Shown here: in pieces, positions 1 through 64,000 of the stretch
How positions within the stretch are numbered: position 1 is the stretch's first letter
Layout of the letters: each line of letters opens with the position of its first letter
Origin: Tardiphaga sp.
GTDB lineage: Bacteria > Pseudomonadota > Alphaproteobacteria > Rhizobiales > Xanthobacteraceae
Length of the DNA stretch: 64,000 bases
Direction: 5' to 3'
Assembly (NCBI RefSeq): GCF_028290785.1
Contig: NZ_JAQGJD010000303.1
Location: forward strand, 1-64,000
Program-made: the position numbers and the translations under genes
Notes under the pieces: generated by a model
Told to the model about the DNA's origin: nothing
Seen by the model: only the letters and a program-made list of their open reading frames with translations
Database searches by the model: none

Positions 1-7
1 GTACTCA

Positions 8-1036
8 TCAATGTGAAGCGACGATCGTCTGGACAGGCGGAATGATAGTTTCGGCGAGATGGCAGGCAACAAGCTGGCGCGGCGCCAGTTCGCGATCGAC
101 CGGCGGCGTGGTCCTGCAGATCTCCACGGCGTAGGGACAGCGCGGATGGAATTTGCAGCCGGGCGGCGGCGCCATGGCGCTGCCAATCTCGCCGTGAATG
201 ACGCCGACGGGAGCGCGGTGATCGGGATCCGGCCGCGGCACCGAGGCCAGCAGCGCCTGCGTGTAAGGATGCTTCGGCTGCGAGAACACAGTCTCGGTGG
301 GGCCGAGTTCGGCCATGCTACCGAGATACATGACACCGACGCTGGAGCTGAAATGCTCCACCAGCGCCAGATCATGGGCCACGATCAGGTAGGTCAGGCC
401 GAACTCGTCCTGGATGTCGGCCAGCAGGTTGAGGATCTGCGCGCGCACCGAGACGTCGAGCGCCGAGATTGGCTCGTCCAGAACCATGAACGCCGGTTTC
501 AGCGCCAGTGCGCGGGCAATGGCGACACGCTGCCGCTGGCCGCCGGAGAATTCGTGCGGGTAGAGATCTGCGGCGGTCCTGGGCAGGCCGACCACGTCGA
601 GCATTTCCAGCACCCGAGCGCGCTGGCTGGCCTTGTCGCCGATGCCATGAGCCATCAGTGGCTCGGCGATGATCTTGTTCACACGCATCCGCGGATTGAG
701 CGACGAATACGGATCCTGGAACACCGCCTGGGCCTGACGACGATAGGCGTGCATGGATTTTGCCGACGCTTTCGCCAGATCCGCGCCATGGAACAGAATT
801 TCGCCGGAGGTCGGCTTTTCCAGCCCGAGCACCAGCTTCGTCAGGGTGGTCTTGCCGCAGCCGGATTCGCCGACCAGCGCAAAGGTCTCGCCGCGGCCGA
901 CCGTGAAGCTGACATTCTCGACCGCGCGTACCACACCGCCGCCATGGACGGAAAAGCGCTTGGTCAGGTTGCGGATCTCGAGCAGCGGCAGCGGCGGCGA
1001 AACTGATGGGGCGGTCATGGTCATCGTATCGGTCAT
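8..1036 (-). CDS. Dipeptide/oligopeptide ABC transporter ATP-binding protein (DppF/OppF family)
   Basis: The 342-residue protein is the second ATPase of a peptide-type importer and powers uptake at the inner face of the cytoplasmic membrane. Visible motifs: Walker A GESGCGKT near residues 56-63, Q-loop QDPYSSLNPR, signature SGGQRQR, Walker B MVLDEP, switch His in AHDL. A C-terminal oligopeptide-transporter extension holds the paired Cys motif HPRCPYAVEIC. The start overlaps the end of the upstream ATPase gene by 4 bases, so the two are probably translationally coupled. It is the last gene of a five-gene minus-strand operon. Substrate is not readable from sequence; members of this family also carry nickel, opines and other small solutes. 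Confidence 0.95.
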   Translation of the reverse strand: MTDTMTMTAPSVSPPLPLLEIRNLTKRFSVHGGGVVRAVENVSFTVGRGETFALVGESGCGKTTLTKLVLGLEKPTSGEILFHGADLAKASAKSMHAYRRQAQAVFQDPYSSLNPRMRVNKIIAEPLMAHGIGDKASQRARVLEMLDVVGLPRTAADLYPHEFSGGQRQRVAIARALALKPAFMVLDEPISALDVSVRAQILNLLADIQDEFGLTYLIVAHDLALVEHFSSSVGVMYLGSMAELGPTETVFSQPKHPYTQALLASVPRPDPDHRAPVGVIHGEIGSAMAPPPGCKFHPRCPYAVEICRTTPPVDRELAPRQLVACHLAETIIPPVQTIVASH

Positions 1037-2040
1037 GGCCGCGGCTCCGCCAGCCAGCAGGCGGCCTGGTGGCCGGTGGAGACCTCGAACTGCGGTGGGT
1101 AATCGTCGCAGCGCGCCATCCTCTGCGGGCAGCGCGCCGCGAAGCGGCAGCCTTTCGGCGGATCGATAAGGCTCGGCGGCTGTCCGGCAATGGCTTCGAG
1201 CCGGCGGCGCTTGCGGCCGAGATGCGGAATCGAATTCAGCAGCCCCCGCGTATAAGGATGCACCGGATGGCGAAATATCTCGCGAACGTCGCCGCTCTCC
1301 ACCACCCTGCCCGCATACATCACCGCGACGCGGTGGCAGATGCCGGCGGCCACACCGAGATCATGGGTAATCATGATGATGCCGACGCCGCTGTCGCGCT
1401 GCAACTCGCGGAACAACTCCATCATCTGCACTTGAATGGTGACATCGAGCGCGCTGGTGGGTTCGTCGGCAATCAGCAGCCGCGGCGAACAGGCGATGGC
1501 CATGGCGGTGACCACGCGCTGGCGCATGCCGCCGGAGAACTGGTGCGGATAATCGTCGATGCGCTTGGCCGGCGACGGAATACGGACGCGAGCCAGCACC
1601 GCCTCCACGGCCTTGCGCACGGCGCCGCGGCCTTTGGCCAGATTGTGATAACGGAACGGGGCGCCGACCTGGTCGCCGATACTGTACACCGGATTGAGCG
1701 AGGTCAGCGGATCCTGCGACACCATGGAGATGCGCTGGCCCCGCCAGTCGCGCGCCATCTCAGCTTCGCTGAGCTTTACCAAATCGGTGCCGTCGAGGGT
1801 GATGGAGCCTTCGACGATGCGGCCACTGGGCTTGGGCAGCAGTCGCAGCATGGAGAGGCTGGTCATGGTCTTGCCGGAGCCAGATTCGCCGACGATGCCC
1901 AGGGTCTCGCCCTCGGCAACTTCGAGATCAACGCCGTCCACCGCGCGCACTACGCCGCGCTTGAGATGGAGATAGGTCTTGAGGTTCTCGACCTTGAGCA
2001 GAGGCGGCCTCACCGCCGGCAGCGTTGCAGCATCGGTCAT
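1033..2040 (-). CDS. Dipeptide/oligopeptide ABC transporter ATP-binding protein (DppD/OppD family)
   Basis: The 335-residue protein is the first ATPase of the importer and pairs with the DppF-like subunit encoded downstream. Walker A GESGSGKT lies near residues 51-58; the signature SGGMRQRV, Walker [13 protein letters not shown] and switch ITHDLG follow in order. A C-terminal Cys-rich extension ([14 protein letters not shown]) is typical of the DppD/OppD branch. It starts one base after the permease gene ends, so the five genes form one transcript. Family assignment is secure; the transported solute is not known. Confidence 0.95.
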
Positions 2041-2041
2041 G

Positions 2042-2938
2042 TCAAAGCTGCCTTCGCTTGGGATCGAGCGTGTCGCGCAGCCAGTCGCCGATCAGGTTGG
2101 CCGACAGGCATGTCAGCATGATCGCCACGCCGGGCAAGGTGATCGCCCACCACGCATTGCCGATGTAGTTGCGCGCGTCAGCCAACATCAGGCCCCAGGA
2201 CACGTCCGGGCTCTGGATGCCGAGGCCAAGGAAGCTCAGCGACGCCTCGAAGATGATCACCTGTCCAACCTGAAGCGACGCCAGCACCAGGAGCGTGTTG
2301 AGAATGTTGGGCAGCAGGTGGCGGACGAAGATGGTGGCAGTGGAGCAGCCGGCGACCTTGGCCAGCGCCACATAGTCGCGCTCCTTCAGTGATAGGATTT
2401 CGCCGCGGATAATGCGGGCATACCAGGTCCAGTAGGTGATCGAGATGACGACGATCACCGTGGTCAGGCTCGGCGACAGGACGGTGGCGATCACCAGCGC
2501 CAGGGCCAGCGACGGGATCGACATCTGAATGTCCACCACCCGCATGATGATGGTATCGACAACGCCGCCGAAATAGCCGGAGACCATGCCGATCAGCGCG
2601 CCGATGCCTCCGGAGATCACGATGGCATAGATCGCTACGGTGAGCGTGACGCTGGCACCGGCCATGATGCGGCTGAAAATGTCGCGGCCCAGATTATCTG
2701 TGCCGAGCAGGTAGTCGATGCTGCCGCCTTCGAGCCAGGACGGCGGCTTGAAGGCCGAGCCGAGATCGAGGCCGTTGGGATCGTGAGGCGTGATGTTGTC
2801 GCCGCCGATGGCCGCGACGACAACCAGACTGAAAATCAGCAGCGACCACCAGGGAATGCCGGAGCCGAACAGCCGACGCATCACGATCTGCGACGGCCGG
2901 CGCGCGATCTCGGCGTATGAGGCATCGACGTCAACCAT
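2042..2938 (-). CDS. Peptide-type ABC transporter permease (DppC/OppC family)
   Basis: A 298-residue inner-membrane permease with an N-terminal membrane segment at about residues 29-45, a periplasmic stretch carrying the family motif GTDNLGRDIFSR near residues 79-90, then the five-helix core. The EAA-type cytoplasmic loop that contacts the ATPases is visible as ASLSFLGLGIQSPDVSWG. Length and motif order fit DppC/OppC. It overlaps the end of the upstream permease gene by 8 bases. It forms the translocation channel with the DppB-like protein. Confidence 0.94.
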   Translation of the reverse strand: MVDVDASYAEIARRPSQIVMRRLFGSGIPWWSLLIFSLVVVAAIGGDNITPHDPNGLDLGSAFKPPSWLEGGSIDYLLGTDNLGRDIFSRIMAGASVTLTVAIYAIVISGGIGALIGMVSGYFGGVVDTIIMRVVDIQMSIPSLALALVIATVLSPSLTTVIVVISITYWTWYARIIRGEILSLKERDYVALAKVAGCSTATIFVRHLLPNILNTLLVLASLQVGQVIIFEASLSFLGLGIQSPDVSWGLMLADARNYIGNAWWAITLPGVAIMLTCLSANLIGDWLRDTLDPKRRQL

Positions 2939-3848
2939 GACGGATCCTCGGGTCGATCAGACCGTAGCTGAGATCGACCAGCAAGTTCGACACCACGAAC
3001 AGCACCGAGGTAAACAGCACCCCAGCCTGTACCACCGGAAAATCGCGCGCGAACACAGCCTCGACCACCGTGCGGCCAAGGCCCGGCCAGGCGAAGATCA
3101 CTTCCACCACGAAGGCGCCGCCGAGCATCGATGCGAAATAGACGCCGAGCACGGTGACCAGTGGTACCGCGGCATTGCGAAAGGCATATTTCCACACCAG
3201 CAGCCGCTCCGGCGCACCGAGCGCACGGCCCATGCGGATATAGTCGCTGTCGAGCACGTCGAGCATCGCCGAACGGATGATACGGGTCTGGGCCGCAACC
3301 GGATACCAACCCAGCGCAATCGCCGGGAGAATGATATGGGAGACGCCGCCGGCACCAAAGGCCGGCAGCCAGTTCAGGTGCACCGAGAACACCAGGATCA
3401 GCAGCAGGCCGACCCAGAAGCCGGGCATCGCCTGGCCGAGCATAGCAAAGCCCTTGCCAACGGTATCGATCCAGCCGCCGCGGTTCACCGCCGACAGCAC
3501 GCCGAGCGGTACCGCCAGCATGATCGAGAACAGCAGTGCCGACAGCGCCAACTCAATGGTCGCCGGCAGGCGGTCGAGCACCAGGTTCAGCGCCGGCATC
3601 TGCCAGCGATAGGAATTGCCGAAATCACCGGTCAGCGCCTTGCCGGCGAAGATCAGGTATTGCATCCAGATCGGCCTATCGAGGCCCATGGTCTCGCGCA
3701 TGGCGTCGATCGCCGACTGCGGCGCATCGACCGGCAACAGCAGCACAATCGGATCTCCCGACATCCGGGAGATCACAAAGATGAGCATCGATGCGCCGAT
3801 GATGCTGACGACGCCATGCATGACACGCCGCAGGATGTAAGAGAGCAT
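2931..3848 (-). CDS. Peptide-type ABC transporter permease (DppB/OppB family)
   Basis: A 305-residue inner-membrane permease. It opens with the family signature MLSYILRRVMHGVVSIIGAS, a first membrane helix, and then the periplasmic segment GLDRPIWMQYLIFAGKAL typical of DppB. Further hydrophobic helices and the loop GAFVVEVIFAWPGLGRTVVEA, which docks on the ATPases, follow. The binding-protein gene ends 28 bases upstream and the DppC-like gene overlaps its 3' end, so it sits inside the operon. The partner substrates are unknown. Confidence 0.94.
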   Translation of the reverse strand: MLSYILRRVMHGVVSIIGASMLIFVISRMSGDPIVLLLPVDAPQSAIDAMRETMGLDRPIWMQYLIFAGKALTGDFGNSYRWQMPALNLVLDRLPATIELALSALLFSIMLAVPLGVLSAVNRGGWIDTVGKGFAMLGQAMPGFWVGLLLILVFSVHLNWLPAFGAGGVSHIILPAIALGWYPVAAQTRIIRSAMLDVLDSDYIRMGRALGAPERLLVWKYAFRNAAVPLVTVLGVYFASMLGGAFVVEVIFAWPGLGRTVVEAVFARDFPVVQAGVLFTSVLFVVSNLLVDLSYGLIDPRIRHG

Positions 3849-3876
3849 GAGCGTTCTTCTGTTAGTTCAGGATCGA

Positions 3877-5436
3877 TTACTTCTTGAGACTAATTTCCTG
3901 AAATCCGCGCCATGCGCCAGGGAAAGGCCACGGCTTGAACTCGACCTTGTCGCGCCATGCCAGTGTGATCACCGGGCGATAGGTGGTGATGCCGCCGAGC
4001 ACATTTTCGTGCTTGTACTGAGCGATCTGGCGGATCAGTTCTTCGCGCCTGGGCTGCTCCATCGTGCCCTTTAGCTGTTCAATCATGGAATCAGCCTGCT
4101 TATCGTCGGTGTAGGAGTAGCTGCCCCACCCCTTGCCGGCGACAAAGCTGTGCAAATGACCGCCCCATGGCGTGGCGGGATCGCCTGGCAGTCCCTGGCT
4201 CCACATCCACATCAGCACACCGTCCATCTCCGGCGGACCGCTCCGGCCGCGGCGACCGAGATTGATCCAGGCGCCGTATTCGAGACCCTGCGCCTTGCAG
4301 CGAATGCCAACCTGGCCGAGATAGGCGAATACCGCTTCACCCATTTCCTTGACGTTGGGCTCGCGCGGCGTGGTGAGATTGTAGCACGGCGTCTCGAAAC
4401 CCGAGGGATAGCCGGCCTCGGCCAGCAACTGCTTTGCAGCCTTCGGATTATAGGCGTAGGGCTTCAGATCGGCATTGTAGCCGGTGCTGCCCTTGCCGAC
4501 TTCGGCGTAACGCTCGCCCTGCCCGAACAATACGCTCTTGATAATGGCGTCCATATCGACGGCCTGCGCCACAGCCTGGCGCACCTTAAGCTTGTTGAAT
4601 GGCGACGCCGGATTGTAAGTCGGAAAATCGATGTAGAGATTGTTGCCGGAAATGGCCGTGAATGTCTTGACGCCCGGCAGTTTCTTGAATTCTGCCACCA
4701 TGGACGGCGGCACATTGTCGATCCAGTCCACTGCGCCCGACTTGAATGCCGCGACGCGGGTCAGGTCCTCAGGAATGATCTTGATGGTAAGATCCTTGAC
4801 GCCGGGGCGTGCATCCTTGTTCCAATAACCGTCGAAAGCTTCAAGTTTGAGCTCTTCCTTCACCGAACGCGACACGAACTTCCACGGGCCGGTGCCGACC
4901 GGCGCTTTGGCGAAACCGTCCTCGCCGACCTTCTCGAAGTACTTCTTCGGCAGTGCCCATAGCTGCAGGGCACCTGCGATATAGTCGCCGTCCGGCGACT
5001 TGAAATGGATCTTGAAATGCAGGTCGTCGATAACCTCGAACTTTTCCACATTGGCCTGAAGATGCGACCAGCGCGACACCTTGGGATCTTTCAGGCGTTC
5101 ATAACAGAACTCGAAGTCCGCCGAGCTCATCGGGTCGCCGTTGTGAAATTTTACGCCCGGGCGCAGGTAGATGTCGATGACCGCCTTGCCGTCCTGCTGC
5201 TGAAGCTCCCACTTCTCCGCCAGCCAGTTCACCGGCTTCAGGTCGGTGTCGTAGCGGATCAGTTGCTCGAACATCTGGCCTATGAAGTAGTGATCGACGC
5301 CGGCGGAATATTTGGTGGGGTCGAGCGTGGTACCCTCGGCGCCGAACGCCACCGTGAGACTGCCGGTGGCTTGCGCCAGCGCGGGAGCCGGACTCAGCGC
5401 CAGAGACAGCGCCATAAACATCGTCCTGCTTTTCAT
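3877..5436 (-). CDS. Extracellular solute-binding protein, family 5 (peptide-type)
   Basis: A 519-residue periplasmic binding protein of the SBP_bac_5 family, the specificity subunit of the importer encoded downstream. I chose the ATG at 5436 because GGAGGA lies just upstream and because the protein then begins with a signal peptide (MKSRTMFMALSLALSPAPALAQ). A frame extension upstream would bury the signal sequence. The mature part starts with the family pattern LDPTKYSAGVDHYFIGQMF and later has the usual PGVKFHNGDPMSSADF segment. It is first in the operon, divergent from a GntR gene, with a palindrome between them. Solute unknown. Confidence 0.95.
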   Translation of the reverse strand: MKSRTMFMALSLALSPAPALAQATGSLTVAFGAEGTTLDPTKYSAGVDHYFIGQMFEQLIRYDTDLKPVNWLAEKWELQQQDGKAVIDIYLRPGVKFHNGDPMSSADFEFCYERLKDPKVSRWSHLQANVEKFEVIDDLHFKIHFKSPDGDYIAGALQLWALPKKYFEKVGEDGFAKAPVGTGPWKFVSRSVKEELKLEAFDGYWNKDARPGVKDLTIKIIPEDLTRVAAFKSGAVDWIDNVPPSMVAEFKKLPGVKTFTAISGNNLYIDFPTYNPASPFNKLKVRQAVAQAVDMDAIIKSVLFGQGERYAEVGKGSTGYNADLKPYAYNPKAAKQLLAEAGYPSGFETPCYNLTTPREPNVKEMGEAVFAYLGQVGIRCKAQGLEYGAWINLGRRGRSGPPEMDGVLMWMWSQGLPGDPATPWGGHLHSFVAGKGWGSYSYTDDKQADSMIEQLKGTMEQPRREELIRQIAQYKHENVLGGITTYRPVITLAWRDKVEFKPWPFPGAWRGFQEISLKK

Positions 5437-5509
5437 GGCAGGTCCTCCCTCGATTTGCCGCTGTTGACGCGTGCATTGCCCGTAGCCGACCACAGCGATT
5501 TGCCAATGT

Positions 5510-5525
5510 CAATTGTCAACAATTG
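5510..5525. promoter_or_regulatory. Candidate GntR/FCD operator, 7-2-7 inverted repeat
   Basis: CAATTGTCAACAATTG is a perfect 7-2-7 inverted repeat in the 150-base gap between the divergent binding-protein and GntR genes. Its core TTGT-N2-ACAA resembles sites reported for FCD-type GntR regulators. On the minus strand it overlaps TTGACA, a plausible -35 box of the transporter operon. Binding by the adjacent regulator is an inference. Confidence 0.55.
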
Positions 5526-5585
5526 GACAAAGTTGACGGCACGGCTATTCTAGCGAGAAGTCCATCGCGACAAGGCCGCGCCACC

Positions 5586-6344
5586 ATGAATCAGGATTTG
5601 CTGGATTTGAAACCGAAACCGGCGATACGCAGGCGCGGTCAGCGGACACGCACGATCCCCGAGCAGATCGCCGACGACGTCAGTCGTGCCATCGTCAACG
5701 GCGACTATCGCGGCGGCGAGCGAATTCGCGAGCAGGAGCTAGCGACGCTTTACGGCGTCAGCCGCGGTCCGGTGCGCGAGGCGATCCGCACCTTGCAGGA
5801 GCGCGGCCTCGTCAACTTCTTTCCGCGACGCGGCGCCTACGTAGTAGATGTCACGCTCGACACCATCGTCGAAATCTTCAACGTTCGCGCCGTACTAATG
5901 GGGCTCGCCGCGCGCGATCTGGCTCGGCGCAAGGATGTGGAATTTGTCGCCGAACTGCACACAGGGATCGCCGAGGCGCGCGCTATGGCGAAAGCCAAGG
6001 CTACCACACCGCTAGATTTCGCACGGGCTATCGCCCACCTCGGCGGTATGGTCGCGGCGCGCTGCGGGAACAAGCACTTAGCCCGACTCCTGCGCGACCA
6101 GCTCGACCATACGTTGTGGGGCATCATCTGGCGCGATCGACCGCTGGATTTTTTCACGCCCCAGCGCCAGGCGGCAGCCGTGCGGGAATGGGAGAAGCTC
6201 GAAGCTGCGATCGCCGCTGCAGACGACAGCGAGGCTGACCTGCTGTTACGTCGAGTCTTTTTTAACGCCCGAGACGCAGCTATCAAAACCTTGCAAAAGA
6301 CCCGCAGCGACAAGGTCGGGCCCGCTGGACTTATTCGAGACTGA
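5586..6344 (+). CDS. GntR family transcriptional regulator, FCD (FadR/VanR-type) subfamily
   Basis: A 252-residue DNA-binding regulator. The winged helix-turn-helix covers about residues 20-90 (REQELATLYGVSRGPVREAI is the recognition part), followed by an all-helical FCD ligand domain with GNKHLARLLRDQL. The usual metal-ligand pattern of FCD domains is hard to line up: a His follows Asp-Phe-Ala but the spacing to the conserved Gly-Asn is longer than normal, so the metal site may be altered. The ATG at 5586 was preferred to an upstream TTG; the ribosome binding site is weak for both. It is divergent from the peptide transporter operon and probably controls it. Confidence 0.88.
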   Translation: MNQDLLDLKPKPAIRRRGQRTRTIPEQIADDVSRAIVNGDYRGGERIREQELATLYGVSRGPVREAIRTLQERGLVNFFPRRGAYVVDVTLDTIVEIFNVRAVLMGLAARDLARRKDVEFVAELHTGIAEARAMAKAKATTPLDFARAIAHLGGMVAARCGNKHLARLLRDQLDHTLWGIIWRDRPLDFFTPQRQAAAVREWEKLEAAIAAADDSEADLLLRRVFFNARDAAIKTLQKTRSDKVGPAGLIRD

Positions 6345-6775
6345 TCTAGGGCGACGGTTAGGCCACGTAATTGTCCGGCTCATGCCCGTTTCGCTTGGCG
6401 AGAAAGAAAGCCGTCCGCTTTACGTGTAACGACCATCTAATCTTTGGAGATATCTACGGCAGTGAACAGTAAGCGCTGCGCAAAGGTGAAATGATTTTCC
6501 GGCGGCTACAGTTGGGTCTGGGGCTTTTTGCCTTTTCCACGATTTCAGTTACGCGCAGGGGCCCTCGGCTATTGTGCGGCGCCCGGCGGCCCCACTTTTC
6601 CCTACTGGCGCCGCGGTCTCCCATCAAGAGCGCCAGCCGGTCCAGGTTGAATCGTATCCCTGCCTGCCTGCCAGACCTGGCCGCAGTCAGGGGACCGCGG
6701 CCGGATCGCCTACCGCCTATCCGGCGTCACCAGACCGTAACGAAGCGTCACGGCGTTACTTCCCTTGAGCGCCTG
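6345..6775. other. Gene-free stretch, probably decayed
   Basis: About 430 bases without a convincing gene. Frames on both strands are broken by stops or lack ribosome binding sites. A short minus-strand open stretch ending near 6362 reads RTAFFLAKRNGHEPDNYVA, which looks protein-like, but it has no start that I can support. I found no tRNA-like or terminator structure. Confidence 0.4.
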
Positions 6776-6949
6776 TCAAAGGTGGTCAGCGATGTCGTCG
6801 TAATCTCCGGGCGCGGCCCTCACACTGCCTGGCATCGCGGTAAGGACAGTGCCGTCCGGCTTGACACCAGTGACAATCAATCCGGCCTTCAGGGCTGCTT
6901 TCATGGCCCGAGTGATCATGGCCTGCGAAACGGCATTTGGTTTGTTCAT
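6776..6949 (-). CDS. Small hypothetical protein, 57 residues
   Basis: An open frame from ATG at 6949 to TGA at 6776 encodes 57 residues. The sequence is protein-like: an amphipathic helix (VSQAMITRAMKAALKAGL), a short strand-turn-strand (IVTGVKPDGTVLTA), and an acidic tail ending DYDDIADHL. From memory, proteins of this shape occur as short genes next to site-specific integrases in rhizobia, but no integrase is readable downstream here, so that link is weak. No strong ribosome binding site is visible. It may be a remnant of a lost island. Its function is unknown. Confidence 0.5.
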   Translation of the reverse strand: MNKPNAVSQAMITRAMKAALKAGLIVTGVKPDGTVLTAMPGSVRAAPGDYDDIADHL

Positions 6950-7287
6950 GTCGTCGGCTTAGACGCAATTCGAGGCTAGAGTCTAACAATGTAACCATCG
7001 GACCGTAGTTACGCCCCCCGGAGGATGCGAAGGGAGACCTCTGCCTGGCACGAACCTACCCCTTCGGGGCGCTTGCGGCCTTCCGCGCTGCGGATCACTG
7101 TCCACAGCCGGCAGCATTGGCCCCCAAGCTTGTACCTGCCAGCGAGGTCCCGGGCGAGTTCTTTCGAGAGCACGCTCCGGCCGCTTTCCCGTCGGGGGCT
7201 ACGGCGCGCATTCGTGGGCGATCCGTGCGCCCGCAAATTAACTGCGTTGAAATGGCGATATCTCTGTTGCAGCTAAAGGTGGCAGTT
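6950..7287. other. Gene-free stretch
   Basis: About 340 bases between two small genes. I see no supported coding frame, RNA or repeat. Base composition is mixed and the frames have the codon use of random sequence. Confidence 0.4.
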
Positions 7288-7485
7288 ATGAAAATTTCCG
7301 GAATTTTCCTTCTCGCTATTGCGCTTTGCGCAGCATCTTCTGCTTACGCCAAGGAAGCAAAACAAAAGTCGTTTTGCACTGTAGAAGAGTGCATGCCGCG
7401 ATGTCAGAAGTCCGGTGGGACGTACTGCACCGCTTATTGCACCAAAGAGGTCGCTGGTCGCCGCGCCTCTGGTCAATGTAAATAG
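7288..7485 (+). CDS. Small secreted cysteine-rich protein, 65 residues
   Basis: A 65-residue protein with a clear signal peptide (MKISGIFLLAIALCAASSAYA, cleavage expected after about residue 21) and a short mature chain carrying six cysteines (SFC, EEC, PRC, TYC, AYC, QC). The cysteines suggest a disulfide-bonded periplasmic or exported peptide. AAAGGTGG precedes the ATG at 7288 by about seven bases, which decided the start. The gene is AT-richer than its neighbours and sits alone in a decayed region, which hints at transfer. I do not recognise a family; function unknown. Confidence 0.65.
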   Translation: MKISGIFLLAIALCAASSAYAKEAKQKSFCTVEECMPRCQKSGGTYCTAYCTKEVAGRRASGQCK

Positions 7486-7751
7486 TCGAAGCAGAACCTG
7501 TAGGATTTAGCCTCATCCGGGGCGCTTTGGCGCGTCTGCAATGCTACCCGGCCGGCTTTACCCATTTGGGTGACGCAGACGGCCACTTGATGGTCTACCC
7601 CGTCGTCGGTCCAGGTTGATGTTCCTACCGGTCACGCCCGACGGGTCCCCTCCAAGTCCGCGTCGGGCCGACCAGTCGCGGAGTCTTGGCGCGTCATGAT
7701 TGAACCTCGTCAGCCGTCCCGCAGACCTATGCGACGCTGGGGCAACTGGAG

Positions 7752-7973
7752 ATGACCATGATGCGTCCGATAATCTATATCGCGGCGGTGATTGCCGTAC
7801 TTGCGGCTGCCACCCCTGTCTTGCGCTCGCACACATATTCGCCAGAGCTGCCCAGCGCCGCCTTGGCCTCCATGCCGCTGCAGGAACTGCATGCCGCCGC
7901 CGGGCGCGGCAAATTGCCCGCAGAGGATTTTGAGGACATGTCGCTGATCTACCCCACCCGGCCGAACAAATAA
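7752..7973 (+). CDS. Small exported or membrane-anchored hypothetical protein, 73 residues
   Basis: A 73-residue protein with an N-terminal hydrophobic segment (MRPIIYIAAVIAVLAAATPV) and a polar tail that includes LQELHAAAGRGKLPAEDFED and ends SLIYPTRPNK. The start may be at 7752 or two codons later; CTGGAG lies just upstream. The hydrophobic stretch may act as signal peptide or anchor. I recognise no domain. It stands alone, with gaps of more than 200 bases on both sides. Confidence 0.6.
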   Translation: MTMMRPIIYIAAVIAVLAAATPVLRSHTYSPELPSAALASMPLQELHAAAGRGKLPAEDFEDMSLIYPTRPNK

Positions 7974-8176
7974 GCGAGACCGCCCGTTGCAGCGATACCG
8001 CTGACAGCGTGCGAGTTTCATTGACCGAGCGATGCCGGCGCGCTGGCAATCTGGGGCCATCCCTAGCGGCTGTCTCGAAGCCTGATTCGGTGATAGGCTG
8101 AGGCCATGACCAACCAGCCCGTGATTTTTCTACGTACTGGCCTCTTTCCGACCTCAGTGGCCTAGTTTGGAAATGA

Positions 8177-8641
8177 GGCAGTGAAACGACCGTTCAGCTG
8201 GCGAAGATGCTGGGCGCCACGGTTTCTGGCAGCTGCAGTGAACAATCGCTTCAGCGCGCCGAGGCGATGGGGATGGAATCCATCTATGACTATGGCTCCG
8301 CTGACCTCTCTGGTATCGGCGTCCGGTTCGACGTGGTCTACGACACTGCCGGAACGATGCCAGTCACCCTGGGTATAGGCCTGCTGCGCAAAGGCGGTGT
8401 TTTCCTTGACATTGACCCAACGCCCGCGAAGTTCCTGCGCGCGCTCTTCAACAGGCGGTTGAAGCCGATCATCTGCACGGCGCGCGCAGAAATACTCGAC
8501 GGTCTGGCGCAGGCTGCGGGCAGTAAAAAGCTCCGGCTTCCAATCGCTGAATCTGTCCATCTAACTGAAGCGATCCCGCTGCTGACGGCCCTGGAGCGAG
8601 GTCGCAAGCTTCCCGGCAAGGCGGTGGTCGCGATCGATTGA
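8177..8641 (+). pseudogene. 5'-truncated zinc-type alcohol dehydrogenase / quinone oxidoreductase (MDR) remnant
   Basis: The frame reads ETTVQLAKMLGATVSGSC and continues through YDTAG, LLRKGGVFLDI and a C-terminal ERGRKLPGKAVVAID. This is the nucleotide-binding and C-terminal half of a medium-chain dehydrogenase/reductase. The catalytic N-terminal half is absent: an in-frame stop lies at 8174-8176 and the upstream DNA gives no matching frame. An internal ATG at 8207 could start translation, but the product would lack the substrate domain. I call it a pseudogene. It is convergent with the IclR gene. Confidence 0.75.
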
Positions 8642-8800
8642 GTAAACTAGGCCGGTACTCAACTGAGCGATGGGAGGTCTGTCGCACGGGGGGAGCAGTC
8701 GGTCCATCCCATTACTTGAGCGTCCGGAAGATCGCCTTGCTGGTTTGGCCTCTCTCACTTGTAAGCCTGTCCGCACGGATTAAAATCCCAACAGTCTTTG

Positions 8801-9577
8801 TCAGGGGAGGATCGCTCCGATTTCCTTCGCAGTATTTCGCATTACGGGTAAAGCAACGCTGCATAATTCAGCTAATGTAGTGCGCGTCGCGCTGGAACTG
8901 ACATTGAGCGAGGCAACCGTTTCGCCGCGGCGATTCTTGATAGGCAGCGCTATCGACAGCAGGCCGATCTCAAGTTCCTCTTCAATCGTCGCAAAACCCG
9001 CATCGCGGATTTTTCGAATCGCTTCCATCAACGCGCCGAGCGACGTCTGCGTCGCTTTCGTCAGCGGTTTACGGTCCATCTGCCGCAGCAACGCGAGCGC
9101 TTCGTCGTCGGATTTAGCTGCGAGCAGAACCCGGCCCGAGGTCATGACATAGGCAGGCATACGTGTGCCAGGCTTCAGTAAGAAACCCATTTTATGGATT
9201 GAAGGTGCATGGGCCACGCCTACGGTTTCAAGGCCGTCGAGGATGCTGATGGAGCAGGACTCGCCCGTTGTCTTCGCGACGGCTTCGACAAAAGGCTGTA
9301 GCCGGCCATCCAACCCTGACTGGGACAGATAGGCATAGCCGAGCCGAAGAATCCGCGACGTCAGGCGATAGTTTTTCTTGTCGGTTACCGCATAGCCGAG
9401 TTCGATCAGCGTCAACAGCGACCGCCGCGCGACCGCCCGATCGACGCCGGTTTTTTCTGCGATCTCGGCCAAGCTGAGCGCTTCCTCGCGGTCACCGAAC
9501 GCTTCGATAACGGTCAACCCACGCGCAAACGCGGTGACGAATGACTGGCTGCGAGGCTTTTCGATCTTTTTAAGCAT
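8801..9577 (-). CDS. IclR family transcriptional regulator
   Basis: A 258-residue regulator. An N-terminal winged helix-turn-helix (SLAEIAEKTGVDRAVARRSL, about residues 35-55) is followed by an IclR effector domain with SGRVLLA near the middle and the ALPIKNRRGETVASLNVS segment near the end. The N-terminal SFVTAFARGLTVIEAFG pattern is like the PcaR/PobR branch, which respond to aromatic acids, though the ligand cannot be read from sequence. It is divergent from two FAD oxidoreductases and an MFS carrier and has a palindrome in the shared promoter region, so it is likely their regulator. Confidence 0.9.
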   Translation of the reverse strand: MLKKIEKPRSQSFVTAFARGLTVIEAFGDREEALSLAEIAEKTGVDRAVARRSLLTLIELGYAVTDKKNYRLTSRILRLGYAYLSQSGLDGRLQPFVEAVAKTTGESCSISILDGLETVGVAHAPSIHKMGFLLKPGTRMPAYVMTSGRVLLAAKSDDEALALLRQMDRKPLTKATQTSLGALMEAIRKIRDAGFATIEEELEIGLLSIALPIKNRRGETVASLNVSSSATRTTLAELCSVALPVMRNTAKEIGAILP

Positions 9578-9682
9578 CCTGATCGCGTCGCAAACGACGC
9601 CCCTGTCCGTCCCGGAGGGCCAATGAGATGGCGATCTTCATTTGACAAGCCCGTTCGCGTCAATGTACACCTAGTGCATAAA

Positions 9683-9699
9683 TGTGCACAGAGTGCACA
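9683..9699. promoter_or_regulatory. Candidate IclR operator, 7-3-7 inverted repeat with extra half-sites
   Basis: TGTGCACAGAGTGCACA is a perfect 7-3-7 inverted repeat between the IclR gene and the divergent oxidoreductase gene. Further GTGCA half-sites begin at 9674 and 9709, so GTGCA starts at 9674, 9684, 9693 and 9709, three of them about one helical turn apart. Binding by the adjacent IclR protein is inferred. Confidence 0.55.
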
Positions 9700-9800
9700 C
9701 AATGACAAGTGCATTCTGACCTTTATTGCTGCCCCCGGGCGGCAGATGAGGTCAGCCGCGACAGAAACAATCAAGGGAAGCAACCTCAGGGAATTGTCCG

Positions 9801-11240
9801 ATGGTGAGCTATGACAGGGCGTTGGTGCTCGACAGCGTGGCGAACGGTAGTGTCGTCGAGCAGTTGAGCACGACAGTTGCTGCGGAGTACGACGTGATCG
9901 TCGCGGGTGGTGGTGCCGCGGGTCTTGTGGCGGCAGTCACCGCCGCGCGGCATGGAGCAAGGACCCTTTTAGTCGAACGGCAGGGCTGCCTCGGCGGGAC
10001 CGCGACGACGGGATACGTCGCCCAGTACATCGGATTCTTCAATCACGGCATTCAGGCAGTATGGGGCCTGCCCTTTGAGTTTACGCAGCGAATTGTTGCG
10101 GCCGGCGGCAGCGAAGGCTTCACCAAGTACATGCTCGCGGAAGCCTCGGCCAATCCCGTTCCAATTCACAATTTCCCGTTCAATCCCGAGATCGTGAAAT
10201 GGGTTGCGGACGAATGGGCAGAGGAGGCCGGTGTTGAAGTTGCTCTCCACGCAAACGTCACCGCCGTTCTGAAGGATGGCGATCGCGTCGGCGGTGTGAT
10301 TGTCGAGGACGTTGCCGGTCGGCGTGCTTACCGGGCTCGCGTTGTTGTCGATGCCAGCGGCGATGCCACGCCGTCTTATCTTGCCGGTGTAACCATGAGA
10401 GCTCCGGAGGACGAAGGCCAGCACGGTGGGAGGCAACCGCAGAGCTTGGTATTCCGGCTTTCCAATATCGATGTGGCGCGGTTCCGAGCGATCCCCCGGG
10501 ACACGAAGCGCGCGCTCGCCCTTGAGGGCGTGCGGCGCGGGGAAATATTCTGGGAGAGCCTGTCGTTCATGAGCACGCCGGGCGGCGTCGATGCAATCTG
10601 CCTCATGAGCCGTATCCTGAACATCGATCCACTCGATCCGCGACAAGCATCGAGCGCGGAGAGGATCGGACGCCAGCAGGTCAAAAGCATCATCGGATTC
10701 CTGAAGCGCGAAGTGCCTGGCTTTGAAAACGCTGTGCTGGCATCTATCGCGCCGCGGATCGGCGTGCGCGAAACCCGTCGGATTATCGGCGACTATACAC
10801 TGACCGAACACGACATCCTGTCGGGTGTCACGTTTCCTGACAGCATCGCATTGGGCTGCGGTCCGATGGACATTCACGATGCGCAGGGAACCGGGATCAA
10901 ACTCTTCGTGCCGCCCGGGCCCTTTGAAATACCGATGCGCTGCTTGATACCTGTCGGCGTTGAGGGCCTGATCGTTACCGGCCGAACGATCTCGGCCACG
11001 CGGGCTGCGAACGGTGGCGCTCGTCATATGGCGACCGCGATGGCGCTCGGTCAGGCAGCCGGTTCAATGGCCGTCGTCGCCTGTCGTGACGCCAATGCCG
11101 TGCACAGTATTCCCGCGGCAATCGTGAAAAGTCTGCTTGAGGCTGACGGGGCGCTCACAACCAGGGACGCATGCCTCGCTCGTGCAGCGCGGGCTCCCGA
11201 GTCGATGGGTTTGCAATCCACGCCGATGCCTTCGGTCTAG
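9801..11240 (+). CDS. FAD-dependent oxidoreductase (FAD_oxidored-type), first of two paralogues
   Basis: A 479-residue flavoprotein. The dinucleotide-binding motif GGGAAG lies near residues 36-41, after the strand YDVIVA, and is followed by LLVERQGCLGGTATTGY, the second FAD contact with a Cys. The C-terminal part has IGVRETRRIIGDYTLTEHDI and a closing FAD segment PVGVEGLIVTGRTISATRAA. There is no signal peptide, so it should be cytoplasmic. It shares the RETRRI motif with the next gene; the two start 33 bases apart and look like an ancient duplication. Substrate unknown. The gene begins an operon with the second oxidoreductase and an MFS carrier and is divergent from IclR. Confidence 0.85.
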   Translation: MVSYDRALVLDSVANGSVVEQLSTTVAAEYDVIVAGGGAAGLVAAVTAARHGARTLLVERQGCLGGTATTGYVAQYIGFFNHGIQAVWGLPFEFTQRIVAAGGSEGFTKYMLAEASANPVPIHNFPFNPEIVKWVADEWAEEAGVEVALHANVTAVLKDGDRVGGVIVEDVAGRRAYRARVVVDASGDATPSYLAGVTMRAPEDEGQHGGRQPQSLVFRLSNIDVARFRAIPRDTKRALALEGVRRGEIFWESLSFMSTPGGVDAICLMSRILNIDPLDPRQASSAERIGRQQVKSIIGFLKREVPGFENAVLASIAPRIGVRETRRIIGDYTLTEHDILSGVTFPDSIALGCGPMDIHDAQGTGIKLFVPPGPFEIPMRCLIPVGVEGLIVTGRTISATRAANGGARHMATAMALGQAAGSMAVVACRDANAVHSIPAAIVKSLLEADGALTTRDACLARAARAPESMGLQSTPMPSV

Positions 11241-11273
11241 CTATCGTCTTTCCTTGCCTTACGGAGAACCTCT

Positions 11274-12629
11274 ATGAGTACGATCGAAACTGTCGCTGAG
11301 CCTGCTCGCCGGACTGAACTCTACGGGACGTTCGATGTCGTTGTTCTCGGCGGTGGCCCTGCTGGCATCGCAGCCGCAGTGGCTGCCGGGAGGGCGGGCG
11401 CCGCGACCCTCTTGATCGAACGTTATGGTTTCCTGGGCGGGATGGGGACCGCCGCAGGCGTGACGAATTTCTGCGGCCTGCATGCCAATCGTTTCGGCCA
11501 AATCGATCAGGTTGTGCACGGGATCGCGGATGATCTGCTTAACGGCATCGCACGCCTGGATGGACTCAAGGAGCCCCACACAGTTTTTGGCAAGATCCAG
11601 GCTCAGGCCTATGACACCGCGGCTTACAAGCTCGCGGCCGATCAGTTGTTGCTCGATGCCGGTGTGAAGATTCTGTTTCACAGTCTCGGCGCCGGTGTGC
11701 TGATGAGTACGGAACGGCAAATTGATACGCTCTTTATCGAAACCAAATCTGGCCGGCGCGGAGTCCGTGGCCGCATTTTCATCGACGGCTCGGGCGACGG
11801 CGATCTCGCAGCTTGGGCCGGCGCGCCTTACGAACTAGGCGATGGAGCCGGTTCGATGATGTTTCCATCGACGATGTTTCGTATCAACGACGTCGACCGC
11901 GATGCCGAAGCAGCAAGGGCGTGGGAGCCAATCGCCGGCATGATGCAGGCGGCGACGCGCGATACCGGTCGTCAATTTCCGCGCCAGACACCGATCATCC
12001 GCCCGCAGAAGCACGGCATCGAGTGGCGGGCCAACATTACCCAGGTCGGCAACAAGGATGGCAGTGCGGTCGATGGCACCGATGCCGATCAACTGACCAA
12101 TGGCGAGATCGAAGGACGACGCCAGGTCAGGGATACGTTCGAATTTCTCCGGCAGAACGTCCCGGCGTTTGCCAATGCCTACATTGTAGATTTGCCGCCA
12201 CAGCTGGGAATTCGCGAAACACGCCGGATCGTTGGCGAATATCAACTGAGCGAAGATGATGTGCTTCAATGCGCGAGCTTTACCGACACCATTGGCGTGA
12301 ATGGTTGGCCCATCGAAGACCACGTCGCCGGCGACATTATCTTCCGCTGGCCCGACATTCCAGGAAGCCGCGGGTTCAATCATCTGCCGTTTCGGATGCT
12401 TCTTCCTAAACAGGTCGACAATTTGTTTGTTGTCGGTCGCTGCGCTTCCATGACGCACCGCGGGCAATCCGCAGCTCGCGTTTCGGGGGCTTGTTTCGTG
12501 ATGGGTGAAGCGGCCGGGACAGCTGCCGCCATGGTCGTCCAGAGCAACGGCGTTTGCCGGGACACTGACGTGAGCACGCTGCAAGCGACTCTGGCGCGCA
12601 ATGGCGTCTATCTGGGAACCGACATGTAG
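11274..12629 (+). CDS. FAD-dependent oxidoreductase (FAD_oxidored-type), second of two paralogues
   Basis: A 451-residue flavoprotein with GGGPAG near residues 26-31, LLIERYGFLGGMGTAAGVTN after it, the shared LGIRETRRIVGEYQLSEDDV motif, and a C-terminal VDNLFVVGRCASMTHRGQSA segment. GGAGAA lies just upstream of the ATG at 11274. It parallels the first oxidoreductase along its length but diverges in the middle domain, so the pair may act on successive intermediates or form a heteromer; neither can be settled from sequence. It is the middle gene of the three-gene unit. Confidence 0.85.
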   Translation: MSTIETVAEPARRTELYGTFDVVVLGGGPAGIAAAVAAGRAGAATLLIERYGFLGGMGTAAGVTNFCGLHANRFGQIDQVVHGIADDLLNGIARLDGLKEPHTVFGKIQAQAYDTAAYKLAADQLLLDAGVKILFHSLGAGVLMSTERQIDTLFIETKSGRRGVRGRIFIDGSGDGDLAAWAGAPYELGDGAGSMMFPSTMFRINDVDRDAEAARAWEPIAGMMQAATRDTGRQFPRQTPIIRPQKHGIEWRANITQVGNKDGSAVDGTDADQLTNGEIEGRRQVRDTFEFLRQNVPAFANAYIVDLPPQLGIRETRRIVGEYQLSEDDVLQCASFTDTIGVNGWPIEDHVAGDIIFRWPDIPGSRGFNHLPFRMLLPKQVDNLFVVGRCASMTHRGQSAARVSGACFVMGEAAGTAAAMVVQSNGVCRDTDVSTLQATLARNGVYLGTDM

Positions 12630-12721
12630 CAGCGTCAGTGCTGCCTCTCCCTACGCGAGCGATAATTTCATCAAACGGGCTCGCAGAAGCCCGCGAAATT
12701 TATGATCAAGGAAGAATTTCG

Positions 12722-13963
12722 ATGGACGTTTCACAGAGCAGCAGGATTGATCCGGCGGAAGTTGGCACCAGCCTTGTCAGCTATCGATGGGTTATCCTGT
12801 TCATCGTTTGGTTATCGTTCCTCGTTAGCTTCGTCGATCGCCTCACTTGGGGCAATGTCGCGGTCTCGGTAGGCCAATCCCTCGGCATGCCGGTTGCCGC
12901 TCTCGGAATTTTTGTCACTGCTTTCTACATCGGATATGTCGTCGCGAACTTCATCGGAGGGTTCAGTAGCGACTGGCTCGGGCCCAGAGTGGTACTCGCG
13001 GGCGCCATCATACCGCTAGGAATCCTTACGCTGCTGTTCAGCTTCACCGCCTCGGTGACGATGGGATTGATCATTCAGGCCTTAATGGGTCTGGCTGCGG
13101 GCGCTGACTATTCGGCGTGCGTCAAGCTCATTACTGCGTGGTTCGACAAGCGCAACAGGGGCTTTGCCATGGGGCTGTTCCTGACGGCCTCGTCGCTTGG
13201 CGTCCTTGTTACCAACGCAATCGTGCCGACGATCCTGCAGACGGTTTCATGGCAAGCCGTTTATCAAATTTTAGGGTCAGTCACGATCCTGATCGGGATA
13301 TTGAGTTACGCTCTGTTGCGCGACAAGCCGAGCGATAAACCGGTCGCCATCACGGCAAAGCCCGATCTGGCGATCCTCCTGAGGAACCGCGACCTTGTCT
13401 TTCTCGCCCTGGCCGGCTTCGGCGCGTTCTGGGGTACTTGGGGTTTCGCCTTCTGGGCGAATGCACTGATGATCCGCGGTCACGGACTGTCACCCGTCAG
13501 CGCTGGTTTTATTGTGGCCCTTGTCGGCGCCGGCGCTATTGCCGGCAAGCCGATTGTCGGCCTGCTGTCCGACTGGTTCGGCGGCATTCGCAAGATACCT
13601 ATTATCATTTGCCTGCTCGCATTCGGGGCCATGCTGTTGTTGTTCGGCGTGTTGACGACTGAACTTCAGTTTCGAATAGCCGCGCCACTTCTCGGCGTGG
13701 CCGCGTTCGTCTACAGCCCACTCATGGGAGCGATGGTCGCAGAGACCGTCGGCATTCAGCGTGCCGGGTCTGCCACAGGTGTAACAGCCGCCTTCTGGCA
13801 ACTGGGAAGCGTGATCGTGCCGGTTGTTGTTGGGATAGCATTTCAGGCTACCAGTTCGTTCTATATGGCTTTTGTCACTTTGGCTGCGGGTCCACTATTA
13901 GGAGCGCTGTTTATGGTGTTCGTTCGCGAACCGGCCGAACGGTCATCTACGAGTGCTGGTTGA
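12722..13963 (+). CDS. MFS transporter
   Basis: A 413-residue inner-membrane carrier with about twelve hydrophobic helices. The loop after helix 2 reads GGFSSDWLGPRVVLAGA, the family G-x(3)-D-x(2)-G-x-R pattern, and a large polar loop follows helix 6 (LRDKPSDKPVAITAKPD). The ATG at 12722 has AAGGAAG at a proper distance and was chosen over an upstream in-frame start. The closest look is to the organic-anion/aromatic-acid carriers (ACS-like). It ends the operon of the two FAD oxidoreductases and probably imports their substrate. Confidence 0.88.
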   Translation: MDVSQSSRIDPAEVGTSLVSYRWVILFIVWLSFLVSFVDRLTWGNVAVSVGQSLGMPVAALGIFVTAFYIGYVVANFIGGFSSDWLGPRVVLAGAIIPLGILTLLFSFTASVTMGLIIQALMGLAAGADYSACVKLITAWFDKRNRGFAMGLFLTASSLGVLVTNAIVPTILQTVSWQAVYQILGSVTILIGILSYALLRDKPSDKPVAITAKPDLAILLRNRDLVFLALAGFGAFWGTWGFAFWANALMIRGHGLSPVSAGFIVALVGAGAIAGKPIVGLLSDWFGGIRKIPIIICLLAFGAMLLLFGVLTTELQFRIAAPLLGVAAFVYSPLMGAMVAETVGIQRAGSATGVTAAFWQLGSVIVPVVVGIAFQATSSFYMAFVTLAAGPLLGALFMVFVREPAERSSTSAG

Positions 13964-14035
13964 GAGGCATTGCCACGTACTGGCCGAGCTCTTGCCTGCG
14001 CAGTCCGACCCAAAATTCCAGAGAAGGGGTTGCGT

Positions 14036-14803
14036 CTAAATTTTCGAAAAATCCGGCGCCCGTCGTTCCGCGAAGGCGGCAAACGCCTCGCGCGCTTCTC
14101 CGGTCTGCAACCGCTCCTTGAACAACGAGCTCTCTTGCGTGATTTGCGCAGCGATCTTCTGATGGTCACGCATCAGCGCCTTAGTATGGATCAGCGATCC
14201 TGCTGGACGTTTCGTCAGCGCAACCGCCGCAGCCATCGCCCTGCTGCGAACGTCCGCCACCGGCACGACGGCGTTCGCCAGGCCGCACGCCAGCGCTGTG
14301 GCGGCATCCATTGGCTCCCCAAGAGCAAACATCGCGTAAGCCCGAACATGCCCGATGCGCGCCGGCAGCAACCAGCTCGATGCGGCCTCGGGAACCAGCG
14401 CCAGATTGACGAATGGCGTAATGAGACGCGCATTGTCGGCGAGATACACCAGGTCGCAGTGCAGCAGCATCGTCGTGCCTACGCCGACGGCGTTGCCCTG
14501 TACCGCGGCGATCAGCGGCTTGGTCGCGCGGCCGAGATTGCCGATGAAGCGGAACGCCGGGCTGTCGCCGGTGTCGTTCGCCACGGACTGCGCGCTGAAA
14601 TCCGCCAGATCGTTGCCCGCTGTAAAACTGTCGCCGTCGCCTTGAAACAGCACTACCTTGACGGCGCTGTCGGTCTCCGCGCGCTCCAGGCCTTCCGACA
14701 TCGCGTTGTACATCGCGCCGGTCAACGCGTTCTTCTTCTCGGGACGCGAGATCGTCAGCGTCAGGATGCCGTCGATCAGTTCGGTCTTCAGATGTTCGCT
14801 CAT
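14036..14803 (-). CDS. Enoyl-CoA hydratase/isomerase family protein, isomerase-like (crotonase fold)
   Basis: A 255-residue crotonase-fold protein acting on CoA esters. The oxyanion-hole segments are FTAGNDL and QGNAVGVGTTMLLHCDLVY. At the catalytic turn it has LALVPEAASSWLLPARIG, where the Glu after Pro matches the position of the single catalytic Glu of delta3,delta2-enoyl-CoA isomerases (PEGCSS in those enzymes). A double-bond isomerase role is thus more likely than a hydratase role. GGAAAGTG precedes the ATG. It is divergent from another crotonase, with an AT-rich inverted repeat between them. The full length matches the family. Confidence 0.88.
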   Translation of the reverse strand: MSEHLKTELIDGILTLTISRPEKKNALTGAMYNAMSEGLERAETDSAVKVVLFQGDGDSFTAGNDLADFSAQSVANDTGDSPAFRFIGNLGRATKPLIAAVQGNAVGVGTTMLLHCDLVYLADNARLITPFVNLALVPEAASSWLLPARIGHVRAYAMFALGEPMDAATALACGLANAVVPVADVRSRAMAAAVALTKRPAGSLIHTKALMRDHQKIAAQITQESSLFKERLQTGEAREAFAAFAERRAPDFSKI

Positions 14804-14866
14804 GAATTCACTTTCCTTATTTTAACGCCGCCTGGGCGTATCTTCCAGCCGCGGCTTGACGTGCAT

Positions 14867-14897
14867 TTTTATATTACTACCATCATCCCATATAAAA
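14867..14897. promoter_or_regulatory. AT-rich 8-15-8 inverted repeat between divergent crotonase genes
   Basis: TTTTATAT at 14867-14874 and ATATAAAA at 14890-14897 are exact inverted copies 15 bases apart, in the 108-base gap between divergent crotonase genes. The right arm contains TATAAA, a possible -10 box for the plus-strand gene. It could be a regulator site or simply two divergent -10 boxes. Confidence 0.35.
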
Positions 14898-14911
14898 CGG
14901 GAGTGAACCAC

Positions 14912-15739
14912 ATGAGCGACGCCGCGCGCACGATCGATACCGGCACCAACGAACTGTTGTGCGAGATCAGTGAGAGAGTTGCAACGATCACATTGAACCG
15001 GCCGCAGGCGCGAAATTCGCTGTCCGACCGCCTTTCGCCCGCTCTGCGCCGAATGATCAAGCAATGCGGCGACGATCCCGATGTCGGGGCACTCCTGATT
15101 ACCGGCGCCGGCGACGCCTTTTGCGCCGGCGGCGACATAAAAGGCATGGCCGGCAACGCGCCAAAGGCCGAGGTGCCGTTCGACGACAAGGTGGCAGATC
15201 TGCGCATTCGCCAGCGAACGCTGACCGGCGCCCTGGTCGCGGTGCGCAAGCCCACCATCGCCGCACTGCCTGGAGCGGCGGCGGGCGCGGGCATGGCGAT
15301 CGCGCTGGCCTGCGACATTCGCATCGCGGCCGAATCGGCGATCATGGCGACAGGGTATGCTCGGATCGGACTGACCGGCGACTACGGCATCGCATGGCTG
15401 CTGACGCAACTCGTCGGCACGTCGCGCGCGCGCGAACTCATGTTTACCGCCGAGCGCATCAACTCGGCGCGCTGCGAGGCGCTCGGCCTTGTCAACCGCG
15501 TGGTGCCCGACATGGAGCTGCGCGCCACCGCCTTCACATTCGCCAAGGGCCTCGCCGAGGGCCCTGCTCTGGCTTTCGCGGGGATGAAAAATAATCTGGA
15601 CCACGCCATAACCTCGGATTTCCTGACCTCGCTCGATCAGGAAGCTGAAACCCTGGTCCGCGCCGCGCGCACGAACGACCACAAAGAAGCCGTTCGTGCC
15701 TTCATCGAGAAGCGCAAGCCGTCGTTCGGCGGCGCGTAA
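14912..15739 (+). CDS. Enoyl-CoA hydratase/isomerase family protein, PaaG-like (crotonase fold)
   Basis: A 275-residue crotonase-fold protein. The oxyanion segments are FCAGGDIKGM and GAAAGAGMAIALACDIRIA. The catalytic turn reads IGLTGDYGIAWLLTQLVG: Asp stands where PaaG-type isomerases keep their catalytic Asp and where hydratases have Glu or Gly. I therefore expect ring or double-bond isomerisation rather than simple hydration. The ATG at 14912 has GGGAG upstream; a much longer in-frame extension is not supported because it runs antisense through the neighbouring gene. It is alone on the plus strand, convergent with the catabolic operon. Confidence 0.88.
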   Translation: MSDAARTIDTGTNELLCEISERVATITLNRPQARNSLSDRLSPALRRMIKQCGDDPDVGALLITGAGDAFCAGGDIKGMAGNAPKAEVPFDDKVADLRIRQRTLTGALVAVRKPTIAALPGAAAGAGMAIALACDIRIAAESAIMATGYARIGLTGDYGIAWLLTQLVGTSRARELMFTAERINSARCEALGLVNRVVPDMELRATAFTFAKGLAEGPALAFAGMKNNLDHAITSDFLTSLDQEAETLVRAARTNDHKEAVRAFIEKRKPSFGGA

Positions 15740-15778
15740 CGACAGCAGAATGTCAGTCGCGCTGAAACTCCGGCCGAA

Positions 15779-16786
15779 CTAGCTAGCGGCGCGCAGCGGT
15801 TCTTGCTGCGGGGCGTCGAGGAAGCCGGTCAGGCGCTGGCGGATGATGCTCTCGGCATCGGTCATGATCCGGTCGATGAGCTCCTTCACCGTCGGCACGT
15901 CGTTGATCAGCCCGACCACCATGCCACAGCTCCAGGCGCCCGCATCCATGTCGCCGTTGATCATGACCTTGGGATAGACGCCCGCGACCTCGTCGAGAAT
16001 ATCGGCGATGACCAGCTTCGGTCCCTTCTCGCGCTCGATCTCCATCAACCGTTCGACGCCGGCGTTCTTCAGCACGCGTTCGGTGTTGCGAAGCGCCCGC
16101 ATCACGATGCGGGTGTCGAGTTCGCTGGCGGCGACCAGCGCTTTCTTGACGTTGTCGTGCACCGGCGCCTCCTTCGTCGCGATGAAGCGGGTGCCCATGT
16201 TGATGCCCGACGCTCCAAGCGCGAGCGCCGCGACCAGGCTGCGCGCGTCGGCCATGCCGCCGGAGGCGACGAACGGAATCTTGAGTTCCTCTGCCGCCCG
16301 CGGCAACAGGATCATGTTCGGCATGTCGTCTTCGCCCGGATGACCACCACATTCGAAGCCATCGACGCTGACGGCATCGCAACCGATCTGCTCGGCCTTC
16401 AGCGAGTGGCGGACCGAGGTGCACTTGTGGATCACCTTGATGCCTGCCGCCTTCAGCGCCGGCATGTATTGCTCGGGGCTGCGGCCGGCGGTTTCGACGA
16501 TCTTGATGCCGCCTTCGCGGATCGCGGCGATGTATTCCGGATAGGGCGGCGCGTCGAACGTCGGCAGGAAGGTGAGATTCACGCCAAACGGCTTGTCGGT
16601 CATGTCGTGGCAGCGCGCGACCTCCTTGGCCAGATTTTCCGGAGTGCGTTGCGTCAAACCCGTGATGATACCGAGACCGCCTGCATTGGAAACCGCGGCG
16701 GCGAGTTCGGCGAAGCCGACATAGTGCATGCCGCCCTGAACGATCGGATGTTCGATGCCGAACAAGTCCGTGATGGCTGTTCTCAT
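15779..16786 (-). CDS. Nitronate monooxygenase / 2-nitropropane dioxygenase family protein
   Basis: A 335-residue FMN-dependent TIM-barrel protein. Family signs are VQGGMHYVGFAELAAAVSNA at the N terminus, GGLGIITG, the flavin loop VASGGMADARSLVAALALGA, and GTRFIATKEAPV. GGAGAC precedes the ATG. True nitronate oxidation is shown for few family members; in CoA-ester clusters such genes often act as enoyl reductases or have no known role, so the substrate is open. It is the last gene of the seven-gene minus-strand operon that starts at 23456. Confidence 0.85.
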   Translation of the reverse strand: MRTAITDLFGIEHPIVQGGMHYVGFAELAAAVSNAGGLGIITGLTQRTPENLAKEVARCHDMTDKPFGVNLTFLPTFDAPPYPEYIAAIREGGIKIVETAGRSPEQYMPALKAAGIKVIHKCTSVRHSLKAEQIGCDAVSVDGFECGGHPGEDDMPNMILLPRAAEELKIPFVASGGMADARSLVAALALGASGINMGTRFIATKEAPVHDNVKKALVAASELDTRIVMRALRNTERVLKNAGVERLMEIEREKGPKLVIADILDEVAGVYPKVMINGDMDAGAWSCGMVVGLINDVPTVKELIDRIMTDAESIIRQRLTGFLDAPQQEPLRAAS

Positions 16787-16825
16787 GAGAGTCTCCAGGT
16801 TTCCGCGTACGGGTTTTTGTTGCGA

Positions 16826-18013
16826 TCAGTGGATGATTTCGAGCAGGCCAGCGGCCCCCATGCCGCCGCCCACGCACATGGTGACAACCGCATATTTCGC
16901 CTTGCGGCGACGGCCTTCGATCAGCGCGTGACCGGTGAGGCGCGCGCCGGTCATGCCATAAGGATGCCCGACCGCGATCGATCCACCGTTGACGTTGAGC
17001 TTTTCCGGATCGATGCCGAGTTTGTCGCGGCAATAGATCACCTGCACCGCGAACGCCTCGTTGAGTTCCCAGAGGTCGATGTCATCGACGGTCAAGCCAT
17101 GGCGCTTTAGCAGGCGTGGCACGGCATAGACCGGGCCGACGCCCATTTCGTCGGGCTCGCAGCCCGCGGAGACGAAGCCACGGAAGATGCCGAGTGGCTT
17201 CAGGTTCTTCTGGGCGGCCAGCGCATCGCTCATGATCACGGTGGCGCTGGCGCCGTCAGAGAGCTGGCTGGCATTGCCGCCGGTGATCGTGAAGCCGGGG
17301 CCCTTGGCCGGTTTCACGTTGGCGAGACCTTCCGCGGTGGTGTCCGGACGCGGGCCTTCGTCGGTGGAAAGCGTGACAGCATTGTAGGATACCACGCCGG
17401 TCTCTTTGTTCGTCACCGACATCGTCGTCGTGATCGGCGCCAGCTCGTCGTTGAAACGCCCGGCCTGCTGCGCCGCGGCGGTGCGGCGCTGGCTTTCCAG
17501 GCTGTATTCGTCCTGCCGCTCGCGCGAGATGTTGTAGCGCTTCGCGACATTCTCGGCTGTGTCCAGCATGGCGATGTAGGCGTCGCCCTTGATCGCCAAC
17601 AGTTCGGGATCGACGGCATGCCACTGGTTGAGATGTTCGTTCTGAACCAGACTGATCGATTCCCCGCCGCCACCAACCGCGATCTCGACGCCGTCATAGA
17701 GCACGGAACGCGCCGCCAGTGCGATGGCCTGTAGTCCGGACGCGCATTGGCGGTCGATCGTGGTGCCGGCGACGCTTACGGGCAGACCGGCGCGCAGCAG
17801 AGCCTTGCGGGCAATATTGCTGCCGGTCGTGCCTTGCTGCATCGCGCAGCCCATCACGACATCCTCGACCTCCGCGCCGGCGATATTGACGCGGCGGAGG
17901 GCCGCCGAGATGGCGTGGCCCATCAGCGTTGCCCCTTCAGTGTTGTTGAGCGCACCTTTGTAAGCTCTGCCGATCGGGGTGCGGGCGGTCGATACGATAA
18001 CGGCTTCGGTCAT
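16826..18013 (-). CDS. Acetyl-CoA acetyltransferase family thiolase
   Basis: A 395-residue thiolase that cleaves beta-ketoacyl-CoA with CoA. The acyl-accepting Cys lies in DRQCASGLQ at about residue 90, the catalytic His in [11 protein letters not shown], and the proton-shuttling Cys in [11 protein letters not shown] at about residue 380. I placed the start at the ATG at 18013, with GAGG upstream, rather than at a TTG four codons earlier. It lies between the acyl-CoA dehydrogenase pair and the nitronate monooxygenase-like gene, as expected for the last cleavage step of a beta-oxidation-like path. Confidence 0.92.
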
Positions 18014-18066
18014 TTTGTGCCTCAAATGTTGGTATGGCCCGGAACCAAGCCGAGAAAATCGCTGTT

Positions 18067-19197
18067 TTAGTTGGTGTGCGCGAAGCGCATTAGATGGAAC
18101 GCGGAATCGCCGAACTGGATATCGATCGCGCCGATCCGTTTGAAGTAGTGACCGACAACGAGTTCGTCGCTCATGCCCATGCCGCCATGCAGCTGGATAG
18201 CCTGCTCGCCGATAAAGCGAGCGGCATAGCCGACCTTGGTCTTGGCGCCGGACGCCAGCTTTGTGGTCCCCGAGTCCTTCGACGCAAGGGTCAGGGTAAG
18301 GTGCTGCGTCAGCGACACGGCTTCCTGATGGGCGATGAACATGTCAACCATCCGGTGCTGCAGGACCTGAAACGTGCCGAGCGCGACGCCAAACTGCTTG
18401 CGCGTCTTGGCGTAATCGAGGGTCGCGGAATTTAACTCCGACATCGCACCGACCGCTTCGGCACACAGCGCGCCGATAGCCCTGTCGCGGCAGGCCTCCA
18501 GAATCGCCGCGCCCTCGCCCTCGCCGCCAAGCAAGGCCGCCGCGGGTACCTGGACGTCCTTCATGGTGATTTCCGCGGCCCGCCGGCCGTCGATGGTCTT
18601 GAAACTCTGCAGATGCAGCCCGGCTGACTGTCGATCAACAATGAAGAGGCTGACGCCCTGGCGATCGCGGCGGTCGCCGGAGGTGCGCGCCGAAACGATC
18701 AGACGGTCAGCCCACGGCGCGCCGATGACGGCCGCCTTGGCGCCGGAAAGGATGTAATGATCGCCACTGCGCCGCGCGGTCGTAGAAACATTGTTCAGGT
18801 CGTAGCGGGCTCCCGGCTCCGCCCAGGCCAGCGCCCAGATCGACTCGCCCGCCGCAATGCCGGTGAGATGTTCGCGGCGCTGCGCATCGGTCCCCTCGGC
18901 CTCGATCAGCCCGCCGGCCAGCACCACTGTCTCGAAAAACGGCTCGACCACCAGGCGGCGCCCGAACTCCTGCATGACGATCATGGTCGCCAGCGCGCCC
19001 TCGCCGAATCCGCCGAACTCCTCCGCGAAAGGCGCGGCGAGCAGACCCATGTCCGCAAACTTCTTCCAATGCGTCCGGCTCCAGCCGTCCTCGCTCACGA
19101 CAATGCGGCGGCGCGCGTCGAAGTCGTACTCATCCTTGAGCAGACGTTGAACGCTGTTGCGCAGAAGCTCTTGTTCTTCGGTGAATTGGATGTCCAT
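18067..19197 (-). CDS. Acyl-CoA dehydrogenase, small (PimD-like) subunit
   Basis: A 376-residue FAD enzyme of the acyl-CoA dehydrogenase fold. The N terminus [20 protein letters not shown] and the segment [14 protein letters not shown] are typical. At the C terminus it reads [12 protein letters not shown], with Gly where classical members such as MCAD carry the catalytic Glu; no Glu is evident at the alternative helix position either (CRDRAIGAL). This fits the non-catalytic partner of a two-gene heteromer of the PimC/PimD type. GGAGAAA precedes the ATG and the partner gene lies 19 bases upstream. Confidence 0.88.
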
Positions 19198-19216
19198 GGC
19201 TTTCTCCAGTTCCGGA

Positions 19217-20398
19217 TCAGAGACCCAGCACCGCCTTAGCGATGATGTTGCGCTGGATCTCGTTCGAGCCGCCGTAGATGCTGAGCTTGCGCGAGTTGAG
19301 GTACTTTTCGGCCGCGGTGTGGCCGTAGTCCGGGCCGGGCATGAAGACGTTGCCCCCGGCAGGATGTTCGCGCAAAGCGAGGCCGTAGTTGCCCATGGCG
19401 CGATGCGTCAGGTCGGTGATGCGCTGGAAGATCTCGGTGCCCCTGATCTTGAACAGCGAAGCCGCCGGACCGGGATCAATGCCGCGCGACATCTGCGCAA
19501 CAACCCGCAACTCGGTGGCTTCAAGCGCAAGCACATCGAGTTCGATACGGGCGATATCGCGCACAAATTCGCCAAACGCCGGATCATCCTCTGGGACTTC
19601 CGCCGAAACAATGTCCTTGAGGCGCCGCAGATACCGCGTCGAACGTCCAATGCCAGCCATGCTGGTGCGCTCATTGCCGAGCAGGAACTTGGCATAGGTC
19701 CAGCCCTTGTTCTCGTCGCCGATCAGGTTCTCGACGGGGACCCGAACGTCTTCGAGGAACACATCGTTGACCTCGTGCGAACCGTCGATGGTGATGATGG
19801 GGCGGACCGTCACGCCCGGCGTCTTCATGTCAATCAGCAGAAAGGAAATGCCGGCTTGCGGCTTTGCTGACGGATCGGTCCGCACCAGGCAGAAGATCCA
19901 GTCGGCATGCTGCGCCAGTGTCGTCCACGTCTTGTGGCCGTTAACGATGTAGTGATCACCGTCGCGCACCGCCTTGGTGCGTACCGAAGCGAGATCGGAG
20001 CCGGAGCCCGGCTCGGAATAGCCCTGGCACCACCAGTCGTCGCCCGACAATATGCGCGGCAAAAATTTCTGCCTCTGCGCCTCGCTGCCATAAGTGTAGA
20101 TAACCGGTCCGACCATCGTCACGCTGAAGGCAAGCGGCGGCAACGTGCCGGCGCGAGAGGTCTCCTGCTCCCAGATGAAGCGCTGCGTCAGCGACCAGCC
20201 GGGACCGCCAAACTCCTTCGGCCACAGCGGCGCGATCCAGCCCTTCTTGTGCAGAATGCGGTGCCACAGCAGCGACTGTTCCTTGCTGAGGTCGGTCTCG
20301 GGATTGGGCACCCGCATTTCCGCCGGATAGTTCGCGGCAATGAAGGACCGAACCTCGTCGCGGAAGGCGGCGTCTTCCCTGGAAAGGTTCAGTTCCAT
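19217..20398 (-). CDS. Acyl-CoA dehydrogenase, large (PimC-like) subunit
   Basis: A 393-residue acyl-CoA dehydrogenase. FAD-contact segments are QGYSEPGSGSDLASV (residues 125-139) and the C-terminal IYGGSNEIQRNIIAKAVLGL. The usual catalytic Glu of MCAD is Gly in that motif, but GNERTSMAG holds Glu at about residue 243, the place used by isovaleryl- and long-chain dehydrogenases, so I take that as the base. The closest pattern I know is PimC of Rhodopseudomonas, the large subunit of pimeloyl-CoA dehydrogenase. It is followed by the small subunit gene, so the two likely form one enzyme. Confidence 0.88.
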   Translation of the reverse strand: MELNLSREDAAFRDEVRSFIAANYPAEMRVPNPETDLSKEQSLLWHRILHKKGWIAPLWPKEFGGPGWSLTQRFIWEQETSRAGTLPPLAFSVTMVGPVIYTYGSEAQRQKFLPRILSGDDWWCQGYSEPGSGSDLASVRTKAVRDGDHYIVNGHKTWTTLAQHADWIFCLVRTDPSAKPQAGISFLLIDMKTPGVTVRPIITIDGSHEVNDVFLEDVRVPVENLIGDENKGWTYAKFLLGNERTSMAGIGRSTRYLRRLKDIVSAEVPEDDPAFGEFVRDIARIELDVLALEATELRVVAQMSRGIDPGPAASLFKIRGTEIFQRITDLTHRAMGNYGLALREHPAGGNVFMPGPDYGHTAAEKYLNSRKLSIYGGSNEIQRNIIAKAVLGL

Positions 20399-20408
20399 GG
20401 CCGCGCCT

Positions 20409-21152
20409 CTACCACTTCTCGCCGAACGGCCGGATCTCGGCCTCGAACGTCCAGGCGTCGCGCGGCTGCTGGTAGAGCGCCCAGTAGGACTCCGCGACGG
20501 CGGCGGGACGCATCAGGCGGTTGGGATCGAGATTCTCCAGTGCCTGCGGCCCTTCCCGGCCGACGATCAGCTGCCGCACCCATTCGGTATCGACGCTGGA
20601 GTCGATCACGAGATGCGCGACGTGGATGTTTTGCGGTCCCAGTTCGCGGGCCATCGACTGCGCAACGGCACGCAGACCGAACTTCGCGCTGGCGAAGGCG
20701 GCAAAGCCCTTGCCGCCGCGCATGCTGGCGGTGGCGCCGGTGAAGAAGATGTTACCCTTGCCGCGCGCCAGCATGTGGCGCGCCGCCTCGCGCCCGGCGA
20801 GGAAGCCGGACAGGCAGGCCATTTCCCAGACTTTCCGGAACACCCGTTCGGTGGTCTCCACGATCGGAAAATTGACGTTGGCGCCGATATTGAACACGCA
20901 GACTTCCAGCGGCGCGTGCGCATCGGCGTCGGCCATGAACCTGATAATCTCTTCTTCCTTCCGCGCATCCAGCGCGCGGCCGAACACGGTGCCGCCGGCG
21001 GCTTCTATCTCCTTGATCAGCGGCTCCAGCTTCTCGCCCTGGCGGCGGCCGACGAACACGGTAAACCCCTCGGCGGCAAATTTCTTGGCGATCTCGCCAC
21101 CGATAAAATCTCCGGCGCCGACCACGGCGACCGTTGCATTGCGCTGTTCCAC
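20409..21152 (-). CDS. SDR family protein with Phe at the catalytic Tyr position
   Basis: A 247-residue Rossmann-fold protein of the short-chain dehydrogenase family. The cofactor motif is VVGAGDFIGGEIAKKFA rather than the usual TGxxxGIG. The catalytic stretch reads FAAFASAKFGLRAVAQSM, so the YxxxK signature is FxxxK: Lys is kept and Tyr is Phe, which I checked in the DNA. A GTG start at 21152 was chosen because AGGAG lies six bases upstream; a longer form from ATG at 21191 lacks one. A paralogue of equal length with the same change lies at 26242-26985. It may be a non-canonical reductase or a binding protein. Confidence 0.82.
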   Translation of the reverse strand: MEQRNATVAVVGAGDFIGGEIAKKFAAEGFTVFVGRRQGEKLEPLIKEIEAAGGTVFGRALDARKEEEIIRFMADADAHAPLEVCVFNIGANVNFPIVETTERVFRKVWEMACLSGFLAGREAARHMLARGKGNIFFTGATASMRGGKGFAAFASAKFGLRAVAQSMARELGPQNIHVAHLVIDSSVDTEWVRQLIVGREGPQALENLDPNRLMRPAAVAESYWALYQQPRDAWTFEAEIRPFGEKW

Positions 21153-21191
21153 TGAATTCTCCTGACGAAGGCTAAAATGATCGCGCGGCAT

Positions 21192-22748
21192 TCACTGGCC
21201 GCGCAGCGATTCCGCGAGTTTGTGCTTGAGGATCTTGCCAGTCGATGTCGCCGGCAGCGCCGGCAGTACGATGATCTCGGACGGCCGCTTGTATGAGGTT
21301 AGCTGCGGCGACACATGCGCCATCAGGTCCGACGCACTGGTGTCGGTGCCCTGCAGCAACTGCACGAAGGCCACGACCTCCTCATTGCCTTCCACGGAAC
21401 GCCCGACCACGGCGCACTGCACCACCGAGGGATGCGAACTCAGCACCGCCTCGATTTCCGCGGGGTAGACGTTGAAGCCGGAGCGGATGATCATTTCCTT
21501 GGTGCGACCAACGATGAACAGGCAGTCGCCCTCGAAGCGGGCGAGATCTCCTGTGTTGAACCATCCATCCGGGTCGATCGCCTTGGCGGTCAGGTCCGGA
21601 GCGCGGTAGTAGCCGCGCATCACGTTGCGACCGCGGACGTGCAGCTCGCCCACCTCGCCGGACTGCTTCGTCGCGCCATTGAGGCCGATGATCTTCGCCT
21701 CGATGCCCGGGAGCAGCGATCCCACCGCCTGATCGTCGCGCGGCGCATCGATGCGCACGCCCGACAATCCAGGCGAACATTCGGTAATGCCGTAGCCGTT
21801 CAGAAGCGGCAGGCCGAGTTCCTGCTGCACGCGCTCCTTCAGGTCGAGATCGAGCGGCGCGCCGGCCACCGCGATCAACCGCAGCGAGCCGGGATCGAGC
21901 CTGTCGAGGCCGGCAACGGCCTTGTATTCCAGCAGGCGCTGATACGTAGCGGGTACGCCGTTGAGGATGGTGATGCCTTCTTCCGAAATGGCTTTAGCGA
22001 GCGCCGCGGGATCGTATTTGCTGACCAGACGCACTGTCGCACCGGTCATCAACGTCATCACCAGCAAGGAGATTCCGACGATGTGGGAGATCGGCAGCAC
22101 GATGTACTGCTTGTCGGCAGGTGTCATGCGGCGGATGTCCGCCGTGGTCTTGGCGCTGAACAGCAGGTTTTCATGCGTCAGCATCACGCCCTTCGGCGTA
22201 CCGGTGGTGCCGGAAGTATAGATCAATACGGCGACCTGGTCGCGTGGGCTGTATTGCACCGGCTCCGGCGCGGTCTGCTCGTTGGAAGCTGTTGCCGCGA
22301 TATCCCGCAGCGGACCGATCGTGATCGTCTGCGCCGCATAGCGCGACGCGTGGGCTTCCGCCTCCTTCGATACGCTGACCGTCAGCAGCACGCGACGCGC
22401 GCCGCTGTGATCACGAATCTGGTCGATTTCGCGCGCCGACAGCCGCGGATTGACCACGATCGCCCAGGCGTCGATGCGGCTGGCGGCCAGCAGCAAACCG
22501 GCCAGCGCAATGCTGTTCTCGCTGACCAGCATGAGCCGATCGCCCGGCCGGATGCCGAGCGCCGTCAGCCCGTCTGCGATCTCGCCGACCGAGCGGTGCA
22601 GTTGCGCATAGGTCCAGGCATAGCCGTCCTCGACCAGGGCGACGCGGTCGGGCGTCTCCGCGGCGTGGCGGTCGATCACGAAATGAAGGCGCGGCGGCAA
22701 GCTGCCCAGCACCTCTATGGAGTTGTCCGCTTCTGCCGTCGTCAACAT
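21192..22748 (-). CDS. AMP-forming acyl-CoA ligase (class I adenylate-forming)
   Basis: A 518-residue enzyme that should activate a carboxylic acid to its CoA ester with ATP. The phosphate-binding loop YTSGTTGTPKG lies at about residues 177-187, YGITECSPGLSG forms the adenine-binding motif, GWFNTGDLARF carries the conserved Asp, and the hinge and C-terminal domain follow (IRSGFNVYPAEIEAVL, then the Lys in STGKILKHKL). GGGAGAA precedes the ATG. In the operon it follows the isomerase gene and precedes the SDR and dehydrogenases, so it is the likely entry step. Substrate unknown. Confidence 0.9.
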   Translation of the reverse strand: MLTTAEADNSIEVLGSLPPRLHFVIDRHAAETPDRVALVEDGYAWTYAQLHRSVGEIADGLTALGIRPGDRLMLVSENSIALAGLLLAASRIDAWAIVVNPRLSAREIDQIRDHSGARRVLLTVSVSKEAEAHASRYAAQTITIGPLRDIAATASNEQTAPEPVQYSPRDQVAVLIYTSGTTGTPKGVMLTHENLLFSAKTTADIRRMTPADKQYIVLPISHIVGISLLVMTLMTGATVRLVSKYDPAALAKAISEEGITILNGVPATYQRLLEYKAVAGLDRLDPGSLRLIAVAGAPLDLDLKERVQQELGLPLLNGYGITECSPGLSGVRIDAPRDDQAVGSLLPGIEAKIIGLNGATKQSGEVGELHVRGRNVMRGYYRAPDLTAKAIDPDGWFNTGDLARFEGDCLFIVGRTKEMIIRSGFNVYPAEIEAVLSSHPSVVQCAVVGRSVEGNEEVVAFVQLLQGTDTSASDLMAHVSPQLTSYKRPSEIIVLPALPATSTGKILKHKLAESLRGQ

Positions 22749-22817
22749 CGCTATTCTCCCGAAGAACGAGCCGCTTGAACGCGACTTCGATAGTATGCGG
22801 CGCGCCGAATAATGGGC

Positions 22818-23456
22818 TCAGACCCGCTTCGCCTGCCGCACCGAGGACAGGTCGACGATCAGTTCCTCGACATCGCGCAAACTGTCCTTGCCAAAGAACA
22901 TCTCGTCTCCCACGAAGAACGTCGGCGACCCGAACGAGCCGCGCTCGACCGCCGCGTTGGTGTCCTTGATCAGCTTCTGCTTGACGTCGTCCCGCTGCGC
23001 GCGGACGATCAGCCTGTCGATGTTGATGCCCGATGCCTGGAAGGCGGCGCGGAATACCTCGAGGTCGTCCATCTTCTTGGGCTCTTCCCACATGTGATGG
23101 TAGGCCGCGCGGAAGTAGGGCTCGAACACGCCCTCGAACTGCGCCGCCACCGCGCCGCGCATCAGCATCAGCGTGTTGACGGGGAAAAACGGATTGTAGT
23201 TGAACTTGGTGACGCCGTGCTTTCGCAGGAAGCGCTCGGTCTCCAGCCGTTGGTATTCCGGCTTGTTCTTGATGCCGCGCAGCGATTCCGCCGGGGACAT
23301 GTTGCCGGTGGCCTTGTAGATGCCGCCGAGCAGGACCGGAATGTATTCGAACGTGGCGCCAGTGCGCTTCTCGATGCCGGGAAGCGCGATCTCCGCCAGA
23401 TAGGCGTTGGGGCTTCCGAAATCGAAATGGAATTCGACCTTCACTGCAGCGGTCAC
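22818..23456 (-). CDS. 2-Hydroxychromene-2-carboxylate isomerase family / DsbA-fold protein
   Basis: A 212-residue thioredoxin-like protein of the HCCA isomerase group. The active-site pattern FDFGSPNAYL places Ser at about residue 15, the residue these glutathione-dependent isomerases use instead of the DsbA Cys pair; FNYNPFFPVNTLMLMRG and FGSPTFFVGDEMFFGKD are family segments. The start is a GTG at 23456 with GGAG upstream. It is the first gene of the catabolic operon and lies downstream of the AGTTC-N7-GAACT promoter. A GSH-linked isomerisation is inferred, not shown. Confidence 0.85.
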   Translation of the reverse strand: MTAAVKVEFHFDFGSPNAYLAEIALPGIEKRTGATFEYIPVLLGGIYKATGNMSPAESLRGIKNKPEYQRLETERFLRKHGVTKFNYNPFFPVNTLMLMRGAVAAQFEGVFEPYFRAAYHHMWEEPKKMDDLEVFRAAFQASGINIDRLIVRAQRDDVKQKLIKDTNAAVERGSFGSPTFFVGDEMFFGKDSLRDVEELIVDLSSVRQAKRV

Positions 23457-23519
23457 GGCGCTTCTCCTCGTCCTGCGTATTGGTCCAGCAGTCGCCCGCC
23501 GACGCCTGCCATTGCAGCG

Positions 23520-23548
23520 ACGATAAAGTTCTATTTTAGAACTGTCAA
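23520..23548 (-). promoter_or_regulatory. Promoter with embedded AGTTC-N7-GAACT operator, copy 1
   Basis: On the minus strand TTGACA (23548-23543) and TATCGT (23525-23520) are 17 bases apart and fit a sigma-70-type promoter. The palindrome AGTTCTATTTTAGAACT at 23527-23543 fills the spacer. It lies 63-79 bases before the start of the catabolic operon and about 135 bases from the HxlR gene. Two further copies occur at 25561 and 36617. Confidence 0.65.
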
Positions 23549-23677
23549 TGCGGAAACGACTCCGCTCAGGTGAAATGGAACTGCTAAGGTCACAAGGTTA
23601 TTGTCCTCGCGTCAGTGCCTTATTAGAATGGCAAGCGGCGGCGCCCGACGGACGCCGCAAACGGATGGAATGACACG

Positions 23678-24187
23678 ATGAAATGGGATGCCCTCGAGGA
23701 AGAGCCCTGCTCGCTGGCCCGCACGGTGGCCGTGATCGGCGACCGCTGGAGCCTGATGATCCTGCGCGAGTGTTTCCTGCGCAAGCGGCGGTTCGAGGCA
23801 TTTCAGTCCTCGCTCGGCATCACGCGGCATCTGCTCGCGGAACGGCTCAAGAAGCTCGTGCGTTTCGGGGTGCTGCGCCGCATCCCCTATATGGAATCGC
23901 CGAAGCGCTACGAATATATCCTGACCCAGAAGGGCCTCGACCTATATCCAATAATCATGTCGATCGTGCATTGGGGCAACGTGCACATGGTGGATTCCCG
24001 CGGCAAGCCGCTGCTCCATGAGCACAAGAGCTGCGGCAAGATGTTCGATCCGCTGATGATCTGCTCGGAATGCGGCGAGCCGCTGAACGCCAAGCAGGTG
24101 CACACGCATCCAGGCCCCGGCGCGCGTCAGGAGACCTTGCCGGCGAAGGCGCCTGCCAAGCCTAAAGCCAGCCGCACCGCGGTCTGA
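23678..24187 (+). CDS. HxlR family transcriptional regulator with C-terminal Cys/His tail
   Basis: A 169-residue regulator. The HxlR winged helix covers about residues 10-100: CSLARTVAVIGDRWSLMILR at the start with the conserved Cys and GDRW, then RRFEAFQSSLGI and the wing RRIPYMESPKRYEYILTQKG. A C-terminal tail beyond the core has Cys at about 119, 129 and 132 (SCGK, ICSECG) plus His, as in a small metal-binding knuckle that many HxlR proteins lack. The ribosome binding site is weak. It is divergent from the catabolic operon with the operator copy 1 in the gap, so it is the best candidate to bind all three copies. Confidence 0.88.
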   Translation: MKWDALEEEPCSLARTVAVIGDRWSLMILRECFLRKRRFEAFQSSLGITRHLLAERLKKLVRFGVLRRIPYMESPKRYEYILTQKGLDLYPIIMSIVHWGNVHMVDSRGKPLLHEHKSCGKMFDPLMICSECGEPLNAKQVHTHPGPGARQETLPAKAPAKPKASRTAV

Positions 24188-24264
24188 TTCGCGGCTTGCG
24201 GCGGGCCGAACCGGAGAGCCAGCGATGCCGTCCTTTTCTTGTTGCTGGACGACCATGCCGCGCC

Positions 24265-25470
24265 TCACTCGGAGTTCGCGTCGAGGATGTCGCCGAACGG
24301 CTCCCAGTTCGTGCCGCTCCAGCGCTGCAACTGCAGTTGGGTCCAGATCATGTTGCTCGAATCGGTTGTATTGATCTTGATGCCGGTGGCTGCAACCGGA
24401 AGGACCAGGTCCTTGAGCGATTTCGACTGCGCGACGATGTTCTTTCGCGATAGGTCATCGCCGCACTGCTTCAGGATCTGCTCAAGGATCATGCCGTGCA
24501 TGTAGCCCGTCAGGTAACTGGTATTCTGGAAGTCCGCGCCGGGCAGGTATTTTTCGAAAAATGCCCGATATGCGTTGATGCCGGCGTCGTTCTCCCATTT
24601 TGAATCGGTCGGATCCTTGTTGATGGTACCGACCACCACGCCGACGGACTTGTCGAGGCCGGCGGGCCGCAACGTCCCGCCGATTGAGCCGGATGGAAAG
24701 TTGATGACCACGATCGGCTTCCAGCCGATTTCCGCGGCCTTCCGGATCGCCTGCGCAGCGCATTTCGGCGTCCCAGCAATGAACAGGGCTTCGGCACCGG
24801 AGCTCTTCAGGCTGACCACCTGTGAATCCACGGTCGGCTCGGTAACCTCGTAGGCGGCCGTGACCACCCGTTTGTCGAAGTCGGCCTTCATAAACGACCG
24901 GAACGCGTTGACGTAGTCCTTACCGAGGTCGTCGTTCTGGTAGAGGATCGCGTACTTGGCCGTCGGCAGCGCCCGGCTGAGGAATTTCGCGTAGATCTTG
25001 CCCTCGGTGTCGTAGCTGACGAGACCCGTGGTGGTCAGCGGGTAGTCCTTCACGTCGGTGAATTTGCTGGAGCCGCTGACGATGGCGATGCTCGGCACCC
25101 CCTTCGCCTTCAGGTATTTGGCGACGGCCGTATTCCCCGGCGTGCCGAGCTGGCCGAAGATGAACGAGACCTCGTCGCTTTCCACCAGCCTGCGCGCCTG
25201 CTCGACCGCCTTGGGCGGGCTGTAGGCGTCGTCCATGGCGATGTAGTCGATCTTGCGGCCGTTGATGCCGCCGCGGTCGTTGATCGACTGGATATAGGCC
25301 ACGATGCCGCGGCCGGTGAGGCCGATCGAGGAGGCCGGCCCGCTGAACGGAAAAATGCCGCCTATCTTGATCTCGGTGGCGGTCACTCCGGGGGCTTCAG
25401 CCGCCATGGCGGGGCCCCCGAGCAGGCAGGAAAGCGAAATCGCAGACACCAACCGGGATGCTGGGCGCAT
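24265..25470 (-). CDS. Branched-chain amino acid-type ABC transporter substrate-binding protein (Peripla_BP_6)
   Basis: A 401-residue periplasmic binding protein with a signal peptide ending near GGPAMAAEA. The mature N terminus TEIKIGGIFPFSGPASSIG and the FGQLGTPGNTA segment are family signs. GGGAGGATA precedes the ATG at 25470. It closely parallels the protein at 35326-36525 and shares its promoter-operator. The LivFGMH-type permeases and ATPases encoded at 28269-31582 are the likely partners. In this family ligands are often aromatic or other organic acids rather than amino acids. Confidence 0.92.
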   Translation of the reverse strand: MRPASRLVSAISLSCLLGGPAMAAEAPGVTATEIKIGGIFPFSGPASSIGLTGRGIVAYIQSINDRGGINGRKIDYIAMDDAYSPPKAVEQARRLVESDEVSFIFGQLGTPGNTAVAKYLKAKGVPSIAIVSGSSKFTDVKDYPLTTTGLVSYDTEGKIYAKFLSRALPTAKYAILYQNDDLGKDYVNAFRSFMKADFDKRVVTAAYEVTEPTVDSQVVSLKSSGAEALFIAGTPKCAAQAIRKAAEIGWKPIVVINFPSGSIGGTLRPAGLDKSVGVVVGTINKDPTDSKWENDAGINAYRAFFEKYLPGADFQNTSYLTGYMHGMILEQILKQCGDDLSRKNIVAQSKSLKDLVLPVAATGIKINTTDSSNMIWTQLQLQRWSGTNWEPFGDILDANSE

Positions 25471-25554
25471 GGGTATCCTCCCTGAGGCGACTGCCGGAGG
25501 CAGTCGCGGACAATCCTTGATTGTCGTTATCGCGGCATTTTTGCCGTCGATGAT

Positions 25555-25583
25555 TTATTCAGTTCTTTTTTAGAACTTGTCAA
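25555..25583 (-). promoter_or_regulatory. Promoter with embedded AGTTC-N7-GAACT operator, copy 2
   Basis: On the minus strand TTGACA (25583-25578) is followed by the palindrome AGTTCTAAAAAAGAACT as exact 17-base spacer, then GAATAA or, with 18 bases, AATAAA as a -10. It lies about 90-100 bases before the binding-protein start at 25470. The -35 box overlaps the stop codon of the upstream GST gene. Confidence 0.62.
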
Positions 25584-26242
25584 CAGGTCGGCAATACCAC
25601 CACCGGCTTATTGGCCAGCGCCGCGCGCTGGTAGGCCGGCCGCGCCTTGGTGCGTTCGAGATAGGGCATCGCGCTGTCGCAGATCCCGACGCCGTAATCG
25701 ATCGCCCAGGTCAGGCAGGTCGTCAGGATAATGTCGGCGGTGGTGAACTGGTCACCCATCAGGAAGGTCCGCCCGTCGGACAGCGCGACGTCCACATGCT
25801 TCAACTGATCGCGAAAATATTCGCCGGCCTTGGTCACGACCACAGGCGCCTCGCCATAGATATGGGCGAGGCCGTTATTGGTGCCGTGACGGCGCATCAC
25901 GTACAGGCTGGTGGAGTCCAGTTCCGCGACCACGAAGAAGCACCATTCCAGCCACCTGGCCTGCAGCGACTTCTCGCTGGGAATCAGGACATGATCCGGC
26001 GTCGAATAGGTCTGCGAGAGATAGGCGACAATCGCCGCGCTCTCGCCGATCCGGAAATCCCCATCGACCAGCAGCGGGACCTTCTGCCGCGCGTTCAGCG
26101 CGGTGTATTCGGGCGTCTTGGTCTCCCCCGAGCGGGGGAGAATGGGCCGGCATTCGTATGGCAGATCCAGCTCATGAAGCGCCCAGTGTGCGCGGATCGT
26201 GCGCGTGGTGCCGACACCCCAGAGAACAAGTTGCTCGTCCAT
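25580..26242 (-). CDS. Glutathione S-transferase family protein
   Basis: A 220-residue protein with an N-terminal thioredoxin-like domain (LVLWGVGTTRTIRAHWALHE; cis-Pro in QKVPLLVDGDFRIGESAAIV) and a helical C-terminal domain. I placed the start at the ATG at 26242, eight bases after GGAG and overlapping the TGA of the upstream SDR gene (TGATG); an ATG two codons earlier is possible. It ends the second transport/CoA-transferase gene set. A GSH-dependent step fits with the HCCA isomerase-like gene in the first operon. Substrate unknown. Confidence 0.88.
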   Translation of the reverse strand: MDEQLVLWGVGTTRTIRAHWALHELDLPYECRPILPRSGETKTPEYTALNARQKVPLLVDGDFRIGESAAIVAYLSQTYSTPDHVLIPSEKSLQARWLEWCFFVVAELDSTSLYVMRRHGTNNGLAHIYGEAPVVVTKAGEYFRDQLKHVDVALSDGRTFLMGDQFTTADIILTTCLTWAIDYGVGICDSAMPYLERTKARPAYQRAALANKPVVVLPTC

Positions 26243-26985
26243 CACCATGTCTCCACTGAGGGCCGCAGATCGAGTTCGTGGGTCCAGCCATCGCGGCTCT
26301 GATGGTGCGCGAACCAGTAGGCCTCGGCGATCGACGAGGTCTTGGTCAGGCTATCCGGCGGAATCTCGCTGGCATCGATGCCCTTGGCAGCCTTCATCCG
26401 CAGATGAATCGCCTCGCTGTCCACGCCGGCATCGATCAGCAGGTGGACGACGTGGATATTTCGCGGACCGAGTTCGCGGGCCATGGACTGCGCCACGGCG
26501 CGCAGTGCGAATTTTGCGGAGGAGAACGCGGTGAACCCGGTGCGGCCCTTGACGCTGGCGGTGGCGCCGGTGAACAGCATGGTGCCACCGCCGCGCTTCA
26601 GCATGTGGCTTGCCGCTTCGCGGCCCACGAGGAAGCCGGCGTAGCAAGCCAGTTCCCAGGCCTTGAAGAACAGCTTTTCGCTGGTCTCCAGCAGCGGCTT
26701 GCTGACATTCGATCCGGCGTTGAACAGGCAGACCTCGATCGGCCCGACGTCCTTCTCGACTTCGGCGAACAGTGCCCTCACGCTGTCCTCCTGGCGCGCA
26801 TCGGTAGAGAACGCCCGCGCAACGCCGCCGGCGGCGTTGATCTCATCGACCAGCGCTTGCGATTTTGCGGCGTCGCGGCGCGCGATGCAGACGGCGAAGC
26901 CGCCTTGCGCAAAACGTCGCGCCACGGCGGCGCCGATCGCGTCTCCGGCGCCGACGAGCAGGGCTACCTTGGTTGTTTCGGTCAT
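26242..26985 (-). CDS. SDR family protein with Phe at the catalytic Tyr position, paralogue of 20409-21152
   Basis: A 247-residue Rossmann-fold protein, equal in length to its paralogue. The cofactor motif is LVGAGDAIGAAVARRFA, and the catalytic stretch reads TAFSSAKFALRAVAQSMA, again Phe for the usual Tyr with Lys kept. GGAAAGGA precedes the ATG at 26985. It lies between a CoA-transferase and a GST in the second gene set, while its paralogue lies in the first, so each operon carries one copy. Reductase activity is uncertain without the Tyr. Confidence 0.82.
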   Translation of the reverse strand: MTETTKVALLVGAGDAIGAAVARRFAQGGFAVCIARRDAAKSQALVDEINAAGGVARAFSTDARQEDSVRALFAEVEKDVGPIEVCLFNAGSNVSKPLLETSEKLFFKAWELACYAGFLVGREAASHMLKRGGGTMLFTGATASVKGRTGFTAFSSAKFALRAVAQSMARELGPRNIHVVHLLIDAGVDSEAIHLRMKAAKGIDASEIPPDSLTKTSSIAEAYWFAHHQSRDGWTHELDLRPSVETW

Positions 26986-27014
26986 GTAGTGATCCTTTCC
27001 TCGATCTTCCTGAT

Positions 27015-28214
27015 TCAAACGGCGACGCGGACGGCGCGATTGCCGATCATGCTATCGATGTCACTGGCGCTATAACCGAGCTCGGCGAGCACATCCCTGG
27101 AGTGCTGGCCGACCCGCGGCGCGGGTCCTCCGATGGAGGCCTCGTTCACCTCGAAACGCGCGGCAGGCTTCGGCTGCCGCACGCGCCCGACCGTCGGCTG
27201 ATCGAATTCGGCAATGATGCCGCGTGCGACCACCTGCTCGTTGTGGATGATCTCGCTGCGCCGCAGGATCGGTGCACAGGGCACATCGGCCGCGTCGAGC
27301 CGCTCCAGCCACTCGGCTGTGGTGTGCTGCACGATGTACTCGGCCATCTTGTGAATGCGCGCGGTGGCGTTCACCGAACGCGCCGCGGGCGTCGCAAAGC
27401 GCGTGTCCTTGGCGAGTTCGGGATCGCCGGACGCGCGACAGAAACCCTGCCATTCGGAATCCGAGATGGTGCCGGCGGTGATGTAGCCGTCGCTGGTCTT
27501 GAACACGAGATCGGGCCGATCATTCGGATCGGCCGCCGCGGCTTCGGCGCCGACGACCGTGTACTGCATCATGCCCTCGGGCCACAGATAGGAGATCATG
27601 ACGTCGAGCATGGCCACCTGGATGTGATCGCCCTGCCCGGTTTTCTCGCGCGCATAGAGCGCGGCGGTGACCGCCTGCGCGGTGTAGACCGAGGTGGTCT
27701 TGTCGCAGACGATGGTGCGGATCATCTGCGGGCGGTTGGTGACCGGCTGCGACTGGATGTCGGCGAAGCCCGACAGTCCCTGGATGATGGGATCGTAGAC
27801 GCGCTTCTTGACGTAAGGCCCGGTATCGCCGACGCCGCTGATCGAAACGTAGATCAGGCGCGGATGGCGCTTTCGCAGCTCCTCGGCGCCGAGCCCAAGC
27901 CGCTCCATGGTGCCGGGCCGGAAATTCTGCACCAGCACATCGGACTGCGCGACCAGCTTGGCCAGCACCTCGCGGCCGGCGTCGCTCTTCACGTCGATCG
28001 ACAGCGAGCGCTTGCCGCGGTTCGCGGAAATGAACATCGCGGAGAATTCGCCAGCCTTGTCGATCGCGGCGCGGCTGCGCCGGGCGCTGTCTCCGCCGAT
28101 CGGCTCGATCTTGATCACGTCGGCGCCCTGGTCGGCCAGGAACATGGTTGCGAACGGACCCGACACCACGGCCGTGAGGTCGAGCACGCGGACACCTGTG
28201 AGTGGACCTGACAT
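27015..28214 (-). CDS. Family III CoA-transferase (CaiB/BaiF)
   Basis: A 399-residue enzyme moving CoA between carboxylic acids. Family signs: VRVLDLTAVVSGPFATMFLA at the N terminus, the segment DVKSDAGREVLAKLVAQSDV, ISGVGDTGPYVKKRVYDPII, and GQGDHIQVAMLDVMISYLW, which carries the conserved Asp that forms the aspartyl-CoA thioester. AAGGATG precedes the ATG. It lies between the liv-type ATPase genes and the SDR and offers a second route to the CoA ester beside the ligase in the first operon. Confidence 0.92.
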   Translation of the reverse strand: MSGPLTGVRVLDLTAVVSGPFATMFLADQGADVIKIEPIGGDSARRSRAAIDKAGEFSAMFISANRGKRSLSIDVKSDAGREVLAKLVAQSDVLVQNFRPGTMERLGLGAEELRKRHPRLIYVSISGVGDTGPYVKKRVYDPIIQGLSGFADIQSQPVTNRPQMIRTIVCDKTTSVYTAQAVTAALYAREKTGQGDHIQVAMLDVMISYLWPEGMMQYTVVGAEAAAADPNDRPDLVFKTSDGYITAGTISDSEWQGFCRASGDPELAKDTRFATPAARSVNATARIHKMAEYIVQHTTAEWLERLDAADVPCAPILRRSEIIHNEQVVARGIIAEFDQPTVGRVRQPKPAARFEVNEASIGGPAPRVGQHSRDVLAELGYSASDIDSMIGNRAVRVAV

Positions 28215-28268
28215 TTGATCATCCTTTTTCCTGGTCGTCGTGGGGCTTCGCCCCGATTCAATTCGGCT

Positions 28269-28962
<694 letters not shown>

Positions 28963-28970
<8 letters not shown>

Positions 28971-29709
28971 GCTGCTTCCCCAGATAGGCTTCGATGACCT
29001 CGGGGTTGCCCTGGATCTCGTCCTTCGATCCGGTCGCCAACACCTTGCCGTAGCTCAGCACAGTGACGACGTCGCAGATCGCGAACACGACATCCATGTC
29101 ATGCTCGACCAGCACGATGGTGAGATCCGCGGGCAATTCGTTGATGAGCCGGATCAGATTGGTGCGCTCGGCCGGCGAGGTGCCGGCCGCGGGTTCGTCC
29201 ATCAGCAGGATCTTCGGCTCAGCGCACAGCGCGACGGCGACTTCCAATTGCCGTTTCTGGCCGTAGGACAGTTCGTTCACGGTGCGGTCGAGGCAATTGT
29301 CCAGGTGCATCTTTTCCGCGGCGCGGCGGGCCTTGCGCCGGACGTCGGGAAAGCTGGCGGGCGAGCGCAGGAACGAGTGCCGCGAACGATCGGCGGCCTG
29401 GCAGGCGACGCGCAAATTTTCCAGCACGGTCACGCTGTCCAGCAGCATGTTCTTCTGGAACGAGCGCGACAGCCCGCCGCGCGTCACCAGGTCGGGGCGT
29501 CCCGACCGCAGCGGCACGCCGTGCAGCAGGATCTCGCCGCTGGTGGGGGGCTGCCAGCCGGTGATCAGGTTGAACAGCGTTGTCTTGCCGGCGCCGTTCG
29601 GGCCGATCACGGCGCGGCGCTGGCCGGCGGGAACGGACAGGTTCAGGTTTGCGATGACTTCGAGCCCGCCGAACGCCTTCCTGAGATTGCGGACCTCGAG
29701 CGCGCTCAT
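28963..29709 (-). CDS. livG: Branched-chain amino acid-type ABC transporter ATP-binding protein LivG
   Basis: A 248-residue ATPase with Walker A GPNGAGKTT at residues 36-44, the LivG-type insertion with SRSFQKNMLLDSVTV, signature LSYGQKRQ at 147-154, Walker B LLMDEPAAG near 168-176 and the switch His in VEHDMDVVF. I placed the start at the ATG at 29709, which forms an ATGA overlap with the livM stop. A second ATG two codons upstream is possible. A much longer frame upstream is the shadow of livM. Confidence 0.93.
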
Positions 29710-30707
29710 CGCCATTTTCCGATCAGGGTGCGGAAGGCACCAACCACGCCGCCGCGAAAGAACGCGACGACCAGCATGAAGAAGATGCCAAAGAACAGGT
29801 TGTATTCGCCGGTGATCAGGCTGAGGCCCTGCTTCACCAGGACGAAGACGGCCGCGCCGATGAACGGACCCATCACGGCGTCCGCGCCGCCGATGATCAC
29901 CATTAGGATGCCCTCGCCGCTCGATTGCCAGCTCATGGAATCCGGGTTGATGAAGTAGGTGTATTGCGCCTGCAGGATGCCGGCCAAGGCGCAGACCACG
30001 CCGGAGAGGGTGAAGGCGCCGATCTTGTAGGCGCCAACCGCGTAGCCCATGGCCATCGCCCGGCGCTCGTTTTCGCGAATGGCGATCAGCACGCTGCCGA
30101 ACGGCGAATGCACGATGCGCGCGACGAGCAGCAAGGCAGCGACGGCCACCAGCGCGACGTAGCCATAGAACACGATGGAGCCGTCGGCGCTGAGTCCGAG
30201 CCAGGACAGGTCCGGCCGCGGAATGCCTGCCATGCCGTCGGTCCCGTTGGTCAGCCGCAGTTTCACCGCCGCCCCGTAGAACATCTGGCAGAAGGCCAGC
30301 GTGATGAGCAGGAATTCGACGCCGCGCGTTCGCGTGCAGATCGCGCCGACCACTGCCGAAATCGCCGCCACGCAGACCAGCGTCACCGGGACCGACGCCC
30401 ACAGCGGCCAACCATAGATCGCCGTGCCGATGCCGATACCGTAGCCGCCGAGGCCGAAGAACATCGCATGCCCGGCCGATGCGAGGCCGGTATAGCCGAT
30501 CAAGACGTTCAGCCCGGAGGCGAAGACGCCGGCAATCATGACTTCGACCGCCAGGGTCAGCACGTATTCGCTGGAGATGAAGGGCAGCAGGAGCAGCGCG
30601 AGGGCGCAGGTGGCGAGCACCAGGACGCGCTGAACATCCATGCCGCGCGCCGGCTCGCTGTCGCAGGCCTGCTCCGCAACGGGCTCAATCGTGACGTGCC
30701 GGGTCAT
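29706..30707 (-). CDS. livM: Branched-chain amino acid-type ABC transporter permease LivM
   Basis: A 333-residue inner-membrane permease with about nine to ten hydrophobic segments. After a polar N terminus of about 30 residues the first helix starts at LVLATCALALLLLPFIS. The segment GYTGLASAGHAMFFGLGGYG and the C-terminal loop AIRENERRAMAMGYAVGAYK are LivM marks. It overlaps livH and livG by 4 bases at either end. It forms the channel with LivH. Confidence 0.93.
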   Translation of the reverse strand: MTRHVTIEPVAEQACDSEPARGMDVQRVLVLATCALALLLLPFISSEYVLTLAVEVMIAGVFASGLNVLIGYTGLASAGHAMFFGLGGYGIGIGTAIYGWPLWASVPVTLVCVAAISAVVGAICTRTRGVEFLLITLAFCQMFYGAAVKLRLTNGTDGMAGIPRPDLSWLGLSADGSIVFYGYVALVAVAALLLVARIVHSPFGSVLIAIRENERRAMAMGYAVGAYKIGAFTLSGVVCALAGILQAQYTYFINPDSMSWQSSGEGILMVIIGGADAVMGPFIGAAVFVLVKQGLSLITGEYNLFFGIFFMLVVAFFRGGVVGAFRTLIGKWR

Positions 30708-31582
30708 GCCACCCGTCCCGTCGAACCGAACAGTCCTTGGGGACGGAAGATCATCATGCCGACCAGCAGCACGTAGATGGCGAACAGCTCGGCTTCAGGG
30801 AGGTAGGCCTGCGCCATGGTGTCGGTCATGCCGACGAACAGCGCGCCGTAGAACGAGCCCTTTAGGTTACCCAGCCCGCCAACCACCACCACCACGAAGG
30901 TGGTGACGACGATGCCGATGCCCATCTGCGAATAGACGCTCATGATCGGCGCGGCGATGACGCCCGCAAAGCCGGCGAGCGCCGCGCCGCATCCGAACAC
31001 GATGACGAACACCACGTTGATGTTGATCCCCAGCGCCGTCACCATCTCGCGGTTGTCCACGCCGGCGCGCAGGGTCGCGCCGATCAGGGTGCGGTCGATG
31101 ACCAGCGACAACAGCAGGGCGACGCCGAGGCCGACGCCGATCACGAACAGCCGGTAGACCGGATAATCGATACCGAGCATGGCGATCCGGCCCGACAGGA
31201 TGGCGGGCGTCGGGATGCTGTAGAAGCTGGAGCCGAAGAAGTATTCCACCGTGCCGGCGGTGGCGAACAGCAACCCGAAGGTCAGCAACGCGAGATCGAG
31301 ATGAGTCGATCGCCCACGCTTGACGAGCGGCTGCAGTACCGCGCTCTGCAGCAGCGCGCCGAGGGCGAACGGCACCAGCGGGCCGATCAGCAGCGCCGCC
31401 CAATAGGAGCCTGTCATCCTGGATACCAGCCATCCCGCGTAGGCGCCCATGGTGAAGAAGGCGCCGTGCGCGAGGTTGAGGATATCCATCAGGCCGAAAA
31501 TCAGCGTCAGGCCGGCCGCCAGCAGGAAGATCAGCATGCTGAGCTGCAGACCGTTCAAAAACTGGAGAAAAAACATCTGCAT
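30704..31582 (-). CDS. livH: Branched-chain amino acid-type ABC transporter permease LivH
   Basis: A 292-residue inner-membrane permease. The N terminus FLNGLQLSMLIFLLAAGLTL and the motif LMDILNLAHGAFFTMGAYAG are typical of LivH; ATLRAGVDNREMVTALGINI is the ATPase-facing loop. The start is uncertain: ATG at 31582 is used here, with ATG at 31576 and a GTG at 31606 also possible; no strong ribosome binding site picks one. It follows the binding-protein gene by 45 bases. Confidence 0.92.
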   Translation of the reverse strand: MQMFFLQFLNGLQLSMLIFLLAAGLTLIFGLMDILNLAHGAFFTMGAYAGWLVSRMTGSYWAALLIGPLVPFALGALLQSAVLQPLVKRGRSTHLDLALLTFGLLFATAGTVEYFFGSSFYSIPTPAILSGRIAMLGIDYPVYRLFVIGVGLGVALLLSLVIDRTLIGATLRAGVDNREMVTALGININVVFVIVFGCGAALAGFAGVIAAPIMSVYSQMGIGIVVTTFVVVVVGGLGNLKGSFYGALFVGMTDTMAQAYLPEAELFAIYVLLVGMMIFRPQGLFGSTGRVA

Positions 31583-31627
31583 GGAGGCGGTCCGCCTGGG
31601 AGTCACAGGTTGTCGGAAAATTCCGGA

Positions 31628-32824
31628 TCAAAAACTCTTGGTGCAGCCGGGCAGGTCTTCCGCACCGGAAAACTCGTCGAGCTGCCGGCGGTCCGGCTTG
31701 CCGTCGGCGCCCTTGACGATCTCGACGAGGTATTCCTTCTCGAGCTGCGCGCTGTTCTGGGCGTTGAAGCGGATCTTCCCCCGCGGCGCGTCGAAGTTCA
31801 CGGTGCGCAGCGCCGTCATGAAGCCCGCGGTGTCGTCTGGCATCTTGCCGCCAAGCTTTTCCAGCGTCAGCATGATCGTCTTGCCGTTGTCGTAGCCGAG
31901 GGCGGCGTTGACGTCGGGGTCCTCGTTGAACATCTGGCGATAGGCCGCGACGAATTTCCTGTTGGCCTCGTTCTGCGCGCCGGGCAGATAGGACGCGACG
32001 AACTTTCCGCCGATCACCAGGTCGCCGAGCGCCGGCCAGCCGACCTCGTCGAACAGCCATTGGTCCCCGATCAGCGGCACCTTCTCGCGCATGCCGAAAT
32101 CGGCGTGCTGCTTGACGACCTGCACGGCCTCGCTGCCGGAATAGAAGGCGTAGATGAACTCGGCGCCCGACGCCCCCGCCTGCCCGAGCGCCGCGCTCCA
32201 GTCGCGCGTCTTCTGGAACGGCGTCCAGATCTGCTGCACGACCTGACCGCCGCCGTCCTCGAAGCCGCGCTTGAACGCATCCATGAAGGAGTGGCCAGCG
32301 GAATAGTCCGCCGTCATGGTGACGACCTTCTTTACGCCCTTCTGCGCCCAGTATTTGCCGGCGCCGTACTGGAACGCGTTGGCGCTGAACGAGGTTCTCG
32401 CCACGTAGGGACTGCAAAGCTTTCCGGTGATCTCGTCCGCATGGGCGTTGGTCATCACCACCGGCTTCTTCGCGCGGTCGGCCAGTTCGGAAAGCGCGAT
32501 CGCCACGTTAGAGCTGACGCCCCCGCCGATCACGTCGACCTTGTCGAACTGCACCAGCTTGTTGAATTTCTGCACGGCGACGTTCGGCGTCAGTTCGTCA
32601 TCGGCCCGCACCACTTCGACGGGCCGGCCGGCGGTCTTGTTGCCGAACTCCGCGAGCGCGACGCGAAAACCGCGGTCGATGTTTTCTACCGGGGCGGCCC
32701 ACACGCCCTTGTAGGGAAGGATGAGCCCGATCTTGAGCGGCGTCACGTCCTGGGCGCGGACCGGCGCAAGCGCCGCGGCGGATATACAGGCGATGAGAAC
32801 GACGCGGATTGCCGCTTTTGTCAT
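31628..32824 (-). CDS. Branched-chain amino acid-type substrate-binding protein, tandem copy 1
   Basis: A 398-residue periplasmic binding protein with signal peptide (MTKAAIRVVLIACISAAALA, cleavage near PVRAQ). The mature start LKIGLILPYKGVWAAPVENI and the segments ADEITGKLCSPYVARTSFSA and FQKTRDWSAALGQAGASGAE are shared with the next gene upstream. Both end in DLPGCTKSF. The two look like a tandem duplication, about two-thirds identical by eye. The gene directly precedes livH, so it is the main partner candidate of the importer. Ligand unknown. Confidence 0.92.
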   Translation of the reverse strand: MTKAAIRVVLIACISAAALAPVRAQDVTPLKIGLILPYKGVWAAPVENIDRGFRVALAEFGNKTAGRPVEVVRADDELTPNVAVQKFNKLVQFDKVDVIGGGVSSNVAIALSELADRAKKPVVMTNAHADEITGKLCSPYVARTSFSANAFQYGAGKYWAQKGVKKVVTMTADYSAGHSFMDAFKRGFEDGGGQVVQQIWTPFQKTRDWSAALGQAGASGAEFIYAFYSGSEAVQVVKQHADFGMREKVPLIGDQWLFDEVGWPALGDLVIGGKFVASYLPGAQNEANRKFVAAYRQMFNEDPDVNAALGYDNGKTIMLTLEKLGGKMPDDTAGFMTALRTVNFDAPRGKIRFNAQNSAQLEKEYLVEIVKGADGKPDRRQLDEFSGAEDLPGCTKSF

Positions 32825-33021
32825 GAAACCCTCCCGACATCGCCGCGCCGGTTATCCGGGCGGCCGGACCGGTCGGATCGCAAGTGCGATCTGCCAGTCA
32901 TTGTGTTCTGAGTAAGCAATCGCTCGCAGCATCGCTTCCGCGAAATCGCCGCGCCTTCCGGAAAAACGTCACATTGTGCTTCCGGCCGTACGGTGCGGTG
33001 CAAGATCGCACCCGGGCCGGT

Positions 33022-34224
33022 TCAGAACGATTTGGTGCAGCCGGGCAGATCGTCGGCTCCGGCGAATTCGTCGATGAATTTCCGCTTCAGCTTGCCGTCG
33101 GCTCCCCTGACGATCTCGACCAGATAGACCTTTTCGAGCAGCGCGCTGCTCTGCGCATTGAAGCGGATCTTGCCGCGCGGCGCGTCGAAGTTCAGTCCGC
33201 GCATGGTCGAAATGAACCGGCTGCGGTCTTCCGGCATTTTTCCGCCGAGCTTGTCGAATGTCAGCAGGATGGCCTTGCCGTTGTCGTAGCCGAGCGCGGC
33301 GCTGACATCGGGCTCTTCCTTGAACATTTCCCGGTACGCCGCCACGAACTTGCGGTTCGCATCGCTGTCGATGTCGGGATAGTGCACCGTGATATGCTTG
33401 GCGCCCACGGCCAGATCTCCCAGCGCCGGCCACAGCGCCTCGTCATAGACCCATTGGTCGCCGATCAGCGGCATCTTTTCTCGCAAACCGAAGTCGGCGT
33501 GCTGCTTGACCACCTGGACCGCTTCGCTGCCGCCATAGAACGCGTAGATGATCTGGGCGCCCGAATTGCTCGCCTGGCTGAGCGCGGCGCCCCAGTCCCG
33601 GGTCTTCTGGAACGACGTCCAGATTTCCTGGACCACCTTGCCGCCGCCCTCCTCGAAGCCGCGCCGGAACGCACCGAGAAAGGCGCGTCCCGCCGAATAG
33701 TCAGGACCCATCGTGACTGCCGTCTTGATGCCCTTGCTCGCCCAGTATTTACCCGAATTGTACTGGAAGCCGTTCGCACTGAACGAGGTTCGCGCGACAT
33801 AAGGGCTGCAGAATTTCCCGGTGATTTCGTCGGCGAAGGCATTGGCGAAAATCATCGGCACCTTGCCGCGGTCCGCCAATTCGGAAACCGCGATGGCCAC
33901 GCTGGAGCTCACCACCCCGGCGACCAGGTCGACCTTGTCGAGCTGCACGAACTTGTTGAACTTCTGCACGCCGACGCTCGGCGTCAGCTCGTCGTCCGCG
34001 CGAATGATCTCGACGGGCCGGCCGGCGATCTTGCCGCCATACTCAGCCAGCGCGACCTGAAAGCCGCGGTCTATGCTGTCGGACAATGGCGCGTAGACGC
34101 CCTTGTACGGCAGCAGAAGGCCGATCTTGACGGGAGACACGTCGTTCGCCGCTGCCGGCCGAACGACTGCGATAAAGGTGCCGGCACACAGAACCAGGCA
34201 TCGCCAGACTGAAAGCCGCGCCAT
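33022..34224 (-). CDS. Branched-chain amino acid-type substrate-binding protein, tandem copy 2
   Basis: A 400-residue periplasmic binding protein, paralogue of the gene downstream. The start at 34224 was chosen because a GGGGGG tract lies six bases before it and because the protein then begins with a signal peptide (MARLSVWRCLVLCAGTFIAV, cleavage near AAAND). An ATG two codons earlier abuts the G tract. The C terminus DLPGCTKSF is identical to its twin. Differences cluster around the middle, which suggests different ligands for one permease. It lies downstream of the AraC gene. Confidence 0.9.
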   Translation of the reverse strand: MARLSVWRCLVLCAGTFIAVVRPAAANDVSPVKIGLLLPYKGVYAPLSDSIDRGFQVALAEYGGKIAGRPVEIIRADDELTPSVGVQKFNKFVQLDKVDLVAGVVSSSVAIAVSELADRGKVPMIFANAFADEITGKFCSPYVARTSFSANGFQYNSGKYWASKGIKTAVTMGPDYSAGRAFLGAFRRGFEEGGGKVVQEIWTSFQKTRDWGAALSQASNSGAQIIYAFYGGSEAVQVVKQHADFGLREKMPLIGDQWVYDEALWPALGDLAVGAKHITVHYPDIDSDANRKFVAAYREMFKEEPDVSAALGYDNGKAILLTFDKLGGKMPEDRSRFISTMRGLNFDAPRGKIRFNAQSSALLEKVYLVEIVRGADGKLKRKFIDEFAGADDLPGCTKSF

Positions 34225-34404
34225 ATGCATCCCCCCGATGACCGAACGATTTTTCGCTCGAAGCGTGCTCGGCCGTTGAAATGACCTGCACGCATTGTCC
34301 GGAGCCGACCGTAGCGCCGGCATGGCCGACGGCGCTTGCAATAAAGCGCCGCCGTCTACGCAATCCCGACGCAAACCGCGTTGCGCGCTCCATCCGCTCG
34401 CCGC

Positions 34405-35271
34405 TCAGGACAGCGCGCGCTGGCGGAACGACGACGGTGTCTCGCCGGTCGCCTTTCGAAAGCTGGTCGAGAAATGTTGGGCATGCCCGAAACCGGTAGC
34501 GAGTGCGATCTCGGTCATGCTCTCGGCGGACCGCGCCAGCCGGTGCTTCGCCTCTTCGATGCGGAGCGCAAGCACATACTGGTACGGCGACACGCCGACG
34601 CTTTCCTGAAACGCGCGGAGGAAATGCCGCTTGCTCAAGCCCGCAATGCCAGCGAGTTCGTCGAGACCGACCGCTTCCGCCAGATTGGCGCGCACGAAAT
34701 CCTCCAGCCGCCGCAGGCAACAACCCGGCAGGCCCCCGCGCGCCGTTATCCGCAGCATGTCTTCGCACCGGCTGATCCGGCTGATATGGGCCAACGCCTG
34801 AATGGCCCAGCCTTCCGCCATCATCTCGAACATATTGTCCGGTGCGGTTGCTTCCCTGCACAGCTCGGACAGCCCGCGGGCGAGACTGTCATGTTCGAAC
34901 CCGATGGTCGGCGCCGAGATCGCCTCCCGCAACCGCTCGTCCACCAGGGACGGATTCAGAAAAACCACGGTGTAGTCCAGCGTGGGACCGACGTTCCACG
35001 CGCCTTCGATCTCCATCGTAGCGGGAAACACGGCGAGTCTGGTCTTGCCGTTGAAAGGACGATTCGTTTGCCGGCCATCAATGGTCGCATCGAGACTGAC
35101 CACGCCTTTGGAAAACATGAACAGCGAAAGCTCGGGCTGGCGAAAATGCCAGTGCATGCGGCCCGAAGTCGTCCGGCGAAGAACTTCGATCCGGATGCTG
35201 CTCGTCGTGGTGACGGTCGACGAAACGAGGTCCCCGCCGACGGATCGAACAAAGCCGCTTGATTGGCCCAC
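34405..35271 (-). CDS. AraC family transcriptional regulator
   Basis: A 288-residue regulator. The N-terminal effector region (residues 1-170) carries WHFRQPELSLFMFSKG; the C-terminal double helix-turn-helix covers about 185-285, with LDELAGIAGLSKRHFLRAFQ and the second helix-turn-helix SMTEIALATGFGHAQHFSTS. It lies on the same strand as the binding-protein genes on both sides, inside the second transport set, and may be a local regulator of the two tandem binding-protein genes just downstream. Two adjacent Cys (GLPGCCLRRL) precede the DNA-binding part. Confidence 0.9.
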   Translation of the reverse strand: MGQSSGFVRSVGGDLVSSTVTTTSSIRIEVLRRTTSGRMHWHFRQPELSLFMFSKGVVSLDATIDGRQTNRPFNGKTRLAVFPATMEIEGAWNVGPTLDYTVVFLNPSLVDERLREAISAPTIGFEHDSLARGLSELCREATAPDNMFEMMAEGWAIQALAHISRISRCEDMLRITARGGLPGCCLRRLEDFVRANLAEAVGLDELAGIAGLSKRHFLRAFQESVGVSPYQYVLALRIEEAKHRLARSAESMTEIALATGFGHAQHFSTSFRKATGETPSSFRQRALS

Positions 35272-35325
35272 AGATCGCTCCCGATTCTTTATCTGTCTCT
35301 ACACACAGATCGACTGAACTTGGTG

Positions 35326-36525
35326 TTACTCGGCGCCACTCAATACGTCGCCGAATGCTTCCCAGACCGTGCCGTTCCATCGCTGCAATTGCAGTTGCGT
35401 CCAGGCCTTGCTGTTGCCGGAGTCGGTATTCACCACGATTCCTGGAAGCGCAGTGGGAAGCTGCAGGCCCCTGATGCTTCTGGACTGCTTGACCACATTG
35501 TCGCGCGTCAGATCGTTGCCGCACTGATTCAACAATTGCTCCAAGATTTTCCCCTGCTGAAAACCTGTGAGGTAGTTCAGGTCGGCGAAATCCGATCCCG
35601 CGAGGTACTTGTCGAAAAACGCACGGTATTCCTTCATGCCAGCGTCGTCGGCCCATTTGGGATCGTTCGGATCTTTGAAGAACGCTGCCGACACGACGCC
35701 TTCTACCTTGTCGAGGCCGACAGGCTGCAGCGTCGCCGAGACCGAGCTCGAGACCATATTGATCATGGTCAGCGGCTTCCAGCCGATGTCGTTCAGCTTG
35801 CGAAGCGCCTGCGCCGCGAATTTCGGCGTTGCGGCGATGAGAAGAGACTGCGCGCCAGAAGCTTTGAGATTTACAATCTGGGAATCCACCGTGGGGTCCG
35901 TAATCTCATAGCCTATGGCGGTGAGCTGCGCGGCGGCTTTGTCTTTGAGAACATCCTTGAAGGCATTCACAAAATCCTTCCCCAAGTCGTCGTTCTGGAA
36001 AAGTATCGCAATCTTGCCGTTCGGGTAGGATTTGCCAGCGAACCTTGCGTAGACCCGCGCTTCGGTATCGTAACTGGGGAGCCCGGTTGTGGTGTAGGGA
36101 TACTCTTGGAAATTCGCGAACTTGTTGGCTCCGGTCATAATGAAAGCGTCGGGGATTTTCTTGCCATTCAGGTATTTAATGGTGGCCGCATTGCTAGGGG
36201 TGCCGAGCTGGCCGAACATGAAGGCAACTTCGTCGCTTTCGGCCAGCTTGCGTGCCTGTTCGACGGCCTTCGGCGGGCTATAGGCATCGTCGTACGTGAT
36301 AAAGTCGATCTTGCGGCCGCTGATGCCGCCGCGATCGTTGATCGACTTTACATAGGCGATCAGGCCTTTTCCCGTGTTGCCCAGCGACGACGCCGGTCCG
36401 CTGAAAGGAAAGATCGAACCGATCTTGATTTCCGTGGCCGTGACGCCGGGCGTTTCCGCGGCTAGCGTTGGCGTTGCGCACAGGCCAACCAGGCCAAGCG
36501 CCACTGTGAGATGGCGTAGCAACAT
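35326..36525 (-). CDS. Branched-chain amino acid-type substrate-binding protein, paralogue of 24265-25470
   Basis: A 399-residue periplasmic binding protein. The ATG at 36525 has GGAGAGGAAC upstream and is followed by a signal peptide (MLLRHLTVALGLVGLCATPT, cleavage near TLAAE); the frame extends upstream but without support. The mature segments TEIKIGSIFPFSGPASSLG and DDAYSPPKAVEQARKLAESD are nearly the same as in the other paralogue. Both genes carry the same promoter-operator, so gene and promoter were probably duplicated together. It heads the second gene set that runs to the GST. Confidence 0.92.
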   Translation of the reverse strand: MLLRHLTVALGLVGLCATPTLAAETPGVTATEIKIGSIFPFSGPASSLGNTGKGLIAYVKSINDRGGISGRKIDFITYDDAYSPPKAVEQARKLAESDEVAFMFGQLGTPSNAATIKYLNGKKIPDAFIMTGANKFANFQEYPYTTTGLPSYDTEARVYARFAGKSYPNGKIAILFQNDDLGKDFVNAFKDVLKDKAAAQLTAIGYEITDPTVDSQIVNLKASGAQSLLIAATPKFAAQALRKLNDIGWKPLTMINMVSSSVSATLQPVGLDKVEGVVSAAFFKDPNDPKWADDAGMKEYRAFFDKYLAGSDFADLNYLTGFQQGKILEQLLNQCGNDLTRDNVVKQSRSIRGLQLPTALPGIVVNTDSGNSKAWTQLQLQRWNGTVWEAFGDVLSGAE

Positions 36526-36610
36526 GTTCCTCTCCCGCGCAGCGGATCTTTGTCCGCTCTTATCGACAGTCGTCCGCGCTGAGGCGATCGAACGCTGTCC
36601 ATAGCCTAAA

Positions 36611-36639
36611 GCTATCAGTTCTTTTTTCGAACTAGTCAA
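36611..36639 (-). promoter_or_regulatory. Promoter with embedded AGTTC-N7-GAACT operator, copy 3
   Basis: On the minus strand TTGACT (36639-36634) is followed by AGTTCGAAAAAAGAACT as exact 17-base spacer and GATAGC as a weak -10. The outer five bases of each arm match copies 1 and 2; one inner base differs (CGAACT for AGAACT in the plus-strand reading). It lies about 86-114 bases before the binding-protein start at 36525. Confidence 0.58.
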
Positions 36640-37400
36640 GGGTGAGTTGATTTGGCGCAAGCCACGCGGTTCACCGCCGGTCGATACGCCCTGTGGATAC
36701 GGCTCGGTTCTGTCCGATCAGGTCGACAGGGCCGGACCACGGGAGGCAAGGTGCAGGCACACGTGACTGCGTCCGACGGCAACTAGCCGGTTCTGTACCA
36801 GAAGCTGCCGCTGTTTTACGACCCAAGCGGCCCCGCGGCGGCAGGAGTGCCAACCCCGCAACAGCAGAAGGCGGCCGAGCGGCTCTCCTCCGAGCAAGCA
36901 ACCAAAATTCCTTACAGATCCCAGCTCTCACTTACCGATGGAAACTTTAGCGGACGCGATAGAGTGGGACGTCCGCCTCGAGAATTTCAGTGCGCTTTGG
37001 CCCGGGCGCCCCAGTTTTCTACAAGCCTGCATCAACTATCTTCAAACGCAAAACTATCGGTTAAGCGGTCTCGCGGCAGGTCAGTTTCCCTGGGCTGAAG
37101 GCACGCCATGGGCCAATAATCCAAACTCATGGAATCCTCCGAATTCGATGAATTCGCTTGGTGCAGAGACGGATGACGTCATTCCCTTGAATCCAAAGGG
37201 GCTATCTCTAAAAACGCGGCAAAATCAACCGAGATGATCAATATTCTGCCGCTCATAACGGTCTAGTTGCAGATTCGACTCCTCCCGGGCCCACCAATGA
37301 TTTCAATGACTATTTGGTCCAAGTTAGGATCGACCAAGATAGCCAAGGTGCGCTATCCGTCCCCGATCGTGCTCTAGCGAGACGGATCAGCGCGGCAGGA
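36640..37400. other. Mostly gene-free, probably decayed stretch
   Basis: About 760 bases between the binding-protein promoter and the lactonase gene. A plus-strand stretch near 36790-36940 reads PVLYQKLPLFYDPSGPAAAG after an in-frame stop, then the frame shifts into a 99-residue open frame at 36938. Codon use is AT-richer than in the neighbours. This looks like remains of a gene, but I cannot name it. No RNA or mobile element is visible. Confidence 0.35.
36938..37237 (+). CDS. Doubtful hypothetical protein, 99 residues
   Basis: An open frame of 99 residues (starts METLADAIEWDVRLENFSAL, ends SLKTRQNQPR) with a Trp/Asn/Pro-rich middle (WAEGTPWANNPNSWNPPNSM). No ribosome binding site is visible and third codon positions are less GC-rich than in nearby genes. 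It may be the tail of a broken gene that began near 36790. I recognise no family. It could also be non-coding. Confidence 0.25.
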   Translation: METLADAIEWDVRLENFSALWPGRPSFLQACINYLQTQNYRLSGLAAGQFPWAEGTPWANNPNSWNPPNSMNSLGAETDDVIPLNPKGLSLKTRQNQPR

Positions 37401-38492
37401 TCAGACGGCTCCATGGGCCTCCACATACAATGCATAAACGGAGTGGCTACTTGCCATGTAAAGCCGATTGTTCTTCGGCCCGCCGAACGTCAGGTTGGCG
37501 CAGCGCTCCGGCAGCCTGATGAAGCCGATGGCCTTGCCCTCCGGATTGAACACCATCACGCCATCCAGATCTTCCGACTTTGCCTTGAGCTGGAACACCT
37601 TGCGGCCACCAACGTCGGTCGCCTCTGACTGCAGCGCGCCATTGCTGCCCCAGCCGCACCACAGGTTGCCGTCGCGATCCACCCTGAAGCCGTCCAGCGA
37701 GCCCTGGTCCGCGGCGTCAACGATCCTGATCTTGCCGCCGAGCGTGCCATCGGCATTGACCGCATAGCTCCAGATGCTGCGGTTGGGCGTGCCCTTCCAC
37801 TCGACGACATAGAGCTTCTTTTCATCGGGCGAGAACGCCAGGCCGTTGGGATTGACCAGATCGGTGATGACGGCAGTCAGCTTGCCGTCCTTGGCAATGC
37901 GGTAGACGTTGGTGGTGGCCTGTTCCGGCTTCTCCTTCTTGCCTTCCCATTCGCCGTTGATGCCGAACAAGGGATCGGTGAACCAGATGCTGTCGTCGGA
38001 CTTCACCACGATGTCGTTCGGCGCGTTGAGACGCTTGCCCTCGAACTTGTCCGCCAGCACCGTGACCTTGCCGTCCTTTTCGGTACGCGTGACGCGGCGT
38101 GTCACCGAATGTTCGCACGTGACCAGGCGGCCCTGGCGATCGCGCGCGTTGCCATTGGCATAGTTGGCGTTGCTGCGGAACACGGATGTCTGGCCGGTCT
38201 TCTCGTCGAACTTCATGATCCGGTTGTTGGGGATGTCGCTGAACAGCAGATAACCGCCATCCGGAAAATAGGCCGGACCCTCGGCCCAACGCATGCCTGT
38301 CGCAACCTGCTCGATGGTGCTGGAATAAAGCCGGTACTTTGCGAAGCTCGGATCCAAGATCTGCACGGCAGGGTCCGGGTAGCGCTGGTTCGGCGCAAAC
38401 GAGAATGACTGCGCGCCGGCGGCACGGGCGAACAGTGCCGAAGCGGCGGTGGCGCCGGCAGCGCCCAGCAGATGGCGTCGTGTAAAGCTCAT
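37401..38492 (-). CDS. SMP-30/gluconolactonase family protein, Tat-exported
   Basis: A 363-residue beta-propeller hydrolase that should open a sugar-acid lactone. It starts with a twin-arginine signal (FTRRHLLGAAGATAASALFA, cleavage near GAQ), so it acts in the periplasm. Family segments: RWAEGPAYFPDGGYLLFSDI with the metal-binding Glu, RLNAPNDIVVKSDDSIWFTD, and NPNGLAFSPDEKKLYVVEW, which carry the metal-site Asn and Asp. The ATG at 38492 has GGGAGGAC upstream. It is the last gene of the sugar-acid operon, where it would feed the dehydratase with free acid. Confidence 0.88.
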   Translation of the reverse strand: MSFTRRHLLGAAGATAASALFARAAGAQSFSFAPNQRYPDPAVQILDPSFAKYRLYSSTIEQVATGMRWAEGPAYFPDGGYLLFSDIPNNRIMKFDEKTGQTSVFRSNANYANGNARDRQGRLVTCEHSVTRRVTRTEKDGKVTVLADKFEGKRLNAPNDIVVKSDDSIWFTDPLFGINGEWEGKKEKPEQATTNVYRIAKDGKLTAVITDLVNPNGLAFSPDEKKLYVVEWKGTPNRSIWSYAVNADGTLGGKIRIVDAADQGSLDGFRVDRDGNLWCGWGSNGALQSEATDVGGRKVFQLKAKSEDLDGVMVFNPEGKAIGFIRLPERCANLTFGGPKNNRLYMASSHSVYALYVEAHGAV

Positions 38493-38611
38493 CGATCGTC
38501 CTCCCTTGAACATTTTGATGTAGCACCAGCTTTTGCTAGTTGCTTCGTCTGTGGTGTCGTGCAGTCAGGCGCCGGCGGCGTACCGCCGACGCAACATTGA
38601 TGCCCCCGTTG

Positions 38612-40054
38612 TTACGGCAGCGTGTAGGCGGTTTTGACGACAGTATAGAACTCGGCGGCATAGCGGCCCTGTTCGCGCGGGCCGAAGCTGGAACCCTTGC
38701 GGCCGCCGAACGGCACGTGATAGTCGACACCGGCGATCGGCAGATTGACCATCACCATCCCGGCTTCCGAATTGCGCTTGAAGTCGCTGGCGTATTTCAG
38801 GCTGGTGGTGCAGATGCCGGCAGAGAGGCCGAATTCGGTGTCGTTGGCGGTCGCCAGCGCCTCGGCATAATCGTTGACGCGGATCACCGCCGCGACCGGC
38901 CCGAAGATTTCCTCGCGCGCGATGCGCATGGTGTTGGTGACCTCGGTGAACAGTGCCGGCTGCAGATAGAAGCCGGGCGCATCGCGCTTCAGCAGCTCGC
39001 CACCGAAAGCGAGTTTTGCACCCTCGTCCTTACCGATGGCGACATACTTCATGTCCTGATCGAGCTGGCTTTGATCGACCACCGGGCCGATATCGGTGCC
39101 CGCCTTCACGGCATCGTCTATTGTGAGGCCGCCCAGCCGTTCGGTCAGCGCGGCGACGAACCTGTCATGGATGCCTTTGGTGACGATCAGGCGCGAGGCC
39201 GCGGTGCAGCGCTGGCCGGTGGAAAAGAACGCGCTGTTGACGGCGGCTTCGACCGCGACCTTGAGGTCGGCGTCGTCGAGCACCACCAGCGGATTTTTGC
39301 CGCCCATTTCGAGCTGGAATTTCTTCATCGGCCGCGAGGCGATGCAGGCGGCGGCGACCTTCTGGCCGGTGGCCACCGAACCGGTAAAGCTGATCGCGGC
39401 GACATCGGGATGTTCGAGTAGCGCGGCACCGACTTCGGAGCCGCGGCCGATCACCAGATTCAGCACGCCCTTGGGCAGGCCGGCGCGATGCAGGATATCG
39501 ACCAGCGCCCAGGTCGAGCCCGGCACCAGATCGGCGGGCTTGATTACCACGGTATTGCCATAGGCCAGTGCCGGCGCGATCTTCCAGGCCGGAATCGCGA
39601 TCGGGAAATTCCACGGCGTGATCAGGCCGACCACGCCGACCGCCTCGCGGGTCACTTCGATGTCGATGCCGGGCCGCACCGACGCCAGCTTCTCGCCGGC
39701 CATGCGCAGGCATTCGCCGGCAAAGAATGCAAATATCTGACCGGCGCGCGCGGCTTCGCCGACGCCCTCCGGCAGGGTCTTGCCTTCCTCACGCGACAGC
39801 AGGCGGCCGAGCTCGTCCTTGCGAGCAAGGATTTCATCGGACGCCTTCTTGAGGATGTCGTAGCGAACCTGCGGCGTCGAGCGCGACCACGACGGAAAGG
39901 CGGCCTTGGCCGCGGCGACGGCGGCATCGGCCTGCGCTCGGGTGCCGCGCACAGCCTCGCCGACGATGTCCTTGGTGTCGGACGGATTGACATTGGGCGA
40001 ACGCGCGCCGTCAGACAGCCATTCGCCGTCGATCAGATTGTTGAACATCAGCAT
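38612..40054 (-). CDS. Aldehyde dehydrogenase, probably alpha-ketoglutarate (2,5-dioxovalerate) semialdehyde type
   Basis: A 480-residue NAD(P)-dependent aldehyde dehydrogenase. Visible motifs: TPWNFPIAIPAWKIAPALAY, the catalytic Glu in FQLEMGGKNPLVVLDD, and the catalytic Cys in FFSTGQRCTAASRLIV. The overall pattern resembles the enzymes that oxidise 2,5-dioxopentanoate to 2-oxoglutarate at the end of pentose and hexaric-acid paths. GAGAGAT precedes the ATG at 40054; a second ATG two codons on is possible. The neighbouring dehydratase gene supports this assignment. Substrate is inferred. Confidence 0.85.
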   Translation of the reverse strand: MLMFNNLIDGEWLSDGARSPNVNPSDTKDIVGEAVRGTRAQADAAVAAAKAAFPSWSRSTPQVRYDILKKASDEILARKDELGRLLSREEGKTLPEGVGEAARAGQIFAFFAGECLRMAGEKLASVRPGIDIEVTREAVGVVGLITPWNFPIAIPAWKIAPALAYGNTVVIKPADLVPGSTWALVDILHRAGLPKGVLNLVIGRGSEVGAALLEHPDVAAISFTGSVATGQKVAAACIASRPMKKFQLEMGGKNPLVVLDDADLKVAVEAAVNSAFFSTGQRCTAASRLIVTKGIHDRFVAALTERLGGLTIDDAVKAGTDIGPVVDQSQLDQDMKYVAIGKDEGAKLAFGGELLKRDAPGFYLQPALFTEVTNTMRIAREEIFGPVAAVIRVNDYAEALATANDTEFGLSAGICTTSLKYASDFKRNSEAGMVMVNLPIAGVDYHVPFGGRKGSSFGPREQGRYAAEFYTVVKTAYTLP

Positions 40055-40117
40055 GAGGTGATCTCTCTGTCGTTAGGTCGCGCGCTGGCGCGGACGGGGT
40101 CGAATGCGAAAGGCCGA

Positions 40118-40837
40118 TTAGCGGTTATTCGTTTTCCGCCACGCCGCGAAATCGACCAGGGTCTGGTCGTCCGTGGCGGGATAGAGGCCGAGAATGGATT
40201 TTCCGGCATTCACCTGGTCGGTAACAAAATCCTCGAAGGCCGTCATCTCGAAGGCCTCGTTGGCAATTTCGTCGGCGAGGTGCGCGGGGATGACGATGAC
40301 GCCGTCGCTATCGCCAAGGATGACGTCGCCGGGAAACACCGGCGCATCGCCGCAGCCGATCGGCCCGTTGATCTCGATGGCCTGATGCAGCGTCAGGTTG
40401 GTCGGCGCGCTCGGGCGGTGGTGATAGGCGGGAAAGCCGAGCTTGGCGATCTCCGCTGAATCGCGAAAGCCGCCATCGGTGATGACGCCGGCGACGCCGC
40501 GCTTCATCAGCCGCGTGATCAGGATCGCGCCGGCGGAAGCGGCGCGGGCATCCTTGCGGCTGTCCATCACCAGCACGGCATCGGGCGGGCAGTCCTCGAC
40601 CGCCTTGCGCTGCGGATGGGCGCGGTCGCGAAACACGTCGAGCTTGTTGAGGTCCTCACGCGCCGGCATGTAGCGCAATGTAAAGGCCTCGCCGACCAAA
40701 GTCGGCTGGTCCGGACCGAGCGGATGCACATCCTGGATGCACTGGCTGCGGAAGCCGCGCTTGAACAATGCGGTGGCCACCGTGGCGGTGGAGATGGTCT
40801 TGAGCTTGGCGCGGGTGGCGTCGGAGAGTTTGGTCAT
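40118..40837 (-). CDS. RraA-like family protein (possible 4-hydroxy-4-methyl-2-oxoglutarate aldolase-like)
   Basis: A 239-residue protein of the RraA/HMG-aldolase fold. It has the conserved metal and substrate segments GVAGVITDGGFRDSAEIAKL (with the Asp-Gly-x-x-Arg-Asp pattern) and VFPGDVILGDSDGVIVIPAH. True RraA proteins inhibit RNase E and are shorter; members in sugar-acid clusters are likely lyases or dehydratases. Between the dehydratase and the aldehyde dehydrogenase it is the candidate for the second conversion of the keto-deoxy acid. Function is inferred from context. Confidence 0.8.
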   Translation of the reverse strand: MTKLSDATRAKLKTISTATVATALFKRGFRSQCIQDVHPLGPDQPTLVGEAFTLRYMPAREDLNKLDVFRDRAHPQRKAVEDCPPDAVLVMDSRKDARAASAGAILITRLMKRGVAGVITDGGFRDSAEIAKLGFPAYHHRPSAPTNLTLHQAIEINGPIGCGDAPVFPGDVILGDSDGVIVIPAHLADEIANEAFEMTAFEDFVTDQVNAGKSILGLYPATDDQTLVDFAAWRKTNNR

Positions 40838-40877
40838 GGGGTCTATCCTTCAATTCCGAATTCGTGAGTTCACACTC

Positions 40878-40983
40878 GTCATTCCGGGACACGCCCTTGC
40901 GCGGACCCTGAATCCAGACGTGTTCAACCATTTCGAGATTCCGGGTTCACGCGCGGCTGACGCCGCTCGCGCCCCGGAATGAC
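40878..40983. repeat. Interspersed palindromic repeat (type ending GTCATTCCGG / CCGGAATGAC)
   Basis: A 106-base element bounded by GTCATTCCGG (40878-40887) and CCGGAATGAC (40974-40983), exact inverted copies. Within it lies GAGATTCCGGGTTC. Elements of this look are known to me from intergenic DNA of Bradyrhizobium and relatives. It lies between the dehydratase and RraA-like genes. Confidence 0.6.
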
Positions 40984-40991
40984 AGTTTGCG

Positions 40992-42731
40992 TCAGTAAAT
41001 CACCGGCTCCTTCACCGGGGCGCCAAAGTCCGTCTTCAGGAAGTCGAAATCGCAGCCTTCGTTGGCTTGCTGGATATGTTTCGTGAACATCCAGCCATAG
41101 CCGCGCTCGTAGTTGCGCTCCGGCGCTTTCCAGGCGGCTCGGCGCTTCGCCATCTCTTCATCTGAGATGTCGAGGTTAATGGTGCGGGCATCGACGTCCA
41201 ACGAGATCATGTCGCCATTCTCGACCAGCGCCAGTGGCCCGCCGATGTAAGATTCCGGCGCAACGTGCAGGATGCAGGCGCCGTAGCTGGTGCCGCTCAT
41301 GCGGGAGTCGGAGAGCCGCACCATGTCGCGGACGCCCTGCTTCACCAGTTTCTTGGGGATCGGCAGCATGCCCCATTCCGGCATGCCCGGGCCGCCCTGC
41401 GGCCCGGCATTGCGCAGGATCAGCACGTGGTCGGCGGTGACGTCGAGATTCTCGTCGTCGATCGCCTTCTTCATGCTGGGATAGTCGTCGAACACCAGCG
41501 CCGGGCCGGAGTGTTTGAGGAAGCGCGGCTCGCAAGCGCTAGGCTTGATGACGCAGCCATCGGGCGCGAGGTTGCCTTTCAGGACGGCGAGTGCACCCTC
41601 GGCATAGATCGCGGTATCGACGGTGCGGATCACGTCGTCGTTGTAGACTTCAGCATCGGCGATGTTTTCGCCGAGCGTCTTGCCCGTGACGGTCATGACG
41701 TCGAGATGCAGGTGCTGCTTGATGCGGCTCATCAGGCCCGGCAGGCCACCGGCATAGAAGAAGTCTTCCATCAGATATTTGTCGCCGGACGGCCGGACGT
41801 TGGCGATCACCGGCACCTTGCGGCTGGCGGTCTCGAAATCGTCGAGGCCGATGTCCTGCCCGGCGCGGCGCGCCTGCGCGATCAGGTGGATGATCGCATT
41901 GGTCGAGCAGCCCATCGCCATCGCCACGGTGATCGCGTTCTCGAACGCTTTTCGCGTCTGGATTTTCGCCGGGGTGAGATCCTCCCACACCATCTCGACG
42001 ATGCGGCGGCCGCATTCACTGGCCATGCGGATATGGCCGGCATCGGCAGCGGGGATCGACGACGCGCCGGGCAGCGTCATGCCGATCGACTCGGCGATCG
42101 CCGTCATCGTCGAAGCCGTACCCATGGTCATGCAGGTGCCGTAGCTGCGCGCGATGCCGCCTTCGACCTCGACCCATTCCTTGTCGGAGATCTTTCCGGC
42201 CCGACGCTCGTCCCAGTATTTCCAGGCGTCGGAGCCGGAGCCCAGCGTCTTGCCCTTCCAGTTGCCGCGCAGCATCGGACCGGCCGGCAGATAGATCGCC
42301 GGATAGCCGGCGCTGGTGGCGCCGAGCAGCAGGCCCGGCGTGGTCTTGTCGCAGCCGCCCATCAGCACCACGCCATCGACCGGATGGCCGCGCAGCAATT
42401 CCTCGGCGTCCATCGCCAGCATGTTGCGGTAGAGCATGGTGGTCGGCTTCAGGAATGATTCCGATAGCGACAGCGCCGGCAATTCCATCGGAAAACCGCC
42501 GGCCATCAGGATGCCGCGCTTGACGTCATCGACCCGGGTCTTGAAGTGCATGTGGCAGGGCTGCGCATCCGACCAGGTGTTGAGGATGGCAATGACCGGC
42601 CGGCCTTGCCACTCCTCGGGTGCGTAGCCCTGCTGCATCGCACGGGAGCGATGGCCGAATGCGCGCAAGTCGTCCGGCGCGAACCAGCGTGCGCTGCGGA
42701 GCTGGTCGGGAGTCTTCTTGTGGTCGGTCAT
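40992..42731 (-). CDS. IlvD/Edd family dehydratase, L-arabinonate dehydratase-like
   Basis: A 579-residue sugar-acid dehydratase. Three Cys that would hold a [2Fe-2S] cluster lie at 59 (SDAQPCHMH), 127 (GGCDKT) and 200 (SYGTCMTMG), with Lys at 129 for the Mg ion; these positions and the length match the Rhizobium L-arabinonate dehydratase as I recall it. The C-terminal SDSRMSGTSYGACILHVAPE holds the catalytic Ser. It should dehydrate an aldonate to a 2-keto-3-deoxy acid. The start follows a TTGTC-free region with no strong ribosome binding site. The precise sugar acid cannot be told from sequence. Confidence 0.9.
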   Translation of the reverse strand: MTDHKKTPDQLRSARWFAPDDLRAFGHRSRAMQQGYAPEEWQGRPVIAILNTWSDAQPCHMHFKTRVDDVKRGILMAGGFPMELPALSLSESFLKPTTMLYRNMLAMDAEELLRGHPVDGVVLMGGCDKTTPGLLLGATSAGYPAIYLPAGPMLRGNWKGKTLGSGSDAWKYWDERRAGKISDKEWVEVEGGIARSYGTCMTMGTASTMTAIAESIGMTLPGASSIPAADAGHIRMASECGRRIVEMVWEDLTPAKIQTRKAFENAITVAMAMGCSTNAIIHLIAQARRAGQDIGLDDFETASRKVPVIANVRPSGDKYLMEDFFYAGGLPGLMSRIKQHLHLDVMTVTGKTLGENIADAEVYNDDVIRTVDTAIYAEGALAVLKGNLAPDGCVIKPSACEPRFLKHSGPALVFDDYPSMKKAIDDENLDVTADHVLILRNAGPQGGPGMPEWGMLPIPKKLVKQGVRDMVRLSDSRMSGTSYGACILHVAPESYIGGPLALVENGDMISLDVDARTINLDISDEEMAKRRAAWKAPERNYERGYGWMFTKHIQQANEGCDFDFLKTDFGAPVKEPVIY

Positions 42732-42759
42732 GTCTATACCTGCCGAAGCGCTAGCATTC

Positions 42760-42840
42760 GTAGGATGGGTAGAGCGCAGCGAAACCCATCAGTGCCGTGT
42801 GAAGTGACGATGGGTTTCGCAAGGGCTCAACCCATCCTAC
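42760..42840. repeat. Nested palindromic repeat (GTAGGATGGGT type)
   Basis: The outer arms GTAGGATGGGT (42760-42770) and ACCCATCCTAC (42830-42840) and the inner arms GCGAAACCCATC (42779-42790) and GATGGGTTTCGC (42809-42820) are exact inverted pairs, so RNA or DNA here could fold as a long hairpin. This family is dispersed in Bradyrhizobium-group genomes as far as I recall. It lies inside the operon between the permease and dehydratase genes and could affect relative expression. Confidence 0.65.
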
Positions 42841-42852
42841 AGATTACTACCC

Positions 42853-43716
42853 TTACGTCTGCAGGCCCCATTTTTGTACAGTGTTGCGCTCGATGGTTCG
42901 AAAAATCAGGTTTTCCACGATCAGGCCGATCACGATAACGGTCAACAGTCCGGCGAACACGGCGGGGATATCGAGCAGGTTGCGGTTCTCAAAGATAAAC
43001 CAGCCGAGCCCGCCCTGCCCCGACGACACGCCGAACACCAATTCGGCGGCGATCAGCGTGCGCCAGGCGAAAGCCCAGCCGATCTTCAGGCCGGTGAGGA
43101 TCGAGCCGAACGCGGCGGGGATCAGGATGCGCGCGACATAAGGCAGTCCGCGCAGGCCGTAGTTGCGGCCGACCATGCGCAGCGTGTTGGACACGCTCTT
43201 GAAGCCCGAATGCGTGTTCAAGGCCACCGGCCACAGCACCGAATGGATCAGCACGAAGACCAGGCTGCCATTGCCGAGGCCGAACCAGATCAGCGCCAGC
43301 GGTAGCAACGCGATCGCCGGCAGCGGATTGAACATCGCGGTCATCGTCTCCAAGAAGTCGGTGCCGATCCGTGTACTGATCGCCAGCACGGTAAACAAAG
43401 CGGCGAGCACGATTCCGGCGCTGTAGCCCATGAACAGGACCTTGAGCGACGCCCACGCCCGCAGCGGGATGGTGCCGTCCCTCACCTTGTCGAACATGGT
43501 GATGACGGTGTCGTGGAAAGTCGGGAACAGCAGCGAATTGTCGAGCAGCGTGCCGTAGATCTCCCACACCGCGGCGAGGAAGACGATAATTGCGGCCTTG
43601 CGGACAAAGCCGTCGTTCCACAGCAGCTCAACGACGCCAAGCTTGCGCTCGACCTCGGACGGATCGACTGCGCCCGCGACGGCGTCGCTGCGCATCAAGA
43701 TTCTGGCTTCGCCCAT
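42853..43716 (-). CDS. ABC transporter permease, NitT/TauT (SsuC) family
   Basis: A 287-residue inner-membrane permease with about six helices. The EAA-like loop reads RVGLRGLPYVARI-like in frame (NYGLRGLPYVARILIPAAFG), followed by GLKIGWAFAWRTLIAAELVF, both characteristic of SsuC/TauC. I placed the start at the ATG at 43716, with GAGGATC upstream, giving a short cytoplasmic N terminus; a frame extension upstream overlaps the ATPase gene. It lies 10 bases after that gene. Confidence 0.9.
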   Translation of the reverse strand: MGEARILMRSDAVAGAVDPSEVERKLGVVELLWNDGFVRKAAIIVFLAAVWEIYGTLLDNSLLFPTFHDTVITMFDKVRDGTIPLRAWASLKVLFMGYSAGIVLAALFTVLAISTRIGTDFLETMTAMFNPLPAIALLPLALIWFGLGNGSLVFVLIHSVLWPVALNTHSGFKSVSNTLRMVGRNYGLRGLPYVARILIPAAFGSILTGLKIGWAFAWRTLIAAELVFGVSSGQGGLGWFIFENRNLLDIPAVFAGLLTVIVIGLIVENLIFRTIERNTVQKWGLQT

Positions 43717-43726
43717 GGCTTGATCC

Positions 43727-44491
43727 TCAGTGCGCAGTTGCGGTGTCGGCGAACAGCAGGTCGTGGATCTGCTTTTCCAGTTTTGCTGCACTGCCATCCT
43801 CGGCAGAGACCCGATCGACGTCGATCACCTCGGCCTTGACCCGGCCGGGATGCGGCGACAGCAGCAGGATGCGGTTTCCGATCTTGATCGCCTCGGCAAT
43901 CGAATGGGTGACGAACATCACGGTGAATTTTGTTTCTTCCCAGAGCTGCAGCAGCTCGTCCTGGCAGGTGCGCCGCGTCAGCGCGTCCAGCGCGGCGAAG
44001 GGCTCGTCCATCAGCAAGATGTCCGGCTCCATCGCCATGCCGCGGGCAATGGCGACGCGCTGCTTCATGCCGCCGGACAGCGTGTGCGGATAGGAATCGA
44101 CGACGCGTGTCAGGCTGACCTTCTCGATATAGGCACGCGCGCGCACCTCGGCGTCCTTCTTGTTGAGCTTCCGCGTCATCAGCAGCGGGAACATCACGTT
44201 TTCCAGCACCGTCTTCCACGGCAGCAGCTGGTCGAACTCCTGGAAGATCATCATCCGGTCGGCACCGGGCTCGGTGATCTCGCGGCCGTTGATCCGCATC
44301 TTTCCTTCGCTGGGCGTCATGTAGCCGCCGACCGCCTTGAGCAGCGTGGACTTGCCGCAGCCCGACGGCCCCAGCAGCACGAAGCGATCGGAGCGATCGA
44401 CGCTGAAGCTGACTTTCTCCGTCGCCGTGACGACGACGCTGGAGGTCTTGTAGCGCAGCGTTACGCCGCTAACATCGAGCAAAGCGGACAT
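43727..44491 (-). CDS. ABC transporter ATP-binding protein, NitT/TauT (SsuB) family
   Basis: A 254-residue ATPase with Walker A GPSGCGKST at residues 41-49, Q-loop MIFQEFDQLLPWKTV, signature LSGGMKQRVAIARG, Walker B ILLMDEPFAALD and switch His in FVTHSIAEA. It overlaps the stop of the binding-protein gene by one base (TGATG) and is followed by the permease gene. This family handles sulfonates, nitrate, pyrimidine precursors and aromatic acids; here the catabolic genes suggest a sugar acid or similar, which would be unusual. Confidence 0.92.
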   Translation of the reverse strand: MSALLDVSGVTLRYKTSSVVVTATEKVSFSVDRSDRFVLLGPSGCGKSTLLKAVGGYMTPSEGKMRINGREITEPGADRMMIFQEFDQLLPWKTVLENVMFPLLMTRKLNKKDAEVRARAYIEKVSLTRVVDSYPHTLSGGMKQRVAIARGMAMEPDILLMDEPFAALDALTRRTCQDELLQLWEETKFTVMFVTHSIAEAIKIGNRILLLSPHPGRVKAEVIDVDRVSAEDGSAAKLEKQIHDLLFADTATAH

Positions 44492-45498
44492 CAGTTACCC
44501 TTAAGATCGGCCGAGGACGGCAGGTAATAGTCGGTCCAGGCCTTCGGCTGGGTCTTCAAGGTGCCGGTCTTGAACAGATGGGCGGCGAATTTCATGGTGC
44601 CTTGCGGCTCCAGGTTCCACTCCATCATGCCGGGCTCCTTGAGCCACGCCAGCAGATCCTCGACGCTGGTCTTGTCGCCGGTGATCTCCTTGTAAATCTC
44701 CACCGAGGTCTTGGTATCGGAGCGGATCAGATCCTGCGCCTCCTTGGTTGCGGCGCGCACCGCCTGGATGATCTTCGGATTGGCATCGGCGAATTTGGTG
44801 GTGGTGAAGAACTGCGCCTGACTCAGCGGTCCGCCCATCACGTCGGGCGAATTCAGCACCACATGGGCACCGGGCACGTTCTTCATCTCCAGGAAGGTGA
44901 AGGGCGGGATCGAGAAGTGGCTGCGCACCTCATGCTGCGAATTCGACAGCGCCGCATAGGCGTCGGGATGGCCGAGCTGGACGGTGTTGGAATCGAGCTT
45001 AGACCACTGGTCGGCGCCAAACGCCTCCGCTGCCGCGATCTGCAGCACGATGGCTTGGGTCGAAATCTTGACAGTGGGCACCGCGATCTTGTCGTTCGCG
45101 GTAAAGTCCTTGATCGACTTGATATGCGGGTCGCGGCTGATCAACGCCATCGGCTGCGCCGAGGTGGCGACGATGCCCTTGACGCCGCCCTTGGTGCGAT
45201 CCCACAGCAACAGAAGATTGCCGGTGCCGGTGTTGAGGATATCGACGCCGCCGGCGAGCAGCGCATCGGTCTGGGCGCCGCCGCCCGAGAACGTCACCCA
45301 TTTGGTGGTGACGCCGGGCAAGCCCAGCGCCGCCGCGTGCTTCTCGATCAGCTTCTGCTTTTCGATGATGTGGCTCGGCATATAGAAAATGCCCGGCTGC
45401 CGCGACAGCGAAATCTCGGTCTTCTGCTGCGCGGCTGCCGGCAGCACCGTCACCGCATTGATCAACGCGAAAGCAACCGCCCAGCTTTGCATGCCCAT
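44491..45498 (-). CDS. ABC transporter substrate-binding protein, NitT/TauT (SsuA) family
   Basis: A 335-residue periplasmic binding protein with signal peptide (AVAFALINAVTVLPAAAQ). The two-lobed NMT1/SsuA-like fold is shown by SLSRQPGIFYMPSHIIEKQK, the DALLAGGVDILNTGTGNLLL pattern near residue 85, and a C-terminal helical part. It is the first gene of the sugar-acid operon, 113 bases from the divergent GntR gene with a palindrome between them. GGAGGAG precedes the ATG. Ligand unknown. Confidence 0.9.
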   Translation of the reverse strand: MGMQSWAVAFALINAVTVLPAAAQQKTEISLSRQPGIFYMPSHIIEKQKLIEKHAAALGLPGVTTKWVTFSGGGAQTDALLAGGVDILNTGTGNLLLLWDRTKGGVKGIVATSAQPMALISRDPHIKSIKDFTANDKIAVPTVKISTQAIVLQIAAAEAFGADQWSKLDSNTVQLGHPDAYAALSNSQHEVRSHFSIPPFTFLEMKNVPGAHVVLNSPDVMGGPLSQAQFFTTTKFADANPKIIQAVRAATKEAQDLIRSDTKTSVEIYKEITGDKTSVEDLLAWLKEPGMMEWNLEPQGTMKFAAHLFKTGTLKTQPKAWTDYYLPSSADLKGN

Positions 45499-45544
45499 GA
45501 TCGCTCCTCCTGATAATGGCCCTATCGTGCGCCGTTCGGCTAAG

Positions 45545-45562
45545 GCACTAATACATTAGTGC
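45545..45562. promoter_or_regulatory. Candidate GntR/FCD operator, 8-2-8 palindrome
   Basis: GCACTAATACATTAGTGC is a perfect 8-2-8 inverted repeat between the binding-protein gene and the divergent GntR gene. On the minus strand it follows TTGACG (45574-45569) and covers TATTAG, a possible though closely spaced -10, so a bound repressor would block the operon promoter. Binding is inferred. Confidence 0.62.
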
Positions 45563-45610
45563 ATCGCCCGTCAAGACGTGATATTGTTTGAGACACACAG
45601 TGGGAATGAC

Positions 45611-46330
45611 ATGCCTGCCCTCACAGCCACCATCCGCCGTCCACGGCAACCCGCGACCGAGCGTCTCGACCGCGATCGGCAGGCTGCGCCTCAGGTTTTC
45701 GATCGTTTGCGCGAAATGATCCTGTCGCTGGCGTTGCCGCCCGGCTCCGGGCTGTCGCGAGCGGCGTTAGCGCAGCAGTTCGGTGTAAGTTCGACGCCCA
45801 TCCGCGACGCCTTGATGCGGCTGGACAAGGAAGGGCTGGTGCAGATCTTCCCGCAGTTCGCTACCGTCGTGAGCAAGATCGATGTGGGTCTGGCCCAGGA
45901 AGCTCACTTCCTTCGGCAGGCCCTGGAGCTCGAGATTGTCCGCGGCCTTGCGCAAGACCGTTCAGAGCCGCTGGCGCGGGAATTGAACCTGATCATTGGG
46001 CGTCAGCAGCGGTTCGCGAGGGATGCCGATTTCGAAAAGTTCATGACGGCGGACACCGAGTTCCACCGGACGCTTTATGCCGCCGCGAACAAGGTCGGCT
46101 TGTGGACGCTGGTGCGCAGCCAAAGCGGACACATCGATCGGCTACGCCGCCTGCATTTGCCTTCGGGCGGCAAGGCCCAGGCGATCATACGCGACCACAA
46201 GGCGATAGCGAAGGCGATCGCGGCTGGCCGGCCGGGCGAAGCCCAGGATTGCCTCCGCCTCCACCTGTCCGGAACGCTGAGGGATATCGACCAGATCCGG
46301 ACTGGTTATCCTGAATACCTCACCTCTTAA
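45611..46330 (+). CDS. GntR family transcriptional regulator, FCD subfamily
   Basis: A 239-residue regulator with a winged helix (GSGLSRAALAQQFGVSSTPIRDALMRL in the frame; recognition part QQFGVSSTPIRDAL) and a helical FCD ligand domain (TADTEFHRTLYAAANKVGLW, with Asp and His metal ligands; a further His in DHKAIAKAI). The ATG at 45611 has GGGAA upstream. It is divergent from the sugar-acid operon, and the palindrome in the gap is its likely site. Its ligand is probably the imported acid or its keto-deoxy product. Confidence 0.88.
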   Translation: MPALTATIRRPRQPATERLDRDRQAAPQVFDRLREMILSLALPPGSGLSRAALAQQFGVSSTPIRDALMRLDKEGLVQIFPQFATVVSKIDVGLAQEAHFLRQALELEIVRGLAQDRSEPLARELNLIIGRQQRFARDADFEKFMTADTEFHRTLYAAANKVGLWTLVRSQSGHIDRLRRLHLPSGGKAQAIIRDHKAIAKAIAAGRPGEAQDCLRLHLSGTLRDIDQIRTGYPEYLTS

Positions 46331-46624
46331 GACACGTCAGGCGAGGCGGTCTCGCACCGTGTAGCCGCGATTAGCTGCATACATCCGTCAGACCTCTCAG
46401 TTGCCCCGAATGCAGTAGCGGGCCGCGCCTGACACATCCGACGAGAGATGCGCAGGCATGTTGCGGCGCAGTTCGAGCAAATCATCTCATGGCGACGGCG
46501 GGGCCGTCTGGTCCGTCCCCCACCGGGCCGCGAGCCGAAAATTGGCCAATTTCGCCCTTCGCCCCGTTCAATCTTTCTTTGCCATTCCCGGTACATCATG
46601 CCGCATTCGGGCAAGGCAGGGATC

Positions 46625-47776
46625 ATGCGGCACACGGACATTGCAGTCGTCGGGGGAGGGCTGGCCGGCTCGACGGCGGCGGCGATGCTGGGGCGCGCCG
46701 GCGTGTCCGCGGTCCTGATCGACCCGCACGAAAAATACCCGCCCGACCTGCGCTGTGAAAAGATCAGCACCAGCCAGATCGAGTTGCTGCGCAAGACCGG
46801 GCTCGCCGCCACCACGTTCCGCGCCGGCACCCGGGATCGCCAGATCTGGACCGCGCGGTTCGGCTATCTGATCGACAAGAAACCCAGCCACCAGTTCGGC
46901 ATCCTCTACCACTCCCTGGTCAATTCGATCCGCGACGAAATTCCGGCCGGCGTGCCGCAGATCCACGCCAAGGCAACGGCGATCGCCACCAGCACGGACC
47001 GGCAGATCGTTACCCTGTCTACCGGCGAGGAAATTTCCGCGCGGCTGGTGGTGCTGTCGAGCGGGCTGAACATCGGACTGTTGCACAAGCTTGGCATCGA
47101 ACGCCGGGTCACCAGCAAGTGCCACTGTATCACCATCGCCTTCGACGCGACCCCGGTCGGACGCGCGGCGTTCGATTTTCCAGCGCTAACCTATTTTTCG
47201 GAACGTCCCAGCGACCGTGCGGCCTATCTGACGCTGTTTCCGGTCGGCGACACCATGCGCGCCAACCTGTTCGTCTATCGCGACATGGACGACCCGTGGC
47301 TGCGCCAGATGCGCGCATCGCCTGCCGAGGCGCTACACGCGCTGTTTCCCAAGCTGCGCAGCTTCACCGGGGAGTTTGACGTGTCCGGGCAGATGCGAAT
47401 CCGGCCGGCGGACCTATATGTGAGCGCCGGGCATCGCCAGGCCGGCGCGGTACTGGTCGGCGACGCCTTCGCGACGTCCTGCCCGGCGGCAGGCACCGGC
47501 ACCAACAAGGTGTTCACCGACGTCGAGCGGCTGTGCAACGCCTACATTCCGGACTGGCTGGCTACCCCGGGCATGGCCGCCGACAAGATTGCGGCGTTCT
47601 ATGACGATCCGCTCAAACAGGCCTGCGACGCCTGGTCGGACGCCACGGCCTATCACTTCCGCTCGGTCTCCATCGACGACGGCCTGCCCTGGCAAGCGCG
47701 GCGCTGGGCGCGCTTCCTCGGCCGGCGCGGCCAAGGGGTTTTGCGGCGGCTTAGCGGGCAGGACCGCGCGGCCTGA
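46625..47776 (+). CDS. FAD-dependent oxidoreductase (geranylgeranyl reductase / flavin monooxygenase-like)
   Basis: A 383-residue flavoprotein. The dinucleotide motif VVGGGLAGSTAAAML starts near residue 8; LRCEKISTSQIELLRKTGL follows as a second FAD segment, and AVLVGDAFATSCPAAGTGTN is the C-terminal FAD motif (GD). Substrate unknown. I chose the ATG at 46625 with AGGGA upstream; an ATG nine codons earlier is possible. The C-terminal tail is rich in Arg and Trp. A small secreted protein gene follows 86 bases on; no clear functional link is seen. Confidence 0.82.
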   Translation: MRHTDIAVVGGGLAGSTAAAMLGRAGVSAVLIDPHEKYPPDLRCEKISTSQIELLRKTGLAATTFRAGTRDRQIWTARFGYLIDKKPSHQFGILYHSLVNSIRDEIPAGVPQIHAKATAIATSTDRQIVTLSTGEEISARLVVLSSGLNIGLLHKLGIERRVTSKCHCITIAFDATPVGRAAFDFPALTYFSERPSDRAAYLTLFPVGDTMRANLFVYRDMDDPWLRQMRASPAEALHALFPKLRSFTGEFDVSGQMRIRPADLYVSAGHRQAGAVLVGDAFATSCPAAGTGTNKVFTDVERLCNAYIPDWLATPGMAADKIAAFYDDPLKQACDAWSDATAYHFRSVSIDDGLPWQARRWARFLGRRGQGVLRRLSGQDRAA

Positions 47777-47862
47777 TTGGCTGACAACAAGATGCCGTTT
47801 TGTCAGGTACGATCATCCAGCTTTCGTGACCGCTATTGCCGATCGACCGCTGAGGTGACCCG

Positions 47863-48306
47863 TTGCGCCCGATCCGGAGTTTTCCTATCGGACTACTGCT
47901 GGCCGGATGGCTGGCCGCCGGCCCCGCGGCGTCCAACCCACGACAGTTGTCGCAGATGCCGGATCCGCGCGGCGAGTTCATCCGTCTTTGCGCGCCGTTC
48001 ATGGTGTCGCGCTATGCCCACCCCGAGGCGACCTGCGACTGCATCCGCAACTCCCTGATCGGCGAGATCGGCGACCGTGAGGTGCTCGACGCTCTCCTGT
48101 TCGGCGTCACCGAACGCGGCGTGCCGATGATCGACCGCACCTGGCTGCCGCCGGAAAAAAGGCCCTTGATCGGCCGCACCATGACAGCGATCGCCGAACC
48201 GACCATCGAATGTATGTTCGGAAACGGCCAGGCCAAAAAGGCCACCGAAAAGATTCCGGTCGATGGCCTGCCCAGCATGCTGCCGACGCAGGATTTCGCG
48301 CCGTAG
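47863..48306 (+). CDS. Exported hypothetical protein, TTG start
   Basis: A 147-residue protein with a signal peptide (IGLLLAGWLAAGPAASN). The mature part has three Cys (RLCAPF, ATCDC with two close together) and TIECMFGN with a fourth. There is no ATG before residue 32; GAGGTGA lies five bases before a TTG at 47863, so translation probably begins there. I recognise no domain, but the mature N terminus resembles small Cys-containing proteins common in this group. It converges with the MFS gene. Confidence 0.65.
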   Translation: MRPIRSFPIGLLLAGWLAAGPAASNPRQLSQMPDPRGEFIRLCAPFMVSRYAHPEATCDCIRNSLIGEIGDREVLDALLFGVTERGVPMIDRTWLPPEKRPLIGRTMTAIAEPTIECMFGNGQAKKATEKIPVDGLPSMLPTQDFAP

Positions 48307-48323
48307 GACACAACCGACCGATT

Positions 48324-49556
48324 TTACGCCAGCGCCAGCCGCTGTCGAGCGCGGAGCAGCAGCGCGGTCACGATGGTGATGTTGAGCGCGTTCCAGCCTA
48401 GCCCGTTAATGAAGGCCGCGGCGTAGGAGCCTGTAGCGTCGAAGATCACGCCGGAGATCCAGCCGCCCAGCGACATGCCGACGATGGTGCCGAAGATCAC
48501 GGTGCCGACGCGGGTGGCAGCCTCGGAGGCCGGCATCGCTTCGCGGACGATGATCGCGTAGCTCGGCACAATGCCGCCCTGGAACAGGCCGAACATCGCC
48601 GAGATCACGTAGAGCGAGATCAAGCTGTCGAAGAACAGATAGAACAGCAGCGCCGTACCTTGCGCGATGGCGCCGAGCAGTAGCGTTCGAATGCCACCGA
48701 TGCGGTCGGCGAGAAACCCCGAACCGACCCGGCTGACAATGCCGAAGGCCAGCATCAGCGACAGCATTTCGGCACCGCGCGCCACGCCGTAACCGAGATC
48801 GCCGCAATAGGCCACGATATGCACCTGTGGCATCGCCATCGCCACACAGCAGGCGATGCCGGCAACGCAAAGCACCGTCGTCAGCATGTTGCTGCTCATT
48901 CGCAGGTCGATCTTCGGCGGCGGCGCGTCGACATGGCTGCGCCTGCTTCCGGCGCCGATCTGCAGGCGCAGCAGCGTCAGCATGACCAGCATCGCCGATA
49001 TGGTGGTCACACCGATCAAGGCATGCGCGGTCTGCCAACCGAACGCGCTGATGCCCCAGCTAACCAGCGGCGGCCAGATTACGCCACCGAGATAATTGCC
49101 GGTGGCGGCGATGCTCACCGCGATGCCGCGCCGTTTCTCGAACCAGTGCGAGGCCTCGGCCATCAGCGGCCCGAACGTAGCCGACGATCCTGCGCCGATG
49201 AAGAAGTGCACCAGGATGTATTGCCACATCGCAACCGCCTGGGACGCCGCCAGATAGCCCGCGCCCATCACAACGGCAGCAAGGCTGATCGCCGCGACGA
49301 TCCCGAACCGGTCCGTGAACCGGCCGATCACGACGCCGCCCAGCCCGAAACCGGCCATCGCCAGGGTAAAGGCCAGCGACGCCGCGCCGCGGCTCGCGGC
49401 AAATTCGGCCTGCACCGCCGGAATTGCCACCACTACCGACCACATCCCGACGCTGCCGACCGCGCCAATGATCAAGGCAAGGCCAAGCCGGATCCATGCC
49501 TGACGCGAGTCAGGCATGAAGAATGGCGAATCTGGTCGGGGGTTCAGGGTTTTCAC
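48324..49556 (-). CDS. MFS transporter (OFA-like / monocarboxylate type)
   Basis: A 410-residue carrier with twelve hydrophobic segments. After helix 2 the loop reads VVIGRFTDRFGIVAA, and after helix 8 RVGSGFLADRIGGIRTLLLG, the repeated family motif. The order resembles oxalate/formate antiporter-like proteins; the substrate is not clear. The GTG start at 49556 has GAGG at a long distance; an ATG at 49517 is another option and would lose 13 residues. It is alone on the minus strand, next to flhA. Confidence 0.85.
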   Translation of the reverse strand: MKTLNPRPDSPFFMPDSRQAWIRLGLALIIGAVGSVGMWSVVVAIPAVQAEFAASRGAASLAFTLAMAGFGLGGVVIGRFTDRFGIVAAISLAAVVMGAGYLAASQAVAMWQYILVHFFIGAGSSATFGPLMAEASHWFEKRRGIAVSIAATGNYLGGVIWPPLVSWGISAFGWQTAHALIGVTTISAMLVMLTLLRLQIGAGSRRSHVDAPPPKIDLRMSSNMLTTVLCVAGIACCVAMAMPQVHIVAYCGDLGYGVARGAEMLSLMLAFGIVSRVGSGFLADRIGGIRTLLLGAIAQGTALLFYLFFDSLISLYVISAMFGLFQGGIVPSYAIIVREAMPASEAATRVGTVIFGTIVGMSLGGWISGVIFDATGSYAAAFINGLGWNALNITIVTALLLRARQRLALA

Positions 49557-49741
49557 GGCGGCAACATCCTCGGCAGCCGGTGCGGGGTCAAGTGAGCTGC
49601 TGAAAGGTTAGGCATGCAGAAGCACTGCAACCGTGACCTGTCGGACAGTGCACCAGCTGTGGCGCGGGCGAACTGCGTTGCGGCCGGGATAACTACGGTG
49701 CCCCGACACGAGACATATGTCGCAGCCCGAAACCTCAAAAA

Positions 49742-49756
49742 TTAACCGTTTGATAA
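49742..49756 (+). promoter_or_regulatory. Candidate CtrA box upstream of flhA
   Basis: TTAA-CCGTTTG-ATAA followed by CCAT, close to the CtrA consensus TTAA-N7-TTAAC with one mismatch. It lies about 165 bases before the flhA start. In the 365-base gap (49557-49921) I see nothing else except a GGGAGGAAG ribosome binding site just before flhA. Confidence 0.45.
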
Positions 49757-49921
49757 CCATACACACGGCAAAAATTGCCGAGTGGAGTCGCGTCTCGTCA
49801 GCCGATCGGGGGAATGCCCGTGGATGCCAGTGCGGTGCCTCACTTGCGAACCGGCGGCCCTTCGGCCGCTGCGCAGACGTTCGGCGCCCGCAGGCGGTCT
49901 TGGCGGGAGGAAGCGGCAACG

Positions 49922-52051
49922 ATGACGGATTTGGTAGCGGGTTCAGGTCTGGGAGCGCCCAAGGCGGGCTTCACCTTCACCGATCTGCGGACGATGGTGC
50001 TGCGGGGCGATCTGGCGCTGGCGTTCGCCGTTTTGATCATCCTCGTCGTTTTGATCATGCCGCTGCCGTCGATCGTGCTCGACCTGTTCCTGGCGATCTC
50101 GATCACCATGTCGATTCTGATCCTGATGACCGCGTTGTTTATCCAGACGCCGCTGGAATTCTCGTCCTTCCCGACCGTGCTGCTGATCTCGACCATGATG
50201 CGGCTGTCGCTGAACATGGCTTCGACCCGACTGATCCTGTCGCATGGCCACGAGGGTACCGCCGCCGCCGGCCACGTCATCGAGGCGTTCGGCAACTTCG
50301 TGATGGGCGGCAACTTCGTCATCGGCATCATCGTGTTCGCGATCCTGGTGATCGTGAACTTCGTCGTCATCACCAAGGGTTCGGGCCGCATCGCCGAAGT
50401 CGCGGCACGTTTCACCCTTGACGCGATGCCCGGCAAGCAGATGGCGATCGACGCCGACCTGTCCGCCGGCCTGATCGACGAGGCCACCGCCAAGAAGCGC
50501 CGCAAGGACCTCGAGGACGAAAGCGGCTTTTTCGGCGCCATGGACGGCGCCAGCAAGTTCGTGCGCGGTGACGCCATCGCCGGCCTGCTGATCGTCTTTA
50601 TCAACATCATCGGCGGCATCATCATCGGCGTCGCCCAGCAGGGCCTCTCGTTCGGCGAAGCCGGCCGTACCTACACGCTGCTGACAGTCGGCGACGGTCT
50701 GGTCACCCAGATCCCGGCACTGATCGTATCGACCGCAGCCGGCCTGCTGGTGTCTAAGGCCGGCATTTCGGGCGCGGCCGACAAGGCGCTGATGAAGCAG
50801 CTATCGTTTTATCCGCAGGCACTCGGCATGTCCTCCGGCGTCATGCTCATGCTGGCCATGTTGCCCGGCATCCCGATGCTGCCGTTCTTGGCGCTGGGTG
50901 GCGGCGCCGGCTGGCTGGCCTGGAAGGCCAGCAAGAACAACAAGGTCGTCAAGGCAGCCGAGGCCAAGGAGGCCGCCGCACCCGCCGTGGCGGCCGCTGC
51001 AGCCGCAGCCGCCGAAGAGCCGATCTCGGCATCGCTCAGGATCGATGACCTGAAGATCGAACTCGGCTACGCGCTGCTGCCGCTGGTCAACGGCCCGGAC
51101 GGCACCGATCGCCTCACCGAACAGATCAAGGCGCTGCGCAAGTCGCTGGCGGTGGAAATGGGCTTCGTGATGCCGTCGGTGCGCATCCTCGACAACGTGC
51201 AGCTCGAGGCCAACACCTACATCATCAAGATCAAGGAAGTGGACGCCGGCACCGGCCGGATCTGGCCGGCGCAGTACATGGTCATGGATCCCGGCGGCGC
51301 CCAGGTGAACGTGCCCGGTATCCACACCACCGAGCCGACCTTCGGACTGCCGGCCACCTGGGTCGATGCCGCGCTGAAGGAAGAGGCCACCATGAAGGGC
51401 TACACGGTCGTCGATGCCGCGACGGTGCTGTCGACCCATCTGACCGAGCTGCTGAAGGGCAACATGTCGGACCTGCTGTCCTATGGCGAGGTGCAGAAAC
51501 TGCTGAAGGACCTGCCGAAGGAACAGGGCGAACTGGTCAAGGACATCGTACCGAGCCTGATCACCGTGTCCGGCATCCAGCGCGTGCTGCAGCTATTGCT
51601 GACCGAACGGATCTCGATCCGCGACCTCTCGACCATTCTCGAAGGCATCGCCGACGCGCTCGCGTTCTCGCGCAATCCGGCCACGGTGGTCGAGCATGTC
51701 CGCGCCCGCCTCGCCCGCCAAATCTGCGCGCAGAATACCTCTTACAACGGCTACTTGCCGCTGATCGCACTGTCGGCGAAGTGGGAACAGGCCTTTGCGG
51801 AGTCGATCATCGGCACCGGCGAGGAACGCAGCCTCGCCATGCAGCCGTCGCGACTGTCGGAATTCATGACCACGGTGCGTGACCGCTTCGAACAGGCGGC
51901 GCGCGAAGGCGAGTCGCCGGTGCTGGTCACGTCGGCCTCGATCCGACCGTTCGTGCGCTCGCTGGTCGAACGCTTCCGCGCCCAGACCACCGTGCTGTCG
52001 CAGGCAGAAATCCATCCCCGCGCCCGGCTGAAAACAGTCGGCAGCGTCTGA
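49922..52051 (+). CDS. flhA: Flagellar biosynthesis protein FlhA
   Basis: A 709-residue component of the flagellar type III export gate. The N-terminal half has about eight membrane segments with the conserved cytoplasmic FHIPEP loop region (MPGKQMAIDADLSAGLIDEA and KKRRKDLEDESGFFGAMDGA), and the C-terminal half is a cytoplasmic domain with RISIRDLSTILEGIADALAF. The ATG at 49922 with GGGAGGAAG was chosen over a frame extension of 49 codons. A linker near residue 340 is very Ala-rich (AEAKEAAAPAVAAAAAAAAE). It works with FliI and FliJ encoded nearby. Confidence 0.97.
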   Translation: MTDLVAGSGLGAPKAGFTFTDLRTMVLRGDLALAFAVLIILVVLIMPLPSIVLDLFLAISITMSILILMTALFIQTPLEFSSFPTVLLISTMMRLSLNMASTRLILSHGHEGTAAAGHVIEAFGNFVMGGNFVIGIIVFAILVIVNFVVITKGSGRIAEVAARFTLDAMPGKQMAIDADLSAGLIDEATAKKRRKDLEDESGFFGAMDGASKFVRGDAIAGLLIVFINIIGGIIIGVAQQGLSFGEAGRTYTLLTVGDGLVTQIPALIVSTAAGLLVSKAGISGAADKALMKQLSFYPQALGMSSGVMLMLAMLPGIPMLPFLALGGGAGWLAWKASKNNKVVKAAEAKEAAAPAVAAAAAAAAEEPISASLRIDDLKIELGYALLPLVNGPDGTDRLTEQIKALRKSLAVEMGFVMPSVRILDNVQLEANTYIIKIKEVDAGTGRIWPAQYMVMDPGGAQVNVPGIHTTEPTFGLPATWVDAALKEEATMKGYTVVDAATVLSTHLTELLKGNMSDLLSYGEVQKLLKDLPKEQGELVKDIVPSLITVSGIQRVLQLLLTERISIRDLSTILEGIADALAFSRNPATVVEHVRARLARQICAQNTSYNGYLPLIALSAKWEQAFAESIIGTGEERSLAMQPSRLSEFMTTVRDRFEQAAREGESPVLVTSASIRPFVRSLVERFRAQTTVLSQAEIHPRARLKTVGSV

Positions 52052-52363
52052 TCAGGCCAGCGGCCTGCTCAAAACTGATGCATATTCGTCACAGACAAGC
52101 GTTTTGCCAGAATGCCGCAGCTTGCAAAACGACGGTTGCGGCCTCGCATGCATTTCACAAAGCATTGTAAAATATAGAAAATATCTTATTTTCCACGCGA
52201 GCTGGCGCCATCCAGTCGCGCCGCTTCACGTCTTTTCACTGCCTTGTGATGAGCTCTTTGGAACGGAATGCCGAGTCACCACGTTTCTTGCCATGAGATG
52301 TTGAACCTGCCGCCGGGGACACGACACAGACCGGATGTAGGCAGTACACGGCAGGAGCGTTCC
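52052..52363. other. Intergenic stretch, no gene
   Basis: About 310 bases after flhA. It holds an AT-rich block near 52160-52195 that could carry a promoter for the small gene downstream, but no clear -35/-10 pair. No terminator is evident for flhA. Confidence 0.35.
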
Positions 52364-52564
52364 ATGAACCACTCAATCTACAGCGCGGATCGCATGACCC
52401 ACCTGAAGGTGGTAATCGTGGCACTCGTCGCTGGTATTTTTGTGGCCGGGTTCGGTATTTCGGCCAGGGTCAATTCTGACGAAGGTTACACGCAGACGGC
52501 GCGGGTCGTGAAAGCCGGCAAGCCTGTCGCGATCGGCAATGCGAACGCCAATATGGTTCGCTAA
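52364..52564 (+). CDS. Small single-pass membrane hypothetical protein, 66 residues
   Basis: A 66-residue protein with a membrane segment (VVIVALVAGIFVAGFGISAR) after a short polar start, then a tail with TARVVKAGKPVAIGNANANM. AGGAG lies just before the ATG at 52364. Short proteins with this tail are, from memory, frequent in Bradyrhizobium-group genomes, without known function. It is monocistronic and ends before a strong terminator. Confidence 0.7.
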   Translation: MNHSIYSADRMTHLKVVIVALVAGIFVAGFGISARVNSDEGYTQTARVVKAGKPVAIGNANANMVR

Positions 52565-52651
52565 TCAATTCAGGAATTCACACGGCGATGTCCCCCAAGG
52601 TCGTCATGTGAGTATAGAAGATCCCACTTCCCCCGAGTGGACTTCAAATGG

Positions 52652-52680
52652 AAAACGCCCGCTCCCCACGGGCGTTTTTC
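52652..52680. terminator. Rho-independent terminator, probably bidirectional
   Basis: A 10-bp stem AAAACGCCCG / CGGGCGTTTT with loop CTCCCCA, followed by a T run on the plus strand and by T-rich sequence on the minus strand. It lies between the small membrane protein gene and the convergent anti-sigma gene, and can serve both. Confidence 0.85.
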
Positions 52681-52751
52681 TTTTGGCGGTGTGCGTTCAC
52701 ACGTGGCGCACCAATCTCTAAGCCCTGTGCCTGCCTTTGCGGGTCGTCCCT

Positions 52752-53639
52752 TTACCGGGCTGGCGGCACGGTTTCGATCAGCTTGCCCGTGAACACGATC
52801 GGGCCGGTGGCAGCCCCCGTCGGCGAACCGCCTTCCGGTTCGACGGTCACGGCATAGGTCGCCTGGTTCACCGTGTCCGGATCATAGGCAGCCAGCGCCG
52901 CGCGTGTCGTGAAGTCGTCGCTGCCAATCACGCCCAGCGAACGCGGGCGTTGCAGCTTGTCCGACACGATCCATAGCTCATAGCTCTTGCCGGGCTGCTG
53001 CGATGCGCCGACCTTGCGCACGGTGAAATTCTTGGTGGCGGCATCCACCGTCAGGATGAAAGCGGGTGAGGTACCATCGGTCTGAAGCAACGCGACGTAT
53101 TGCGCCTGCGCGGCGGCAGGCGTCGGCGCCGGCGGTTGAACCTGCGCCACCTGCTGCGTCGCCTTCGGACGCAATCGCTCCGGGAGCAGTTCGGGGCGAT
53201 AGGCCTGCACGGCGATCATGGCGACCAGCGCCGCAGCAACCGCCGTCATGCCCGTGGCGATGTTGCGCCAGCGCCTGGCCTGCAACGAGAACGCAATGAC
53301 ATTGTTCTTGTCGGCGACCGACGCATCCGCAGCCGGCGCATCTGCATGATCATTGGCAACGGTCGCAGCCAGCACCGGCGAGGTCGGCGTCACTAGCGCT
53401 TCCTGGGCTCCGCCATGTCCGATCGAAGCTTTGATCTTCTCCCACACTTCGGGACGCGGCTCGACCAGGCCGACCATCTGGTTGAGAACGCCGAGCGCGC
53501 GTTCCCAAGCCTCGACCACCGCGACGAAACCGTGGTCAGCGGACATCATGGCTTCGACCTGCGCGCGTTCATCGGCATCGAGGGTGCCGAGCGCATATTC
53601 CGCGGCGAGCGCGATATGGTCTTCGCTATAGGCCATCAT
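52752..53639 (-). CDS. Anti-sigma factor, RskA-like
   Basis: A 295-residue single-pass membrane protein. The N-terminal cytoplasmic part has the helical anti-sigma fold with YALGTLDADERAQVEAMM; a membrane helix follows (ATGMTAVAAALVAMIAVQAY) and a periplasmic C-terminal domain with KSYELWIVSDKLQRPRSLGV, typical of the RskA family. The ATG at 53639 overlaps the stop of the sigma gene. Together they form a pair where the membrane protein holds the sigma factor until a signal frees it. The trigger is unknown. Confidence 0.9.
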   Translation of the reverse strand: MMAYSEDHIALAAEYALGTLDADERAQVEAMMSADHGFVAVVEAWERALGVLNQMVGLVEPRPEVWEKIKASIGHGGAQEALVTPTSPVLAATVANDHADAPAADASVADKNNVIAFSLQARRWRNIATGMTAVAAALVAMIAVQAYRPELLPERLRPKATQQVAQVQPPAPTPAAAQAQYVALLQTDGTSPAFILTVDAATKNFTVRKVGASQQPGKSYELWIVSDKLQRPRSLGVIGSDDFTTRAALAAYDPDTVNQATYAVTVEPEGGSPTGAATGPIVFTGKLIETVPPAR

Positions 53640-54184
53640 GTCAGTCCCAGACACTCCCGGATGTCCATCATGCTGCGGCGCAGCCAAGTCTTCACGGTAT
53701 TCACCGGCGCTTCAAACTTCGCCGCAAGTTGATCGCGGCTCCATCCATTGTAGTAAGCGAGCAGCACCAGTTTCTGGCGGTCCGGCTCAAGCCGGCCCAC
53801 GCACTCCAGCAGACGCTTCAATTCCTCGGTCATTTCCCGACGCGCCAGCGGGTCGGGCGTATCGGCGGCCACTTCCATGGCGGCCGGCTCTTCCTCGATT
53901 GATACTTCGCTCTTCTTGCGGACCACATCGATGGCCCGGTTGCGCGCGATCGATACCATCCACGTGATGGGCGAAGCCAGGCCGGGATTGAACTGCCCCG
54001 CACTGTTCCAGATCTTGACGTAAGCCTCCTGGATGACTTCCTCCGCGAGATCCTGTCTGCGCAAGATACGGAGCACGACGCCAAAGAGTTTCGCACGCGT
54101 CGCCGCGTAAAGGCGCTCGAAAGCGGCCTCATCGCCTTTTGCAACTGCGGCGATCAGCCAGACCAGCTCAGCCGGCGTCAGCAT
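53636..54184 (-). CDS. ECF RNA polymerase sigma factor (SigK-like)
   Basis: A 182-residue sigma factor of the extracytoplasmic function type. Region 2 covers ILRRQDLAEEVIQEAYVKIW and TWMVSIARNRAIDVVRKK; region 4 has LVLLAYYNGWSRDQLAAKFE and the recognition helix VNTVKTWLRRSM. It overlaps the RskA-like gene, so the two are coupled. Sigma-K-like factors pair with RskA proteins in several bacteria. Targets are unknown; I saw no obvious autoregulated promoter upstream. Confidence 0.92.
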   Translation of the reverse strand: MLTPAELVWLIAAVAKGDEAAFERLYAATRAKLFGVVLRILRRQDLAEEVIQEAYVKIWNSAGQFNPGLASPITWMVSIARNRAIDVVRKKSEVSIEEEPAAMEVAADTPDPLARREMTEELKRLLECVGRLEPDRQKLVLLAYYNGWSRDQLAAKFEAPVNTVKTWLRRSMMDIRECLGLT

Positions 54185-54309
54185 TCAGTGTCCTCAACCA
54201 CAAGATATCCCACCGCAAATTGACTGGATCTGCCCGACCTCGGACGTGTCGTACCATACTTCTTACCGTACCGGCCATGCTGCACCAGCAGTTGTGGACA
54301 GGGCCATAT

Positions 54310-54344
54310 AAAAAGCAAAAACCCGGACCTCGCGGCCCGGGTTT
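54310..54344 (-). terminator. Rho-independent terminator after fliJ
   Basis: On the minus strand an 8-bp stem (AAACCCGG / CCGGGTTT, 54344-54319) is followed by TTTTTGCTTTTT. It lies about 40 bases after fliJ and ends the fliI-fliJ transcript. Confidence 0.8.
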
Positions 54345-54384
54345 GACTACCTTTGCACAAGATAGCACGCTGGAATTCGTAACC

Positions 54385-54804
54385 TCAGGCGACCGCGCCA
54401 ATACGGGCGCGCATCAGGCCAATGCTGTCGAGGTCGGCCTGCTCGCGGGCGCTTTCCTCGGCGCGTTCGCGGGCCTGGTCACGCTCGTCGAGCAGTTCGA
54501 CCTTCTTGAGGTCCTCGAACGCCTCGGTGAGCAGGCTCTTGGCGTCTTCGAGCTGGATGCGCAGCTCGTCGGCCGAGCGCGTCAGGTTTTCACGACGCTG
54601 GATCGCGGCCTTGGCGTAGGTCGGATAGGCAAAGTGCGTGGGATCGTTGATCCCGGCGCGGTCCTGCTCGGTCTGGATTTCGCGCTCGAGGTCCACCGAC
54701 ATGCGCTGGAAATCCGCGATCATGCCTTCGATCTGATTGACCCTTCGGCGCTTCTCATCGACCTGAAACTTCTTCAGACGGATCAGCGTGTCACGTGACT
54801 TCAT
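54385..54804 (-). CDS. fliJ: Flagellar export chaperone/ATPase regulator FliJ
   Basis: A 139-residue, nearly all-helical coiled-coil protein, starting MKSRDTLIRLKKFQVDEKRR and rich in Glu/Arg/Lys. FliJ stimulates the FliI ATPase and helps FlhA-dependent export. I placed the start at the ATG at 54804, which has GGGGAG about nine bases upstream; a frame extension of 14 codons is possible but unlike the family. It follows fliI by about 110 bases. Confidence 0.88.
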   Translation of the reverse strand: MKSRDTLIRLKKFQVDEKRRRVNQIEGMIADFQRMSVDLEREIQTEQDRAGINDPTHFAYPTYAKAAIQRRENLTRSADELRIQLEDAKSLLTEAFEDLKKVELLDERDQARERAEESAREQADLDSIGLMRARIGAVA

Positions 54805-54913
54805 CGACTCGTACTCCCCAGAAGTCCCAATCTGAACGCGGGACAAGACCGGTCTCCCGCGAGGGGCCTACCGGCAGAATCTCTTCTCTGAGGTTGATGA
54901 TGGCCTGACAAAG

Positions 54914-56239
54914 TTAGCGTTCCGTTTCCAAACTACCAATGATTTGTTCGAGTTGCCTGTAACCCTCCGCCAAACCGCATACTTCTTCCTTGCGCTGGCG
55001 CAGGAACGTCTCCAGCGGCTCGTGCAACCGGATCGCTTCGTCGACCTCCGGACTGGAGCCCGCCCGATAGGCGCCGAGCCGGATCAGTTCCTCCATATCC
55101 GCATAGGTCGCCATGATCTGACGGGCCCGGGTGATGGTGGGCAGGTACGCCGGGTCGGCCGATTTCGGCATGGTCCGGGACACCGACTTCAGGATATTGA
55201 TGGCGGGGTAACGGCCGCGCTCGGCAATGGCGCGCTGCATCACGATATGGCCGTCGAGGATGCCGCGCACCGCATCGGCCACCGGTTCGTTGTGGTCGTC
55301 GCCATCCACCAGCACCGTGAAGATGCCGGTGATGGAACCGGCATTGATGCCCGGCCCCGCGCGCTCCAGCAGCTTCGGCAGCTCCGTGAATACCGTCGGC
55401 GTATAGCCCTTGGCCGTCGGCGGCTCGCCGACCGACAGGCCGATCTCGCGCTGCGCCATGGCGAAGCGGGTCACGGAGTCCATCATGCACATGACGTCCT
55501 TGCCCTCGTCGCGGAAGAATTCCGAAATCGCGAGGGTGAGGTACGCCGCCTGGCGCCGCATCAGCGCGGGCTCGTCGGAGGTCGCGACTACCACCACCGC
55601 CCGCGCCAGGCCTTCGTCGCCGAGATCCTCCTGCAGGAACTCTTGGACCTCGCGGCCGCGTTCGCCGATCAGGCCGATCACCGACACGTCGGCATCGACA
55701 TTGCGCGCCAGCATCGACAGCAGCACCGACTTGCCGACGCCGGAACCGGCGAAGATGCCCATGCGCTGGCCGCGGCAGCAGGTCAGGAAGGTATTGAGGG
55801 AGCGCACCCCGAGATCGAGCGGCGCGCCGACGCGGTTGCGCGAATGCGCCGGCGGCGGCGAGTTGCGGTACGGCATCGGCGCCGGGCCCTGGACCAGCGG
55901 GCCCTTGCCGTCGATCGGCTCGCCCATGGCATTGACGACCCGGCCGAGCCACGCCACCGACGGCCGCACCTGACTGGCGGCATTGGCGATCACCGCACGG
56001 CAGCCGCGGCGAACGCCTTCGAGGCCGGCGAACGGCATCACCACGGCATTATTACCGCTGAAGCCGATCACCTCGGCCGGGATGAAACGGTTGGTGCCGG
56101 TCTCGATCACAATTCGGGCGCCGACCGACATGGCGTGGATGGGCCCGGCGATTTCCACCATCAGCCCGCGCACGCCGACAACACGGCCATATATATTGAC
56201 GCCGTCGATGTCGGTAATCTGCTCCGCGAGCGCTTTCAT
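54914..56239 (-). CDS. fliI: Flagellum-specific ATP synthase FliI
   Basis: A 441-residue ATPase of the flagellar export apparatus. Walker A AGSGVGKS lies near residues 164-171, followed by [20 protein letters not shown], the Walker B region [18 protein letters not shown], and [18 protein letters not shown] at the C terminus. AAGGG lies upstream of the ATG. It is divergent from ctrA and shares with it a 367-base promoter region. With FlhA and FliJ it makes the export machine energised by ATP and the proton gradient. Confidence 0.96.
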
Positions 56240-56278
56240 TGCGAAACCCTTAAGTTTCCGAACATTGCCGGCCGGCCC

Positions 56279-56293
56279 TTAACTCCGTGTTTA
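56279..56293. promoter_or_regulatory. Candidate CtrA box between fliI and ctrA
   Basis: TTAA-CTCCGTG-TTTAC matches the CtrA consensus TTAA-N7-TTAAC with one mismatch. It lies 40 bases before the fliI start (minus strand) and about 315 bases before ctrA. A half-site TTAACCAT occurs at 56503. Confidence 0.4.
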
Positions 56294-56361
56294 CCCGCAT
56301 CGTTAATCATTACGTCATTGTCTGAGGCGACTGAGAGCACTTGCTCTTCAGAACGAAGGGC

Positions 56362-56530
56362 GAGTCGATGGAGTCGGTTACCGCCGGCTCTTAATGTGGA
56401 ACTTGAACGACTGCGGGAACAAAAAACGTCTTTGCTGCAATATCTTATGGCGATTCGACAAAAATTGCACGGTTTGAGCTTGCACAGGGGAATCAGGTTT
56501 TGTTAACCATATGTCGTCAGGATCCGAATC
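56362..56530. promoter_or_regulatory. Cluster of five GANTC (CcrM-type) sites upstream of ctrA
   Basis: GAGTC at 56362 and 56371, GATTC at 56452, GAATC at 56490 and 56526: five sites in 169 bases, in the promoter region of ctrA. In alphaproteobacteria GANTC methylation by CcrM tunes ctrA transcription through the cell cycle. A role here is inferred. Confidence 0.5.
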
Positions 56531-56606
56531 AGTTGTTCAAAGGCGTTTTTTGGTGCCGCAAGTGCGGCCGACCTGACGCCCGGAGCGGCGACTAAAGGGG
56601 ACTGGC

Positions 56607-57308
56607 ATGCGCGTTTTGCTAATAGAAGATGATAGCGCGGTCGCGCAGTCGATTGAGCTGATGCTCAAATCCGAGAGTTTTAACGTCTATACGACGGATC
56701 TCGGCGAAGAGGGCGTCGATCTCGGCAAACTCTACGATTACGACATTATCCTGCTCGATCTCAATCTCCCGGACATGTCCGGCTATGATGTGCTCAAGCA
56801 GCTGCGGGTGTCGAAGATCAAGACACCCATTCTAATCCTCTCCGGCCTCGCCGGCATCGAGGACAAGGTCAAGGGTCTCGGCGTCGGCGCTGACGACTAC
56901 ATGACCAAGCCTTTCCACAAGGACGAACTGGTCGCCCGCATTCATGCGATCGTGCGCCGCTCCAAAGGCCATGCCCAGTCGGTGATCCAGACCGGCGATC
57001 TCGTCGTCAACCTCGACACCAAGACGGTGGAAGTCGGCGGCCAGCGCGTGCATCTGACCGGCAAAGAATACCAGATGCTGGAGCTGCTCTCGCTCCGCAA
57101 GGGCACCACCCTCACCAAGGAAATGTTCCTCAACCATCTCTACGGCGGCATGGACGAGCCCGAACTGAAGATCATCGACGTGTTCATCTGCAAGCTGCGC
57201 AAGAAGCTGGCGAATGCATCGGACGGCCGCAACTTCATCGAAACCGTGTGGGGCCGCGGCTACGTGCTGCGCGAGCCGCACGAAGAAGAGATCCGCATCC
57301 CGGCCTGA
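56607..57308 (+). CDS. ctrA: Cell-cycle response regulator CtrA
   Basis: A 233-residue OmpR-type response regulator. The receiver has the acidic pair EDD at residues 7-9, phosphorylated Asp at 51 (ILLDLNLPD), and Lys in MTKPF near residue 104. The DNA-binding winged helix follows, with [20 protein letters not shown] and [17 protein letters not shown] precedes the ATG. CtrA controls replication, division and flagellar genes in this class, and candidate boxes are seen near fliI and flhA in this window. It is divergent from fliI and ends at a strong terminator. Confidence 0.97.
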
Positions 57309-57361
57309 GTGTCAGGCCGGCCTGATCATTTCGGCGAGCCGTTGCTCGCGCCTCCCGACTG

Positions 57362-57390
57362 AACCCCGCCGGAAACGGCGGGGTTTTTGT
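57362..57390 (+). terminator. Rho-independent terminator after ctrA
   Basis: A 9-bp stem AACCCCGCC / GGCGGGGTT with loop GGAAAC, followed by TTTGTTT, about 55 bases after the ctrA stop. Confidence 0.88.
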
Positions 57391-57475
57391 TTGCGACGTG
57401 AACCCCGTCGCTGCTTGCCTCGACCAACGGTACATGGGTGTATACACCCTGCATTATCGAAATTTCGGGGGCGGA

Positions 57476-57886
57476 ATGGTTCTGCAATCTCTGGCCGGGC
57501 TGCCGGCCTTTCTGGTCTATTTCTGCACCGGCATCGTCGCCGTGATGCTGTACCTGTTCGTCTATCTGCGCATCACGCCGCATGACGAGTTCGAACTGAT
57601 CCGCAACAATGTGTCGTCGGCGGCGGTCGCGCTGGGGATGAGCCTGCTCGGCTTCGTGCTGCCGGTGGTCAGCGCCATCGTGCATTCCGCGAATGTGGTG
57701 GACTGCCTGATCTGGAGCGTAGTCGCGCTGATCGTACAGGTCGCGGTGTACTACATCGTCAGGATTCCGGTGCCAAACCTCTCCGGCCGCATTGCCCAGG
57801 GCGAGATGGCGCCGGCAATCTGGCTTGGCCTCGCCTCCCTCGCCGCGGGCGCGCTGAATGCCGCCTCCATGGTCTACACGCCATGA
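57476..57886 (+). CDS. DUF350 membrane protein (YjfL-like)
   Basis: A 136-residue inner-membrane protein with four hydrophobic segments: LPAFLVYFCTGIVAVMLYLF, the core LGMSLLGFVLPVVSAIV, LIWSVVALIVQVAVYYIV and a last one near APAIWLGLASLAAGALNA. This is the DUF350 pattern, and the length fits. The ATG at 57476 with GGGGGCGG nearby was chosen over an earlier in-frame start. It overlaps the next gene by 4 bases; the trio resembles the yjfL-yjfM-yjfC / ygiB-ygiC gene sets of enterobacteria. Function unknown. Confidence 0.82.
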   Translation: MVLQSLAGLPAFLVYFCTGIVAVMLYLFVYLRITPHDEFELIRNNVSSAAVALGMSLLGFVLPVVSAIVHSANVVDCLIWSVVALIVQVAVYYIVRIPVPNLSGRIAQGEMAPAIWLGLASLAAGALNAASMVYTP

Positions 57887-58269
57887 CGCCGAAGCCGGAC
57901 CAATCGTTCGGAAAGCGCCAGCCGCGATTGTCGCCGGACGAGCCGCCGGCCGCGGCGAGCAAACGCTCCAGCCACGTCGCGCTGCTGCTGATGGGTACGG
58001 TCGCGCTGGGCAGCGGCGCCTACGCGCTGATGCCGCGCGAAAACTGCGATCCGAACCGGCCGCCCATCGCCGCCGGCCAACCCAGCGATTGCCAGCAGCG
58101 CTCGTCCTCCTCCGGCGGCCACGGCGGCGGTTCGTCGTCCCGCAGCAATTTCGCCAGCACGGATACCGCCTCCAGCCATTCGTCGGGACCGTCGTCCGAC
58201 GCCGGCAGCAGCCATGTCGCCCGCGGCGGCTTTGGCTCGTTCATGTCGCATTTCTCCGGCGGCGGCTGA
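57883..58269 (+). CDS. DUF1190/YgiB-like protein
   Basis: A 128-residue protein with an N-terminal membrane segment (SHVALLLMGTVALGSGAYALM), one Cys pair in the early part (ENCDPNRPP and SDCQQR), and a Ser/Gly-rich low-complexity tail that ends GFGSFMSHFSGGG. The organisation is that of YgiB/YjfM. The gene overlaps the DUF350 gene by 4 bases (ATGA) and ends 7 bases before the ATP-grasp gene. Function unknown. Confidence 0.75.
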   Translation: MTPKPDQSFGKRQPRLSPDEPPAAASKRSSHVALLLMGTVALGSGAYALMPRENCDPNRPPIAAGQPSDCQQRSSSSGGHGGGSSSRSNFASTDTASSHSSGPSSDAGSSHVARGGFGSFMSHFSGGG

Positions 58270-58276
58270 AGCCAAC

Positions 58277-59434
58277 ATGCAGCGCATCGCCTGCCGCGAA
58301 CGCGACGACTGGGAGGCTACGGCCGCCGCAATGGGCTTTGCCTTTCACAGCGAAGCCGGCCAGCGCTACTGGGACGAGCGCGCCTACTACGCCTTCTCGC
58401 TCGACGAAATCGAACTCGGGATCGAGGCACCGACTTCGGAGCTCAACGCCATGTGCCGCGAACTCATCGGCCGCGCCGTTCAGGACGAGCATATTCTCCG
58501 GCGGCTGAGGATTCCGGAAGCGTTCTGGACATTGATCGCGGCCAGCTGGAAGCGTGGCGACCCCAGCCTCTATGGCCGCTTCGATTTTCGCTATGACGGG
58601 CACGGCCCGGCAAAGCTGCTGGAATACAATGCGGACACGCCGACTTCGCTGTTCGAGGCCGCGGTGTTCCAGTGGACCTGGCTCGAGCAGGCGATCGAGC
58701 GGCAGATCGTACCGAAGCGCGCCGACCAGTACAATTCGCTGCATGAAAATCTGATCGAAGCCTGGCGCCGGATCGGCACCGGACAGCGGCTGCACCTCGC
58801 CGCCGCGATGGCCAATGCCGAAGACCGCGGCACGGTCGGCTACCTCGCCGATGTCGCCAAGCAGGGCGGGCTGGATCCGGTGCTGATCGACATCGCCATG
58901 ATCGGCCTGCAGGACAATGGCAACTTCGTCGATTTGCAGGACGGCCCGATCGAGCTGGCGTTCAAGCTATACCCCTGGGAATGGATGTTTCGCGAGCAGT
59001 TCGGCACGCGGCTGAAGGGCGCCTCGACGCGCTGGGTCGAGCCGCCGTGGAAGGCGATCCTGTCCAACAAGGGAATCCTGCCGCTGCTATGGGCGATGTT
59101 TCCGAACCATCCCAACCTGCTGCCGGCCTATTTCGACGACGATCCCGCAGCGGCCGGCCTCGGCACGTCCTATGTGCGCAAGCCGATCTATTCCCGCGAG
59201 GGCGCCAACGTCACGCTGGTCAGCGGCGGCAGCGCGGTTGACGCGCAGCCCGGCCCCTACGGTGCGGAGGGATTCATTCGCCAGGCGCTGGCGCCGCTGC
59301 CGAATTTTTCGGATCAGTATCCGGTACTCGGCAGCTGGCTGGTCGGCGAGGTCCCGTGCGGCCTGTCAATCCGCGAAGACGATGGCCCGATCACCGGCAA
59401 CCTGTCGCGCTTCGTGCCGCACGCAATCTTGTAG
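58277..59434 (+). CDS. Glutathionylspermidine synthase family ATP-grasp protein (YgiC/YjfC-like)
   Basis: A 385-residue ATP-grasp ligase. Family segments are YGRFDFRYDGHGPAKLLEYN (with the Asn), DTPTSLFEAAVFQW, and near the C terminus KPIYSREGANVTLVSGG with the ATP-binding residues. E. coli glutathionylspermidine synthase has a second amidase domain that is missing here, as in YgiC. The substrate of YgiC is not established. I chose the ATG at 58277; a frame extension would overlap the previous gene. It is one base from the convergent cheR gene. Confidence 0.88.
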   Translation: MQRIACRERDDWEATAAAMGFAFHSEAGQRYWDERAYYAFSLDEIELGIEAPTSELNAMCRELIGRAVQDEHILRRLRIPEAFWTLIAASWKRGDPSLYGRFDFRYDGHGPAKLLEYNADTPTSLFEAAVFQWTWLEQAIERQIVPKRADQYNSLHENLIEAWRRIGTGQRLHLAAAMANAEDRGTVGYLADVAKQGGLDPVLIDIAMIGLQDNGNFVDLQDGPIELAFKLYPWEWMFREQFGTRLKGASTRWVEPPWKAILSNKGILPLLWAMFPNHPNLLPAYFDDDPAAAGLGTSYVRKPIYSREGANVTLVSGGSAVDAQPGPYGAEGFIRQALAPLPNFSDQYPVLGSWLVGEVPCGLSIREDDGPITGNLSRFVPHAIL

Positions 59435-59435
59435 G

Positions 59436-60314
59436 TCAGCGCGCCGGCGAGGCGGCAGCCTTCAGCGGCTGCTGCATACCCGGCACGATCGAGGGCGAGG
59501 CGCGCAGCAGGTTCGGCCGATACACGCCGCGGCGATCCGGATGCGGCTTGAAAGCGTCGGTGAGGCCAACCACGGTTTCTGCCGCGCCCAGCGCCAGGAA
59601 GCCATCGGGCTCCATCGCCTTGGCGAGCCGGCCGAAGATCTGGGTCTTCATGTCCTGATCGAAATAGATCAGCACGTTGCGGCAGAAGATCAGGTCGAAC
59701 TTGCCCATGCTGCCAAAATCCTGCAGCAGGTTCAGCGGCCGGTACTGGATCATCGAGCGGATCTCGGGGCTGATCTGCCACATCTCGCCGACCTGCTTGA
59801 AGTACTTCACCAGCAACTGGATCGGCAGCCCACGCTGCACTTCGAACTGGCTGTAGATGCCGGACTTGGATTTCTCCAGCACCTGCTGCGAGATGTCGGT
59901 ACCGATGATCTCGATCCGCCACCCGGCCAGCGCGGCGCCCATTTCCTTCAGGCACATGGCGATCGAATAGGGCTCCTGCCCGGTCGATGCCGCGGCACAC
60001 CAGATTCGCAGACTGCGCCGGCCGGCGCGGGCCTGCATCAGCTCGGGAATGATCGCTTCGCGCAGATGGTCGAATGGAATCTTGTCGCGAAAAAAGAACG
60101 TCTCGTTGGTGGTCATCGCCTCGACCACTTCGGACGCCAGCCCGGCAGCACCGGACTTGATCTTTTGCACCAGTTCGTCGATGCCGGCGAGATTGGATTT
60201 GCGGGCCAGCGGGATCAGCCGGCTCTCGACCAGGTACTGCTTGTCCGCGGACAGATCGAGACCGGAGCGCTCTTTCAGGAACTTGCGGAGAAATTCGTAA
60301 TCGACTGGCGTCAT
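59436..60314 (-). CDS. cheR: Chemotaxis protein methyltransferase CheR
   Basis: A 292-residue SAM-dependent enzyme that methylates Glu residues of chemoreceptors. The N-terminal helical domain (residues 1-80) is followed by [13 protein letters not shown], the SAM site [37 protein letters not shown] and [13 protein letters not shown]. It overlaps cheB by 4 bases. It is the last gene of the che operon and opposes CheB. Confidence 0.95.
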
Positions 60315-61468
60315 GACCGATCCCCCGAAAAGATCCGAACCAGTTTCGAAGCGATCTGGTTAAGTGGCAAAATCGCCGAGCAAATCCCGGCATTGGCAGC
60401 CGCACCCGGCATGCCCCACACCACGCTTGAAGCTTCGTCCTGAGCGATGACGTTACCGCCAGCCGCCACGATATCCTTGCCGCCGCGCATGCCATCCGAG
60501 CCCATGCCGGTCAGCACGACCGCGAGAATCGCGCCCTGCCAGGCGGTGATCGCCGATGTGAACAGCGGATCGACCGCCGGCTTGCAGAAATTCACCGGGG
60601 GACCGTCGTCCAGGGCAATGGCGATATTGGCGCCCTGCTTGACGACGCGCATGTGCTTGCCGCCCGGCGCCAGATAGATCTGGCCCGCCTTGACCAGTTC
60701 GCCGTCGATGCCTTCGCGCGCCGGACGCTTGCTGGTACGCGCCAGATGTTCGGCAAGAATGGTGGTGAAGGTCGGAGGCATATGTTGGGTGATCAGGACC
60801 GGGACGCGGTCGATCACGGTGCCGATCTCGGCGACGAGCGTCATCAGCGCCTGCGGGCCGCCGGTGGACGATCCGATCAGCAGTACGCGCGGCATGATCG
60901 CGCTGAACGGACGCTTCACCAGTTGCGCCTGCGCGGCGACCGTGATCGCCGGACGCGGCGCCGGTTCGCGCGCTGTCGGGGCGATCGACGGCGACGATGC
61001 CGATTTCAGGCGCCGTACCTTCATGCCGAGATGGCGGATCTTCTGCAGCAGATCGTGCTTGAAGATGTCGGCGGCGGCGAGTTCGCGGGTGCTTTCCGGC
61101 TTCGGGATATAATCGGCCGCGCCCAGCGACATCGCCTTGAAGCTGATCTCCGCATTGCGGCGGGTCAGCGTCGACGCCATGATGACGATCAGGTTGCGCT
61201 TTTTCGCAAGAAGCTGAGGCAAGGCCTCAATGCCGTCGAGTTCGGGCATCTCGATATCGAGCACGGCCACGTCGGGATTGATGCGCTCGACCTGGTTGAC
61301 GGCGTCGAGGCCGGTGCGCAGCGATCCCACGACGGTCATGTCCGGCTCGGCTTCGATCCAGCGCGAGATCAGGCCGCGAATGACGACGGAGTCGTCCACC
61401 ACCATGACCCGCAGCGGCTCATACCGCGTCGAATCCGCAACCGAGGGACTAATCACATCAATACTCAT
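60311..61468 (-). CDS. cheB: Chemotaxis response regulator protein-glutamate methylesterase CheB
   Basis: A 385-residue two-domain protein. The receiver has DDS near residue 25 and the phosphorylated Asp at 71 ([10 protein letters not shown]). The C-terminal methylesterase domain has catalytic Ser in [10 protein letters not shown], His in TQHMPPTFT and Asp in [11 protein letters not shown] linker with Pro and Ala joins the two. It removes methyl groups added by CheR. It lies between cheY and cheR and overlaps the latter. Confidence 0.96.
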
Positions 61469-61533
61469 GACTCACCAGACGCAACGAACGCCACGAACGA
61501 CTAACAAAATTTCTTCAATATACGCAGATCGAA

Positions 61534-61553
61534 AGCCGGCCCGGGTGCCGGCT
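61534..61553 (-). terminator. Possible hairpin after cheY
   Basis: AGCCGGC / GCCGGCT with a six-base loop lies at the cheY stop on the minus strand, followed only by TTTC. It may attenuate transcription between cheY and cheB. Confidence 0.35.
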
Positions 61554-61918
61554 CAGATCAAGCCAACTTCGTGAAACTTCGCCGACACGATTTCCTTGTC
61601 GAACGGTTTCATGATGTATTCGTTGGCGCCGGCGTGCAGCGCGCGAGCAATGTGCGCTACGTCGTTCTCCGTCGTGCAGAAGACGACCTTGGGGACATCG
61701 CCGCCGGGCATCCGGCGCAGGTTGCGCAGGAACTCGTAGCCATCCATCACCGGCATATTCCAGTCGAGCAGCACCGCATCGGGCAGCCCGCGCTTGCAGA
61801 CTTCAAGCGCCTTCTCGCCGTCTTCGGCTTCGGTGATCTCGAAATCCAGACCTTCGAGGATCCGACGAGCGACTTTTCGGATGACGCTGGAGTCATCGAC
61901 AACCAGACATGTCTTCAT
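61553..61918 (-). CDS. cheY: Chemotaxis response regulator CheY
   Basis: A 121-residue single receiver domain. The acidic pair lies at residues 8-9 (VVDDS), the phosphorylated Asp at 52 (LLDWNMPVMDG), Thr near 82 in FCTTEND and Lys in IMKPFDKE. CheA phosphorylates it and it changes flagellar rotation; as a second receiver (CheA carries its own) it may also act as a phosphate sink. It lies between cheW and cheB. Confidence 0.94.
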   Translation of the reverse strand: MKTCLVVDDSSVIRKVARRILEGLDFEITEAEDGEKALEVCKRGLPDAVLLDWNMPVMDGYEFLRNLRRMPGGDVPKVVFCTTENDVAHIARALHAGANEYIMKPFDKEIVSAKFHEVGLI

Positions 61919-61974
61919 TTTAGCCTCTGCAGTTCAGTCCCGAAGGGACGTTTCCATCGCGCGTGCTGCCAGCC

Positions 61975-62445
61975 TTAGGCGGCCAGCTTGTCAGGCGAAA
62001 TTTCAAGAATTTTGTCGACATCGAGAACGACCATCAACTGGCCTTCGAGGCGATGAACGCCGGCGGCCATCTTCGCCATCCGCGGGTCGAGATTGACCGG
62101 GTTCACTTCGCGGCTGTCATCGGCGAGCTTCAACACTTCGCCGATCGAGTCGATCAGCAAGCCGTAGGATTCGCCCCGCAGATCAACACCCACCGCCATC
62201 GGCGGCTTGCCGTCGTCGTTCTTCGGCAGGCCCAGGCGCGAACGCATGTCGATCGCCGTGACAATGCGGCCGCGCAGGTTGAGCACACCGGCCACGTCGC
62301 TGGACGACAGCGGCACGCGGGTCAGGCGTTCGGGCATGAAGACGTCCTGGACGCGGGAGATCGGCATGCCGAACAACTGTCCCCCGATCATGGTGGTAAC
62401 GAACTCTGTAATCGCGCCGTCGGCGCTGTGGGTCTTGGTGGTCAT
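61975..62445 (-). CDS. cheW: Chemotaxis coupling protein CheW
   Basis: A 156-residue SH3-like coupling protein linking receptors to CheA. Family segments are FVTTMIGGQLFGMPISRVQD at the start, AGVLNLRGRIVTAIDMRSRL in the middle and LMVVLDVDKIL at the end. I chose the ATG at 62445 with GAGGGAC upstream; an ATG at 62460 overlaps the cheA stop (ATGA) and is possible. It follows cheA directly. Confidence 0.94.
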   Translation of the reverse strand: MTTKTHSADGAITEFVTTMIGGQLFGMPISRVQDVFMPERLTRVPLSSSDVAGVLNLRGRIVTAIDMRSRLGLPKNDDGKPPMAVGVDLRGESYGLLIDSIGEVLKLADDSREVNPVNLDPRMAKMAAGVHRLEGQLMVVLDVDKILEISPDKLAA

Positions 62446-62456
62446 CGTTACGTCCC

Positions 62457-64000
62457 TCATGCCGCCTGGTGAATTTCAGTGGTCTGCTCTTTCAGCGCGG
62501 CAATCAGGCCGGGTCGATCGAACTTGGCGACGTAATCGTGGAAGCCGGCGAGGCGACCGCGCTCGATGGCCGCCGGAGAGATCATCGACGACAGCGCGAT
62601 GATCGGTGTGTGAGAAAGCTTGGCATCGGCACGGATGGTTTCGGCGAATTCGAAACCGTTCATGTCCGGCATTTCGATATCGGTCAGAATCGCATCGAAC
62701 TCCTGGCCGGAGCGCAGCACGACGAGGCCTTCCTGCGCGTTTGTGGCGACGCGGACTTTATAGCCGGCGGCCTTGAGCACGGGCGACAGCATGTTGCGGA
62801 AAAACGCGGAGTCATCGACCAGCAGGATCGACTGCGCGGTAGCTGACACACGCATTTCCTTGCGGCTGAACCAGTCGGCGAAGGCCATCGGCAGGAAGTG
62901 GCCGACGTCGATCACTTCCGTAGCAAGGCCCTTGATGACGGCGGAGCCGAGGATGCCCTCCCGACCGCTGGCGACTTCGATGTGTAGTCGCTCTTCGACG
63001 ATGTCGACGATCTCATCGACCACGAGGCCCATAGAGCGACCGTCGTCGGCGAATACCAGGATCGGCTGGGTGCCCGAGGTGCGCACCGTGACGTTCTCCA
63101 TCTGCACCAGCGGCATCAGCTGGTCGCGGTACTGGACCATGTAGCGGCCGTTGGAAAGTTCGACCTTATCGACGCTGATCTCCTCGAGGCGCGTCACCAG
63201 ACCAAGTGGCACCGCCTTCGGCTGTGCCGAGCCGGCACGGAACACCAGCAACGATGTCAGCTGTTCGGCGGCCATGGCGCGAGCAGCGGCGTTCTCTTCC
63301 GCGATTTCGTGCTGGCTGGACGCGGCAGCGCCGAGTTCCTGCGCGATGCCGTTCGGATCGATGATCATGATCACCGCGCCGTCACCGAGAATGGTGTTGC
63401 CCGAGAACATCCCGATGTGACGCAGCTTGGTGGACATCGGCTTGACGACGATTTCCTCGGTGTGGAAGACGCCATCGACGACGATACCGAAGGTCTGGTT
63501 GCCTACCTGCGTCACGATGATGAAGCCGTTTTCCGGATCGGTCGAGCTGCCGTCGTCGATCTTCAGGAGCTTCTTCAGGTGCATCAGCGGCAGTAGCTTG
63601 TTGCGGAGCCGCAGCACCGGAGTGTCCTTGATGCGCTCGATGCGATGCTCCGAATTGGCGCGCGCACGCACCAACTCAACCACCGCCAGCTGCGGAACGG
63701 CGAAGCGGTCGCCGCCGGCTTCGACGATCAGCGCAGAGACGATGGCCAGTGTCAGCGGAATTTTGATGGTGACGCTGGAGCCCTCGCCGGACACCGACTT
63801 GACGTCGATGGTACCGCCGATCTGATCGATATTGGTGCGCACTACGTCCATACCGACGCCGCGGCCGGATACGCTGGTGATCGCTGCCGCCGTCGAGAAG
63901 CCCGGCGCGAAGATGAACTTGTGAATCTGGGCTTCCGTCATCTTTTCGATGTCGGCTTCGGAGGCGAGCCCGTTCGAGATCGCCTTGGCCCTGATGCGGT
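62457..64000 (-). CDS. cheA: Chemotaxis sensor kinase CheA with C-terminal receiver (partial)
   Basis: The C-terminal 514 or so residues of a hybrid CheA; the gene continues beyond the window end at 64000, so the phosphotransfer and dimer domains are missing. Present are the end of the kinase domain with the G box VSGRGVGMDVVRTNIDQIGG, two CheW-like segments (SALIVEAGGDRFAVPQLAVV and LTSLLVFRAGSAQPKAVPLG), and a C-terminal receiver with VDDSAFFRNML and phosphorylated Asp in ILTDIEMPDMNGFEF. The added receiver marks alphaproteobacterial and other hybrid CheA types. Confidence 0.95.
   Translation of the reverse strand, partial: RIRAKAISNGLASEADIEKMTEAQIHKFIFAPGFSTAAAITSVSGRGVGMDVVRTNIDQIGGTIDVKSVSGEGSSVTIKIPLTLAIVSALIVEAGGDRFAVPQLAVVELVRARANSEHRIERIKDTPVLRLRNKLLPLMHLKKLLKIDDGSSTDPENGFIIVTQVGNQTFGIVVDGVFHTEEIVVKPMSTKLRHIGMFSGNTILGDGAVIMIIDPNGIAQELGAAASSQHEIAEENAAARAMAAEQLTSLLVFRAGSAQPKAVPLGLVTRLEEISVDKVELSNGRYMVQYRDQLMPLVQMENVTVRTSGTQPILVFADDGRSMGLVVDEIVDIVEERLHIEVASGREGILGSAVIKGLATEVIDVGHFLPMAFADWFSRKEMRVSATAQSILLVDDSAFFRNMLSPVLKAAGYKVRVATNAQEGLVVLRSGQEFDAILTDIEMPDMNGFEFAETIRADAKLSHTPIIALSSMISPAAIERGRLAGFHDYVAKFDRPGLIAALKEQTTEIHQAA

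Follow-up and report, generated by a model that had tools for sequence, protein, structure and literature searches.

A branch of short-chain dehydrogenases without the catalytic tyrosine is linked to glutathione-type enzymes

Two short-chain dehydrogenases (SDRs) encoded in the window, the 64,000-nucleotide stretch of Tardiphaga sp. DNA analysed here, carry Phe in place of the catalytic Tyr. Sequence comparison shows that the loss of this Tyr, and of the catalytic Ser, is a fixed trait of an old, widespread SDR branch and not decay. The strong linkage of this branch is to glutathione-type thioredoxin-fold enzymes, either 2-hydroxychromene-2-carboxylate-isomerase-like proteins or glutathione S-transferases (GSTs). 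The lost catalytic residues and the glutathione-enzyme neighbour together point to an unusual activity, as predicted from sequence. The reading we favour, at a probability of about one in three, is that of an NADP(H)-binding SDR that would act on an activated C=C bond by hydride chemistry, without a proton relay, a glutathione-dependent isomerase or transferase supplying its substrate. The two genes, and the codons at the catalytic Tyr site as read from the DNA, are:

20409..21152, minus strand: SDR-A, Tyr-less SDR with FASAK, 247 residues; GTG start with AGGAG immediately 5'
20694..20696, minus strand: Phe codon TTC at the catalytic Tyr site of SDR-A
26242..26985, minus strand: SDR-B, Tyr-less SDR with FSSAK, 247 residues; ATG start with GGAAAGGA 5' of the start
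26524..26526, minus strand: Phe codon TTC at the catalytic Tyr site of SDR-B

Both proteins belong to the SDR superfamily, as reflected in the Pfam adh_short match (PF00106; 107.7 bits for SDR-A and 116.3 bits for SDR-B, cut-off 26.6) and in the SDR chains recovered by fold comparison. The classical motif TGxxxGxG is absent; GAGDxIG stands in its place, with the other Gly residues retained. Among the best 25 of 185 (SDR-A) and 216 (SDR-B) NCBIfam matches, no SDR family reached its cut-off, the top scores being 102 and 109 bits against a cut-off of 215. A sequence-only reading had described two 247-residue SDRs with FxxxK and GAGDxIG and had reported Phe codons in the DNA; both proteins, and a TTC codon in each, were found as described. 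It had also called them equal-length paralogues, of which the paralogy stands and the equal length is coincidental, the alignment containing indels at 49% identity. The two proteins fall in separate clades and, on sequence, are old, distant paralogues. Among 21 orthologues of SDR-B the median dN/dS is 0.10, and among 28 of SDR-A it is 0.15; both values are rough because dS is near saturation. The identity, the separate clades and the low dN/dS rule out recent duplication or decay. The invariant Phe and Ala described below, with the low dN/dS, also uphold the earlier proposal that the Phe change is selected.

The AF2 model has high confidence (pLDDT 93.6) and matches 3h7a, a Rhodopseudomonas palustris short-chain dehydrogenase, with Z 33.7. 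This chain shows FASAK in the alignment (phmmer E 2.7e-70), and its score of 239.8 bits, versus 94.8 for the next PDB chain, places it in the same subfamily as SDR-A and SDR-B, with Phe for Tyr; its title gives no function. Searches of the open-access literature found no paper naming 3H7A together with short-chain dehydrogenase, none mentioning the CDD subgroup SDR_c10 by name and, among the matches listed, no described function for the Tyr-less subfamily. In SDR_c10 (cd05373), Phe presumably replaces the active-site Tyr and Lys is kept, as in SDR-A and SDR-B, and we know of no function for it. Database records label family members simply "SDR family oxidoreductase".

Peptide patterns, one of them including the Phe, gave the initial relatives; these went into profile A2, except for L039, which has an internal stop. 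The profile searches were free of any Phe requirement, and only the best few first-look candidates were scored per genome. The resulting loci are best-scoring matches and not an even draw; 20 lower-scoring core places were therefore added. L001, L002, L091 and L155 are excluded from the counts. Of the 289 alphaproteobacterial genomes sampled, 123 carry the family, which ranges across Pseudomonadota and onto cyanobacterial and haloarchaeal plasmids.

Alignment with SDR families, proposed in the sequence-only reading, confirms the Tyr loss and shows Ser and Asn to be lost besides. Against 54 canonical SDR rows, SDR-A and SDR-B have substitutions at each of the catalytic Asn, Ser and Tyr sites (Ser to Ala, Tyr to Phe), and Asp occupies the Pro site of the PG motif. 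Phe154 and Ala141, the latter at the catalytic Ser site, are present in 137/137 deduplicated core rows and in 30/30 and 20/20 rows of two further samples. Among the same 137 rows, the catalytic Asn113 is present in just one and Asp185 in 136. Position 154 is encoded by TTC in 74 core rows and by TTT in 63, each one base away from Tyr; no Tyr-bearing intermediates were found at E<1e-45, in searches that scored the best few candidates per genome and so could miss some. The positions expected at the cofactor site (Gly12, Gly14, Gly18, Arg37, Asp62 and Asn89) are fixed in all 149 core rows, counted without deduplication. Lys is retained in 137/137 core rows and in 30/30, and in 16/20 of the lower-scoring core sample; the other four carry Met, and all four still adjoin a DsbA-like gene. 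In group 2, the Lys site holds Met in five and Cys in two of 37 rows, and His178, Asp185, Trp234 and Arg241 are invariant (37/37).

The neighbouring genes in the window, together with a candidate operator, are:

15779..20398, minus strand: two acyl-CoA dehydrogenases, a thiolase and a nitronate-monooxygenase/FabK-like protein, downstream of SDR-A
21192..22748, minus strand: AMP-binding acyl-CoA ligase, between the DsbA-like gene and SDR-A
22818..23456, minus strand: DsbA-fold protein, 2-hydroxychromene-2-carboxylate isomerase-like, first gene of the SDR-A operon (Pfam DSBA; best PDB match 2imd, E 7.6e-16)
23527..23543, no strand assigned: perfect palindrome AGTTCTATTTTAGAACT, candidate operator of a putative regulator, upstream of the SDR-A operon
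23678..24187, plus strand: HxlR-type regulator, divergent to the DsbA-like gene
25561..25577, no strand assigned: palindrome copy with one mismatch, upstream of the LivK gene (24265-25470)
25580..26248, minus strand: glutathione S-transferase, immediately downstream of SDR-B (Pfam GST_N/GST_C; GST chains in PDB)
27015..28214, minus strand: CaiB-type CoA-transferase, upstream of SDR-B (Pfam CoA_transf_3)

The DsbA-like protein resembles a GSH-dependent isomerase, as judged from the 2imd match, and the top NCBIfam match of the GST, below cut-off, is maleylacetoacetate isomerase. The shared regulon suggested by the sequence-only reading is plausible: the palindrome lies at the SDR-A operon, at the LivK gene and, in some relatives, 5' of SDR-B, but in the window there is none before CaiB-SDR-B.

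For the linkage counts, neighbour profiles were made from the neighbours themselves and used unchanged on the controls. Across sets in which the species are related, a DsbA-like gene or GST lies within 1.5 kb of 27/29 core members in the class set (three rows identical to rows of the named loci), 25/30 and 16/20 in sets sharing no such rows, 72/99 in the named loci (duplicates included) and 11/18 in the region set (duplicates included, five rows identical). The corresponding values for canonical SDRs are 2/42 (rows from 40 regions of the same order, duplicates included) and 0/30 (top-scoring PF00106 hits of the class, each taken with 1.5 kb on either side). Canonical SDRs within the same loci as family members have DsbA-like or GST neighbours in 3/8, 1/1 and 0/3. 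In the SDR-B clade, a same-strand GST lies within 1.5 kb in 33/33 rows; group 2 is weakly linked (6/32 in the region set, duplicates included). Constant co-occurrence with CoA-transferases, raised in the sequence-only reading, fails: CaiB lies within 4 kb of 46/99 core members in the named loci and within 1.5 kb of 1/29, 7/30 and 0/20 in three other samples, which excludes a constant CoA-transferase partner.

If the subfamily is active on a C=C bond, the reaction would begin with the thioredoxin-fold partner. For SDR-B this is a GST; the SDR-A operon, like many lineages, has a 2-hydroxychromene-2-carboxylate-isomerase-like protein instead. This glutathione-dependent partner would make or isomerise an unsaturated substrate via a GSH adduct. 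Next, the SDR, in which the fold and the expected NADP(H)-site residues are preserved but the proton-relay groups (Asn, Ser and Tyr) are gone, could transfer hydride to or from the activated C=C, for example in conjugate 'ene' reduction of an enone, an enoyl-thioester or a quinone-methide-like intermediate. With the carbonyl-protonating groups absent, the product might be protonated by solvent or another residue. Finally, the product may enter beta-oxidation via the CoA ligase or CaiB, the acyl-CoA dehydrogenases and the thiolase. Here, cofactor binding, catalysis, the substrate and the order of steps are what we infer beyond the observed sequence, conservation and gene linkage; the sole pointer to an unsaturated substrate is, by analogy, the partners' resemblance to isomerases.

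In SDR-A and SDR-B, the retained Lys may help, as in eugenol synthase, which works without the Tyr and requires the Lys (PMC1991597). Like SDR-A and SDR-B, eugenol synthase and the PIP reductases keep Lys and lack Tyr, and theirs are still active; they are plant proteins of another SDR branch, compared by description. This Lys-only pattern fits SDR-A and SDR-B, but not four of the 20 lower-scoring core relatives, and a Lys-dependent mechanism is untenable family-wide because of these and of the Met and Cys substitutions in group 2. In isopiperitenone reductase, Glu replaces Tyr and a C=C rather than a C=O is reduced, but the substitute is not Phe, Ser and Lys take part in the mechanism, and the subfamily is another; the available text of the same paper counts only four further Tyr substitutions among more than 500 aligned SDRs (PMC4988501).

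Slightly less probable is a wider reading, in which the family performs productive NADP(H) chemistry without Asn, Ser and Tyr, and in some members without Lys, probably via new residues such as Asp185 and His178. The SDR and either glutathione-dependent thioredoxin-fold enzyme would then form a compact module for catabolism or detoxification that is in some cases mobile. No description of the isomerase/SDR/HxlR module as a unit was found among the open-access matches listed.

Equal in probability to C=C chemistry is a catalytically silent SDR acting as a structural, regulatory or substrate-binding subunit, either as a homomer or in association with another enzyme from the same operon. Met for Lys in 4/20 raises the weight of this explanation and lowers that of C=C chemistry. 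Consistent with silence, no core row retains Ser or Tyr, Asn is nearly gone, Lys is missing from some members, other positions are fixed, as in group 2, and two family members share one locus in several genomes. However, the expected cofactor-site residues are fixed in the core, Phe and Ala are preserved exactly where drift would be permitted, and in many modules the stretch seen contains one family member and no second SDR. Known parallels are BbsC, the silent SDR chain of the BbsCD heterotetramer, and human HSDL1, SDR chains said to be inactive or to lack active-site residues; by description, this missing activity or these missing residues are the likeness to SDR-A and SDR-B. The structural matches include a chain of BbsCD at Z 29.6, level with many ordinary SDRs. 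The one open-access paper found to mention BbsCD deals with regulation, and no paper on the mechanism of BbsCD or HSDL1 was found in the open-access literature.

An IsoH-like dehydrogenase, to which the GST would supply a glutathionyl alcohol for oxidation before CaiB forms the CoA thioester, is improbable. IsoH of isoprene degradation oxidises the GSH adduct HGMB with NAD+, and its genes run isoG-isoH-isoI (PMC10057887). The same order of CoA-transferase, SDR and GST is found in the window, all on the minus strand, and the shared theme would be glutathione-linked catabolism; the near-invariant Asp185 and His178 could furnish a replacement base. Alcohol oxidation, however, would need a base at the site that is now Phe. 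Further, by its published description IsoH is of another SDR type, with the cofactor motif GxxxGxA (PMC10057887) and 42% identity to C-factor (PMC4676930), as opposed to GAGDxIG in SDR-A and SDR-B, and it was rejected as a characterised family member. No iso genes were seen in bases 1-50,000 of the 174,494 of Gordonia plasmid p174.

Relocation of the catalytic Tyr to position 223, in an otherwise ordinary oxidoreductase, is very unlikely: Tyr223 is fixed in 149/149 core rows (not deduplicated) and is the only Tyr position common to SDR-A (223 and 227 in the entire chain) and SDR-B (115 and 223), thus the only shared candidate, but it lies within model helix 216-228, probably distant from the active site, SDR-A has no Tyr besides 223 and 227, and Ser and Asn are missing as well.

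Few enzyme families are as large as the SDRs, whose recognition motif is YxxxK. If the Tyr-less family is active, it would show that hydride chemistry can dispense with the usual proton relay, and it may be a source of ene-reductases; if inactive, it would be a large pseudoenzyme family. The glutathione-enzyme partner suggests a concrete substrate class for the Tyr-less SDRs.

SDR-A and SDR-B, the two SDR proteins with Phe in place of the catalytic Tyr, lie where the sequence-only reading had placed them, and the FASAK, FSSAK and GAGDxIG motifs, the last replacing TGxxxGxG, are all present:

20409-21152, minus strand, SDR-A: GTG start, 247 residues, FASAK
26242-26985, minus strand, SDR-B: ATG start, 247 residues, FSSAK

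A ribosome-binding-like sequence lies upstream of both starts, and TTC encodes the Phe in both genes. Pfam assigns both proteins to adh_short; in NCBIfam neither has a match above cut-off among the matches listed. They share 49% identity, and their pairwise alignment requires indels.

The Tyr-to-Phe observation was correct, and alignment with canonical SDRs extends the loss further. On the single profile used to align both groups (A2), the tetrad columns (Asn113, Ser141, Tyr154 and Lys158) are clear: 54 YxxxK rows carry Asn113 in 44, Ser141 in 50 and Pro185 in 32 (plus 20 gaps), and another 30 canonical SDRs concur. In the core, the Tyr-less subfamily of SDR-A and SDR-B (E<1e-85; 137 rows after deduplication), Ala141, Phe154, Lys158 and His178 occur in 137/137 rows, Asp185 in 136 and Asn113 in just one; the Phe154 codon is TTC in 74 and TTT in 63. 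Among 30 core rows sampled across the phylum (27 loci), Ala, Phe and Lys are invariant and Asp185 stands in 29, the remaining row having a gap there. A lower-scoring core sample (n=20) is uniform for Ala, Phe and Asp, but position 158 is Lys in 16 rows and Met in the other 4. Given these counts, the fixed features of the core are Phe and Ala; Lys is usual, not universal. In the more distant relatives of group 2 (37 rows), position 141 is Ala in 35, position 154 is Phe in 27, Leu in 5 and His in 5, and position 158 is Lys in 30, Met in 5 and Cys in 2; His178, Asp185, Trp234 and Arg241 are present in all 37. An HxxxM clade of the same family, with Tyr and Lys both gone (loci L120:4607-5455, L144:4136-4933, L145:4561-5328, L150:4562-5353 and L154:4111-4944), keeps IHVAHxxIDG and the C-terminal W/R motif; two of its five members adjoin GST and CaiB (CoA-transferase) genes.

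The scan of named genomes found at least 582 relatives among at least 590 pattern matches. At a profile match of E<=1e-40, a member is present in 123/289 genomes of the class and 75/398 of the phylum. The Tardiphaga sp. genome has four: besides SDR-A and SDR-B, contig C408 carries one with FASAK and C164 one with FAMGK. Of these four, the FASAK member other than SDR-A (L003:245-985) precedes a 2-dehydropantoate-2-reductase-like gene, named by eye. Plasmid-borne members, all F-x3-K, occur in Cupriavidus, Tistrella, Trichlorobacter, Klebsiella, a cyanobacterium and a haloarchaeon, the last three keeping Asn113. The subfamily is not new as a sequence group: 3h7a (R. palustris) was already known, and a CDD subgroup presumably corresponds to it. 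Among the matches listed, 3h7a is the sole PDB chain standing out as kin, and fold comparison agrees, placing it first at Z 33.7 with the next chain at 30.5. The literature searched yielded neither a function for the subfamily nor an SDR/glutathione-enzyme gene module.

Neighbouring genes were called, clustered and then profile-searched. A DsbA-like gene (2-hydroxychromene-2-carboxylate-isomerase-like) or a GST gene lies within 1.5 kb of 27/29 core members among the best class matches, 25/30 among the best phylum matches and 16/20 among lower-scoring class matches. For core members of the named loci the counts are 72/99 within 1.5 kb and 89/99 within 4 kb; for the extra regions, 11/18 and 16/18. 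Among control SDRs of canonical type, such a gene is within 1.5 kb of 2/42 in related genomes (a CoA ligase lies within 4 kb of 15 of these 42) and of 0/30 across the class; within family loci, canonical SDRs score 3/8, 1/1 and 0/3. Group 2 scores 6/32 in the region set, and 4/4 and 4/4 in loci chosen for a core member. The window DsbA-like protein has three PDB sequence matches, two named as 2-hydroxychromene-2-carboxylate isomerase and one a mitochondrial GST. The neighbour is annotated as '2-hydroxychromene-2-carboxylate isomerase' in records of Trichlorobacter and Bradyrhizobium; for Tistrella the annotation is 'DsbA family protein'. On Trichlorobacter pGLOV01, SDR and isomerase are paired amid transposases. 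The SP-motif Ser is present in 60/60 aligned DsbA-like proteins (of 89 clustered), and 43 GSTs have Pro58 (43), Glu69 (42) and Ser70 (43), all of which we take to be GSH-binding residues.

An active site that lacks the hydroxyls of Tyr and Ser would protonate a carbonyl poorly, and could still give hydride to an activated C=C. Because these hydroxyls are absent, two known enzymes offer precedents and the partners resemble GSH-dependent isomerases (the GST match being below cut-off), we tentatively favour, at a probability of about one in three, a conjugate reductase whose substrate a GSH-dependent isomerase or transferase would supply. Of the two precedents, eugenol synthase is without the Tyr and depends on Lys (PMC1991597), and isopiperitenone reductase, which reduces a C=C, replaces it with Glu rather than Phe (PMC4988501). 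Counting against a conjugate reductase are Lys-less members that retain the DsbA-like neighbour. The same members favour a silent subunit, which we hold to be as probable as the conjugate reductase, or a new catalytic centre built around Asp185 and His178. IsoH-like oxidation ranks third and is unlikely: the gene order matches the iso system, but IsoH is another SDR type (PMC10057887, PMC4676930).

The core members with FxxxM (L231, L246, L247 and L248) each adjoin a same-strand DsbA-like gene. In L099, L102, L104 and L097 a core member, a DsbA-like gene and a group-2 member are consecutive on one strand, the arrangement that a heteromer would need.

In a rapidly computed tree (174 rows), the set of SDR-B (33 rows, support 98) has a same-strand GST within 1.5 kb in 33/33; that of SDR-A (67 rows, support 96) has a DsbA-like neighbour in 29, a GST in 6 and none in 32. 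When the nearer partner within 4 kb is tallied, it is a same-strand GST for 30/30 SDR-B-like proteins; for 48 SDR-A-like proteins it is a same-strand DsbA-like gene in 27, an opposite-strand GST in 15 and neither in 6. SDR-A and SDR-B are therefore old paralogues, each with a different glutathione-type partner. In the window, the SDR-A operon begins with the DsbA-like gene, and a CoA ligase gene lies between it and SDR-A.

Three copies of a palindrome occur in the window at up to 3 mismatches (expected 0.47; 3 reached in 1/100 shuffles):

23527-23543, palindrome AGTTCTATTTTAGAACT, in the gap that separates the DsbA-like gene from the divergently oriented HxlR gene
25561-25577, palindrome copy, upstream of the LivK gene 24265-25470
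36617-36633, palindrome copy, within another LivK gene if its longest reading frame is taken, but ahead of a probable later start

The form AGTTCT-n5-AGAACT occurs 22 times in 18/229 loci, two of them repeats (L001 is the window; L124 is the contig of L024), against about 0.04 expected from base composition; a copy precedes SDR-B by ~150 to 190 bases in L014, L015, L017, L025 and L027. The interpretation given in the sequence-only reading is partly borne out. These copies support, in outline, the regulon proposed from sequence; a constant CoA-transferase partner, which that reading had put up for checking, did not hold, CaiB lying within 4 kb of 46/99 named core members. HxlR, within 4 kb of 49/99, is the predicted binder of the palindrome. 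Around one LivH/LivM/LivF set lie four LivK-type substrate-binding proteins (24265-25470, 31628-32824, 33022-34374 and 35326-36660; two named by cluster or by eye only), as if several related acids were to be imported.
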